64,000 bases of DNA from Xestospongia bergquistia (lineage: Eukaryota; Porifera; Demospongiae; Haplosclerida; Petrosiidae). Location: the NCBI GenBank assembly GCA_963965975.1, contig OZ014420.1, positions 5,544,001-5,608,000 on the forward strand. Direction: 5' to 3'. The notes under the pieces are model-generated. The model worked only from the letters and a program-made list of their open reading frames with translations. It had not been told where the DNA came from and did not search any database. Below, piece after piece: positions 1 through 64,000 of this stretch. Position numbers and translations under genes: made by a program. The number at the start of each line of letters is the position of its first letter. Within the stretch, counting starts at the first letter, position 1.

Positions 1-3000
1 TACTGAATTGTGGGATGAAGAAAGATGGTTTGGTAAAAGTGTTGTGATACTTCTATCCGGTTAGGTTGAGATAGTTGATTGTCAATATAATTATCACATC
101 GTATGTAGAGAAGTCTCATAGTTGTGTGTGACTTTAACATGTTACTAATAAGAGCTAGTCCTTGTTCATAGAACAATGGTATCATTATTTGCTCTATCTC
201 TTCAAACCTATAGTAACTAGACACACATAACTGATCTAGTTTGAAGTTCACTTTAAGTTCTGTGAGTCTGTTCTTATGAGAGATAACATTAAATAAAGTT
301 GTTATCTGTTCATAGTTAGTATCTGACAGTGGAATGGGTAAACTCAGCTCATGTAAACTGGTATTGTGTGAGAGACCAGTTGTTAGAAATGACAGGTAAG
401 TACTGGGAATAGTTCTAGTAGAATCATTAGGGTCTATCTCAAAATATTCTATTGCTTTGTTTATTGTTAACATGTCTTGTAAACTAGGACCCATACTGTC
501 ATATATGATATTGTCCCATATCACTACTTTCAAAGCCTTAACTGTAGTATTACTCTGTAGAATAGTAAATAGTTCAATAACACTCTCAGCTGTGTCTAGT
601 GATAGTTCAAGTTGTTGTAGATTAGGATGACATTGAAATAATAGAGGTAGTGTGACATGGTATTGTCTATGATCTTGTATAAGACAATGTAGTCCTTTGA
701 TATGTTGAGGAAATAATGATGTCTGTTCACAATCCAACCATCGTAATTTGCTCTCCAGAGCAATAAGTGGTGTGTTCACTATATCTGGTGATAAGACATT
801 AGGTATGTTCAGTTTAAGAGATTGTATTGTGTGATTGTCTCTTACTAGTTTATCATAAATCTCTTTGCTTGGAATATCTTTTCTCCATTTTAGATGATAA
901 CATTCAAGTGAAAATGTTTGAATTGATTTGTTTCTTGTTACTCCTTTAATCACACTGTAGACTGTCTTAGCATTATCACTAGAGAGATTCGGTATACCTC
1001 TAACATAACTTTCAATATCTAGTACTAGTTCTTGTAGTGTGCTGTTGATATATAAACTTTCCTCCAATTCAGATAAAATCCTCTTGTCTATCTGTATATA
1101 GTCTTCTTCATGTTCAAAATACATTATTTCAAAGTGTAATATCTTTAGATGTTGTAGTTTTATTAAGTACAGTAGTACAAGAGTAACATCAGATATATCC
1201 TGTGGTATACATGAGTGTATTGTAATATAACACTCTTGAAGATTGTGAGAGAATGATGATTGAAATAAATTTACTAATAACTTCATAGCCTTTTGGTCTT
1301 TATCTATAAACAACACTTCTATCTCTAGTCTTTTACAGTTAACATTGTTCATCAATGTATTAGTAAGGAGTTGTACTTTTTGATGTCCATAATGAAATCC
1401 CAGGTCCAAATAATTCCATGTTATGTTAGAGTTCTTTAAGAAAAATCCAAGACACAGTATATCAAATAGTGATGATCTTAGTCTAAGGAGGCAAAGTGAG
1501 TGGTTCTTTATAGATTGTGATAATGTTTGACATAATTTGATGTTCTGTGATTCATATAACAGTTGAAAGACAATGGCATCCCATTCATCAGAGAAAGGAG
1601 AAGAAATGTGTGGCCTAACAGTTTCTGAATTCTGTCTGAAATGAGAGTAGTAACACTTCTCAAATCCAAACAATGGTCTCCTTTTACATTGTAGGTCAAG
1701 TTCTTTGTTAAAATATTGTTGATGGCTTTCATCTTCAAGGTGAGTTAGACCTGCTACAAACATCAGACACATTCTAAAGTGATCATTATCAAAATGTTCT
1801 GAAAACACTTCCTCTGTCTTCTCATACTTAGCTATCCACCATGCTGCTAGAAATTCTTGGATACTCAGGTGAAGAAATTGATACCTCTCCTCAATACCTG
1901 CAATAAATGTTGTCATTAGTCCAAGATAACCTTCCTTCTCTGATTGACCAAGAGACTGACAGAGTTGAATTGAAGAAAATGTCATTTTTGGATTATTTTC
2001 TTTCAAACTGAGGTAAGCAAAGTGACAAATCTCTTTAAATGTTGTATCTAAGACTGATGGTAAATGATGAATGTTATATACTTGTACAGGTTCTATATTG
2101 TCAACTTTTTTTTCAACATGTCTTCTGATAGTTTGTAGGATAAAATTCTCATATAATTCTGTGAGTGTTGTTGGTAACTGTTCGTCTGACTGACGATAAA
2201 CTGAGATAACTATGGAACAGACTAGTGGTACATAACACAATGACTGGACATCACCTCGTACTTTAAGATCTTGAATAAGTTTCTCAGCTAGATGTGGTTC
2301 TTTTTCTAGTGTTCCTTTGATTACTTCCTTCATCTCCTCTTCTGAAAATCCTAACACTTCAACATGTCTGTTAACTGAAGATAATTTTAACAGTGAGTAA
2401 GAGGCATAGCTACGAGAGGTAACAATTACTGAACATTTGGCTAATATCTCTCTACGAATTATTCTAGCTGCTAGTGAGGATTGTCTGAGATCTGTACTAA
2501 GTTCATCCCAGCCATCGAAGATTATCAGTAGTCCTTGTCCATGTATTTTTTGCAGCCATTCAGTGATATTGGCAACTTCATTACAATCATATGTGTACTT
2601 AAGTAGTTGTTTTAATTCATTAGCTTGAGCCACCTTGTCATTTCTGAGAGGACAGTAAAGTACCAAGTTATATTGTCCATGTGTGAGTTCTCCTTTAGCC
2701 CACATATTTAACAGTTTACGACAGAGTGTTGTCTTACCAATACCAGGAGGACCATCAACTATTACTCTAAGAGACTGACCACTATCACATGGTTTAAGAA
2801 CATCCTGGATATCTATCTGTTTATCTTGAGTAACTTGAGGTATTTTATCAACTTGTCCTCTTAACATACACCATTGTTTCTGTAGTATTGTTTGAGGAGT
2901 GGCATGTCTGTCTTGTGTTTGTAGTAGTGCTAATCTTCCAAAGAAGTCTTGTCCAACTGGTGGTGGCCAGTCTGTAGGGACAATAGGTTGGTATTTGTAT

Positions 3001-4976
3001 TGGTCTATCATAATATCACAATATTGCTGAACGCCATGGTCTAATGAAGTAGTGGGTGGAGCATCATCAACAGTACATTCACCTTAACAAAAGAAATGTA
3101 CATTATGTAATAGTCGTTGAGTTTTTCAAGACATAAAGTCACTTAGGTGGAGCTGAGATGATTATGGTTCGTAATTTGATAGTTTATAGGTAAGTAAGTA
3201 CTATATTGTAACTTGTTTATAGAATCTTATAATTGATATGTAGATATTGTTATGTAAAACTCTTAGACATTATATGTTGTACATGGAATTTGTTAGGGAG
3301 TTATCTCACAGCATTAATAGATTAGAGTAACTCCACCCATTAGATTAACTCCACCCATTATAATTAGTTAGGTTTATCACCTAGGAGAGATATTAGATCT
3401 AGAGTCCACCCATAAGACTGTTTCAGTAACAACAAACTACATTGTACTTACTTGTAGCATTCACTTGTATCAGGTACTGGTATATTTCCTTAGCTAGGGC
3501 AATGTTCTCAACAAGTGGTCCCTTAACAACATCTATTATTGTCTTCCAACTGACAGGATTAGCTTGACTGTCCAACTCTATCCATTTCTGGAGTACATGA
3601 TCAAGTCTTGTTTGATTAGATATGTTAGACTCAGCCAAACCCTGAAGGAAATTGTAATCTACTCCAAGACCATTACCAATACTACGCCATGATGAATTAA
3701 TAGGAGCTAGTTGTTCTAGAAGATCCTTTTTTGAAGGTTTTTCAGCTAAAATGTTCAGTGAAAGGACATTTTAAAAGGTTGTTAAATTAATATATAATTA
3801 CATAATAAAGGAATGTCATTGAATTCCTCAGTGTATGTATCATTTCTTATTACTTGTTCCTGACTACCTGTATAATTAATATCTATAATTATAGTACATT
3901 TATTAATCATGTGATATATAGATATAATCACATGATAACTAGTACAGTATTTGTTATATAGAATAATAACATCAGATCTTTGGAGAGGGGATTTTAGGTA
4001 CCTTCATTCTTAATATCTAATTGTCTTCTCATTATAGTAGCTGTAATATGTTATATGATAATAGTGTATGGTATACATAAAATATTAACAGATGTTTAGC
4101 CACAATAGTGGAACTTTATGTACCTTCATTGAGTTCATTCTTAATATCTAGTTATCTTCTAGTTATAATTATTATATACCTTTATCAGGTGAAGTAGGAT
4201 GTTCAACTTCCTTACATCTAGTTCTTGGTTTAGGTACTGGTGGAGTAAGTGAGGAAGGATGTCCAACTTCCTTATGTCTTTTCCTTGGTTTAGGTACTGG
4301 TGGAGTAAGGGAGGAAGTATTTTGAACAAAATCAGTACAAAGTGGTTTACTAGAAGGGGGCGTGTCTAAATAATAGAAGTAATGACACGATGCATATTTA
4401 TTACATACTATACCTTTACACATAACCTCTTCTCTCATTATAACAGCTATATTCTTATCTCCACAGTTCTCAACAGCTGAGATGAGTTCTTCCCAAGAGG
4501 GATCAGTACTGTTTGTAATCCACCATTGTAAACCTTCCTCTAAAACAAAGTGGTAGTCTTGATCACTGCTGGCCATTGTCTTGAGTCTTCTCCTCTCCTC
4601 CAGTGATACACCTAGTAGACTAGTGAGTTCAGTCCATTTATCTTTAACAACAAAACCACTCTTAACAAGAAGTATTAGAGCATTACTTGATGTCAATTCT
4701 ATTGAAGTAAATGAGACATAGTCCCTGTATCAGTTATATGTATTAATGTTTACCTGTTTTAGGTCCAGGATTGAGTTCAATATCACCTGATAAAATGAGG
4801 AGAAGTAAGAGAAATAAAACTAGAGAGAAGGTCAGGTTACCACCACCCTCATCTCCAGACCATAGTGACTCCACCCATCCTGAGATATCAATAGTAGTTC
4901 CCTTTTTAGTAGTACATGGTATCTGATGACAATACCATAATCCAATACTAACTCTCCATTGTGTGGTATCTATCAT
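1..4976 (-). CDS. NLR-1: 2A leader, two Death domains, NACHT-LRR receptor (3' end outside window)
   Basis: Putative cytosolic pattern receptor of the NLR family. Exons on the minus strand: 4754-4976 (2A leader), 4180-4698 (Death domain plus proline-rich tail), 3452-3745 (second Death domain), 3082 to the window edge (NACHT and LRR). All junctions are GT-AG and phase 1, and the long exon stays in one frame from the ATGATAGAC at 3011 to base 1. The NACHT shows Walker A GPPGIGKTT and Walker B LLIIFDGWDEL, then the NLR motif FLHLSIQEFLAAWW and a long irregular LRR region. The leader starts at the ATG at 4976. The reading frame is open upstream to a GTG at 5006, but there is no ATG there. The SH3-ligand-like stretch TPPVPKPRKR appears twice near the end of the first Death exon. 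The last roughly 50 residues lie outside the window. Family call is sure; ligand unknown. Confidence 0.88.
4000..4165 (-). repeat. Two decayed copies of the 3' end of the Death-1 exon
   Basis: Two short stretches (about 4000-4045 and 4123-4165) repeat the coding end of the Death-1 exon: sense to MRRQLDIKNEG, ending in a GTACC donor-like site. They lie in the intron between the two Death exons of NLR-1, and the same remnants occur in NLR-7 near 51095-51135 and 51222-51265. They look like leftovers of exon duplication. I see no acceptor that would make them exons. Confidence 0.5.
4366..4413 (-). other. 48-nt in-frame putative mini-intron in the NLR-1 Death exon
   Basis: On the minus strand the segment starts GTATAG after AAAG and ends TTATTTAG before ACACGCC. 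It is 48 nt, a multiple of three, and has no stop, so both spliced and retained forms are readable. Splicing would join the Death domain to the proline-rich tail in frame. The same segment is seen in the Death exons of NLR-3 and NLR-7. Confidence 0.5.
4754..4976 (-). other. 2A-type ribosome-skipping / signal leader exon of NLR-1
   Basis: A 74-codon exon whose last part is a run of about 14 hydrophobic residues (FSLVLFLLLLLIL), then SGDIELNPGPKT. DxExNPG/P is the canonical 2A motif: the peptide bond between G71 and P72 is not formed in a share of translation events. The exon ends ACA G|GTAAAC (phase 1) and continues as GAA TTG ACA in the Death exon, so the 2A sits directly in front of the receptor. 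The same exon recurs at 12434-12653, 20429-20651, 28680-28902, 38045-38267, 51864-52086 and 60147-60369 with an unchanged 2A core. Confidence 0.85.
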
Positions 4977-5316
4977 TATTAGAAGATATAGCAAATAAAC
5001 TAACACATAAATAGCAACTGTTAAGATCCACCCACTTTATTAAGGTTAGAGTATAATAATATTCATTAATAATACTGACCTCAATGTTATACTCATGAAT
5101 ATTAGTTGTAGTTAAATAGAATTTACTTACCACATAATGACATAATGATTTTATTATTAGAGTTGTATTTGTAATATATTTTGTTTGTGTGTGTGTGTGT
5201 GTCTTAACTCTCTAATTTACTTTCACTTTCACTTTTCACTGTTTAATCTTGTATGAGGAAACTGTTCCTCTCCTCTCATAGTTATTCTTTCTTCTCTTTC
5301 TCTCTTCTACTTACTA
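4977..5316. promoter_or_regulatory. Shared divergent promoter between NLR-1 and PTB-1
   Basis: About 340 bp separates the NLR-1 start codon (minus) from the PTB exon-1 ATG at 5317 (plus). It holds a TG repeat (about 5184-5202) and a block of GAAAGT-type hexamers on the minus strand at 5219-5240, which match the interferon regulatory factor core GAAANNGAAA. Both genes must start within or very near this block. No TATA box was assigned with confidence. Confidence 0.55.
5219..5240 (-). promoter_or_regulatory. IRF/ISRE-like GAAAGT repeat
   Basis: Read on the minus strand the site contains GAAAAGTGAAAGTGAAAG, three GAAA cores spaced by two bases. This is the spacing bound by IRF-family factors. 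The element is kept in the other NLR/PTB intergenic regions (12894-12915, 29141-29162, 38528-38542 shortened, 52332-52353 with one change). Binding is inferred from the motif only. Confidence 0.45.
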
Positions 5317-8300
5317 ATGGAATTAGAATCTGCACATTGCATGACATGTACTAGTTAGTTGTGTGTATACACTACTGAACTGATATATCTGAATTTCATT
5401 GAAGAATAATTGAAAGCTTTAGTTGAAAAGTATTGGAAAAATATTGAAAAAAACATCCCAAACTATCTGAAAAGTGTTTGATTTTGTGCAGCACAAAACA
5501 TCTAAAATAAATATAAAATTTGTCTGAAAATCATTTCAATTTCAGTATATATAACTGTATATAATAATTATATTAAAATGAAATGATAAATTTTGTGGTA
5601 CATATAAATTAACACAATCAAATCAAGAAAACAGGTACTTTTGATCAGTGATTAAATGTCCATTGATTTTTTGGTTTTGGTATCCTTTTACCAGTCTCCA
5701 CAGAGGGCACAAAGATGTCTTTTGAAGGTGGTACACCAATAATATATCCTCCACTAGGTACATTTTCCTTTATTCTTTCTGTTTTCCACACAAATACATC
5801 ACCCTTCCGTAAAAATAAATTGATACCTGATATGTAATCATGTTATAATACAATATTAGCAACATTAACAATATTAACAATATTAACAATATTAACAACA
5901 TTAACAATATTAACAACATAATACTGTACTCTTGGTTCAAAAAAGCACAAACCATCACAAAAATTTACAAAAGTTGCAGTGGCTAAATTTTGTCCATGGT
6001 AACTAATTAAAATAGGATTCCTGTACAATTAAAAGCAATTAATTAATGTCTCATTGCAGACTAAATACCCTGTCTTCAACTTGGACCCACAATCCACACT
6101 AGCACTCTGTAGCTTGACAATATTAAGTTGACAGAATTTAATAACAAATACCTTTGACCTTCTCTTTGTTTTTGACTTATATATGACTATAGCATTTTTA
6201 CATTGTGTTCAATAATCACTAGCCCTATGTAGTATTTAGAGTAATTGATAGTGTGGTATTTAGTAATGGTCTGTCTCCTCCTCCTTCCTCTTCTTTATAT
6301 CCTTCTTCCTATTCTCTTTGCCCTTTTATTTACTTACTTTCTCTTTTCATTCTTTAGCCTCGTATGGAGGAAACTGTCCCTACTGTTGCTACCTCTACAT
6401 CTCGTGTTCTTCACGTTTGTAATTTACCTACTGAAGTATTAGAGAAGGAAATATGGATGTTAGCTTCTCCCTTTGGAATGGTATACATAGTAATGTTATC
6501 ATCTTCTGACTAATGTTGGTCTCTGTAGGTGAACAAAATTTTGATGTTAAAGCAAAAGAATCAAGTTTTTATTGAAATGGGAGATATAGGATCTGCTCGT
6601 AACATGGTTGAGTGTTTCTCAGCTAGACCAGCTCAAATAAGGTAACAATATATAGTATTAGAGAAGGAAGTACTACCTACTATGATAGTATGTGTGTGTA
6701 ACTACAAAGGTTTTGTTTGTAATGTTTGTAGTCAATCTGTACTACATAGTAATATATCATTAGTAATATGACATAGCAATGTAGACAAGTTGTCTCAAGT
6801 TGTCATTAAATATCTATCTATCATTTCTATAATTATAGTGTTATAACATATACTGTTTAATATTGATGTATGTTCTTTGATATCTACAGAGATAGAACAG
6901 TTTATATACAATTCTCAAAACATCAAGAACTAAAAACAGCCACAGTAAGTCATCTAGAAAAGTTAATTGAATTGAGATTACTTTAATTGTTTTTGTTAGC
7001 CAGGAGCAACGTCAATGGGTGGAGCTAGTCCAGGTTATGGTGGCTCTTCTCCTCAATCTATCAGTATGATTGGGATAGGAGCTATGCAACAAGGTCAACC
7101 TAACTCCATTTTAAGAGTTATTATTGAGAACATGTTATATCCTATTACCATTGATGTCCTTCATCAAGTGAGTGTGTAGATTTTGTGGGTGGAGTCATTA
7201 CAAGTCATGTTAATGTTGTTTAGATATTTGCCAAATATGGTGATGTTCTAAAAATAGTAACATTCATGAAAAATGGTAATAGACATTTTTATGTAATTGA
7301 AGTGTTGTTTATGTTGTGATGTTTATAGGTCAGTTTCATGCACTCATTCAATATCCCAATGAAATAATTGCTGCTAATGCTAAAACTGTGAGTCATTCAC
7401 TAACTACAAGCTAACATACTATGTTTGTCTCTTTAGGCACTTGATGGTCAAAATATCTATAATGGTTGTTGTACATTACACATTGATTACTCTAAATTGT
7501 CTAATCTTACTGTCAAATATAACAATGAGAAGACTAGGTAAGTAGACAAGTCCTTCTCAAGTTAAATAGTAACTATTTGTATAGAGACTTTACTCGTCCT
7601 GATCTACCAGCTGGAGACCAAGAGACTGTGTCACTCCCTGACCTCTCAGCATATGGTATAATAGTATATGTATATGTGTGTGTGTGTGTGTGTATCTATA
7701 TATGTCTGTATCTAGGTCTTCATCCTGCTCTACTTCAATCTCCAGGTAGTAAGTTATTTATTTTATTAGATATAGAATGTTTTGTTTAGCATTCTCTCAA
7801 CTTCGTGCTGCTCTTATTGCTCTGGGTACTCAAGAAGGAGGAGGGGGTGGTGCTCCCTCTACTACAGTTGTTCTAGCCTCTAATCTCAATGATAAGGTAA
7901 TATTGTGATAAAGAGACATGTCTGTGTGTGTTAGTATTTGTGTATGATTTGCACCACTTTTCTCTTCTTGTTGGCACTCTTTCTTCCTCTGTTGGCTCCT
8001 CTTGGCTGTCTTCTCCTCCCTCTCATTCTCCCTCCCTTCTTTCACACAAGATGATTTCTCCTCATGCTCTCTTTATTCTCTTTGGTACGTCTTTCTCTCT
8101 TTATCTCTCTATCTCTTGCACAATATGATCTAGTAGAGTCTGTTCACATTGATTTTATAGACTATTGCAATGAGATTGTTCTATTTATAGAATGTGTCAT
8201 TGATCATATCATTGAACAGACTATAATATTAAATGTGTAGTCATCAATGTAGTGTTAATAAATGTTATATAATATTGTAGGTGTATATGGTGATGTAATG

Positions 8301-8682
8301 CGTGTGAAGATATTGTATAGTAAAAGAGACTCCGCCCTTATTCAATTTCGCGAACCTCAACAAGCTCAGAACTGTGAGTGATCTAAAAGTTAATTTTTAA
8401 TAATTTTTATGTTCTCTCTCATTCTGTCTCTCTCTGTCTCTCTCTAGCTGTTACTCATCTTAATGGTAGCATGTTATATGGTAAAAAAATTCATGTGACA
8501 CTCTCTAAACATACTCAAGTCCAGATGCCTCAACCAGGAAGTAATGTAAGATGATGTCATATCATATACATATAGAGGTTATATTATCATATATAACATT
8601 GTTACATTCATTATTATCAAGGTGTTCCTTTTCTCTTTATTAGGAGGATGGACTAACTGAAGACTTTTTATTACAATACTAA
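5317..8682 (+). CDS. PTB-1: polypyrimidine tract-binding protein paralogue, RRM1-RRM3, cut before RRM4
   Basis: Nuclear RNA-binding splicing regulator of the PTBP1 type. Coding exons: 6358-6480, 6529-6641, 6890-6944, 7000-7167, 7224-7275, 7329-7387, 7437-7537, 7585-7655, 7716-7745, 7790-7896, 8051-8084, 8281-8373, 8448-8545, 8644-8682. Phases close to an open frame of 378 residues from the ATG at 6364. Recognisable PTB stretches are the RRM1 part [14 protein letters not shown], the RRM2 start [20 protein letters not shown], the linker [11 protein letters not shown], and RRM3 [21 protein letters not shown]. After EDGLTEDF the sequence leaves the PTB copy and stops at LLQY, so RRM4 is missing. 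The original exon 1 (ATG at 5317) has lost its splice donor through a deletion of about 19 bp, so translation probably starts in exon 2. Its stop lies 11 bp from the NLR-2 stop. Confidence 0.82.
5369..6183 (-). pseudogene. Insertion in PTB-1 intron 1 carrying exons of an unknown gene
   Basis: About 0.8 kb is present here and in the PTB-2 and PTB-4 loci but absent from PTB-5 and PTB-6, where the flanking sequence is continuous. The minus strand holds pieces that read as protein: a last exon ending near 5645 ([14 protein letters not shown], then [13 protein letters not shown]), an exon with [20 protein letters not shown], and one with [18 protein letters not shown]. The acceptor of the last exon is GG here instead of AG, so this copy looks dead. 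An AACAATATT-type microsatellite follows the middle exon (about 5848-5920). I do not recognise the family. Confidence 0.5.
8051..8084 (+). other. 34-nt PTB exon (autoregulatory exon position) of PTB-1
   Basis: This exon encodes [12 protein letters not shown] and matches in place and length the 34-nt exon 11 of vertebrate PTBP1 (same residues in LFILFG). Upstream, about 7950-8050 is strongly pyrimidine-rich with TCTT and CTCTC runs. Downstream, about 8086-8120 is also CT-rich. In vertebrates PTB binds such tracts and skips this exon, which breaks the frame. Skipping 34 nt here would also shift the frame. Confidence 0.65.
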
Positions 8683-8693
8683 CAATATGACAA

Positions 8694-11600
8694 TTACAAT
8701 ATGTCTATTATTGGTAGAGGTTTCAATGGTTGTTGTTGTATGTGTGTGTCAATTAATGTCTTCTCTTGTGATTTTAGAGTATCCCTTAGTACTGAGAAGC
8801 TAATGAAAGGCTTGATTCCAATGTATTGAAGTGTGTGGTGAAGAAAGATAGTTTGGTAAAAGTGTTGTGATACTTCTATCCAGTTAGGTTGAGATAGTTT
8901 ATGATTAATATAATCACAATGTATGTAGAGAAGTCTCATAGTTGTGTGTGACTTTAACATGTTAGTAATAAGATGTAGTACTTGTTCATAGAACAATGAT
9001 GTCATTATTTGCTCTATCTCTTCATATTTACAGTCATTAGACACACATGACTGATCTAGTATGAAGTTCACTTTAAGTTCTGTGAGTTTGTTCTTATGAG
9101 AGATAACATTAAATAAAGTTGTTATCTGTTCATAGTTAGTATCTGACAGTGGAATGGCTACACTCAACTCCTGTAGACTAGTATTGTGTGAGAGACCACT
9201 TGCTAGAAATGACAGGTAAGTACTGGGAATGGTATTAGTAAAATAAATATGGTCAATCTCAAAAAATTCTATTGTTTCGTTTAGTGTTAACATGTCTTGT
9301 AAACTAGGACCCATACTGTCATATATGGTATTGCCCCATATCACTACTTTCAAAGCCTTAACTGTAGTATTATTCTGTAGAATAGTAAATAGTTCAATAA
9401 CACTCTCAGCTGTGTTTAGTGATAGTTCAAGTTGTTGTAGATTAGGATGACATTGAAATAATAAAGGTAGTGTGACATGGTATTGTTTATGATCTAGTAT
9501 AAGACAATATAGTCCTTTGATATGTTGAGGAAATAATGATGTCTGTTCACAATCCAACCATCGTAATTTGCTCTCCAGAGCAGTAAGTGATGTGTTCACT
9601 ATATCCAGTGATAAGACATTAGGTATGTTCAGTTTAAGAGATTGTATTGTGTGATTGTCTCTTGCTAGTTTATCATAAATCTCTTTACTTGGTATATCTT
9701 CTCTCCATTCTAGATGATCACATTCAAGTGAAAATGTTTGAATTGATTTGTTTCTTGTTACTCCTTTAATCACACTGTAGACTGTATTAGTAATATCAGA
9801 TGGTAGTATATCACTATCAACACTTGTGATATTTAGTACTAGTTCTTGTAGTGTGCTGTTAATGTATAAACTTTCCTCCAATTCAGATAAAATCTTCTTG
9901 TCTATCTGTATATAGTCTTCCTCAGGTTTTTGTTGTCTCCAATATATTATTTTAAAGTGTAGTATTTTTAGATTTTGTAGTTTTATTAAGTGCAGTAGTA
10001 TAAGAGTAACATCAGAAGTATCAGTTGATGTATGTGAGTGTATTGTAATATAACACTCTAGAAGATTGTGAGAGAATGATGATTGAAATAAATTCACTAA
10101 TAACTTCATAGCCTTTTGGTCATTATCTTCAAACCACACCTCTATCTCTAGTCTTTTACACTCAAAATTGTCCATCAATGTAGTAAGGAGTTGTACTTTC
10201 TGTCCATATAGAGTTCCCAGGTCCAAATAATTCCATGTTATGTTAGAGCTGTTTAAGAAAAATCTAAGACATAGTATGTCAAATAGTGATCTTTGTCTAT
10301 GAAGGCAAAGTGAGTGGTTCATCATAGATTGTGATAATGTTTGACATAATTTGATGTTCTGTGATTCATATAACAATTGAAAGAGAATGCTATCCTGTTT
10401 ATCAGAGAGAGGATAAAGAAAGTGTGGCCTAACAGTTGCTGAATTCTGTCTGAAATAAGTGTAGTAACACTCCTCAAATCCAAACAATGGTCTCCTTTTA
10501 CATTGAAGATCAAGTTCTTTGTTAAAATATTGTTGATAGCTCTCATCTTCAAGGTGAGTTAAACCTGCTACAAACATCAGACACATTCTAAAGTGATCAT
10601 TATCAAAATGTTCTGAAAACACTTCCTCTGTCTTCTCATACTTAGCTATCCACCATGCTGCTAGAAATTCCTGGATACTCAGGTGAAGAAATTGATACCT
10701 CTCCTCAATACCTACAATAAATGTTGTCATTAGTCCAAGATAACCTTCCTTCTCTGATTGACCAAGAGACTGACAGAGTTGAATTGAAGAAAATGTCATT
10801 TTTGGATTATTTTCTTTTAAACTGAGGTAAGCAAAGTGACAGATCTCTTTAAATGTTGTATCTAAGACTGATGGTAAATGATGAAGGCAATATAATTGTA
10901 CAGGATTTGTATTGTCAATTCTCTTAATTTCAACATGTCTTCTGATAGTTTGTAGAATAAAATTCTCATACAATTCTGTGAGTGTTGTTGATAACTGTCC
11001 ATCTGATTGACGATAAACTGAGATAACTATGGAACAGACTAGTGGTACATAACATAATGACTGGACATCACCTCGTACTTCAAGATCTTGAATAAGTTTC
11101 TCAGCTAGATGCGGTTCTTTTTCTAGTGTTCCTTTGACTACTACCTCGATCTCCTCCTCTGAAAATCCCAACACTTCAACATGTCTGTTAAGTGAAGATA
11201 ATTTTAACAATGAGTAAGAGGCATAGCTACGAGAGGTAACAATTACTGAACATTTGGCTAATATCTCTCTACGAATTATTCTAGCTGCTAGTGAGAATTG
11301 TCTGAGATCTGTACTTAGTTCATCCCAACCATCAAAGATTATCAGTAATCCTTCTCCCTCTGTAGTTGTCATCCAATCAACAACTTTTAAGACTGTTGGA
11401 CTTTGGTAAACAGATAAATCTGTTAGTGTACTAGCTTGAGCCACCTTGTCATTTCTGAGAGGACAGTAAAGTACCAAGTTATATTGTCCATGTGTGAGTT
11501 CTCCTTTAGTCCACATATTTAATAGTTTACGACAGAGTGTTGTCTTACCAATACCAGGAGGACCATCAACTATTACTCTAAGAGACTGACCACTATCACA

Positions 11601-12653
11601 TGGTTCAAGAACATCCTGGATATCTATCTGTTTATCTTGAGTAACTTGAGGTATTTTATCAACTTGTCCTCTTAACATACACCATTGTTTCTGTAGTATT
11701 GTTTGAGGAGTGGCATGTCTGTCTTGTGTTTGTAGTAGTGCTAATCTTCCAAAGAAGTCTTGTCCAACTGGTGGTGGCCAGTCTGTAAGAACAATAGGTT
11801 GGTATTTGTATTGGTCTATCATAATATCACAATATCGCTGAACATCAGGGTCTAATGAAGTGGTGTGTGGAGTATCATCATCAGTACATTCACCTTAATG
11901 AAGTAAGGTACATAGTAAGGTAAATTAATACATTAATTAACTCACCTAATTGTTGTAATATAAAGGTAGTAATCTCTCTTAGTCTCTGATGTTGTTGGTT
12001 TCTTAATACATGACAAATGTTCACTAGATACTGGTATGGATCTCTATGTGCTTTTAACTGTCTCTGTAACACACCTACCAACTTACTAGATTTTACCAAA
12101 TCACTCTCTCCTTTTGATGTCAATATATCATTGTAAGTCTCAAATGATATGAGTCCTTTTGCATACAGTACATTAGTTACACTGGTAAGGATAGGAGTAA
12201 TGATACCACTAAGATCAGCAAAGTGAGTACGAAATAGTTCACTTGGAGTGAGTGAATCTATACAATATCACAGTACAATACAATATTACAGTACAATACA
12301 ATATTACAACAGTACAATACAATATTACAATAGTACATGACATAATAGTAAGTCTTAGAGCATTACTTGATGTCAATTCTATTGAAGTAAATAAGACATA
12401 GTCCCTGTATCAGTTATATGTTTTAATATTTACCTGTTTTAGGTCCAGGATTGAGTTCAATATCACCTGATAAAATGAGAAGTAAGAGAAACAAAACTAG
12501 AGAGAAGGTCAGGTTACCACCACCCTCATCTCTAGACCATAGTGACTCCACCCATCCTGAGATATCAGTAGTAGTTCTCTTTTTAGTAGTATGTGGTATC
12601 TGATGACAATACCATAATCCAATACTAACTCTCCATTGTGTGGTATCAATCAT
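8694..12653 (-). CDS. NLR-2: 2A leader, CARD-like domain, NACHT-LRR receptor
   Basis: Three exons: 12434-12653 (2A leader, one Leu shorter than the others), 11946-12257 (CARD-like, about 104 codons), 8694-11893 (NACHT-LRR). Total 3732 nt, 1243 residues, all junctions phase 1. The CARD-like exon carries LFRTHFADLS, LYAKGLISFETYNDIL and LREITTFILQQLG, a six-helix Death-fold pattern closest to CARD. The NACHT part has GPPGIGKTTL and LLIIFDGWDEL. In place of the usual NELKQLLKYTYD segment it carries a different stretch (STLTDLSVYQSPTVLK) just before Walker B, a local divergence unique in the array. The Death-1 exon is gone except for its acceptor and about 20 bases (12351-12378), so the 2A is spliced straight to the CARD-like exon. 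Intact by eye. Confidence 0.88.
12351..12378 (-). pseudogene. Remnant of a deleted Death-1 exon in NLR-2
   Basis: The acceptor TTCAATAG and the first codons (LTSSNALRL) of the Death-1 exon remain, then the sequence breaks into a short ACAATATT-type repeat (12265-12345). No donor follows, so it cannot be a working exon. An equivalent stump lies at about 28590-28623 in NLR-4. Confidence 0.6.
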
Positions 12654-12985
12654 TATTAGAAGATATAGCAAATAAACTAACACATAAATAGCAACTGTTA
12701 AGATCCACCCACTTTATTAAGGTTAGAGTATAATAATATTCATTAATAATACTGACCTCAATGTTATACTCATGAATATTAGTTGTAGTTAAATAGAATT
12801 CACTTACAACATAATGACATAATGATTTTATTATTAGAGTTGTATTTGTAATATATTTTGTTTGTGTGTGTGTGTGTCTTAACTCTCTAATTTACTTTCA
12901 CTTTCACTTTTCACTGTTTAATCTTGTATGAGGAAACTGTTCCTCTCCTCTCATAGTTATTCTTTCTTCTCTTTCTCTTTTCTAC
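12654..12985. promoter_or_regulatory. Divergent promoter NLR-2 / PTB-2
   Basis: Same layout as the NLR-1/PTB-1 spacer, including a TG repeat and the GAAAGT block at 12894-12915. The PTB exon-1 start here (near 12987) lacks its splice donor, as in PTB-1. Confidence 0.5.
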
Positions 12986-13040
12986 TAATGGAATTAGAAT
13001 CTGCACATTGCATGACATGTACCAGTTAGTTGTGTGTATA

Positions 13041-13866
13041 CACTACTGAACTGATATATCTGAATTTCATTGAAGAATAATTGAAAGCTTTAGTTGAAAA
13101 GTATTGGAAAAATATTGAAAAAACATCCCAAACTATCTGAAAAGTATTTGATTTTGTGCAGCACAAAGCATCTAAAATAAATATAAAGTTTTTCTGAAAA
13201 TCATTTCAATTTCAGTATATATAACTGTTTATAATAATTATATTAAAATGAAATGATAAATTTTGTTGTACATATAAATTAACACAATCAAATCAAGAAA
13301 ACAGGTACTTTTGATCAGTGATTAAATGTCCATTGTTTTTTTTGGTTTTGGTATCCTTTTACCAGTCTCCACAGAGGGCACAAAGATGTCTTTTGAAGGT
13401 GGTACATCAATAATATATCCTCCACTAGGTGGTACATTTTCCTTTATTCTTTCTGTTTTCCACACAAATACATCACCCTTCCGTAAAAATTAATTGATAC
13501 CTGATATGTAATCATGTTATAATACAACATTAACAACATTAACAATATTAACAACATTAACAATATTAACAATATTAACAACATTAACAATATTAACAAC
13601 ATAATACTGTACTCTTGGTTCAAAAAAGCACAAACCATCACAAAAATTTACAAAAGTTGCAGCGGCTAAATTTTGTCCATGGTAACTAATTAAAATAGGA
13701 TTCCTGTACAATTAAAAGCAATTAATTAATGTCTCATTGCAGACTAAATACTCTGTCTTCAACTTGGACCCACAATCCACACTAACACTCTGTAGCTTGA
13801 CAATATTAAGTTGACAGAGTTTAATAACAAATACCTTTGACCTTCTCTTTGTTTTTGATTTATATA
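13041..13866 (-). pseudogene. Second copy of the intron-1 insertion with unknown-gene exons
   Basis: It is the same insertion as at 5369-6183, with an expanded AACAATATT/AACAACATT microsatellite at about 13525-13600 and the same GG in place of the acceptor AG of the last exon. Coding pieces still readable on the minus strand include [20 protein letters not shown]. Confidence 0.45.
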
Positions 13867-14040
13867 TGACTATAGCATTTTTACATTGTGTTCAATAATC
13901 ACTAGCCCTATGTAGTATTTAGAGTAATTGATAGTGTGGTATTTAGTAATGGTCTGTCTCCTCCTCCTTCCTCTTCTTTATATCCTTCTTCCTATTCTCT
14001 TTGCCCTTTTATTTACTTACTTTCTCTTTTCATTCTTTAG

Positions 14041-15512
14041 CCTCGTATGGAGGAAACTGTCCCTACTGTTGCTACCTCTACATCTCGTGTTCTTCATGTT
14101 CGTAATTTACCTACTGAAGTATTAGAGAAGGAAATATGGATGTTAGCTTCTCCCTTTGGAATGGTATACATAGTAATGTTATCATCTTCTGACTAATGTT
14201 GGTCTCTGTAGGTGAACAAAATTTTGATGTTAAAGCAAAAGAATCAAGCTTTTATTGAAATGGGAGATATAGGATCTGCTCGTAACATGGTTGAGTGTTT
14301 CTCAGCTAGACCAGCTCAAATAAGGTAACAATATATAGTATTAGAGAAGGAAGTACTACCTACTATGATAGTATGTGTGTGTAACTACAAAGGTTTTGTT
14401 TGTAATGTTTGTAGTCAATCTGTACTACATAGTAATATATCATTAGTAATATGACATAGCAATGTAGACAAGTTGTCTCAAGTTGTCATTTAAATATCTA
14501 TCATTTCTATAATTATAGTGTTATAACATATACTGTTTAATATTGATGTATGTTCTTTGATATCTACAGAGATAGAACAGTTTATATAAATTCTCAAAAC
14601 ATCAAGAATTAAAAACAGCCACAGTAAGTCATCTAGAGAAGTTAATTGAAGTGAGATTACTTTAATTGTGTTTGTTAGCCAGGAGCAACGTCAATGGGTG
14701 GAGCTAGTCCAGGTTATGGTGGTTCTTCTCCTCAATCTATCAGTATGATTGGGATAGGAGCTATGCAACAGGGTCAATCTAACTCCATTTTAAGAGTTAT
14801 TATTGAGAACATGTTATATCCTATTACCATTGATGTCCTTCATCAAGTGAGTGTGTAGATTTTGTGGGTGGAGTCATTACAAGTCATGTTAACGTTGTTT
14901 AGATATTTGCCAAATATGGTGATGTTCTAAAAATAGTAACATTCATGAAAAATGGTAATAGACATTTTTATGTAATTGAAGTGTTGTTTATGCTGTGATG
15001 TTTATAGGTCAGTTTCATGCACTCATTCAATATCCCAATGAAATAATTGCTGCTAATGCTAAAACTGTGAGTCATTCACTAACTACAAACTAACATACTA
15101 TGTTTGTCTCTTTAGGCACTTGATGGTCAAAATATCTATAATGGTTGTTGTACATTACACATTGATTACTCTAAATTGTCTAATCTTACTGTCAAATATA
15201 ACAATGAGAAGACTAGGTAAGTAGACAAGTCCTTCTTAAATTAAATAGTAACTATTTGTATAGAGACTTTACTCGTCCTGATCTACCAGCTGGAGACCAA
15301 GAGACTGTATCACTCCCTGACCTTTCAGCATATGGTATAATAGTATATGTGTATGTGTGTGTGTGTATCTATATATGTCTGTATCTAGGTCTCACATCCT
15401 GCTCTACTTCAATCTCCAGGTAGTAAGTTATTTATTTTATTAGATATAGAATGTTTTGTTTAGCATTCTCTCCATTTTGTGCTGCTCTTATTGCTCTGGG
15501 TACTCAAGGAGG
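14041..15512 (+). pseudogene. PTB-2: truncated and frameshifted PTB paralogue (RRM1-RRM2)
   Basis: Exons at 14041-14163, 14212-14324, 14570-14623, 14679-14846, 14903-14954, 15008-15066, 15116-15216, 15264-15334 and a last pair to 15512. The 14570 exon is 54 nt where the other copies have 55: one C is lost from TATATACAATTC, which puts RRM1 out of frame. A second one-base gain lies in the LHPALLQSP exon (AGGTCTCACATCC). RRM3 and RRM4 are absent: the copy ends in GTQGG followed by TAG and then NLR-3 downstream sequence. A product limited to part of RRM1 is the most this copy could make. Confidence 0.75.
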
Positions 15513-16137
15513 ATAGACAAATAAACAGATTGATGGATAGATTAAATGATAAATTAATATCAGATAATTAAATGATATATTTGATATAAAACAGTGTCCT
15601 CCAATGTAAGTGTATTATATTAAACATCTATTAACATAATTGAAGTTGTACATGTGGATAATTAACTTAATATTTCAAATCCATTGTTTAGATAATCAAA
15701 TATAATACAATGAGACTATATATTTAAAATCTTTATCAGCTCACAATTCATACACAATGTAATGTTTACAGTATAAATTATTAATGTTTAATATTTAATT
15801 ATTACTATAAATCATATTATAAGAGGAACAAACAAGTAAATAAAAATATTTTATAAAAATGAAGTAAACATAGAGATAATTAATATTATTCCATTACAAA
15901 TAATACAAACAAGATAATAATAATAACAGTTGTATTATATCTACATAATAGTACATGTATAATAAACAAACAAAGGATGTTTACTAATTAAAAAGTATAG
16001 ATCTAAAGTCACTTTATTAATATCAGTTATATTATGTCCCTGTACTATTATAGCAATGATAATATAATTGATATTACTACTATTTTGTTTGTATTCATTG
16101 TATGTAGATCATATTATTAATACATGAGATAGATCAG
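15513..16137. other. AT-rich NLR downstream region, repeated behind NLR-3, -6 and -7
   Basis: About 620 bp with no coding signal, nearly the same as 44264-44891 and 46379-46995. Shortened forms sit behind NLR-4, NLR-5 and NLR-8. It probably holds NLR 3' UTR and terminator signals on the minus strand. Confidence 0.4.
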
Positions 16138-19100
16138 TTATAATAAAAACAGGTCTATTATTGGTAGAGGTTTCAATGGTTGTTGTTGTATGTGTGTGTC
16201 AATTAATGTCTTCTCTTGTGATTTTAGAGTATCCCTTAGGTCTGAGAACTCAATCACTAACTTGATTCCAATGTACTGAATTGTGGGATGAAGAAAGACG
16301 GTTTGGTAAAAGTGTTGTGATACTTCTATCCAGTTAGGTTGAGATAGCTTATTGTCAATATAATCATCACATCGTATGTAGAGAAGTCTCATAGTTGTGT
16401 CTGACTTTAACATGTTAGTAATAAGAGGTAGTCCTTGTTCATAGAACTGCGCTATCTCTTCATAACTACAGTGACTGGGCATACATGTCTGATCTAGTAT
16501 GAAATTCACTTTAAGTTCTGTGAGTTTGTTCTTATGAGAGATAACTTTAAATAAAGTTGTTATCTGTTCATAGTTAGTATCTGACAGTGGAATGGGTACA
16601 CTCAACTCATGTAGACTGGTATTGTGTGAGAGACCACTTGTTAGAAATGATAGGTAAGTACTGGGAATGGTATTAGTAAAATCATTAGGGTCTATCTCAA
16701 AATATTCTATTGCTTTGTTCAGTGTTAACATGTCTTGTAAACTAGGACCCATACTGTCATAGATGGTACTAGGATTCATACTGTCATATATTATATTGCT
16801 CCTTATCACTACTTTCAAAGCCTTAACTGTAGTATTACTCTGTAGAATAGTAAATAGTTCAATAACACTCTCAGCTGTGTCTAGTGATAGTTTAAGTTGT
16901 TGTAGATTAGGATGACATTGAAATAATAGAGGTAGTGTGACATGGTATTGTTTATGATCTAGTATAAGACAATGTAGTCCTTTGATATGTTGAGGAAAAA
17001 ATGATGTCTGTTCACACTCCAACCATTGTAATTTGCTCTCCAAAGCAGTAAGTGATGTGTTCACTATATCCAGTGATAAAACATTAGGTATGTTCAGTTT
17101 AAGAGATTGTATTGTGCGATTTTCTCTTACTAGTTTATCATAAATCTCTTTGCTTAGTATATCTTCCGTCCATTCTAGATGATCACATTTGAGTGAAAAT
17201 GTTTGAATTGATTTGTTTCTTGTTACTCCTTTAATCACAGTGTTGACTGTATTAGTAATATCAATAGAGAGATTCGGTATACCACTAAAATAACTTCCAA
17301 TATCTAGTACTAGTTCTTGTAGTGTGCTGTTGATATATAAACTTTCCTCCAATTCAGATAAAATCCTCTTATCTATCTGTATATAGTTTTCTTCATCGTT
17401 TAGACGTTCCCAATATATTATTTTAAAGTGTAGTATCTTTAGATGTTGTAGCTTTATTAAGTGCAGTAGTACAAGAGTAACATCAGATATATCCTGTGGT
17501 GCACGTGAGTCGAATGTAATATAACACTCTTGAAGATTGTGATAGAATGATGACTGAAATAAAGTCACAAGTAATTTTATAGCTTTTTGGTCACTATCTT
17601 GAAGCCACACCCTTATCTCTAGTCTTTTACACTTAATATGGTTCATCAATGTATTAGTAAGGAGTTGTATTTTCTGTCTATATAGAGTTCCCAGGTCCAA
17701 ATAATTCCATGTTATGTTAGAGTTGTTTAAGAAAAATCCAAGACACAGTATATCATATAGTGATGATCTTAGTCTATAGAGGCAAAGTGAGTGGTTCTTC
17801 ATAGATTGTGATAATATTTGACATAATTTGATGTTCTGTGATTCATATAACAGTTGGAAGACAATGCCATCCCATTTATCAGAGAGAAGAGAAGAAATGT
17901 GTGGCCTAACAGTTGCTGAATTCTGTCTGAAATGAGAGTAGTAACACTTCTCAAATCCAAACAATGGTCTCCTTTTACATTGTAGGTCAAGTTCTTTGTT
18001 AAAATATTGTTGATAGCTTTCATCTTCAAGGTGAGTTAGACCTGCTACAAACATCAGACACATTCTAAAGTGATCATTATCAAAATGTTCTGAAAACACT
18101 TCCTCTGTCTTCTCATACTTAGCTATCCACCATGCTGCTAGAAATTCCTGGATACTCAGGTGAAGAAATTGATACCTCTCCTCAATACCTACAATAAATG
18201 TTGTCATTAGTCCAAGATAACCTTCCTTCTCTGATTGACCAAGAGACTGACAGAGTTGAATTGAAGAAAATGTCATTTTTGGATTGTTTTCTTTCAAACT
18301 GAGGTAAGCAAAGTGACAAATCTCTTTAAATGTTGTATCTAAGACTGATGGTAAATGATGAAGGCTATATACTTGTACAGGTTCTATATTGTCAACTCTT
18401 TTTCCAACATGTCTTCTGACAGTTTGTAGGATAAAATTCTCATACAATTCTGTGAGTGTTATTGGTAACTGTCCATCTGATTGACGATAAACTGAGATAA
18501 CTATGGAACAGACTAGTGGTACATAACACAATGACTGGACATCACCTCGTACTTTAAGATCGTGAATAAGTTTCTCAGCTAGATGTGGTTCTTTTTCTAG
18601 TGTTCCTTTGATTACTTCCTTGATCTCCTCTTCTGAAAATCCCAACACTTCAACATGTCTGTTAACAGAAGATAATTTTAACAGTGAGTATGAGGCATAG
18701 CTACGAGAGGTAACAATTACTGAACATTTGGCTAATATCTCTCTATGAATTATTCTAGCTGCTAGTGAGGGTTGTCTGAGATCTGTACTTAATTCATCCC
18801 AGCCATCAAAGATTATCAGTAGTCCTTGTCCATGTATTTTTTGCAGCCATTCAGTGACAGTAGTAACTTCATTACAATCATATGTGTACTTAAGTAGTTG
18901 TTTTAATTCATTAGCTTGAGCTACCTCATGATTTCTGAGAGGACAGTAAAGTACCAACTTATATTTTCCATGTGTGAGTTCTCCTTTAGCCCACCTATTT
19001 AATAGTTTACGACAGAGTGTTGTCTTACCAATACCAGGAGGACCATCAACTATTACTCTAAGAGACTGACCACTATCACATGGTTTAAGAACATCCTGGA

Positions 19101-20651
19101 TATCTATCTGTTTGTCTTGAGTAACTTGAGGTATTTTATCAACTTGTCCTCTTAACATACACCATTGTTTCTGTAGTATTGTTTGAGGAGTAGAATGTCT
19201 GTCTTGTGTTTGTAGTAGTGCTAATCTTCCAAAGAAGTCTTGTCCAACTGGTGGTGGCCAGTCTGTAGGGACAATAGGTTGGTATTTGTATTGGTCTGTT
19301 ATAATATCACAATATCGCTGAACATCAGGGTCTAATGAAGTGGTGAGTGGAGCATCATCATCAGTACATTCGCCTTAATGAAGTAAGGTACATAGTAAGG
19401 TAAATTAATACATTAATTAACTCACCTAATTGTTGTAATATAAAGGTAGTAATCTCTCTTAGTCTCTGATGTTGTTGGTTACTTAATACATGACATATAT
19501 TCACTAGATACTGGTATGGATCTCTATGTGTTTTTAACTGTCTCTGTAACACACCTACCAACTTACTAGATTTTACAAAGTCACTATCTCCTTTTGTTGT
19601 CAATATATCATTGTAAGTCTCAAATGATATCAGTCCTTTAGCATACAGTACATTAGTTACACTGGTAAGAGTAGGAGTAATAGCGTCACTAAGATCAGCA
19701 AAGTGAGTACGAAATAAATCATTTGGAGTGAGTGTTGCTATAATGAAGAAAATCAAAATTAAAATACTCTTTTAAATCATCCTATATATCTATGATTATT
19801 GTGTCTGGTCTAATATATATAACAATACTAACTGCATTAATATACCTTTAGCTGTTGAAGTAAGTAAGGAAGGATGTTCAACTTCCTTACATTTAGTTCT
19901 TGGTTTTGGTATTGGTGGAGAAAGTGAGGAAGGATGTCCAACTTCCTTATGTCTTTTCCTTGGTTTAGGTACTGGTGGAGTAAGGGAGGAAGTATCTTGA
20001 ACAAAATCAGTACAAATTGGTTTACTAGGAGTGGGTGTATCTATACAATAGAAGTAATGAGACAATGCATATTTATTACATACTATACCTTCACTCTTAA
20101 CCTCTTCTCTCATTATAACAGCTATATTCTTATCTCCACAGTCCTCGACAGCTAAGATGAGTTCTTCCCAAGAGGGGTCAGTACTGTTTATAATCCACCA
20201 TTGTAAACCTTCCTCTAAAGCAAAGTGGTAGTCTTGATCACTGCTGGCCATTGTCTTAAGTCTTCTCCTCTCCTCCAGTGATACACCTAGTAGACTAGTG
20301 AGTTGAGTCCATTTATCTTTAACAACAAAACCACTCTTAACAAGAAGTCTTAGAGCATTACTTGCTGTCAATTCTATTAAAGTAAATAAGACATAGTCCC
20401 TGTATCAGTTATATGTTTTAATATTTACCTGTTTTAGGTCCAGGATTGAGTTCAATATCACCTGATAAAATGAGGAGAAGTAAGAAAAATAAAACTAGAG
20501 AGAAGGTCAGGTTACCACCACCCTCATCTCCAGACCATAGTGACTCCACCCATCCTGAGATATAAGTAGTAGTTCCCTTTTTAGTAGTATGTGGTATCTG
20601 ATGACAATACCATAATCCAATATTAACTCTCCATTGTGTGGTATCTATCAT
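16138..20651 (-). CDS. NLR-3: 2A leader, Death domain, CARD-like domain, NACHT-LRR receptor
   Basis: Four exons: 20429-20651 (2A leader), 19846-20373 (Death domain and proline-rich tail), 19426-19737 (CARD-like), 16138-19373 (NACHT-LRR). Total 4299 nt, 1432 residues, phase 1 at every junction. It is the only complete copy that joins Death and CARD-like modules. The usual MIDQYKY start of the long exon reads TDQYKY here, which does not matter because the exon is entered by splicing. Walker A GPPGIGKTTL and Walker B LLIIFDGWDEL are intact. The Death exon holds the 48-nt mini-intron and PPVPKPRKR plus PPIPKPRTK. An extra 13-codon direct duplication (YDSMNPS / YDSMGPS) lies in the LRR part. Its 5' end lies behind STRAD-A on the same strand instead of facing a PTB gene. 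Confidence 0.88.
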
Positions 20652-21022
20652 GTCTAAAAGATGGTTTGTATCACAGGAAGGAAGTTGCACCCCTTTGAAA
20701 ACCACAGAACATGTGATCTCATTATAATAACTGCATATTAAAGTAAACTAATAACTATTAATTTTTCTATATATCATTAATACAATCAATTTGAGTATTA
20801 ATAATAGTAATGTGCAAATAGCACAGTGAAAGGATTTGAATGTTTTTATAAATGTATCAGTCTACAATACAAACAACAACAATAACTGTCAGTAAGTTAT
20901 GATAATTTTTATATTAACCATGGTTCATTATATTAACCAAGGTTCATTATATTAACCATGGTTCATTATATTAACAATGGTTCATTATATTAACCATGGT
21001 TCATTATATTAACCATGGTTCA
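20652..21022 (-). promoter_or_regulatory. Spacer between STRAD-A stop and NLR-3 start
   Basis: About 370 bp on the same strand. The GAAAGT block of the divergent promoters is absent by eye. Most of it is AT-rich with no ORF; its STRAD-proximal third is the 19-bp tandem repeat listed separately. NLR-3 must use a promoter here or be part of a STRAD transcript. Confidence 0.35.
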
Positions 21023-21043
21023 TTATATTAACCATGGTTCATC
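20911..21043. repeat. 19-bp tandem repeat over the STRAD-A stop codon
   Basis: Seven units of ATATTAACCATGGTTCATT with few changes, against two units at the same place behind STRAD-B (about 60629-60666). The unit contains the last codons of STRAD (EPWLI stop on the minus strand), so it grew from the coding end into the 3' UTR. Confidence 0.85.
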
Positions 21044-23369
21044 TAGTGTTAAAGTAGAGAAAGGAGGATCTATTGGAGTAGATATTTTAACTGAAGTTAC
21101 AGCAGGAGCAACATTAGTAGCTAAAGAAAGAAATAACATTATCAATCCTTCTATCTCTCAATTTAATACTGTTCAGTCTACGCATCATAAAATCCGAGTA
21201 ATTTACAATATAGTAATGACACCAAGGGACATTACAACATAAAAATTATAGCTATACTAACCACTATCAGTTTGAGGAGGTGGATTTAATTGATTAGTAT
21301 TGAGTGGTACTACAGGTAATAATAGTTCCTTCAATGATGGTAAACCCTGAGACTTTTTACGAGACTACAAGTATACAAAACATAAGAGTGATCCACACTA
21401 TACTGAGTAAAATACCTTTAAAAATGTAAGAGATAGTAGTTTAGTTGTATTAGGACGATGTTGTGGATTAGGATCAACGCATATATCTACTACCTGTGAG
21501 ATGAGAGAAAGAGGGGAAGAAGAAAGGTGTTAAAAGGAATGATATATACACTCTCAACATACTTTAAAGAATGTTTTAGAGAAGTGTTGTATAGGATCTT
21601 CATCATCCTGTCTTCTGAGGAGCATAGGAGGATGACCCCTTAATTTTAACATCATTATCTAAGTAACTTAATAATCAAATATATAACCAGATTTATCAGT
21701 ACTTCAGTTAAAGGTAGACCAGCAAATGGAGCTTCTCCAGTAGCCAGTTCAAGTGCAGCAATACCAATACTTCAATAACAATAATAATATCAATTGTGTT
21801 TTGAGTTTAATAACAGTACCTGTAAATATCAGATTTATAAGTATATCCTGCTATATCTTGAGCTAATACTTCAGGGGCTAACCAACATATGTTATCACCA
21901 GCTCCTGAAAAATGACCATGAAGAGCCTGAGAGGCAGAGAGTGAGAGAGAGATCTCTATACTTATTTTATCTGTCCTACTTTTCTCCTAGCTCCACCTTC
22001 CACCATTGGTACCAAACTTCTAATACCAGAGAGCTTCACCACACCACTTTCATGAATGAGAAAATGTTTAGCTCTAATACTCCTAACAAATCATTAACAC
22101 AATCAATAATATATTATACTAAGTAGTTAGTTAGTTACCTGTGTACATAACCCAATGAATGTACATAATGTAATCCTCTAACAATATCTCTAAGTATAAT
22201 AGCAATAACATTCTCTTGGAAACCATTATTAAAATGTTTAGCTGAATGCATTAGATCAGCACAGGAACCTATGACAAACAGACAGATGGAGATTTAATAG
22301 TTGATATAACTATTACATAATATACCATAATGCATTAGTGGTTGTATTGCCCAGAGAGAAGAACCTGATACAAAACAACAGTAATATGAGAGGACATTAG
22401 GATGAGAGAGAAGAGATGATATTTTCATTTCGTGTTGAATCTAAAAATAAATAAATATTGATTTATGACAGAGTATTTAAAATAAACTAGAACTGCCAAA
22501 AAATTGAAACATAAATTAAAAATATGACAAAAGTTAGCTGATTTTTGACATAATAAAAACAATTAAATAATGACAACCACTCAAATATAATTTATATGAT
22601 TAATATTTTAATAGCATATTTCATAGCTACATTATATAAAATTAATGCCAATTATAGAATTAATAACTCCTGCTAAGAATCCTAATTTATGTTAAAACAA
22701 CAAATCTGACATCGAGGCCTTACTTCCTCTAATTTCTCAGTGTTAAATTCTTCAAGATCAAGTTGTCTTACTACACAAAATGATCTACTACGTTTGTGGC
22801 GAGCTAAGTTAATAATAGCTACACCATAACATCCTATGCCTAATAAACGAGAAAGGGTGGAGTCTATAGAGGTGGGTGTGGTCTTACCAGTGGACTGAAA
22901 CAGGTCATAGTCTGTACTGAGTACAGTGAGTCCATGATGTAGTGGTGAGGGAGTAGGATATGGAGAGATTGACGATGATAGAGAAGAGGAAAAAGCAGGA
23001 GAGATGACATCACTACTCCTACTAGAATCCTAGAAGGCAGATACTCCTATCAATAATGGTGATTAAATATTAATATGTATTTTCAATACAGGGAAATAAT
23101 ATTATATTAATTAGGTCAGGGGTCAGGTTAATATCATACATTACCAGTACAGTAACTTTCTATTACATTGTTCATGCTAAACGTTTATAAGACAAGTATG
23201 TACTATATATTCAGTATGAGTCTCCATAGTAACTACTGAAATTAATTTATAATACAGGTACCAGTAATGTTGTTCTCGTTGCTGTACTATCTGCTCCTGT
23301 TGCCATGGTAACAACCCATGGTGTGTCTACAACAACAACTTGAGACAGCTTAGAACTGCAACATGGCAC
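21023..23369 (-). CDS. STRAD-A: STRAD-like pseudokinase (STE20-related adaptor), 5' end lost
   Basis: STRAD is the pseudokinase that binds LKB1 and MO25 and activates LKB1. Exons: 23262-23369, 22724-23029, 22326-22440, 22139-22268, 21980-22082, 21820-21926, 21703-21769, 21563-21658, 21416-21493, 21262-21364, 21023-21120. They join in phase to 437 codons with stop. Visible kinase parts are the glycine loop LLGIGCYG, then CVVRQLDLE where the usual Lys is Arg, YVHRSIRAKHF where the catalytic HRD Asp is Ser, VVKLSGIRS in place of DFG, and CWLAPEVL with KSDIYSIGIAALE. These losses are those of STRAD. The protein ends in DEPWLI, in the place of the MO25-binding WEF tail. At about 23441 the copy is cut and joined to PTB intron sequence, so upstream exons seen in STRAD-B are missing. 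Confidence 0.8.
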
Positions 23370-23441
23370 CTGTTACAGTAAAAGATAGAGTCAGTAACAG
23401 TAGGTTGAAACACCAAAGCTATCCTAGTGACGATAGTCAAC

Positions 23442-24042
23442 AAACTCTTTAGCTGTTTCTAATAAGTTTGTTATCAGTACTGTCCATATGTGTATGTAAC
23501 AACATGACATGGTTTAATCGTTCTTTGGTCATAGTACTTTGTTGGTACTTTTTAGTCAGCATAAGGTTGAAAATGTGCGTTCTGCTGTAACAGAAGTCAT
23601 TGGTACAGTTACATACTGCCTAATGTGTTATTGTGTACATAGTCTTGAGTGCAAATTGGGGGGGGGGGGGGGGGCAGCCCCCCTGCCCCCCCCCTTTCCT
23701 ACCCCTATGGTAACTGATATTGTTAATTAGATATTTATAGAAATAAATGACACATAATGTATCTATTATATTTCTATATAGTGATGGTATTACTGAGGAA
23801 TATCTTCGCAGTCTATTTACATCTACTGGTGGTAATGTAGTCAACTTCCGTTTCTTTCAGTTAGTTATATCTTCTCTTGTCTGTATAACTTTCTCTTTTT
23901 CTCTCTTAGAAATGATCTACGTATGGCTCTAGTTCAGATGTCTTCAGTAGAGGAAGCTATCAATGCTCTCATTGTCACTCATAATCATAAAATCAGTGAA
24001 ACCAATCATCTCCGAGTTACCTTCTCAAAGAACACTCTCTAA
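23442..24042 (+). pseudogene. PTB-3: fragment with RRM4 only
   Basis: Exons 23782-23859 and 23910-24042 encode [17 protein letters not shown] and the PTB end [11 protein letters not shown] with stop. They match the last two exons of PTB-4. Upstream is only part of PTB intron 16, directly joined to STRAD-A. That intron part contains a run of about 18 G followed by C runs (23655-23695). Without upstream exons this is a leftover of recombination. Confidence 0.75.
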
Positions 24043-24954
24043 GCGATCATCATTACTGGTCACACCCCCTAATTATATTTCAAGTCTTGCTTTAGGCATA
24101 TTGTGTGCTATTTCAAACTAAAATTTTATGTTTTTTTCTTTAAAATCTTTGTCTTTCTTTTTTCATTAGAAGTCTTGTCTTTTGATAACTTTGTCTACTG
24201 AAATAATTTAGTAGAATGATAGAATTAGAGGGGAAGTAGTTATTATGATGACATCATTATTATAGTTACTAACCATCTCTACCCACGTGTAATTAGATGA
24301 ACTCAGCTGATATTAACTTGTCTGTGTGTTAATTGAAGACTATTGTCTTGTTCATTGAATTCTATTTATTATAAATATATGCTGTCTGTTTTCAAGTAAA
24401 GAGAACTACAATAAATTCTTATGAATATTGTTGTCATTATAGGACTCTGTCAAGACAGTTCACATTAATTATATCAGCTGTAAGTCATACTGTTCATCTA
24501 TTGTTAGTATTTGTTACTTCAATAGACAATATGACATCATTATTATCAGATATTACTATATAATAGTTAGACACTGAGGTCAGGTATTAACATTATTTAT
24601 CATAACAGTACTAATTTACATGAGGACTTATTTTCACAGATAGCTAGTCCTACTCAACCACAAAAATTAAGATATATTACCATGTTAAACAATGCCCCTT
24701 TAATTAATAGTTGATCTTGGTGTCATTTCAGTTCTGCCAATTCTCAAGATTCAGAATAATGACATAACAATAAGTTAATTAACATATCTTTCTACTTAAT
24801 TCTGTAAGTTGTTTTTTGTCACAATCACAGAAGATCACAAGTAACTAGTATAAGTAACAGTCCATTAATAATAGTAATGATAATATAATTGACATTACTA
24901 CTATTTTGTTTGTATTCATTGTATGTAGATCATATTATTAATACATGAGGTAGC
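24043..24954. other. PTB downstream region before NLR-4
   Basis: About 900 bp with no coding signal. It recurs behind PTB-4 (33817-34740), behind PTB-6 (54197-55130) and in part at 45767-46126. It probably includes PTB 3' UTR. The last 90 bp are the NLR downstream type of sequence. Confidence 0.4.
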
Positions 24955-27900
24955 TCAGTTATAATAACACAGGTCTATTATTGGTAGAGGTTTCAATGGT
25001 TGTTGTTGTATGTGTGTGTCAATTAATGTCTTCTCTTGTGATTTTAGAGTATCCCTTAGGACTGATAACTCATTCACTAACTTGTTTCCAATGTACTGAA
25101 TTGTGGGATGAAGAAAGACGGTTTGGCAAAAGTGTTGTGATACTTCTATCCAGTTAGGTTGAGATAGTTGATTGTCAATGTTTTCACATTGTATGTAGAG
25201 AAGTCTCATAGTTGTGTGTGATTGTAACATGTTAGTAAGAAGATGTAGTCCTTGTTCATAGAACAATGATGTCATTATTTGTTTTATCTCTTTATAACTA
25301 CAGTAACTAGACACGCATAACTGATCTAGTGTGAAGTCCACTTTAAGTTCTGTGAGTTTGTTCTTATGAGAGATAACATTAAATAAAGTTGTTATCTGTT
25401 CATAGTTAGTATCTGACAGTGGAATGGGTACACTCAGCTCATGTAGACTGGCATTGTGTGAGAGACCAGTTGTTAGAAATGACAGGTAAGTACTGGGAAT
25501 AGTTCTAGTAAAATCATTAGGGTTTATCTCAAAATATTCTATTGCTTTGTTCAGTGTTAACATGTCTTGTAAACTAGGACCCATACTGTCATATATGGTC
25601 TTGTCCCATATCACTACTTTCAAAGCCTTAAATGTAGTATTACTCTGTAGAATAGTAAATAGTTCAATAACACTCTCAGCTGTGTTTAGTGATAGTTCAA
25701 GTTGTTGTAGATTAGGATGACATTGAAATAATAGAGGTAGTGTGACATGGTATTGTTTATGATCTAGTATAAGACAATGTAGTCCTTTGATATGTTGAGG
25801 AAATAATGATGTCTGTTCATAATACAACCATTGTAACTTGCTCTCCAAAGCAGTAAATGATGTGTTCACTATATCCAGTGATAAGACATTAGGTATGTTC
25901 AGTTTAAGAGATTGTATTGTGTGATTGTCTCTTACTAGTTTATCATAAATCTCTTTGCTTAGTATATCTTCTGTCCATTCTAGATGATCACATTCAAGTG
26001 AAAGTGTTTGAATTGATTTGTTTCTTGTTACTCCTTTAATCACACTGTAGAGTGTATTAGCAATATTAGTAGAAAAAGATGGTATAATAAGAACACTTAT
26101 TTCAATATCTAGTACTAGTTCTTGTAGTGTGCTATTAATATATAAACTTTCCTCCAATTCAGATAAAATCTTCTTGTCTAGCTGTATATACTCTTCTTCA
26201 GATTTTAGATCTACATGGTATGTTATTTTAAAGTGTAGTATCTTTAGATATTGTAGTTTTATTAAGTGCAGTAGTACAAGAGTAACATCAGATACATCCT
26301 GTGGTATACAAGAGTATAATGTAACATAACACTCTTGAAGATTGTGAGACAATGATGATTGAAATAAAGTCACTAATAACTTAATAGCCTTTTGGTCATT
26401 ATCTATAAATGACACCCTTATCTCTAGTCCTTTACAGTTAACATTGTTCATCAATGTATTAATAAGGAGTTGTACTTGTTGTCCAATTAGAAATCCCAGG
26501 TCCAAGTAATTCCATGTTATGTTAGAGTTCTTTAAGAAAAATCCAAGACACAGTATGTCAAATAGTGATGGTCTTAGTCTATGGAGGCAAAGTGAGTGGT
26601 TCTTTATAGATTGTGATAATGTTTGACATAATTTGATGTTCTGTGATTCGTATAACAGTTGGAAGACAATGCCATCCCATTCATCAGAGAGAAGAGAAGA
26701 AATGTGTGGCCTAACAGTTGTTGAATTCTGATTGAAATGGGAGTAGTAACACTTCTCAAATCCAGACAATGGTCTCCTTTTACATTGTAGGTCAAGTTCT
26801 TTGTTAAAATATTGTTGATAGCTCTCATCTTCAAGTTGAGTTAGACCTGCTATAAACATCAGACACATTCTAAAGTGATCATTATCAAAATGTTCTGAAA
26901 ACACTTCCTCTGTCTTCTTATAGTTAGCTATCCACCATGCTGCTAGAAATTCCTGGATACTCAGGTGAAGAAATTGATACCTCTCCTCAATACCTACAAT
27001 AAATGTTGTCATTAGTCCAAGATAACCTTCCTTCTCTGATTGACCAAGAGACTGACAGAGTTGAATTGAAGAAAATGTCATTTTTGGATTATTTTCTTTC
27101 AAACTGAGGTAAGCAAAGTGACAAATCTCTTTAAATGTTTTATCTAAGACTGATGGTAAATGATGAATGTTATGTACTTGTAAAGGTTTTTTGTCAACGT
27201 TTTTTTCAACATGTCTTCTGATAGTTTGTAGGATAAAATTCTCATACAATTCTGTGAGTGTTGTTGGTAACTGTCCTTTTGACCAATGATAAACTGAGAT
27301 AACTATGGAACAGACTAGTGGTACATAACACAATGACTGGACATCACTTCGTACTTCAAGATCTTGAATAAGTTTCTCAGCTAGTTGTAGTTGTTTTTCT
27401 AGTGTTCCTTTGACTACTATCTTGATCTCCTTCTCTGAAAATCCCAACACTTCAACATGTCTGTTAACTGAAGATAATTTTAACAGTGAGTAAGAGGCAT
27501 AGCTACGAGAAGTAACAATTACTGAACATTTGGCTAATATCTCTCTACGAATTATTCTAGCTGCTAGTGAGGATTGTCTGAGATCTATACTTAATTCATC
27601 CCAGCCATCAAAGATTATCAGTAGTCCTTGTCCATGTATTTTTTGCAACCATTCAGTGATATTGGCAACTTCATTACAATCATATGTGTACTTAAGTAGT
27701 TGTTTTAATTCATTAGCTTGAGCCACCTCATGATTTCTGAGAGGACAGTATAGTACCAAGTTATATTGTTCATGTGTGAGTTCTCCTTTAGCCCACATAT
27801 TTAATAGTTTACGACAGAGTGTTGTCTTACCAATACCAGGGGGACCATCAACAATTACTCTAAGAGACTGACCACTATCACATGGTTTAAGAATATCCTG

Positions 27901-28902
27901 GATATCTATCTGTTTATCTTGAGTAACTTGAGGTATTTTATCAACTTGTCCTCTTAAAATACACCATTGTTTCTGTTGTATTGTTTGAGGAGTGGCATGT
28001 CTGTCTTGTGTTTGTAGTAGTGCTAATCTTCCAAAAAAGTCTTGTCCAACTGGTGGTGGCCAGTCTGTAGGGACAATAGGTTGGTATTTGTACTGGTCTA
28101 TCATAATATCACAATATTGCTGGACATCAGGATCTAATGAATTGGTAGGTGGATCATCATTATCAGTACATTCACCTTAATGAAGTAAGACACATTAAAG
28201 TAAAGTAAATTAATACATTAATTAACTCACCTAATTGTTGTAATATAAAGGTAGTAATCTCTCTTAGTCTCTGATGTTGTTGGTTTCTTAATACATGACA
28301 TATATTCACTAGATACTGGTATGGATCTCTATGTGCTTTTAACTGTCTCTGTAACACACCTGCCAACTTACTAGATTTTACCAAATCACTCTCTCCTTTT
28401 GTTGTCAATATGTCATTGTAAGTATCAAATGATATCAGTCCTTTTGCATATAGTACATTAGTTACACTGGTAAGGATAGGAGTAATGATATCACTAAGAT
28501 CAGCAAAGTGAGTACGAAATAGTTCACTTGGAGTGAGTGAATCTATACAATATTACAATACAATACAATATTACAATAGTACATGACATAATAGTAAGTC
28601 TTATAACATTACTTGATGTCAACTATATTGAAGTAAATAAGACATAGTCCCTGTATCAGTTATATGTTTTAATATTTACCAGTTTTAGGTCCAGGATTGA
28701 GTTCAATATCACCTGATAAAATGAGGAGAAGTAAGAGAAATAAAACTAGAGAGAAGGTCAGGTTACCACCACCTTCATCTCCTGACCATAGTGACTCCAC
28801 CCATCCTGAGATATCAGTACTAGTTCTCTTTTTAGTAGTACATGGTATCTGATGACAATACCATAATCCAATACTAACTCTCCATTGTGTGGTATCAATC
28901 AT
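24955..28902 (-). CDS. NLR-4: 2A leader, CARD-like domain, NACHT-LRR receptor
   Basis: Exons 28680-28902 (2A leader), 28231-28542 (CARD-like), 24955-28175 (NACHT-LRR). Total 3756 nt, 1251 residues, phases close. Same domain order as NLR-2, including the loss of the Death-1 exon (stump at about 28590-28623). NACHT motifs GPPGIGKTTL and LLIIFDGWDEL are intact. The LRR half differs from the sister genes mostly in one belt (TYHVDLKSEEEYIQ against IYWRQQKPEEDYIQ in NLR-2). It faces PTB-4, so this pair is the only unit in the window where both the NLR and a four-RRM PTB look whole. Confidence 0.88.
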
Positions 28903-29235
28903 TATTAGAAGATATAGCAAATAAACTAACACATAAATAGCAACTGTTAAGATCCACCCACTTTGTTAAGGTTAGAGTATAATAATATTCATTAATAATA
29001 CTGACCTCAATGTTATACTTATGAATATTAGTTGTAGTTAAATAGAATTCACTTACCACATAATGACATAATGATTTTATTATTAGAGTTGTATTTGTAA
29101 TATATTTTGTTTATATGTGTGTGTCTTAACTCTCTAATTTACTTTCACTTTCACTTTTCACTGTTTAATCTTGTATGAGGAAACTGTTCCTCTCCTCTCA
29201 TAGTTATTCTTTCTTCTCTTTCTCTTTTCTACTTA
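28903..29235. promoter_or_regulatory. Divergent promoter NLR-4 / PTB-4
   Basis: About 330 bp to the former PTB exon-1 ATG near 29238, with the GAAAGT block at 29141-29162. The TG repeat of the other copies is reduced to a few units. Confidence 0.5.
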
Positions 29236-29291
29236 CTAATGAAATTAGAATCTGCACATTGCATGACATGTACTAGTTAGTTGTGTGTATA

Positions 29292-30343
29292 CACTACTGA
29301 ACTGATATATCTGAATTTCATTGAAGAATAATTGAAAGCTTTAGTTGAAAAGTATTGGAAAAATATTGAAAAAACATCCCAAACTATCTGAAAAGTATTT
29401 GATTTTGTGCAGCACAAAACATCTAAAATAAATATAAAAATTGTCTGAAAATCATTGCAATTTCAGTATATATAACTGTATATAATAATTATATTAAAAC
29501 GAAATGATAAATTTTGTGGTACATATAAATTAACACAATCAAATCAAGAAAACAGGTACTTTTGATCAGTGATCAAATATCCATTGTTTTTTTTTTGGTT
29601 TTGGTATCCTTTTACCAGTCTCCACAGAGGGCACAAAGATGTCTTTTGAAGGTGGTACACCAATAATATATCCTCCACTAGGTACATTTTCCTTTATTCT
29701 TTCTGTTTTCCACACAAATACATCACCCTTCTGTAAAAGTTAATTGATACCTGATATGTAATCATGTTATAATAGATTAACAAACCTCTAGATGATGGAA
29801 ATGTGTCTTATTTCCGACTTCCTTTGGCAATTCAGGATAGATAATTGTTGCACCATATCCATCCAATAAATTGTCTTCAAATACAACTTCTGCATACATA
29901 TGTGCATCTAAACAATATTAACAACATTAACAATATTAACAATATTAACAATATTAACAACATTAACAATATTAACAACATTAACAATATTAACAACATT
30001 AACAACATTAACAATATTAACAACATTAACAACATTAACAATATTAACAATATTAACAACATTAACAATATTAACAACATAATACTGTACTCTTGGTTCA
30101 AAAAAACACAAACCATCACAAAAATTTACAAAAGTTGCAGAGGCTAAATTTTGTCCATAGTAACTAATTAAAATAGGATTCCTGTACAATTAAAAGCAAT
30201 TAATTAATGTCTCATTGCAGACTAAATACCCTGTCTTCAACTTGGACCCACAATCCACACTAGCACTCTGTAGCTTAACAATATTAAGTTGACAGAGTTT
30301 AATAACAAATACCTTTGACCTTCTCTTTGTTTTTGATTTATAT
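29292..30343 (-). pseudogene. Best preserved copy of the intron-1 insertion with unknown-gene exons
   Basis: Minus-strand exons can be drawn at 30230-30312 ([20 protein letters not shown]), 30181 downward (NPILISYYGQNLASATFVNF), 29786-29907 (DAHMYAEVVFEDNLLDGYGA, only in this copy) and about 29560-29730 ([15 protein letters not shown]). The acceptor at 29731-29732 is a proper AG, unlike the GG of the other copies, and 29786-29907 joins it in phase 0. How the 30181 exon leaves into the microsatellite at 29908-30080 is unclear. I do not recognise the protein. It may be a captured piece of a host gene or a domesticated element. Confidence 0.45.
29908..30080. repeat. Expanded AACAATATT / AACAACATT microsatellite
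   Basis: About 19 units of a nine-base motif with two alternating forms, against 7 to 9 units in the other two copies of the insertion. It makes long but meaningless open frames on both strands. Confidence 0.9.
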
Positions 30344-30518
30344 ATGACTATAGCATTTTTACATTGTGTTCAATAATCACTAGCCCTATGTAGCATTTAG
30401 AGTAATTGATAGTGTGGTATTTAGTAATGGTGTGTCTCCTCCTCCTTCCTCTTCTTTATATCCTTCTTCCTATTCTCTTTGCCCTTTTATTTACTTACTT
30501 TCTCTTTTCATTCTTTAG

Positions 30519-32582
30519 CCTCGTATGGAGGAAACTGTTCCTACTGTTGCTACCTCTACATCTCGTGTTCTTCATGTTCGTAATTTACCTACTGAAGTAT
30601 TAGAGAAGGAAATATGGATGTTAGCTTCTCCCTTTGGAATGGTAAACATAGTAATGTTATCATCTTCTGACTAATATTGGTCTCTGTAGGTGAACAAAAT
30701 TTTGATGTTAAAGCAAAAGAATCAAGCTTTTATTGAAATGGGAGATATAGGATCTGCTCGTTACATGGTTGAGTGTTTCTCAGCTAGACCAGCTCAAATA
30801 AGGTAATAATATATAGTATTAGAGAAGGAAGTACTACCTACTATGATAGTATGTGTGTGTAACTACAAAGGTTTTGTTTGTAATGTTTGTAGTCAATCTG
30901 TACTACATAGTAATATATCATTAGTAATATGACATAGCAATGTAGACAAGTTGTCTCAAGTTGTCATTAAATATCTGTCTATCATTTCTATAATTATAGT
31001 GTTATAACATATACTGTTTAATATTGATGTATGTTCTTTGATATCTACAGAGATAGAACAGTTTATATACAATTCTCAAAACATCAAGAACTAAAAACAG
31101 CCACAGTAAGTCATCTAGAGAAGTTAATTGAATTGAGATTACTTTAATTGTGTTTGTTAGCCAGGAGCAACCTCAATGGGTGGAGCTAGTCCAGGTTATG
31201 GTGGTTCTTCTCCTCAATCTATCAGTATGATTGGGATAGGAGCTATGCAACAGGGTCAACCTAACTCCATTTTAAGAGTTATTATTGAGAACATGTTATA
31301 TCCTATTACCATTGATGTCCTTCATCAAGTGAGTGTGTAGATTTTGTGGGTGGAGTCATTACAAGTCATGTTAACGTTGTTTAGATATTTGCCAAATATG
31401 GTGATGTTCTAAAAATAGTAACATTCATGAAAAATGGTAATAGACATTTTTATGTAATTGAAGTGTTGTTTATGTTGTGATGTTTATAGGTCAGTTTCAT
31501 GCACTCATTCAATATCCTAATGAAATAATTGCTGCTAATGCTAAAACTGTGAGTCATTCACTAACTACAAACTAACATACTGTGTTTGTCTCTTTAGGCA
31601 CTTGATGGTCAAAATATCTATAATGGTTGTTGTACATTACACATTGATTACTCTAAATTGTCTAATCTTACTGTCAAATATAACAATGAGAAGACTAGGT
31701 AAGTAGACAAGTACTTCTTAAATTAAATAGTAACTATTTGTATAGAGACTTTACTCGTCCTGATCTACCAGCTGGAGATCAAGAGACTGTGTCACTCCCT
31801 GACCTCTCAGCATATGGTATAATAGTATATGTGTATGTGTGTGTGTGTGTGTCTATATATGTCTGTATCTAGGTCTTCATCCTGCTCTACTTCAATCTCC
31901 AGGTAGTAAGTTATTTATTTTATTAGATATAGAATGTTTTGTTTAGCATTCTCTCAACTTCGTGCTGCTTTTATTGCTCTGGGTACTCAAGGAGGAAGAG
32001 GGAGTGGTGCTCAAGGAGGTGGTGCTCCCTCTACTACAGTTGTTCTAGCCTCTAATCTCAATGATAAGGTAATATTGTGATAAAGAGACATGTCTGTGTG
32101 TGTTAGTATTTGTGTATGATTTGCACCACTTTTCTCTTCTTGTTGGCACTCTTTCTTCCTCTGTTGGCTCCTCTTGGCTGTCTTCTCCTCCCTCTCATTC
32201 TCCCTCCCTTCTTTCACACAAGATGATTTCTCCTCATGCTCTTTTTATTCTCTTTGGTACGTCTTTCTCTCTTTATCTCTCTACCTCTTGCACAATATGA
32301 TCTAGTAGAGTCTGTTCACATTGATTTTATAAACTATTGCAATGATATTGTTCTATTTATAGAATGTATCATTGATCATATCATTGAACAGACTATAATA
32401 TTAAATGTGTAGTCATCAATGTAGTGTTAATAAATGTTATATAATTTTGTAGGTGTATATGGTGATGTAATGCGTGTGAAGATATTGTATAGTAAAAGAG
32501 ACTCCGCCCTTATTCAATTTCGCGAACCTCAACAAGCTCAGAACTGTGAGTGATCTAAAAGTTAATTTATTAAACTTTTTAT

Positions 32583-32658
<76 letters not shown>

Positions 32659-33816
32659 GCTGTTACTCATCTTAATGGTAGTATGTTATATGGTAAGAAA
32701 ATCCATGTGACTCTCTCTAAACATACTCAAGTCCAGATGCCTCAACCAGGAAGTAATGTAAGATGATGTAATATCATACACATATAGAGGTTATATTATC
32801 ATATATAACATTGTTACATTAATTATTATCAAGGTGTTCCTTTCTCTTTATTAGGAGGATGGACTAACTGAAGACTTTTCTAACTCTCCTCTTCATCGTT
32901 TCAAGGTAAATCCAGTGATAACTTACTCTCTTGGGTAAGTATTATATCTTCTGTCATAGAAGCCAGGGTCTAAGAATTATCAGAATATTTATCCTCCAAG
33001 TGCTACACTCCATCTCTCTAATATTCCGTAAGAGAACTAGTAGTGTACTGTTAAATAGAATGTAGTAACTAACAGTGGGGTAGGAATGAAGTTTAAGTTG
33101 GGGGGGGGTGGGGCTGACCTTATATTTAGTTACGTTATGTTATTAAACATCAAAAATGACGCAAAAATTAAGTCATCTGTTGTTAAAGGAAACAAACTCT
33201 TTAGCTGTTTCTAATAAGTTTGTTATCAGTACTGTCCATATGTGTATGTAACAACATGACATGGTTTAGTCGTTCTTTGGTCATAGTACTTCGTTGGTAA
33301 TTTTTTAGTCAGCATAAGGTTGAAAATGTGCGTTCTGCTGTAACAGAAGTCTTTGGTACGGTTAGATACTGCCTAATGTGTTATTGTGTACATAGTCTTG
33401 AGTGCAAATCAGGGGGGGGGGCTTAGCCCTCCCTGATTTGAAGTTGGAGGGGCTTCAGCCCCCCCCCCTTTCCTACCCCTATGGTAACTGATATTGTTAA
33501 TTAGATATTTATAGAAATAAATGACACATAATGTATCTATTATATTTCTATATAGTGATGGTATTACTGAGGAATATCTTCGCAGTCTATCTACATCTAC
33601 TGGTGGTAATGTAGTCAACTTCCGTTTCTTTCAGTTAGTTATATCTTGTCTTGTCTGTATAACTTTCTTTTTTTCTCTCTTAGAAATGATCTACGTATGG
33701 CTCTAGTTCAGATGTCTTCAGTAGAGGAAGCTATCAATGCTCTCATTGTCACTCATAATCATAAAATCAGTGAAACCAATCATCTCCGAGTTACCTTCTC
33801 AAAGAACACTCTCTAA
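30519..33816 (+). CDS. PTB-4: complete four-RRM polypyrimidine tract-binding protein
   Basis: Seventeen exons: 30519-30641, 30690-30802, 31051-31105, 31161-31328, 31385-31436, 31490-31548, 31598-31698, 31746-31816, 31873-31902, 31947-32068, 32223-32256, 32453-32545, 32660-32757, 32855-32905, 32960-33027, 33556-33633, 33684-33816. Lengths sum to 1449 nt, giving 480 residues from the ATG at 30525, close to vertebrate PTBP1 (about 530-560). RRM1 starts at [12 protein letters not shown]2 at [15 protein letters not shown]3 at [10 protein letters not shown], and RRM4 at [26 protein letters not shown] and the end [11 protein letters not shown] are PTB hallmarks. The 31947 exon has five extra codons (GSGAQ type) against PTB-1. 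Exon 1 (former ATG near 29238) has lost its donor, so either the exon-2 ATG or an unseen 5' exon is used. It acts in the nucleus on CU-rich pre-mRNA. Confidence 0.88.
32223..32256 (+). other. 34-nt PTB exon (autoregulatory exon position) of PTB-4
   Basis: Same 34-nt exon as in PTB-1. It is flanked upstream by about 100 bp of TCTT, CTCC and CTTT runs (32125-32222) and downstream by CTTTCTCTCTTTATCTCTC (about 32260-32285). Skipping would shift the frame and remove RRM3 and RRM4. Confidence 0.65.
32583..32659 (+). repeat. Pure CT dinucleotide tract at a PTB 3' splice site
   Basis: About 36 CT units run directly into the acceptor of the 98-nt exon at 32660. PTB-1 has only a short broken tract there (8414-8447). 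CUCUCU is the preferred PTB ligand, so the protein could bind its own intron here. Confidence 0.9.
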
Positions 33817-34744
33817 GCGATCATCATTACTGGTCACACCCCCTAATTATATTTCAAGTCTTGCTTTAGGCATATTGTGTGCTATTTCAAACTAAAATTT
33901 TATGTTTTTTTCTTTAAAATCTTTGTCTTTCTTTTTTCATTAGAAGTCTTGTCTTTTGATAACTTTGTATACTGAAATAATTTAGTAGAATGATAGAATT
34001 AGAGGGGAAGTAGTTATTATGATGACATCATTATTATAGTTACTAACCATCTCTACCCACGTGTAATTAGATGAAGTCGGCTGATATTAACTTGTCTGTG
34101 TGTTAATTGAAGACTGTATTGTCTTGTTCATTGAATTCTATTTATTATAAATATATGCTGTCTGTCTTCAAGTAAAGAGAACTATAATAAATTCTTTTGA
34201 ATATTGTTGTCATTATAGGACTCAGTTCACATTAATTATATTAGCTGTAAGTCATATTGTTCATCTATTGTTAGTATTTGTTACTTCAATAGACAATATG
34301 ACATCATTATTATCAGATATTACTATATAATAGTTAGACACTGAGGTCAGGTATTAACATTATTTATCATAAGAGTACTAATTTACATGAGGACTTATTT
34401 TCACAGATAGCTAGTGCTACTCAACCACAAAAATTAAGATATATTACCATGTTAAACAATGCCCCTTTAATTAATAGTTGATCTTGCTGTTATTTCAATT
34501 CTGCCAATTCTCAAGATTCAGAATAATGACATAACAATAAGTTAATTAACATATCTTTCTACTTAATTCTGTAAATTGTTTTTTGTCACAATCACAGAAG
34601 ATCACAAGTAACTAGTATAAGTAACAGTCCATTAATAATATGTGATTATTTTACTCTAAGACTCAATGTTAACAAACTTACATTAACTGATTTCTTACTC
34701 CTGTATTCAGTATTTATCTCATAAAATAGTAATTATTTGTATAG
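33817..34744. other. PTB-4 downstream region
   Basis: Non-coding by eye, AT-rich, the same family as 24043-24954. It ends in the acceptor of a stray PTB exon group. Confidence 0.4.
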
Positions 34745-34994
34745 AGACTTTACTCGTCCTGATCTACTAGCTGGAGATCAAGAGACTGTGTCACTCCCTG
34801 ACCTCTCAGCATATGGTATAATAGTATATGTGTATGTGTGTGTGTATCTATATATGTCTGTATCTAGGTCTTCATCCTGCTCTACTTCAATCTCCAGGTA
34901 GTAAGTTATTTATTTTATTAGATATAGAATGTTTTGTTTAGCATTCTCTCAACTTTGTGCTGCTCTTATTGATCTGGGTACTCAAGGAGGATAG
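34745..34994 (+). pseudogene. Stray PTB exon group (linker exons 9-11) next to NLR-5
   Basis: Three exons with intact splice sites, 34745-34815, 34868-34897 and 34942-34994, encode DFTRPDLLAGD and the linker up to GTQGG and TAG. No RRM is attached. The same group with the same downstream TAG ending lies at 46127-46378 and 55131-55383. Confidence 0.7.
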
Positions 34995-35225
34995 ACAAAT
35001 AAACAGATTGATGGATAGATTAAATAATAAATTAATATCAGATAATTAAATGATATATTTAATATAAAACAGTGTCCTCCTATGTAAGTGTATTATATTA
35101 AACATCTATTAACATAATTGAAGTTGTACATTTGGATAATTAACTTAATATTTCAAATCCATTGTTTAGATAATCAAATAAAATACAATGAGACTATATA
35201 TTTACATGAGGTAGCTCAGTTATAA

Positions 35226-35757
35226 TTAACACAGGTCTATTATTGGTAGAGGTTTCAATGGTTGTTGTTGTATGTGTGTGTCAATTAATGTCTTCTCTTG
35301 TGATTTTAGAGTATCCCTTAAGTCTGATAAGCCGATCACTGGCTTGATTCCAATGTACTGAATTGTGGGATGAAGAAAGACGGTTTGGCAAAAGTGTTGT
35401 GATACTTCTATCCAGTTAGGTTGAGATAGTTGATTGTCAATACAATCATCACATTGTATGTAGAGAAGTCTCATAGTTGTGTGTGATTGTAACATGTTAG
35501 TAATAAGATGTAGTCCTTGTTCATAGAACAATAGTGTCATTATTTATTTTATCTCTTTATAACTACAGTAAGTGGACACACATAACTGATCTAGTATGAA
35601 GTTCACTTTAAGTTCTGTGAGTTTGTTCTTATGAGAGATAACATTAAATAAAGTTGTTATCTGTTCATAGTTAATATCTGACAGTGGAAAGGGTACACTC
35701 AACTCCTTTAGACTAGTATTGTGTGAGAGACCAGTTGTTAGAAATGATAGGCAAGTA
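35226..35757 (-). pseudogene. NLR-5 LRR 3' fragment
   Basis: About 177 codons of the NLR C-terminus, ending in QQQPLKPLPIIDLC and stop. An in-frame TAA at 35541-35543 replaces the Gln codon of KEIKQIMT. At about 35757 the LRR exon is joined directly to intron sequence next to a second-Death exon, so the NACHT domain and most of the LRR region are missing. Confidence 0.8.
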
Positions 35758-35780
35758 ACAACAAACAACATTGTACTTAC

Positions 35781-36065
35781 TTGAAGCATTCACTTGCTGG
35801 TATATATCCTTATCTAGGGCAATGTTCTTAATAAGTGGTCCCTTAACAAGATCTATTATTGTCTTCCAACTGACAGGATTAGCTTGACTATCCAACTCTA
35901 TCCATTTCTGGAGTACATGATCAAGTCTTGTTTGATTAGATATGTTAGACTCAGCCAAGCCCTGAAGGTCATTATATTCCACTCCAAGACCATTACCAAT
36001 ACTACGCCATGATGAATTAATAGGAGCTAGTTGTTCTAGAACATCCTTTTTTGAAGGCTTTTCAA
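35781..36065 (-). pseudogene. Second-Death exon, copy a, of the NLR-5 mosaic
   Basis: It is 285 nt, nine fewer than the other copies: three codons (YLI) are lost near the end, frame kept. It reads WRSIGNGLGV, RLDHVLQKWIELDSQ and PVSWKTIIDLVKGPL. Splice sites are present, but downstream there is no NACHT exon, only the broken LRR piece. Confidence 0.7.
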
Positions 36066-36424
36066 CTAAAAAAATTAGAGAAAGGACATTTTAAAAGGTT
36101 GCAAAATTAATATATATTAAATAACTTACATAATAAAGGATACAGGAAACGCAAAATGGCAGGAAGTGGAGACACCCCATCCAATTTTCACACCTCACTA
36201 ATCTAATTAAATGTACCCGTAGTTAGCGGAATCTAGTGGATATTTAACCGACAGTGAACCATTGTTGATATCACACATTAATTTTTTTAGTTAATAAGTT
36301 TATGAGCCGCCCACTCATTAAATATGGCTGACTTGGTTTAGCATTTGTTGATCAAATTAATAGCACTACAAAAACTAAATGAAATCACTACTACTAATAA
36401 TGTTAAATATGAGTTCAGTTCATT

Positions 36425-36625
36425 TCAGCATTTCTTTTTCTTTTGAAGATGTGGATAATGATGAACAACTTTAACAACTTTAGTTATTCTTGTGGCTCTT
36501 CCTCTTTTGAATAAAATTGGCTCTGTAAAGGAGTCTTCTTTTTCAAGCTGACGATCATCATCATCTAAATTTACATTGTTCAAGTACAGAACAGTAAGAA
36601 GAATACAAAGTAGAAGAAGTTTCAT
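36425..36625 (-). CDS. Small secreted cationic peptide precursor (66 aa), unknown family
   Basis: The frame starts at the ATG at 36625. Residues 1-20 form a signal peptide (MKLLLLCILLTVLYLNNVNL). Residues 21-39 are acidic (DDDDRQLEKEDSF and on), and FKR at 39-41 is a dibasic processing site. The remaining 25 residues are strongly basic (GRATRITKVVKVVHHYPHL, then QKKKKC and stop). This is the layout of antimicrobial-peptide or peptide-hormone precursors: acidic pro-part, KR, cationic mature part. It lies alone in about 700 bp of sequence not found elsewhere in the window, between two copies of the NLR second-Death exon. I recognise no family. A single cysteine at the end argues against a defensin. 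Function is inference. Confidence 0.5.
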   Translation of the reverse strand: MKLLLLCILLTVLYLNNVNLDDDDRQLEKEDSFTEPILFKRGRATRITKVVKVVHHYPHLQKKKKC

Positions 36626-36747
36626 GATGTTGCTCAGTTGCAATCGAAAATGATGGATCCTTCTTGGTGTAACTTGCCTATGATGACATTAATGATGACA
36701 TCATATGACATCATAGGGTTAATAATGGTAGTGTGATGGGATTGTAG

Positions 36748-36816
36748 ATAATACTAGGTAATACTGGTATTCTAGGTAATATTGGTATTGTAGGTAATAC
36801 TGGTACTATGTAGGTA
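36748..36816. repeat. Short imperfect tandem repeat (TAGGTAATACTGGTATT type)
   Basis: About four imperfect units of 17-18 bp at the border between the unique insert and the NLR-5 intron sequence. The flanking TAGGTATTGTTATG belongs to the normal NLR intron, so the repeat may mark the recombination joint. Confidence 0.6.
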
Positions 36817-37003
36817 TTGTTATGTAAAACTCTTAGACATTATATGTTGTACGTGGAATTTGTTAGGGAGTTATCTCACAGCATTAATAGATTAGAGTAA
36901 CTCCACCCTTTATAATTAGTTAGGTTTATCACCTAGGAGAGATATTAGATCTAGAGTCCACCCATAAGACTGTTGCAGTAACAACAAACTACATTGTACT
37001 TAC

Positions 37004-38267
37004 TTGTAGCATTCACTTGTATCAGGTACTGGTATATATCCTTAGCTAGGGCAATGTTCTTAATAAGTGGTCCGTTAACAACATCTATTATTGTCTTCCA
37101 ACTGACAGGATTAGCTTGACTATCCAACTCTATCCATTTCTGGAGTACATGATCAAGTCTTGTTTGATTAGATATGTTAGACTCAGCCAAGCCCTGAAGG
37201 TCATTATATTCCACTCCAAGACCATTACCAATACTACGCCATGATGTATTAATAGGAGCTAGTTGTTCTAGAACATCCTTTTTGAAGGCTTTTCAACTAA
37301 AATATTCAGAGAAAGGACATTTTAAAAGGTTGTTAAATTAATATAACTCACATAATATAGGAAAATCATTGAATTCCTCAGTATATGTATCATTTCCTAC
37401 TACTTGCTCCTGACTACCTGTATAATTAATATCTATAATTATAGTACATTTATTAATCATGTGATATGTAGATACAATCACATGATAACTAGTACACAAT
37501 TTTGACATGTTAAGTTATATTATTTTCAACATCAGACCTTTAGTTATTGAAATAATTGAAGAATGATCTTCAGTCTCTTTGGGTCTTTTAAATACTGGAG
37601 TAGATAAGGGAGAATCTTCAATATCTTTAGATCTTTTCATCAGATGACATACTACAGTAAATATGAAATGAATATGTGTATTAAATGAATAAATATACCT
37701 TCATTCTTAATATCTAGTTGTCTTCTCATTTTAACAGCTATATCCTTATCTCCACAGTCCTCAATAGCTGAGATAAGTTCTTCCCAAGAGGAGTCAGTAC
37801 TGTTTGTAATCCACCATTGTAAACCTTCCTCTAAAGCAAAGTGGTAGTCTTGATCACTGCTGACCATTGTCTTGAGTCTTCTCCTCTCCTCCAGTGATAC
37901 ACCTAGTAGACTAGTGAGTTGAGTCCATTTATCTTTAACAACAAAACCACTCTTAACAAGAAGTCTTAGAGCATTACTTGATGTTAATTCTATTGAAGTA
38001 AATGAGACATAGTCCCTGTATCAGTTATATGTTTTAATATTTACCTGTTTTAGGTCCAGGATTGAGTTCAATATCACCTGATAAAATGAGGAGAAGTAAG
38101 AGAAATAAAACTAGAGAGAAGGTTAGGTTACCACCACCCTCATCTCTTGACCATAGTGACTCCACCCATCCTGAGATATCAGTAGTAGTTCCCTTTTTAG
38201 TAGTACATGGTATCTGATGACAATACCATAATCCAATATTAACTCTCCATTGTGTAGTATCGATCAT
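37004..38267 (-). pseudogene. NLR-5 5' part: 2A leader, Death-1, linker, frameshifted second Death
   Basis: Exons 38045-38267 (2A leader, intact), 37699-37989 (Death-1, short form of 97 codons), 37538-37651 (KRSKDIED linker), 37004-37296 (second Death, copy b). The last is 293 nt instead of 294: one T is lost from a run (CCTTTTT where all other copies have six T), so the domain goes out of frame near its start. With no NACHT exon downstream the locus cannot make a normal receptor. A short 2A-Death product is still possible. Confidence 0.75.
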
Positions 38268-38618
38268 TATTAGAAGATACAGCAAATAAACTAACACACA
38301 ATACTAGTAAATAATAACAGTTGAGTTACACCCACTTTGTTGAACAGAAAGGTTGTAGTATAATAATATTCATTAATGGATACTGACCTTAATGTTATAC
38401 TCATGAATATTAGTTGTAATTAAATAGAATTCACTTATTTTTTACCACATAACGACAATGATTTTATTATTAGAGTTGTATTTGTAATGTATTTTGTTTA
38501 TATGTGTGTGTCTTAACTCTCTAATTTACTTTCACTTTCACTATTTAATCTTGTATGAGGAAACTATTTCTCTCCTCTCATAGTTATTCTTTCTTCTCTT
38601 TCTCTCTTCTACTTACTA
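38268..38618. promoter_or_regulatory. Divergent promoter NLR-5 / PTB-5
   Basis: It has the same order as the other spacers, but the GAAAGT block is shortened to two hexamers (38528-38542). It is followed by the only intact PTB exon 1 in the window. Confidence 0.5.
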
Positions 38619-41600
38619 ATGGAATTAGATTCTGCTGCTAAAAAGGTACATGAACACATTACATGACATGTACCAGTTAGTTGTGTGTATATGACTAAAA
38701 CATTTTTACATTGTGTTCAATAATTGACCTCCTAAATATACTAGTGATCATTATAGCAATAATGTTTTGACTTAACCTACAATGACATATATAATATCAC
38801 TGTTAAAAACAAAAATGTGCTTTAAGAAATTCTTAGAATAGGACATTCTTAGTGTAGTGTATTGGGCCTTCATGATGAAAATATAGCATGTAAGCTGCTT
38901 TCTGAGAAGGACCTCACTCTGGATAAGGCAATCTCTATTGCACAAAATATGGAAGCTGCAGGAAAGGAAGCAAATGAAATCACAGTTCAAACTCCTAATT
39001 CTGTGAGTATTATTAAAACACCTTCAAAGCGTTCAACACCGACACTGGACCCTGTCCATCCTGTGGTGCAAAGGACCATTGGTGTTCTGCATGTCTCCAT
39101 TGCAACACTGTCTGCTCATGCTGCAAGCGCATGGGTCACCTGGCAAGAGTGTGTAGGGATAGACACAAACAACACTCAGGGAAAACCAAGCACTTCTATC
39201 TACCAAAGAACCGAACTAATGTTATCAATGCAGCAGAAGAATCTGAACACTGTACAGCTGTTCTTACTGTCAGCTCCAGCTCCCCAAGCAAACCTGTTTT
39301 TGTTCCTATCAAACTCGATGAAAAACAGTAAAGTTGCAACTTGACACAGGAGCAAGCATTACACTCATTAGTGAAGCAACTTGGAAAAGAATTGGAAGCC
39401 CCCAGTTGGATCCCCCAGCAGTTCGTCTACAGAATTACTCAGAGGATGATATTCCCTTGCTGGGAGATTGCCAGGTTAGCGTTCAATGTGATGGTAAAAC
39501 TTGTAATCTTCCAATTACTGTCACAAAAGGAAATCGACTTGATCTATTGGGACGCAGCTGGATTGAGGCACTCAAGTTGGACCTAAATCATCTCTATCAT
39601 GTCAACCATGTCAATATAAGCAATAACAGTCAGACACTAGTAGGTATTATGAGACGGTACGCCAAAGTTTTCCAAGAAGGTCTTGGACATTGCAAGAAAC
39701 ATAAGGTCCACCTCACACTCAAAAGCGATGCTCAGCCTCAATTCTTCAAACCCAGGGCACTACCATTTGCCCTGAAGCCTGCTGTTGAAATGGATATTCA
39801 AAGACTCGTCCATAATGGAGTTCTACAGAAAGTTGAACACTCAAATTGGGCTACACCCATTGTTGTGGTACCAAAACCTTCGAAAGCTGTAAGAATTTGT
39901 GGAGACTTCAGTGTGACAGTTAACCCTCAGCTCAACATTAATCAGTACCCTTTGCCACGACCAGAAGAACTGTTTACTGCTCTTAATGGTGGCTGTAAAT
40001 TCACAAAATTGGATTTTTCTGATGCCTACTTGCAGCTGGAACTTGATGATGAGTCTCGGAATTTCATGGTGATTTCGACACACTTGGGCCTGTATCAGTA
40101 TACACGCCTTCCCTTTGGGATTGCCACAGCCCCTGCCATTTTTCAGCAAACAATGGAAACAATGTTACAGGGATTGTCTGGCGTTGTCTGCTACCTTTAT
40201 GATATCATTGTCACAGGGAAATCTGATGCAGAGCACCTCCAAAACTTGGAATGAGTACTGGCCAAGATACAGGAATATGGTTTCCAAGTACGAAAGGAGA
40301 AATGTTCATTCATGCAAGACTCCGTAGAATACCTAGGACATACTGTGGACAAGAATGGAATCCATGTCTCTCCAAAGAAGATCAAGGGAATAGTGGAAAT
40401 GCCTAAGCCAAGAAACCAACATCAACTACATTCCTTCCTCGGAATGGTCAACCATTACGGAAAATTTCTGTGCAATCTCAGTGATATGTGTGCCCCTCTC
40501 AATAAATTGCTGCAGAAGGAGCAACCTTGGTCATGGACCAATATCTGTCAAGACATATTTGACAGAATAAAAAAACAATTAGTCTCAACAGAAGCTTTGG
40601 CACACTACGATCCATCCTTACCTTTATTTCTTGCTGCGGATGCATCATCCATTGGTGTGAGTGCTGTCATTTTCCATCGATATCCTGACAAGACTGAGCG
40701 AGCGATAGCTCATGCCTCGAAAACTCTAACACCAGCAGAGAGAAATTATTCTCAGATAGAGCGTGAAACACTTTCCATCATTTATGGAATAAAGTTCCAC
40801 CAATACCTATGGGGTCGACATTTCACAATTCAAACGGATCACAACAATTTTTGGTAGAAAGAAGGGTATTCCAACAACTACAGCAAGTTGTCTTCACGCT
40901 GGTCAATTATTCTCATGGGCTACTCATTTGAGATTGAATACAAAAGCACTCAACAGTTTGGAAATGCTGATGGACTTTCACATTTGCCTGCTGGTCCTGA
41001 CAAAGCTTTTGATTCTCTAGATCCTGGAAGGATTTGTGTAGTACAAAATATACACGAAGAACAAATACAGGATCTTCCTTTGAAGGCTGGTGACATTTCA
41101 CGGGAGACAGCCAAGGATCCTATGCTGAGATCAGTGAAATATCACACACTCAATGGCTGGCCTAATCGAATCCAGAATGAGACCTTGCAACCATATTTCC
41201 GCAGAAGACATGAGCTTACAGTACTAAATGGCTGTCTTCTTTGGGGAATGCGAGTAGTTATTCCAAAGAGTCATCAACCATCACTACTACAAGCACTCCA
41301 TGAAACTCATTTCGGAAAAATAGAAAAGAAGATGCTAGCACGTTCACATTTCTGGTGGCCAAAACTGGATGGTGAAATTGAAGAAACTAGCAACAATTGT
41401 AAAGAATGCTCAGTATTGTCGAGAGATCCTGCTAAAGTTCCACTTCATCAATGGCAATATCCACAGAGACTGTGGCAACGTTTACATATTGACTATGCTG
41501 GCCCATTTCTTGAGATGATGTGGTTCATCATCATTGATGGATGCACACTCTAAATGGCCAATAGTGATCCCTACAAAGAAAGCAAGTACTGAAGCTACTG

Positions 41601-44263
41601 TGGAGATGATGGTAGATGTTTTTACTACACATGGACTATGTGAGCAAATTATATCAGATAATGGTCCACAATTTATCTCTCGAGAATTTGAAGATTTTTG
41701 CAAGTCAAGAGGTATTGATCATGTGCTTTCTCCTCCATATCACCCGCAGTCAAATGGGGAAGCTGAGAGATTTGTTCAAACTTTTAAATCTGCCATGCAG
41801 AAAGCTAAGCAAGGAGGAAAGGCAGTGAAACCAGCACTTAGAAATTTTCTACTCAGATACCGCATCACACCCCACTGTACAACAGGAATACCACCATGTG
41901 AACTTTTGATGAAACGACACCTCAAAACAAAATTAGATTTGATTCATCCTCTCCAATCACCAAATCAAACAGTACAACAAGCAAAGGCTAATCAGAAAAA
42001 GCATTATGACCTGCATACAAGCAAGAGAAAATTTAGTGTTGGAAATCAAGTACTTGTAAGGAACTACCGTAGCCAACCTAAATGGATTCCTGGCAAGATT
42101 ACCAGACAGATTGGAGGAATTACCTACTTAGTCCAAGTCAAGCATGGAGTATGGAAACGACATGCAAATCAACTTAAAATAAATAAGAGCAATGACTGGG
42201 ATTATGAGCACAAAGACTCTGATTTACCTTCAACATCTGAAAACATGCCTACGTCTAAGCAAGAGACACCTGCACAAGATGGAAGTTGAAGATATCCTAT
42301 ACGTGAAAGACACCCACCTGATCGCTATGGATTCTAAGCAAGGAGGAATGTAGTGTACTATAGACTTATTATGTGAATGTTTATTTATCATGTCTATAGC
42401 TCTTGTTAATTATTGTAAACTCTCATTTTATCTGTACTTAATCACGTTCTAGGGCTGCACCACATGTTCTTAAATTAGTTACTAGAACATTCTAGAGCCC
42501 TTCTCATCTTTTGATTTTGTATAAATACTCATTGCCATATGTGTCTAGTTGATTTGAGTGTTGTTATAGTTCTTATTGTTGTTTTTCTCATGGTTGTTCT
42601 GATATACTCTTAATACTAATCACAAGTGTCTACTCTACATCACACTTATCACTAGCCCTATGTAGTATTTAGAGTAATTGATAGTGTGGTATTTAGTAAT
42701 GGTCTGTCTCCTCCTCCTTCCTCTTCTTTATCTTCCTATTCTCTTTGCCCTTTTACTTACTTACTTTCTCTTTTCATTCTTTAGCCTCGTATGGAGGAAA
42801 CTGTTCCTACTATTGCTACCTCTACATCTCGTGTTCTTCATGTTCATAATTTACCTACTGAAGTATTAGAGAAGGAAATATGGATGTTAGCTTCTCCCTT
42901 TGGAATGGTAAACATAATAATGTTATCATCTTCTGACTAATGTTGGTCTCTGTAGGTGAACAAAATTTTAATGTTAAAGCAAAAGAATCAAGCTTTTATT
43001 GAAATGGGAGATATAGGATCTGCTCGTAACATGGTTGAGTGTTTCTCAGCTAGACCAGCTCAAATAAGGTAATAATATATAGTATTAGAGAAGGAAGTAC
43101 TACCTACTATGATAGTATGTGTGTGTAACTACAAAGGTTTTGTTTGTAATGTTTGTAGTCAATCTGTACTACAAAGTAATATATCATTAGTAATATGACA
43201 TAGCAATGTAGACAAGTTGTCTCAAGTTGTCATTAAATATCTATCTATCATTTCTATAATTATAGTGTTATAACATATACTGTTTAATATTGATGTATGT
43301 TCTTTGATATCTACAGAGATAGAACAGTTTATATACAATTCTCAAAACATCAAGAATTAAAAACAGCCACAGTAAGTCATCTAGAAAAGTTAATTGAAGT
43401 GAGATTACTTTAATTGTGTTTGTTAGCCAGAAGCAACTTCAATGGGTGGAGCTAGTCCAGGTTATGGTGGTCCTTCTCCTCAATCTATCAGTATGATTGG
43501 GATAGGAGCTATGCAACAGGGTCAACCTAACTCCATTTTAAGAGTTATTATTGAGAACATGTTATATCCTATTACCATTAATGTCCTTCATCAAGTGAGT
43601 GTGTAGATTTTGTGGGTGGAGTCATTACAAGTCATGTTAACGTTGTTTAGATATTTGCCAAATATAGTGATGTTCTAAAAAAAGTAACATTCATGAAAAA
43701 TGGTAATAGACATTTTTATGTAATTGAAGTGTTGTTTATGTTGTGATGTTTATAGGTCAGTTTCATGCACTCATTCAATATCCCAATGAAATAATTGCTG
43801 CTAATGCTAAAACTGTGAGTCATTCACTAACTACAAACTAACATACTGTGTTTGTCTCTTTAGGCACTTGATGGTCAAAATATCTATAATGGTTGTTGTA
43901 CATTACACATTGATTACTCTAAATTGTCTAATCTTACTGTCAAATATAACAATGAGAAGACTAGGTAAGTAGACAAGTCCTTCTTAAATTAAATAGTAAC
44001 TATTTGTATAGAGACTTTACTCGTCCTGATCTACCAGCTGGAGACCAAGAGACTGTGTCACTCCCTGACCTTTCAGCATATGGTATAATAGTATATGTGT
44101 ATGTGTGTGTGTGTATCTATATATGTCTGTATCTAGGTCTTCATCCTGCTCTACTTCAATCTCCAGGTAGTAAGTTATTTATTTTATTAGATATAGAATG
44201 TTTTGTTTAGCATTCTCTCCACTTTGTGTTGCTCTTATTGCTCTGGGTACTCAAGGAGGATAG
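38619..44263 (+). CDS. PTB-5: exon 1 plus RRM1-RRM2, split by an LTR element, ends before RRM3
   Basis: Exon 1 is 38619-38645 (MELDSAAKK, donor GTACAT), in phase 0 with 42785-42907. Further exons: 42956-43068, 43317-43371, 43427-43594, 43651-43702, 43756-43814, 43864-43964, 44012-44082, 44137-44166, 44211-44263. The frame is open: 281 residues with exon 1, 272 from the exon-2 ATG. RRM1 and RRM2 and the linker [11 protein letters not shown] are present. The end is GTQGG and TAG, then NLR-6 downstream sequence. The Ty3/gypsy element lies in intron 1, making it about 4.1 kb. A two-RRM PTB could bind RNA without the RRM3-4 half. Changes such as [12 protein letters not shown] in RRM2 suggest relaxed constraint. 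Confidence 0.65.
38862..39331 (+). pseudogene. gag fragment with zinc knuckles, frameshifted
   Basis: The first part ([20 protein letters not shown]) is the end of a gag capsid-type region. The zinc-knuckle part, with a CX2CX4HX4C box ([14 protein letters not shown]), is in another frame, so a frameshift lies near 39035. Another frame change comes at about 39330 before the protease. Confidence 0.7.
39334..42289 (+). pseudogene. pol: protease, reverse transcriptase, RNase H, integrase with stops
   Basis: Protease active site LDTGAS at about 39341. RT follows, with GDFSVTVN and [14 protein letters not shown]. The YxDD box reads YLYDI, so the first catalytic Asp is lost. In-frame stops occur at 40252-40254 and 40855-40857. 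RNase H shows [14 protein letters not shown] and [13 protein letters not shown]. Integrase has the zinc part (HETHFGK, CKEC) and DDE pieces IDYAGP, SDNGPQF and NGEAERF, with a frameshift near 41535 between the first and second. The element cannot make a working polymerase. Confidence 0.85.
42349..42644 (+). repeat. 3' LTR (296 bp) with upstream polypurine tract
   Basis: Starts TGTAGTGTAC and ends ACATCACA (TG...CA). Directly before it AAGCAAGGAGGAA (42336-42348) is the plus-strand primer tract. TATAAATA at about 42520 may be the LTR promoter TATA box. Confidence 0.85.
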
Positions 44264-44891
44264 ACAAATAAACAGATTGATGGATAGATTAAATAATAAA
44301 TTAATATCAGATAATTAAATGATATATTTAATATAAAACAGTGTCCTCCTATGTAAGTGTATTATATTAAACATCTATTAACATAATTGAAGTTGTACAT
44401 GTGGATAATTAACTTAATATTTCAAATCCATTGTTTAGATAATCAAATAAAATACAATGAGACTATATATTTAAAATCTTTATCAGCTCACAATTCATAC
44501 ACAATGTAATGTTTACAGTATAAATTATTAATGTTTAATATTTAATTATTACTTTAAATCATATTATAAGAGGAACAAACAAGTAAATAAAAACATTTTC
44601 TAAAAATAAAGTAAACATAGAGATAATTAATATTATTCCATTACAAAGAATACAAACAAGATAATAATAATAACAGTTGTATTATATCTACATAATAGTA
44701 CAAGTATAATAAACAAACAAAGGATGTTTACTTATTTAAAAACTATAGATCTAAAGTCACTTTATTAATATCAGTTATATTATGTCCCTGTACTATTATA
44801 GTAATGATAATATAATTGACATTACTACTATTTTGTTTGTATTCATTGTATGTAGATCATATTATTAATACATAAGGTAGTTCAGTTATAA
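44264..44891. other. NLR downstream region between PTB-5 and NLR-6
   Basis: Same AT-rich, non-coding sequence as 15513-16137. No gene seen. Confidence 0.4.
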
Positions 44892-45766
44892 TTAATGCAG
44901 GTCTATTATTGGTAGAGGTTTCAATGGTTGTTGTTGTATGTGTGTGTCAATTAATGTCTTCTCTTGTAATTGTAGAGTATTCATTAGGTCTAATATGCCA
45001 ATTACTAACTTGATTCCAATGTACTGAATTGTGGGATGATGAAAGATGGTTTGGCAAAAGTGTTGTGATACTTCTATCCAGTTAGGTTGAGATAGTTGAT
45101 TGTCAATATAATGACCACATTGTATGTAGAGAAGTCTCATAGTTGTGTGTGACTTTAACATGTTAGTAATAAGAGGTAGTCCTTGTTCATAGAACAATGG
45201 TGTCATTATTTGTTTTCTCTCTTCATAACTACAGTAACTAGACACACATAACTGATCTAGTGTGAAGCTCACTTTAAGTTCTGTGAGTTTGTTGTTATGA
45301 GAGATAACATTAAATAAAGTTGTTATCTGTTCATAGTTAGTATCTGACAGTGGAATGGTTACACTCAACTCATGTAGACTGATGTTGTGTGAAAGACCAG
45401 TTGTTAGAAATGATAGGTAAGTACTAGGAATGGTACTAGTTAAGACGTTAGTGTCAATCTCAAAAAATTCTATTGTTTCGTTTACTGTTAACATGTCTTG
45501 TAAACTAGGACCCATACTGTCATATATGGTATTAGGACGCATACTGTCATATATGTTATTGTCCCATATCACTACTTGCAAAGCCTTAACTGTAGTATTA
45601 TTCTGTAGAATAGTAAATAGTTCAATAACACTTTCAGCTGTGTCTAGTGATAGTTCAAATTGTTGTAGATTAGGATGACATTGAAATAATAGAGGTAGTG
45701 CGACTGAGTATATTCTATGATCTAGTATAAGACAATGTAGTCCTTTGATATGTTGAGGAAATAATT
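44892..45766 (-). pseudogene. NLR-6: LRR 3' fragment
   Basis: About 290 codons of the LRR end with an open frame to QQQPLKPLPIIDLH and stop. It contains the YDSM duplication (YDSMRPN / YDSMGPS) also seen in NLR-3. At about 45766, within LFPQHIKGL, the NLR sequence is cut and continues as PTB downstream sequence. There is no NACHT, Death or 2A exon. Confidence 0.8.
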
Positions 45767-46126
45767 TACATGAGGACTTATTTTCACAGATAGCTAGTGC
45801 TACTCAACCACAAAAATTAAGATATATTACCATGTTAAACAATGCCCCTTTAATTAATAGTTGATCTTGCTGTCATTTCAATTCTAACAATTCTCAAGAT
45901 TCAGAATAATGACATAACATTAAGTTAATTAACATATCTTTCTATTTAATTCTGTAAGTTGTTTTTGTCACAATCACAGAAGATCACAAGTAACTAGTAT
46001 AAGTAACAGTCCATTAATAATTTGTGATTATCTTACTCTAAGACTCAATGTTAACAAACTTACATTAACTGATTTCTTACTCCTGTATTCAGTATTTATC
46101 TCATAAAATAGTAATTATTTGTATAG
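45767..46126. other. Partial PTB downstream region
   Basis: Matches the end of 33817-34744. Non-coding. Its left border is the recombination joint with NLR-6. Confidence 0.4.
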
Positions 46127-46378
46127 AGACTTTACTCGTCCTGATCTACCAGCTGGAGATCAAGAGACTGTGTCACTCCCTGACCTCTCAGCATATGGTA
46201 TAATAGTATATGTGTATGTGTGTGTGTGTATCTATATATGTCTGTATCTAGGTCTTCATCCTGCTCTACTTCAATCTCCAGGTAGTAAGTTATTTATTTT
46301 ATTAGATATAGAATGTTTTGTTTAGCATTCTCTCAACTTTGTGCTGCTCTTATTGCTCTGGGTACTCAAGGAGGATAG
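46127..46378 (+). pseudogene. Stray PTB exon group (linker exons 9-11) next to NLR-7
   Basis: Exons 46127-46197, 46252-46281 and 46326-46378 with intact splice sites encode [11 protein letters not shown] to GTQGG and TAG. No RRM is attached. Confidence 0.7.
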
Positions 46379-46995
46379 ACAAATAAACAGATTGATGGAT
46401 AGATTAAATAATAAATTAATATCAGATAATTAAATGACATATTTGATATAAAACAGTGTCCTCCTATTTAAGTGTATTATATTAAACATCTATTAACATA
46501 ATTGAAGTTGTACATGTGGATAATTAACTTAATATTTCAAATCCAGTGTTTAGATAATCAAATAAAATATAATGAGACTATATATTTAAAATCTTTATCA
46601 GCTCACAATTCATACACAATGTAATGTTTACAGTATAAATTATTAATGTTTAATATTTAATTATTACTTTAAATCATATTATAAGAGGAACAAACAAGTA
46701 AATAAAAACATTTTCTAAAAATGAAGTAAACATAGAGATAATTAATATTATTCCATTACAAATAATACAAACAAGATAATAATAATAACAGTTGTATTAT
46801 ATCTACATAATAGTACAGGTATAATAAACAAACAAAGGATGTTTACTAATTAAAAAGTATAGATCTAAAGTCACTTTATTAATATCAGTTATATTATGTC
46901 CCTGTACTATTATAGTAATGATAATATAATTGATATTACTACTATTTTGTTTGTATTCATTGTATGTAGATCATATTATTAATACATGAGGTAGC
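46379..46995. other. NLR-7 downstream region
   Basis: Third long copy of the AT-rich NLR downstream sequence (see 15513-16137). No coding signal. Confidence 0.4.
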
Positions 46996-49900
46996 TCAAT
47001 TATAATAACACAGGTCTATTATTGGTAGAGGTTTCAATGGTTGTTGTTGTATGTGTGTGTCAATTAATGTCTTCTCTTGTGATTGTAGAGTATCCATTAG
47101 GACTGATAACCCAATCACTAACTTGATTCCAATGTACTGAATTGTGGGATGAAGAAAGACGGTTTGGCAAAAGTGTTGTGATACTTCTATCCAGTTAGGT
47201 TGAGATAGTTGATTCACTTGATTGTCCATATCATCATCACATCGTATGTAGAGAAGTCTCATAGTTGTGTCTGACTTTAACATGTTAGTAATAAGAGGTA
47301 GTCCTTGTTCATAGAACAATGGTATCATTATTTGCTGTCTCTCTTCATATTTATAGTCGTTAGACACACATAACTGATATAGTGTGAAGTTCACTTTAAG
47401 TTCTGTGAGTTTGTTCTTATGAGAGATAACATTAAATAAAGTTGTTATCTGTTCATAGTTAGTATCTGACAGTGGAATGGGTACACTCAACTCATGTAGA
47501 CTGGTATTGTGTGAGAGACCAGTTGTTAGAAATGACAGGTAAGTACTGGGAATGGTATTAGTAAAATAAATATGGTCAATCTCAAAAAATTCTATTGTTT
47601 CGTTTACTGTTAACATGTCTTGTAAACTAGGACCCATACTGTCATATATGGTCTCGTTCCATATCTCTACTTTCAAAGCCTTAACTGTAGTATTATTCTG
47701 TAGAATAGTAAATAGTTCAATAACACTCTCAGCTTTGTATAGTGATAGTTGAAGTTGTTGTAGATTAGGATGACATTGAAATAATAGAGGTAGTGGGACA
47801 TGGTATTGTTCCTTATGTAGTATAAGACAATGTAGTCCTTTGATATGTTGAGGAAATAATGATGTCTGTTCACAATCCAACCATTGTAACTTGCTCTCCA
47901 GAGCAATAAGTGTTGTGTTAACTATATCTGGTGATAAGACATTAGGTATGTTCAGTTTAAGAGATTGTATTGTGTGATTGTCTCTTACTAGTTTATCATA
48001 AATCTCTTTGCTTAGTATATCTTCTCTCCATTCTAGATCAACACATTTGAGTGAAAATGTTTGAATTGATTTGTTTCTTGTTACTCCTTTAATCACACTG
48101 TAGACTGTATTAGCAATATCACTAGAGAGATTCGGTATACCACTAACATAACTTGAAATATCTAGTACTAGTTCTTGTAGTGTGCTGTTGATATATAAAC
48201 TTTCCTCTAATTCAGAAAAAATCCTCTTGTCTATCTGTATATAGTCTTCACCAGGTTTTAGTTCTCCTCTGTATGTTGTTTCAAAGTGTAGTATTTTTAG
48301 ATGTTGTAGTTTTATTAAGTGCAGTAGTACAAGAGTAACATCAGATACACCCTGTGGTCTATATGAGTCTAATGCAATATAACACTCTTGAAGATTGTGA
48401 GAGAATGATGATTGAAATAAAGTCACTAATAACTTCATAGCCTTTTGGTCATTACTTCCAAACAACACTATCTCTAGTCTTTTACAGTTAACATTCTTCA
48501 TCAATGTATTAGTAAGGAGTTGTACTTGTTGATGTCCATATAGAAATCCCAGGTCCAAATAATTCCATGTTATGTTAAAGTTCTTTAAGAAAAATCCAAG
48601 ACACAGTATATCAAATAGTGATAATCTTAGTCTATAGAGGCAAAGTGAGTGGTTCTTTATAGATTGTGATAATGTTTGACATAATTTGATGTTCTGTGAT
48701 TCATATAACAGTTGAAAGACAATGGCATCCCATTCATCAGAGAAAGGAGAATAAATGTGTGGCCTAACAGTTTCTGAATTCTGTCTGAAATGAGAGTAGT
48801 AACACTTCTCAAATCCAAACAATGGTCTCCTTTTACATTGTAGGTCAAGTTCTTTGTTAATTGATAGCTTTCATCTTCAAGGTGAGTTAGACCTGCTACA
48901 AACATCAGACACATTCTAAAGTGATCATTATCAAAATGTTCTAAAAACACTTCCTCTGTCTTCTCATATTTAGCTATCCACCATGCTGCTAGAAATTCCT
49001 GGATACTCAGGTGAAGAAATTGATACCTCTCCTCAATACCTACAATAAATGTTGTCATTAGTCCAAGATAACCTTCCTTCTCTGATTGACCAAGAGACTG
49101 AGAGAGTTGAAATGAAGAAAATGTCATTTTTGGATTGTTTTCTTTCAAACTGAGGTAAGCAAAGTGACAAATCTCTTTAAATGTTGTATCTAAGACTGAT
49201 GGTAAATGATGAAGGCTATATACTTGTACAGGTTTTGTATCGTCAACTCTTTTTTCAACATGTCTTCTGACAGTTTGTAGGATAAAATTCTCATATAATT
49301 CTGTGAGTGTTGTTGGTAACTGTCCATCTGACTGACAATAAACTGAGATAACTATGGAACAGACTAGTGGTACATAACACAATGATTGGACATCACTTCA
49401 TACTTCAAGATCTTGAATAAGTTTCTCAGCTAGTTGTAGTTGTTTTTCTAGTGTTCCTTTGATTACTACCTCGATCTCCACATCTGAAAATCCCAACACT
49501 TCAACATGTCTATTAACAGAAGATAATTTTAACAGTGACTAGGAGGCATAGCTACGAGAGGTAACAATTACTGAACATTTGGCTAATATCTCTCTACGAA
49601 TTATTCTAGCTGCTAGTGAGGATTGTCTGAGATCTGTACTTAATTCATCCCAACCATCAAAGATTATCAGTAATCCTTGTCCATGTATTTTTTGCAGCCA
49701 TTCAGTGACAGTAGTAACTTCATTACAATCATATGTGTACTTAAGTAGTTGTTTTATTTCGTTAGCTTGAGCCACCTCATGATTTCTGAGAGGACAGTAA
49801 AGTACCAAGTTATATTTTCCATGTGTGAGTTCTTCTTTAGCCCACATATTTAATACCAGGAGGACCATCAACTACTACTCTAAGAGACTGACCACTATCA

Positions 49901-52086
49901 CATGGTTCAAGAACATCCTGGATATCTATCTGTTTATCTTGAGTAACTTGAGGTATTTTATCAACTTGTCCTCTTAACATACACCATTGTTTCTGTAGTA
50001 TTGTTTGAGGAGTGGCATGTCTGTCTTGTGTTTGTAGTAGTGCTAATCTTCCAAAGAAGTCTTGTCCAACTGGTGGTGGCCAGTCTGTAGGGACAATAGG
50101 TTGGTATTTGTATTGGTCTATCATAATGTCACAATATTGCTGAAAGCCATGGTCTAATGAAGTGGTGGGTGGAGCATCATCAACAGTACATTCACCTTAA
50201 CAAAAGAAATGTACATTATGTAATAGTTGTTGAGTTTTTGAAGACATAAAGTCACTTAGGTGGAGCTGAGATGATTATGGTTTGTAATTTGATAGTTTAT
50301 AGGTAAGTAAGTACTATATTGTAACTTCTTTATAGAATCTTATAATTGATATGTAGGTATTGTTATATAAAACTCTTAGACATTATATGTTTTACATGGA
50401 ATTTGTTAGGGAGTTATCTCACAGCATTAATAGATTAGAGTAACTCCACCCATTATAATTAGTTAGGTTTATCACCTAGGAGAGATATTAGATCTAGAGT
50501 CCACTCATAAGACTGTTGCAGTAACAACAAACTACATTGTACTTACTTGTAGCATTCACTTGTATCAGGTACTGGTATATTTCCTTAGCTAGGGTAATGT
50601 TCTTAATAAGTGGTCCGTTAACAACATCTACTATTGTCTTCCAACTGACAGGATAATCTTGACTGTCCAACTCTATCCATTTCTGGAGTACATGATCAAG
50701 TCTTGTTTGATTAGACATGTTAGACTCAGCCAAACCCTGAAGGAAATTATAATCTACTCCAAGACCATTACCAATACTACGCCATGATGAATTAATAGGA
50801 GCTAGTTGTTCTAGAACATCCTTTTTTGAAGGTTTTTCAGCTAAAATATTCAGAGAAAGGACATTTTAAAAGGTTGTTAAATTAATATATAATTACATAA
50901 TAAAAGAATGTCATTGAATTCCTCAGTGTATTCATCATTTCTTACTACTTGTTCCTGACTACCTGTATAATTAATATCTATAATTATAGTACATTTATTA
51001 ATCATGTGATATATAGATATAGTCACATGATAACTAGTACAGTATTTGTTATATAGAATAATAACATCAGATCTTTGGAGAGGGGATTTTATGTACCTTC
51101 ATTCTTAATATCTAATTGTCTTTTCATTATAGTAGGTATATTACATAATATGTTATATGATAATAGTGTATGGTATACATAAAATAATAACAGATGTTTA
51201 GTCACAATAGTAGAACTTATGTACCTTCATTGAGTTCATTCTTAATATCTAGTTATCTTCTCATTTTAATTATTATATACCTTTATTGGGTGAAGTAAGT
51301 GAGGAAGGATGTTCAACCTCCTTACATCTAGTTCTTGGTTTTGGTATTGGTGGAGTAAGTGAGGAAGGATGTCCAACTTCCTTATGTCTTTTCCTTGGTT
51401 TAGGTACTGGTGGAGTAAGGGAGGAAGTATCTTGAACAAAATCAGTACAAAGTGGTTTACTAGAAGGGGGCGTGTCTAAATAATAGAAGTAATGACACGA
51501 TGCATATTTATTACATACTGTACCTTTACACATAACCTCTTCTCTCATTATAACAGCTATATTTTTATCTCCACAGTCCTCAACAGCTGAGATGAGTTCT
51601 TCCCAAGAGGGGTCAGTACTGTTTGTAATCCACCATTGTAAACCTTCCTCTAAACCAAAGTGGTAGTCTTGATCACTGCTGGCCATTGTCTTGAGTCTTC
51701 TCCTCTCCTCCAGTGATACACCTAGTAGACTAGTGAGTTGAGTCCATTTATCTTTAACAACAAAACCACTCTTAACAAGAAGTCTTAGAGCATTACTTGA
51801 TGTCAATTCTATTAAAGTAAATAAGACATAGTCCCTGTATCAGTTATATGTTTTAATATTTACCTGTTTTAGGTCCAGGATTGAGTTCAATATCACCTGA
51901 TAAAATGAGGAGAAGTAAGAGAAATAAAACTAGAGAGAAGGTCAGGTTATCACCACCCTCATCTCCTGACCATAGTGACTCCATCCATCCTGAGATATCA
52001 GTAGTAGTTCCCTTTTTAGTAGTACATGGTATCTGATGACAATACCATAATCCAATATTAACTCTCCATTGAGTAGTATCGATCAT
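46996..52086 (-). pseudogene. NLR-7: full-length layout, NACHT broken
   Basis: Exons 51864-52086 (2A leader), 51281-51808 (Death-1 with proline-rich tail and mini-intron) and 50547-50840 (second Death) are intact. The NACHT-LRR exon 46996-50195 is not. A 29-bp deletion near 49855 removes the GKTTLCRKLL part of Walker A and shifts the frame. Stops replace Tyr in ASYSLL (about 49538) and Arg in EVRSD (about 49409). A 7-bp deletion near 48860 shifts the frame again. The LRR part after that is open for 608 codons. Only a short 2A-Death-Death product could be made. Confidence 0.85.
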
Positions 52087-52429
52087 TATTAGAAGATACA
52101 GCAAATAAACTAGCACACAATACTAGCAGTTGAGTTACACCCACTTTGTTGAACAGAAAGGTTGTAGTATAATAATATTCATTAATGGATACTGACCTCA
52201 ATGTTATAGTCATGAATATTAGTTGTAGTTAAATAGAATTCACTTACCACATAATGACATAATGATTTTATTATTAGAGTTGTATTTGTAATATATTTTG
52301 TTTGTGTGTGTATGTCTTAACTCTCTAATTTACTTTCACTTTCACTTTTCGCTATTTAATCTTGTATGAGGAAACTATTTCTCTCCTCTCATAGTTATTC
52401 TTTCTTCTCTTTCTCTCTTCTATTTACTA
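52087..52429. promoter_or_regulatory. Divergent promoter NLR-7 / PTB-6
   Basis: Same spacer type, with GAAAGT repeats at 52332-52353 carrying one base change. The PTB exon-1 start that follows reads ATGAATTAG: a lost G makes an immediate stop. Confidence 0.5.
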
Positions 52430-54196
52430 ATGAATTAGATTCTGCTGCTAAAAAGGTACATGAACACATTACATGACATGTACCAGTTAGCTGTGTGTAT
52501 ATGACTAAAACATTTTTACATTGTGTTCAATAATTGACCTCCTAAATATACTAGTGATCATTATAACAACAATCTTTTGACTTAACCTACAATGACATAT
52601 ATAATATCACTGTTAAAAACAAAAATATGCTTTAAGAAATTCTTAGAATAGGACACTCTTATCACTAGCCCTATGTAGTATTTAGAGTAATTGATAGTGT
52701 GGTACTACCTAATATGATAGTATGTGTGTGTAACTACAAAGGTTTTGTTTGTAATATTTGTAGTCAATCTGTGCTACATAGTAATATATCATTAGTAATA
52801 TGACATAGCAATGTAGACAAGTTGTCTCAAGTTGTCATTTAAATATGTATCTATAATTATAGTGTTATAACATATACTGTTTAATATTGATGTATGTTCT
52901 TTGATATCTACAGAGATAGAACAGTTTATATACAATTCTCAAAACATCAAGAACTAAAAACAGCCACAGTAAGTCATCTAGAAAAGTTAATTGAATTGAG
53001 ATTACTTTAATTGTGTTTGTTAGCCAGGAGCAACGTCAATGGGTGGAGCTAGTCCAGGTTATGGTGGTTCTTCTCCTCAATCTATCAGTATGATTGGGAT
53101 AGGAGCTATGCAACAGGGTCAACCTAACTCCATTTTAAGAGTTATTATTGAGAACATGTTATATCCTATTACCATTGATGTCCTTCATCAAGTGAGTGCG
53201 TAGATTTGTGGGTGGAGTCATTACAAGTCGTATTAACGTTGTTTAGATATTTGCCAAATATGGTGATGTTCTAAAAATAGTAACATTCATGAAAAATGGT
53301 AATAGACATTTTTATGTAATTGAAGTGTTGTTTATGCTGTGATGTTTATAGGTCAGTTTCATGCACTCATTCAATATCCCAATGAAATAATTGCTGCTAA
53401 TGCTAAAACTGTGAGTCATTCCCTAACTACAAGCTAACATACTGTGTTTGTCTCTTTAGGCACTTGATGGTCAAAATATCTATAATGGTTGTTGTACATT
53501 ACACATTGATTACTCTAAATTGTCTAATCTTACTGTCAAATATAACAATGAGAAGACTAGGTAAGTAGACAAGTCCTTCTTAAGTTAAATAGTAACTATT
53601 TGTATAGAGACTTTACTCGTCCTGATCTACCAGCTGGAGACCAAGAGACTGTGTCACTCCCTGACCTCTCAGCATATGGTATAATAGTATATGTGTATGT
53701 GTGTGTGTGTATCTATATATGTCTGTATCTAGGTCTTCATCCTGCTCTACTTCAATCTCCAGGTAGTAAGTTATTTATTTTATTAGATATAGAATGTTTT
53801 GTTTAGCATTCTCTCAACTTGATTTGAAGTTGGAGGGGTTGCCCCCCCTTTCCTACCCCTATGGTAACTGATATTGTTAATTAGATATTTATTGAAATAA
53901 ATGACACATAATGTATCTATTATATTTCTATATAGTGATGGTATTACTGAGGAATATCTTCGCAGTCTATTTACATCTACTGGTGGTAATGTAGTCAACT
54001 TCCGTTTCTTTCAGTTAGTTATATCTTGTCTTGTCTGTATAACTTTCTCTTTTTCTCTCTTAGAAATGATCTACGTATGGCTCTAGTTCAGATGTCTTCA
54101 GTAGAGGAAGCTATCAATGCTCTCATTGTCACTCATAATCATAAAATCAGTGAAACCAATCATCTCCGAGTTACCTTCTCAAAGAACACTCTCTAA
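52430..54196 (+). pseudogene. PTB-6: internally deleted PTB paralogue
   Basis: Remaining exons: 52914-52968, 53024-53191, 53247-53298, 53352-53410, 53460-53560, 53608-53678, 53733-53762, a cut exon at 53807 (AFSQL), then 53936-54013 and 54064-54196 (RRM4). The two RRM1 exons are deleted and a second deletion joins the RRM3 exon directly to intron 16 before a GC-rich stretch, removing RRM3. Exon 1 has a stop as its third codon. The RRM2 part and RRM4 part are individually readable. Confidence 0.8.
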
Positions 54197-55130
54197 GCGA
54201 TCATCATTACTGGTCACACCCCCTAATTATATTTCAAGTCTTGCTTTAGGCATATTGTGTGCTATTTCAAACTAAAATTTTATGTTTTTTTCTTTACAAT
54301 CTTTGTCTTTCTTTTTTCATTAGAAGTCTTGTCTTTTGATAACATTGTCTACTGAAATAATTTAGTAGAATGATAGAATTAGAGGGGAAGTAGTTATTAT
54401 AATGACATCATTATTATAGTTAGTTACTAACCATCTCTACCCACGTGTAATTAGATGAACTCGGTAACTTGTCTGTGTGTTAATTGAAGACTGTATTGTC
54501 TTGTTCATTAAATTCTATTTATTATAAATATATGCTGTCTGTCTTCAAGTAAAGAGAACTACAATAAGTTCTTTTGAATATTGTTGTCATTATTGGACTC
54601 CGTCAAGACAGTTCACATTAATTATATCAGCTGTAAGTCATACTGTTCATCTATTGTTAGTATTTGTTACTTCAATAGACAATATGACATCATTATTATC
54701 AGATATTACTATATAATAGTTAGATACTGAGGTCAGGTATTAACATTATTTATCATAACAGTACTAATTTACATGAGGACTTATTTTCACAGATAGCTAG
54801 TGCTACTCAACCACAAAAATTAAGATATATTACCATGTTAAACAATGCCCCTTTAATTAATAGTTGATCTTGCTGTTATTTCAATTCTGCCAATTCTCAA
54901 TATTCAGAATAATGACATAACAATAAGTTAATTAACATATCTTTCTACTTAATTCTGTAAGTTGCTATTTGTCACAATCACAGAAGATCACAAGTAACTA
55001 GTATAAGTAACAGTCTATTAATAATATGTGATTATCTTACTCTAAGACTCAATGTTAACAAACTTACATTAACTGATTTCTTACTCCTGTATTCAGTATT
55101 TATCACATAAAATAGTAATTATTTGTATAG
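54197..55130. other. PTB-6 downstream region
   Basis: Third copy of the non-coding PTB downstream sequence (24043-24954, 33817-34744). Confidence 0.4.
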
Positions 55131-55383
55131 AGACTTTACTCGTCCTGATCTACCAGCTGGAGACCAAGAGACTGTGTCACTCCCTGACCTCTCATCATAT
55201 GATATAATAGTATATGTATGTGTGTGTGTGTATCTATATATGTCTGTATCTAGGTCTTCATCCTGCTCTACTTCAATCTCCAGGTAGTAAGTTATTTATT
55301 TTATTAGATATAGAATGTTTTGTTTAGCATTCTCTCAACTTTGTGCTGCTCTTATTGCTCTGGGTACTCAAGGAGGGGAGTAG
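55131..55383 (+). pseudogene. Stray PTB exon group next to NLR-8
   Basis: Exon 9 at 55131-55201 has lost its donor (TATGATATAA where the others have TATGGTATAA). Exons 10 and 11 follow at 55254-55283 and 55328 to about 55383, ending in GAG TAG. Confidence 0.65.
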
Positions 55384-55512
55384 ACAAATAAACAGATTGA
55401 TGGATAGATTAAATAATAAATTAATATCAAATAATTAAATGATATATTTGATATAAACAATGTCCTCGTATGTGACTGTATTGTATTAAATACTAAGTTA
55501 GTTCAGTTATAA

Positions 55513-58500
55513 TTAATACAGGTCTATTATTGGTAGAGGTTTCAATGGTTGTTGTTGTATGTGTGTGTCAATTAATGTCTTCTCTTGTGATTTTAGAGTA
55601 TCCCTTAGGTCTGATAACCCAATCATTAACTTGATTCCAATGTACTGAATTGTGGGATGATGAAAGACGGTTTGGCAAAAGTGTTGTGATACTTCTATCC
55701 AGTTAGGTTGAGATGGTTGAGATAATTGATTGTCAATATAATCATCACATCGTATGTAGAGAAGTCTCATAGTTGTGTCTGACTTTAACATGTTAGTAAT
55801 AAGAGGTAGTCCTTGTTCATAGAACAATGGTAGTTGTCTCTCTTCTCTACAGTAAGTGGACATACATGACTGATCTAGTTTGAAATTCACTTTAAGTTCT
55901 GTAAGTTTGTTCTTATGAGAGATAACATTAAATAAAGTTGTTATCTGTTCATAGTTAGTATCTGACAGTGGAATGGGTACACTCAACTCATGTAGACTGG
56001 TATTGTGTGAGAGACCAGTTGTTAAAAATGACAGGTAAGTACTGGAAATGATACTAGTTAAGATGTCAGTGTCAATCTCAAAATGTTCTATTGTTTTGTT
56101 TAGTGTTAACATGTCTTGTAAACTAGGACCCATACTGTCATATATGGTCTCGTTCCATATCTCTACTTTCAAAGCCTTAACTGTAGTATTATTCTGTAGA
56201 ATAGTAAATGGTTCAATAACACTCTCAGCTTTGTATAGTGATAGTTGAAGTTGTTGTAGATTAGGATGACATTGAAATAATAGAGGTAGTGTGACATGGT
56301 ATTGTTTATGATTTAGTATAAGACAATGTAGTCCTTTGATATGTTGAGGAAATAATGATGTCTGTTCACAATCCAACCATTGTAAATTGCTCTCCAGAGC
56401 AATAAGTGTTGTGTTAACTATATCTGGTGATAAGACATTAGGTATGTTCAGTTTAAGAGATTGTATTGTGTGATTGTCTCTTACTAGTTTATCATAAATC
56501 TCTTTGCTTGGTATATCTTCTTCTGTCCAATCTAGATTATAACATTCGAGTGAAAATGTTTGAATTGATTTATTTCTTGTTACTCCTTTAATCACACTGT
56601 TGACTGTATTAGCAATATCACTAGAGAAATTCAGTATACCTCTAACAACACTTCTAATATCTAGTACTAGTTCTTGTAGTGTGCTGTTGATATATAAACT
56701 TTCCTCTAATTCAGATAAAATCCTCTTGTCTATCTGTATATAGTCTTCTTCATCTTTTAGATGTTCCCAATATATTATTTTAAAGTGTAGTATCTTTAGA
56801 TGTTGTAGTTTTATTAAGTGCAGTAGTACAAGAGTAAGATCAGATATATCCTGTGGTCTATATGAGTCTAATTTAATATAACACTCTTGAAGATTGTGAG
56901 AGAATGATGACTGAAATAAAGTCATTAATAACTTCATAGCCTTTTGGTCATTATCTTCAAACCGCACCTCTATCTCTAGTCGTTTACAGTTAACATTGTT
57001 CATCAATGTATTAGTAAGGAGTTGTACTTTCTGTCCATTTAGAGTTCCCAGGTCCAAGTAATTCCATGTTATGTTAGAGTTGTTTAAGAAAAATCCAAGA
57101 CACAGTATATCAAATAATGATGGTCTTAGTCTATGAAGGCAAAGTGAGTGGTTCTTCATTGATTGTGATAATATTTGACATAATTTGGTGTTCTGTGATT
57201 CATATAACAGTTGGAAGACAATGCCATCCCATTCATCAGAGAGAAGAGAAGAAATGTGTGGCCTAACCATTGTTGAATTCTGTCTGAAATGAGAGTAGTA
57301 ACACTTCTCAAATCCAAACAATGGTCTCCTTTTACATTGTAGGTCAAGTTCTTTGTTAAAATATTGTTGATAGCTTTCATCTTCAAGGTGATTTAGACCT
57401 GCTACAAACATCAGACACATTCTAAAGTGATCATTATCAAAATGTTCTGAAAACACTTCCACTGTCTTCTTATACTTAGCTACTTCCTCTCTCTTCTTAT
57501 ACTTAGCTATCCACCATGCTGCTAGAAATTCCTGGATACTCAGGTGAAGAAATTGATACCTCTCATCAATACCTACAATAAATGTTGTCATTAGTCCAAG
57601 ATAACCTTCCTTCTCTGATTGATCAAGAGACCGACAGAGTTGAATTGAAGAAAATGTCATTTTTGGATTATTTTCTTTCAAACTGAGGTAAGCAAAGTGA
57701 CAAATCTCTTTAAATGTTGTATCTAAGACTGATGGTAAATGATGAATGTTACGTACTTGTAAAGGTTTTTTGTAAACGTTTTTCTCAACATGTCTTCTGA
57801 TAGTTTGTAGGATAAAATTCTCATATAATTCTGTGAGTGTTGTTGGTAACTGTCCATCTGACTGACGATAAACTAAGATAACTATGGAACAGACTAGTGG
57901 TACATAACACAATGACTGGACATCATCTCGTACTTCAAGATCTTGAATAAGTTTCTCAGCTAGATGAGGTTCTTTTTCTAGTGTTCCTTTGATTACTACC
58001 TTGATCTCCTTCTCTGAAAATCCCAACACTTCAACATGTCTGTTAACAGAAGATAATTTTAACAGTGAGTAGGAGGCATAGCTACGAGAGGTAACAATTA
58101 CTGAACATTTGGCTAATATCTCTCTACGAATTATTCTAGCTGCTAGTGAGGATTGTCTGAGATCTGTACTTAGTTCATCCCAACCATCAAAGATTATCAG
58201 TAATCCTTTTCCATGTATTTTTTGCAGCCATTCAGTGACAGTAGTAACTTCATTACAATCATATGTGTACTTAAGAAGTTGTTTTAATTCATTAGCTTGA
58301 GCCACCTTGTCATTTCTGAGAGGACAGTAAAGTACCAAGTTATATTGTTCATGTGTGAGTTCTCCTTTAGCCCACATATTTAACAGTTTACGACAGAGTG
58401 TTGTCTTACCAATACCAGGAGGACCATCAACTATTACTCTAAGAGACTGACCACTATCACATGGTTTAAGAACATCCTGGATATCTATCTGTTTATCTTG

Positions 58501-60369
58501 AGTAACTTGAGGTATTTTATCAACTTGTCCTCTTAACATATACCATTGTTTCTGTAGTATTGTTTGAGGAGTGGCATGTCTGTCTTGTGTTTGTAGTAGT
58601 GCTAATCTTCCAAAGAAGTCTTGTCCAACTGGTGGTGGCCAGTCTGTAGGGACAATAGGTTGGTATTTGTATTGGTCTATCATAATGTCACAATATTGCT
58701 GAACGCTATGGTCTAATGAAGTGGTGGGTGGAGCATCATCAACAGTAAATTCACCTTAACAAAAGAAATGTACATTATGTAATAGTCGTTGAGTTTTTCA
58801 AGACATAAAGTCACTTAAGTGGAGCTGAGGTGATTATGGAGTGTAATTTGATAGTAAGTAAGTAATCTATATTGTAACTTGTTTATGGAATCTTATAATT
58901 GATATGTAGGTATTGTTATGTAAAACTCTTAGACATTATATGTTTTACGTGGGATTTGTTAGGGAGTTATCTCACAGCATTAATAGATTAGAGTAACTCC
59001 ACCCTTTATAATTAGTTAGGTTTATCACCTAGGAGAGATATTAGATCTAGAGTCCACCCATAAGACTGTGGCAGTAACAACAAACTACATTGTACTTACT
59101 TGTAGCATTAACTTGTGTCAGGTACTGGTATATATCCTTAGCTAGGGCAATGTTCTTAATAAGTGGTCCCTTAACAACATCTATTATTGTCTTCCAACTG
59201 ACAGGATAATCTTGACTGTCCAACTCTATCCATTTCTGGAGTACATGATCAAGTCTTGTTTGATTAGACATGTTAGACTCAGCCAAACCTTGAAGGTCAT
59301 TATATTTCACTCCAAGACCATTACCAATACTACGCCATGATGAATTAATAGGAGCTAGTTGTTCTAGAACATCCTTTTTTGAAGGCTTTTCAACTAAAAA
59401 ATTAGAGAAAGGACATTTTAAAAGGTTGCAAAATTAATATATATTAAATAACTTACATAATAAAGGAAAGTCATTGAATTCCTCAGTATATGTATCATTT
59501 CCTACTACTTGTTCCTGACTACCTGTATAATTAATATCTATAATTATAGTACATTTATTAATCATATGATATGTAGATACAATCACATGATAACTAGTAC
59601 ACAATTTTGAGATGTTAAAATATATTATCTTCAACATCAGACCTTTAGTTATTGAAGTAATTGAAGAATGATCTTCAGTCTCTTTTGGTCTTTTAAATAC
59701 TGGAGTAGATGAGGGAGAATCTTCAATATCTTTAGATCTTTTCCTCAAATGACGTACTACAATAAGTATGAAATGAATATGTGTATTAACTGAATAAATA
59801 TACCTTCATCCTTAATATCTAGTTGTCTTCTCATTATAACAGCTATATCCTTATCTCCACAGTCCTCAATAGCTGAGATAAGTTCTTCCCAAGAGGAGTC
59901 AGTACTGTTTGTAATCCACCATTGTAAACAATCCTCTAAAGCAAAGAGGTAGTCTTCATCATTGCTGGCCATTGTCTTGAGTCTTCTTCTCTCCTCCAGT
60001 GACACACCTAGTAGAGTAGTGAGTTTAGTCCATTTATCTTTAACAACAAAACCACTCTTAATAAGAAGTCTTTGAGCATTATTTGCTGTCAATTCTATTG
60101 AAGTAAATAAGACATAGTCTCTGTATCAATATGTTTTAATATTTACCAGTTTTAGGTCCAGGATTGAGTTCAATATCACCTGATAAAATGAGGAGAAGTA
60201 AGAGAAATAAAACTAGAGAGAAGGTCAGGTTACCACCACCCTCATCTCCAGACCATAGTGACTCCACCCATCCTGAGATATAAGTAGTAGTTCCCTTTTT
60301 AGTAGTACATGGTATCTGATGACAGTACCATAATCCAATACAAACTCTCCATTGTGTGGTATCAATCAT
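55513..60369 (-). CDS. NLR-8: 2A leader, Death, linker, second Death, NACHT-LRR receptor (complete)
   Basis: Five exons: 60147-60369, 59804-60094, 59643-59756, 59100-59393, 55513-58754. Total 4164 nt, 1387 residues, every junction phase 1 and GT-AG. Residues 1-74 are the leader with hydrophobic run 50-62 and 2A GDIELNPG/P (cleavage 71/72). Residues 75-171 are the first Death domain (DKWTKLTTLLGVSLEERRRL), 172-209 a basic linker (KRSKDIED, FKRPKETED), 210-307 the second Death domain. NACHT has GPPGIGKTT at about 418-426 and LLIIFDGWDEL at about 492-502, then the LRR region to QQQPLKPLPIIDLY. A 10-codon duplication (AKYKKREEV / AKYKKTVEV) follows FLAAWWI. Like NLR-3 it follows a STRAD gene on the same strand. 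Confidence 0.9.
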
Positions 60370-60645
60370 GTCTAAAAGATGGCTTGTATCACAGGAAGGA
60401 AGTTGCACCCCTTTGAAAACCACAGAACATGTGATCTCATTATAATAACTGCATATTAAAGTAAACTAATAACTATTAATTTTTCTATATATCATTAATA
60501 CAATCAATTTGAGTATTAATAATAGTACTGTGCAAATAGCACAGAGAAAGGACTTGAATGTTTTTATAAATGTATCAGTCTACAATACAAACAACAACAA
60601 TAACTGTCAGTAAGTTATGATAATTTTTATATTAACCATGGTTCA
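60370..60645 (-). promoter_or_regulatory. Spacer between STRAD-B stop and NLR-8 start
   Basis: About 276 bp, the counterpart of 20652-21022 but with only two 19-bp units. There is no GAAAGT block by eye. An in-frame open stretch upstream of the NLR ATG (from GTG at 60423) has no ATG. Confidence 0.35.
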
Positions 60646-62984
60646 TTATATTAACCATGGTTCATCTAGTGTTAAAGTAGAGAAAGGAGGATCTATTGGA
60701 GTAGATATTTTAACTGGAGTTACAACAGGAGCAACATTAGTAGCTAAAGAAAGAAATAACATTATCAATCCTTCTATCTCTCAATTTAATACTGTTCAGT
60801 CTACCCATCATAAAATCCATGTAATTTACAATATAGTAATGACACCAAGGGACATTACAACATAAAAGTTATAGCTATACTAACCACTATCAGGTTGAGG
60901 AGGTGGATTTAATTGATCAGTATTGAGTGGTACTACGGGTAATAATAGTTCTTTCAATGATGGTAAACCCTGAGACTTTTTACGAGACTACAAGTATACA
61001 AAACATAAGAGTGATCCACACTATACTGAGTAAAATACCTTTAAAAATGTAAGAGATAACAGTTTAGTTGTATTAGGACGATGCTGTGGATTAGGATCAA
61101 CGCATATATCTACTACCTGTGAGATGAGAGAAAGAGAGGAAGAAGAAAGGTGTTAAAAGGAATGATATATACACTCTCAACATACTTTAAAGAATGTTTT
61201 AGAGAAGTGTTGTATAGGATCTTCATCATCCTGTCTTCTGAGGAGCATAGGAGGATGACCCCTTAATTTTAACATCATTATCTAAGTAACTTAATAATCA
61301 AATACATAACCAGATTTATCAGTACTTCAGTTAAAGGTAGACCAGCAAATGGAGCTTCTCCAGTAGCCAGTTCAAGTGCAGCAATACCAATACTTCAATA
61401 ACAATAATAATATCAATTGTGTTTTGAGTTTAATAACAGTACCTGTAAATATCAGATTTATAAGTATATCCTGCTATATCTTGAGCTAATACTTCAGGAG
61501 CTAACCAACATATGTTATCACCAGCTCCTGAAAAATGACCATGAAGAGCCTGAGAGACAGAGTGAGAGAGAGATCTCTATATTTATTTTATCTGTCCTAC
61601 TTTTCTCCTAGCTCCACCTTCCACCATGGGTACCAAACTTCTAATACCAGAGAGCTTCACCACACCACTTTCATGAATGAGAAAATGTTTAGCTCTAATA
61701 CTCCTAACAAATCATTAACACAATCAATAATATATTAAGTAGTTAGTTAGTTACCTGTGTACATAACCCAATGAATGTACATAATGTAATCCTCTAACAA
61801 TATCTCTAAGGATAATAGCAATAACATTTTCTTGGAAACCATTATTAAAATGTTTAGCTGAATGCATTAGATCAGCACAGGAACCTATGATAAACAGACA
61901 GATGGAGATTTAATAGTTGATATAACTATTACATAATGTACCATAATGCATTAGAGGTTGTATTGCCCAGAGAGAAGAACCTGATACAAAACAACAGTAA
62001 TATGAGAGGACATTAGGATGAGAGAGAAGAGATGACATTTTCATTTCGTGTTGAATCTAAAAATGAAATGAATATTGATTTAATATAGAGTCTTTAAAAT
62101 AAACTAGAACTGCCAAAAAAATTGAAACATAAATTAAAAATATGACAAAAATTAGCTGATTTTTGACATAATAAAAACAATTAAATAATGACAACCACTC
62201 AAATATAATTTATATGATTAAAATTTTAATAGCATATTTCATAACTACATTATATAAAATTAATGTCAATTATAGAATTAATAACTCCTGCTAAGAATCC
62301 TAATCTATATTAAAACAACAAATCTGATATTGAGGACTTACTTCCTCTAACTTCTCAGTGTTAAATTCTTCAAGGTCAAGTTGTCTTACTACACAAAATG
62401 ATCTACTAGGTTTGTGACGAGCTAAGTTAATAATAGCTACACCATAACATCCAATGCCTAATAAACGAGAAAGGGTGGAGTCTATAGAGGTGGGTGTGGT
62501 CTTACCAATGGACTGAAACAGGTCATAGTCTGTACTGAATACAGTGAGTCCATGATGTAGTGGTGAGGGAATGGGATATGGAGAGATTGACGATGATAGA
62601 GAAGAGGAAAAAGCAGGAGAGATGACATCACTACTACTAGAATCCTAGAAGGGACATACTCCTATCAATAATGGTGATTAAATATTAATATGTATTTTCA
62701 ATACAGGGAAATAATATTATATTAATTAGGTCAGGGGTCAGGTTAATATCTTACATTACTAGTACAGTAACTTTCTATTACATTGCTCATGCTAAACAAT
62801 TATAAGACAAGTATGTACTATATATTCAGTATGGGTCTCCATAGTAACTACTGAAATTAATTTGTAATACAGGTACCAGTAGTGTTGTTCTCGTTGTTGT
62901 ACTATCTGCTCCTGTTGCCATGGTAACAAGCCGTGGTGTGTCTACAGCAACAACTTGAGACAGCTTAGAACTGCAACATGGCAC
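60646..62984 (-). CDS. STRAD-B: STRAD-like pseudokinase, core exons
   Basis: It has the same eleven exons as STRAD-A, from 62984 to the stop at 60646-60648, with first exons at about 62877-62984 and 62644 downward and the last at 60646-60743. The same pseudokinase changes are seen (HRS for HRD, SGI for DFG, Arg for the VAIK Lys) and the same DEPWLI end. Unlike STRAD-A it continues into further upstream sequence toward the window edge, so it is the better candidate for the working gene. Whether the upstream exons listed separately belong to it is not settled, because the phase of the 62984 junction does not fit the phase-1 exons beyond it without another exon. Confidence 0.8.
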
Positions 62985-63390
62985 CTGTTACAGTAAAAGA
63001 TGGAGAGAGTCAGTAACAGTAGGTTGAAACACCGAAGCTATCCTAGTGACGATAGTCAACGCCTTACTCTTGTTACAGTAGCTTTATGTGTGTGTGTGTC
63101 TAGTGTTTATTGTCAAATATTAACGAGAAATAGAGTAAGGACTTACCATGAAGAAAGATAAGAGAGGATACTTTGGCTTGTGGGCGTGATAGATTCACAT
63201 AACCACACCCACAATCAAATTAATTTTCTTTCATAAAATTTCAGTCAATGTGTATGCAATTACAACCTAATAAAAAAATGTAACGACTGCCTGACTACAT
63301 TTATGGTTGGAAAATTGAATTTTACAAGCAAAAATATGTATTTAGTGTCACTGGTAAAAGGTATATCAGCTGCTAGGAGTTAGAGTTTAC

Positions 63391-64000
63391 CATCATGATG
63401 TTGTCCTTGAACAGGTTGTCCTCCATCTTGTTTAGTTTCTATCACTAAATAGTAGATACAATATAATAATTATGACAAGTTGCTAGTGTTTATACCTGGT
63501 GGGTGTGGTTGATTGTTAGCTCCACCTACATTAGCAACATTATCAGGATGCTTTTCAGAAGGGTCTTGGTGAGAAGGAACTAGAAAGAAAGAGAAATGGC
63601 ATATTATCATACCATTATTTGTTGTACTGCTAATTACATCATGATTACATCATGATTACATGCATATGTACATCAAATCATTAATTTATATTGTGGTGTA
63701 GTGTTATCCATACCTTGGTTTTCATGTTCAGGTGGTTTTTGATGTTCCTGTGGAGGTTGGTGTTCCTGAGGTGGTTGATGATGTTCCTGAGGAGGTTGGT
63801 GATGCTCAGGAGGTTGATGTTCCTGAGGAGGTTGATGATGTTCCTGAGGAGGTTGGTGATGCTCAGGAGGTTGGTGATGTTCCTGAGGAGGTTGATGATG
63901 TTCAGGAGGTTGGTGATGTTCCTGAGGAGGTTGATGATGTTCAGGAGGTTGGTGATGTTCCTGAGGAGGTTGGTGATGTTCCTGAGGAGGTTGATGTTCC
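63391..64000 (-). CDS. Upstream exons with HQPPQE repeat, probably N-terminal part of STRAD-B or a separate gene
   Basis: The window edge to about 63713 is one open exon of HHQPPQEH and HHQPPEH repeats on the minus strand, ending EHENQ G|GTATGG. Next comes about 63496-63580 (VPSHQDPSEKHPDNVANVGG), then about 63400-63447 (VIETKQDGGQPVQGQHHDG). All three are phase 1 with AG/GT borders. The composition (His, Gln, Pro, Glu) suggests an unstructured segment. The 5' end is outside the window. Linkage to the kinase exons is inference. Confidence 0.45.
63713..64000. repeat. Coding tandem repeat of GATGTTCCTGAGGAGGTTG units
   Basis: About fourteen variable units of roughly 18-21 bp alternate between QEH and EH forms, running off the window. 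All length steps are multiples of three, so the minus-strand frame stays open. Confidence 0.85.

Follow-up and report, generated by a model that had tools for sequence, protein, structure and literature searches.

StopGo (2A) sequences are described as being used only rarely in cellular genes (PMC12846837). In the closest described system, that of the sea urchin, 85 of 241 NLRs carry 2A-like sequences (Roulston et al. 2016, PMC4981915), and the same report records 2A sequences in non-LTR retrotransposons. Among RNA viruses, LLLLSG-like contexts form one StopGo class, and the related motif 6 is active in vitro (PMC12846837).

A comparable arrangement is found in the sponge DNA analysed here (the window, a stretch of 64 kb). 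A six-frame scan returned exactly seven D-x-E-x-NPGP motifs, all reading DIELNPGP and all on the minus strand, with Asp codons at 4784, 12464, 20459, 28710, 38075, 51894 and 60177; the motif count was zero in 100 first-order Markov simulations of the window. All seven motifs belong to leader exons that close with a hydrophobic run plus SGDIELNPGPKT, end in phase 1 and are followed by a GT donor:

4754..4976, minus strand: leader exon 1, ATG to phase-1 donor; core DIELNPGP at 4784
12434..12653, minus strand: leader exon 2; 2A core at 12464
20429..20651, minus strand: leader exon 3; 2A core at 20459
28680..28902, minus strand: leader exon 4; 2A core at 28710
38045..38267, minus strand: leader exon 5; 2A core at 38075; NACHT missing downstream
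51864..52086, minus strand: leader exon 6; 2A core at 51894; NACHT exon downstream broken
60147..60369, minus strand: leader exon 7; 2A core at 60177

An earlier, sequence-only reading of this DNA had proposed seven such exons, each ending in a hydrophobic run and a canonical 2A core and comparable to the leaders of sea-urchin NLRs. The scan recovers all seven, the core is canonical in every case, its Leu-rich upstream context is like that of a class reported active in vitro (PMC12846837), and the parallel with the sea urchin holds (PMC4981915).

Exon boundaries, phases and partners of the window leaders were assigned from frame and splice-site logic, and the joins from leader to Death exon are predictions on that footing. 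An in-frame Death exon begins 52-55 bases after the leaders at 4754, 20429, 38045, 51864 and 60147 (5/7). A usable Death exon was not found downstream of the other two leaders, 12434 and 28680; their in-frame partner is a CARD-like exon, 176 and 137 bases on, respectively (2/7). The phase-1 layout of the earlier reading, from leader to Death or CARD-like exon, is thus reproduced by the same logic. For unit 1, a Death exon placed 29 bases after the leader was discarded as out of frame; an intron of 55 bases keeps the frame. The unit at 20429 served as the model gene: leader, Death, CARD-like and NACHT plus LRR-like exons, with all internal junctions in phase 1 and a predicted product of 1351 residues. 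The exons downstream of the leaders are as follows:

20089..20373, minus strand: Death exon, phase 1-1, model gene; Pfam Death E 0.0015, below cut-off; six helices
4414..4698, minus strand: Death exon after leader 1; 3′ end taken from model gene
37705..37989, minus strand: Death exon after leader 5; 3′ end taken from model gene
51524..51808, minus strand: Death exon after leader 6; 3′ end taken from model gene
59810..60094, minus strand: Death exon after leader 7; 3′ end taken from model gene
19426..19737, minus strand: CARD-like exon, phase 1-1, model gene; six helices, weak CARD fold matches
11946..12257, minus strand: CARD-like exon directly after leader 2; 3′ end taken from model gene
28231..28542, minus strand: CARD-like exon directly after leader 4; 3′ end taken from model gene
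16138..19373, minus strand: NACHT plus LRR-like last exon of model gene
8694..11894, minus strand: NACHT plus LRR-like open frame, unit 2
24955..28176, minus strand: NACHT plus LRR-like open frame, unit 4
55513..58755, minus strand: NACHT plus LRR-like open frame, unit 7
2304..2768, minus strand: NACHT match of unit 1; the frame runs past the window edge

The predicted fold of the Death exon comprises six helices (pLDDT 88.6) and finds its best PDB matches in FADD death domains; FADD is the top match by both fold and profile, at weak E-values of 0.034 and 0.014. Fold and profile point to a Death domain, with the Pfam score below the cut-off. The CARD-like exon likewise folds into six predicted helices (pLDDT 94.2), with CARD chains among its top matches (best E 0.84), but it has no Pfam match, and its six-row profile found no CARD in the PDB at E ≤ 1; we are less sure of this assignment than of the Death assignment.

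The NACHT domain is clear in three window units (Pfam PF05729, E 2.7e-24 to 5.6e-23), and NLRP proteins, with NLRP3 close to the top, lead the list of PDB relatives. The C-terminal half of the NACHT frames is repeat-like, and LRR-like by eye only; no Pfam LRR was found at E ≤ 0.01 in the full frames of units 2 and 3. We therefore speak of NACHT receptors and use ‘NLR’ loosely.

The sequence-only reading had extended its proposal to each receptor in the array, and this was too broad. Five of the seven units have an open NACHT frame (1066-1080 aa). In the unit at 51864 the NACHT exon is in pieces and contains a stop. The 8 kb downstream of the leader at 38045 hold no NACHT match from the list of 95, and there are LRR-like end pieces only. 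As judged from their sequence, these two units are not intact receptors. Between leader 38045 and the LRR-like pieces (44895-48870) lies a Ty3/gypsy-type retroelement in pieces (38853-42289, plus strand), with matches to RT, RNase H and integrase in several frames and to protease below the cut-off.

We consider it very probable that the leader is a StopGo (2A) module that is released while a cytosolic receptor continues, and that it heads several gene families. We infer splicing, skipping, the efficiency of skipping and the fate of both products, which would run as follows. At the Gly/Pro step the ribosome would release a leader of ∼73 residues ending in NPG and then continue; the receptor would begin Pro-Lys-Thr-Death and remain in the cytosol. 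In a minority of chains the skip would fail, and the retained hydrophobic run would direct the product to membranes or the secretory path. Efficient skipping is to be expected from the resemblance of LLILSG plus a D-type core to the LLLLSG-like class. Judged by tunnel length, the run would not yet have left the ribosome when the Gly codon occupies the P site, so that the decision to skip would precede emergence of the run. In the window the genes headed by the module would be NACHT receptors; elsewhere in the genome they would be ankyrin, GBP, Roc-COR and ZU5-like genes.

The genome around the window comprises 146 Mb in 21 contigs and contains 161 sites matching D(V/I)ExNPGP, as against none for the reversed pattern. 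A leader similarity search gave 150 scored matches among 187 candidates, 129 of the 150 being full-length and stop-free. For contigs C1-C8 the list of 2A sites is complete, and all joins between leaders and 2A sites refer to these contigs. There, the exact core is present in 64 of 74 leader matches and in 56 of the 58 that are full-length and stop-free; eight of the ten matches that do not have it are fragments or contain stops.

Full-length leaders are followed by a Death-type exon in 90 of 129 cases (reversed control, 0/129), by a NACHT match in 44 and by both in 34; the gap from leader to Death exon is 41-66 bases in most plus-strand cases. Viewed from the receptor side, a same-strand leader precedes 48 of the 95 NACHT matches listed (opposite-strand control, 0/95), the other 47 having none. 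Of the two Death types, the first has a leader upstream in 79 of 101 matches and the second in 27 of the 150 listed. Leaders are not obligatory for Death or NACHT genes. Conversely, 27 of the 129 leaders have no partner among those tallied (Death-type, NACHT, GBP and ankyrin).

This coupling bears on the possibility that the leaders are remnants of 2A-bearing retroelements lying outside receptor mRNAs. Some 2A motifs do occur apart from leaders: 24 of the 88 listed on C1-C8 fall outside leader matches, and 2A cores are also present in two retroelement-type frames with PHD fingers (L061 and L063). Against this, the coupling to Death and NACHT is on the same strand with controls of zero, the Death gap is short and regular in most plus-strand cases, a donor site follows the core, and purifying selection is distributed by block (see below). 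Strand coupling and block-wise selection led us to reject remnants as the main reading, and we hold it to be highly improbable.

The two frames, L061 (G000:C4:8603900-8608500) and L063 (C1:10942300-10945300), each carry a 2A core between a Leu-rich run and a PHD-type finger, and presumably resemble the starts of non-LTR elements. Among the 2A sites listed, the DNA of the L061 core is repeated without change at eight or more other places on C4 (8.61-8.91 Mb), where there is also a near-identical copy, and at one place on C1. A different kind of outlier is L062 (G000:C1:27371300-27372500), a divergent leader (MIGLIQWRARIGGW ... TCGDIELNPGPRTG) that is not among the 150 leader matches and lies ∼1.5 kb upstream of a NACHT match; a core like that of L062 is found at C1:27475124, ∼1.4 kb before a NACHT match at 27476556. 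Finally, 25 leader matches, full or partial, occupy C4 from 2.5 to 3.8 Mb, with no NACHT, GBP or ankyrin among the matches listed there.

The sequence-only reading had presented the leader as a feature of NLR receptors. It does head NACHT units, but it is not specific to them: 50 of the 150 leader matches have a same-strand NACHT match in the next 8 kb, NLR specificity was accordingly rejected, and several non-NACHT families share the leader. At least 19 of the 129 full-length leaders have an ankyrin partner downstream and at least five a GBP partner, both being lower bounds (the ankyrin tally draws on 36 rows of the 249 ankyrin matches, 150 of 6319 candidates having been scored; the GBP tally on 16 of 27 rows). 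Individual loci show the arrangement directly. A leader plus Death-type exon stands before an ankyrin-repeat frame at L032, a GBP GTPase at L053 and a Roc-COR unit at L059 (all by Pfam), and before a ZU5-like domain, with Pfam below the cut-off, at L055. At L031 and L048 ankyrin genome matches lie behind the leader and Death-type exon; the frames of L056 and L058 resemble, by eye, the start of ankyrin-repeat frames; and at L051, in the C4 stretch named above, a Death-like exon (by eye) is followed by a large frame with a P-loop-like motif, also by eye, for which no Pfam family was found at E ≤ 0.01. On C3, 11 GBP matches (ten of them strong) lie between 1.51 and 1.60 Mb, and five full-length leaders there precede a GBP.

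The donor G|GT directly follows the PKT codons in 48 of 51 leaders. The leader makes up a first exon by itself and ends at a phase-1 donor, so that it could be placed before any gene with a phase-1 exon next in line. From its sequence we regard it as a shared first exon that fits any phase-1 partner. A tree of the 51 short leader rows, in which the labels of L001-L050 were assigned by contig, groups ankyrin-labelled leaders together; 3 of its 47 inner branches are well supported, and it gives no direction of exchange between families.

These 51 distinct leaders were extracted by the core pattern, with L060, L061, L063 and L064 dropped since they have a 2A core but no N-block. They align throughout as a conserved N-block (MIDxxQWRxxIGLWY), a variable linker, a hydrophobic run and the 2A core, the typical ending behind the run being LLILSG-D(V/I)ELNPGP; LLILSG precedes the core in 45 of 51, and the length to PKT is 66-78 residues. 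By hydropathy, the run exceeds a transmembrane-like Kyte-Doolittle threshold (1.6 over 19 residues) in 51 of 51 leaders; it begins at residue 42-56, and the 15 residues that precede it are net negative in 47.

Within the window, the DNA of the 2A core is identical in all seven leaders; the sequence-only reading had taken an invariant core in an otherwise variable leader as suggesting selection. The copies are 96.2% identical (0.962) across the leader versus 96.5% (0.965) across the adjacent intron. The copies are recent duplicates, and the invariance of their core is attributable to that recent duplication; since leader and intron are equally alike, selection is not readable from the window copies, and the argument from those copies alone was rejected. 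The 51 genome-wide leaders give a different answer. In 25 disjoint nearest pairs, pN/pS is 0.212 for the N-block (CI 0.158-0.279), 0.924 for the linker, 0.314 for the run and 0.101 for the core (95% CI 0.032-0.210); 20 pairs drawn from leader-similarity loci give 0.232, 0.997, 0.302 and 0.047, respectively. Retention of the core is partly selected for by the extraction and by a leader query that contained it, and the zero nonsynonymous change in NPGP across the 51 leaders holds by construction. Synonymous sites of the N-block vary. We conclude from these comparisons that the 2A core and N-block are, as far as codon statistics can indicate, under purifying selection and the linker is near-neutral. 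The claim of a selected core, and the codon-level comparison bearing on it, thus stand for the genome-wide leaders (pN/pS 0.05-0.10) and fail for the window copies alone. Motif, architecture, phases, genome-wide repetition and block-wise selection are all legible in the DNA itself.

A further reading is that the leader is mainly a signal sequence, and that partial skipping splits the receptor between the cytosol and the secretory path or membrane; the sequence-only reading had likewise proposed that each receptor is made in two locations from one mRNA. Dual targeting has been demonstrated for one sea-urchin NLR leader (PMC4981915), membrane-bound sponge NLRs have been suggested (PMC12909245), and the run, sufficient by hydropathy in every leader, is conserved (pN/pS ∼0.3). 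Its position is less easily accommodated, as a run that starts at residue 42-56 behind a net-negative stretch (47/51) is unlike a classical n-region. Leu-rich stretches, moreover, belong to the 2A tunnel context as well (PMC12846837), and they also precede the 2A cores in the PHD-finger retroelement-type frames L061 and L063. By analogy, dual targeting of the receptors here is possible; as the main function of the leader we entertain it, while thinking it more apt to be wrong than right. Given the position of the run, the negative charge before it and the class of the upstream context, two locations are no more likely than a receptor confined to the cytosol and a leader peptide set free.

The N-block raises another question, that of the released peptide itself. 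Its pattern occurs at 111 sites in the genome versus none for the reversed control, and at 39 of the 45 sites on C1-C8 a 2A core follows 165-210 nt downstream, always in frame; six of the 45 do not have the core. Use of the N-block separately from 2A was considered and set aside: the one site read, L065 (G000:C1:4337900-4338500), is a relic of ∼13 residues that breaks off after MIDICQWRVSIGL, with no 2A core in the stretch read. Skipping would yield a peptide of 63-75 residues with the run ∼9 residues from its C terminus, which by inference is a tail-anchor-like geometry. The leader peptide could then be an independent product, namely a microprotein of tail-anchor-like build with a cytosolic N-block, made 1:1 with each receptor. 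Constraint on the N-block in the face of varying synonymous sites, and its close association with an in-frame core, are consistent with this; so is its placement in 99 of 119 public relatives (see below), where it ends ∼47 or more residues from the skip site. A distance of 47 residues lies beyond the ribosome tunnel. The N-block could instead serve the unskipped form or translation initiation, and we put the microprotein forward tentatively, as a candidate that falls short of being probable. Conservation of the N-block nonetheless suggests that the released peptide has a role of its own: explained by neither skipping nor targeting, it is the strongest hint that the peptide matters.

Public sequences contain many relatives of the leader. 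Queried alone, it returned 119 public proteins, 106 with the exact core and two being the window's own; in 99 of the 119, those fitting both patterns, a start Met is present 62-120 residues ahead of the final Pro. Of 7987 candidates scored with a 22-row leader profile, 869 public proteins reached E ≤ 0.001, the best 120 being listed, and the leader is therefore not confined to the copies read in the window and genome. In the 153 relatives that were read, the exact core is present in 140 (missing in 13) and the N-block pattern in 146; exactly one of the 51 leaders is contained in each of 14 relatives. With a full-length spliced query, no relative was found that covers the first 75 residues, the database being presumed to predict genes unspliced. 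Three public single frames (P0120, P0133 and P0134) run from leader into CARD-like or Death sequence with no stop; they appear to read through the short intron and show adjacency rather than splicing.

If the StopGo module operates as we propose, a genome with 129 full-length leaders across several defence-type families, with selection acting on separate blocks, would be a natural test bed for the question of why cells use StopGo, and a large class of short co-produced peptides is predicted. Annotation of receptor location would also change, as a receptor could no longer be called membrane-bound because of a predicted transmembrane segment at its N terminus if skipping removes that segment; a skipped leader may offer an alternative reading of membrane-bound sponge NLR predictions (PMC12909245). 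A bolder version, which we judge unlikely but worth stating, is that in this animal lineage a single exchangeable StopGo exon has turned many Death-domain defence genes, differing in architecture, into two-protein genes, each making a cytosolic receptor and a 1:1 tail-anchor-like micropeptide with a functional N-block (a membrane tag, or a partner or brake of the receptor), and that sponge NLRs called ‘membrane-bound’ from predicted transmembrane segments could in part be cytosolic receptors with skipped leaders.

Among the publications listed in a literature search, none dealt with sponge 2A leaders, and prior notice is possible. Compared with the LLLLSG-like class of RNA viruses (PMC12846837), the leaders share an L-rich hexapeptide ending in SG before a D core (p12 = D; compared by eye), but they belong to cellular genes and occur in many copies. 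L061 and L063 are like the 2A of non-LTR retrotransposons, with a core behind a Leu-rich run near the frame start and a PHD-type finger downstream; unlike the leaders, they have no N-block, and the frame runs from core to finger without a phase-1 donor. The nearest likeness is to SpNLR2A: there, too, Death-NACHT receptors carry a 2A core at their N terminus or close to it, with signal-like hydrophobic character (PMC4981915). Activity is demonstrated for a SpNLR2A leader and predicted for the leaders here. By description, the leaders differ from SpNLR2A in having a separately conserved N-block, a near-neutral linker and their own phase-1 exon, in being common to ankyrin, GBP, Roc-COR and ZU5-like genes, and in copy number. 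The kind is known from the sea urchin; what differs is the N-block with its linker, the phase-1 exon, the several unrelated architectures that the leader heads, and the number of copies.
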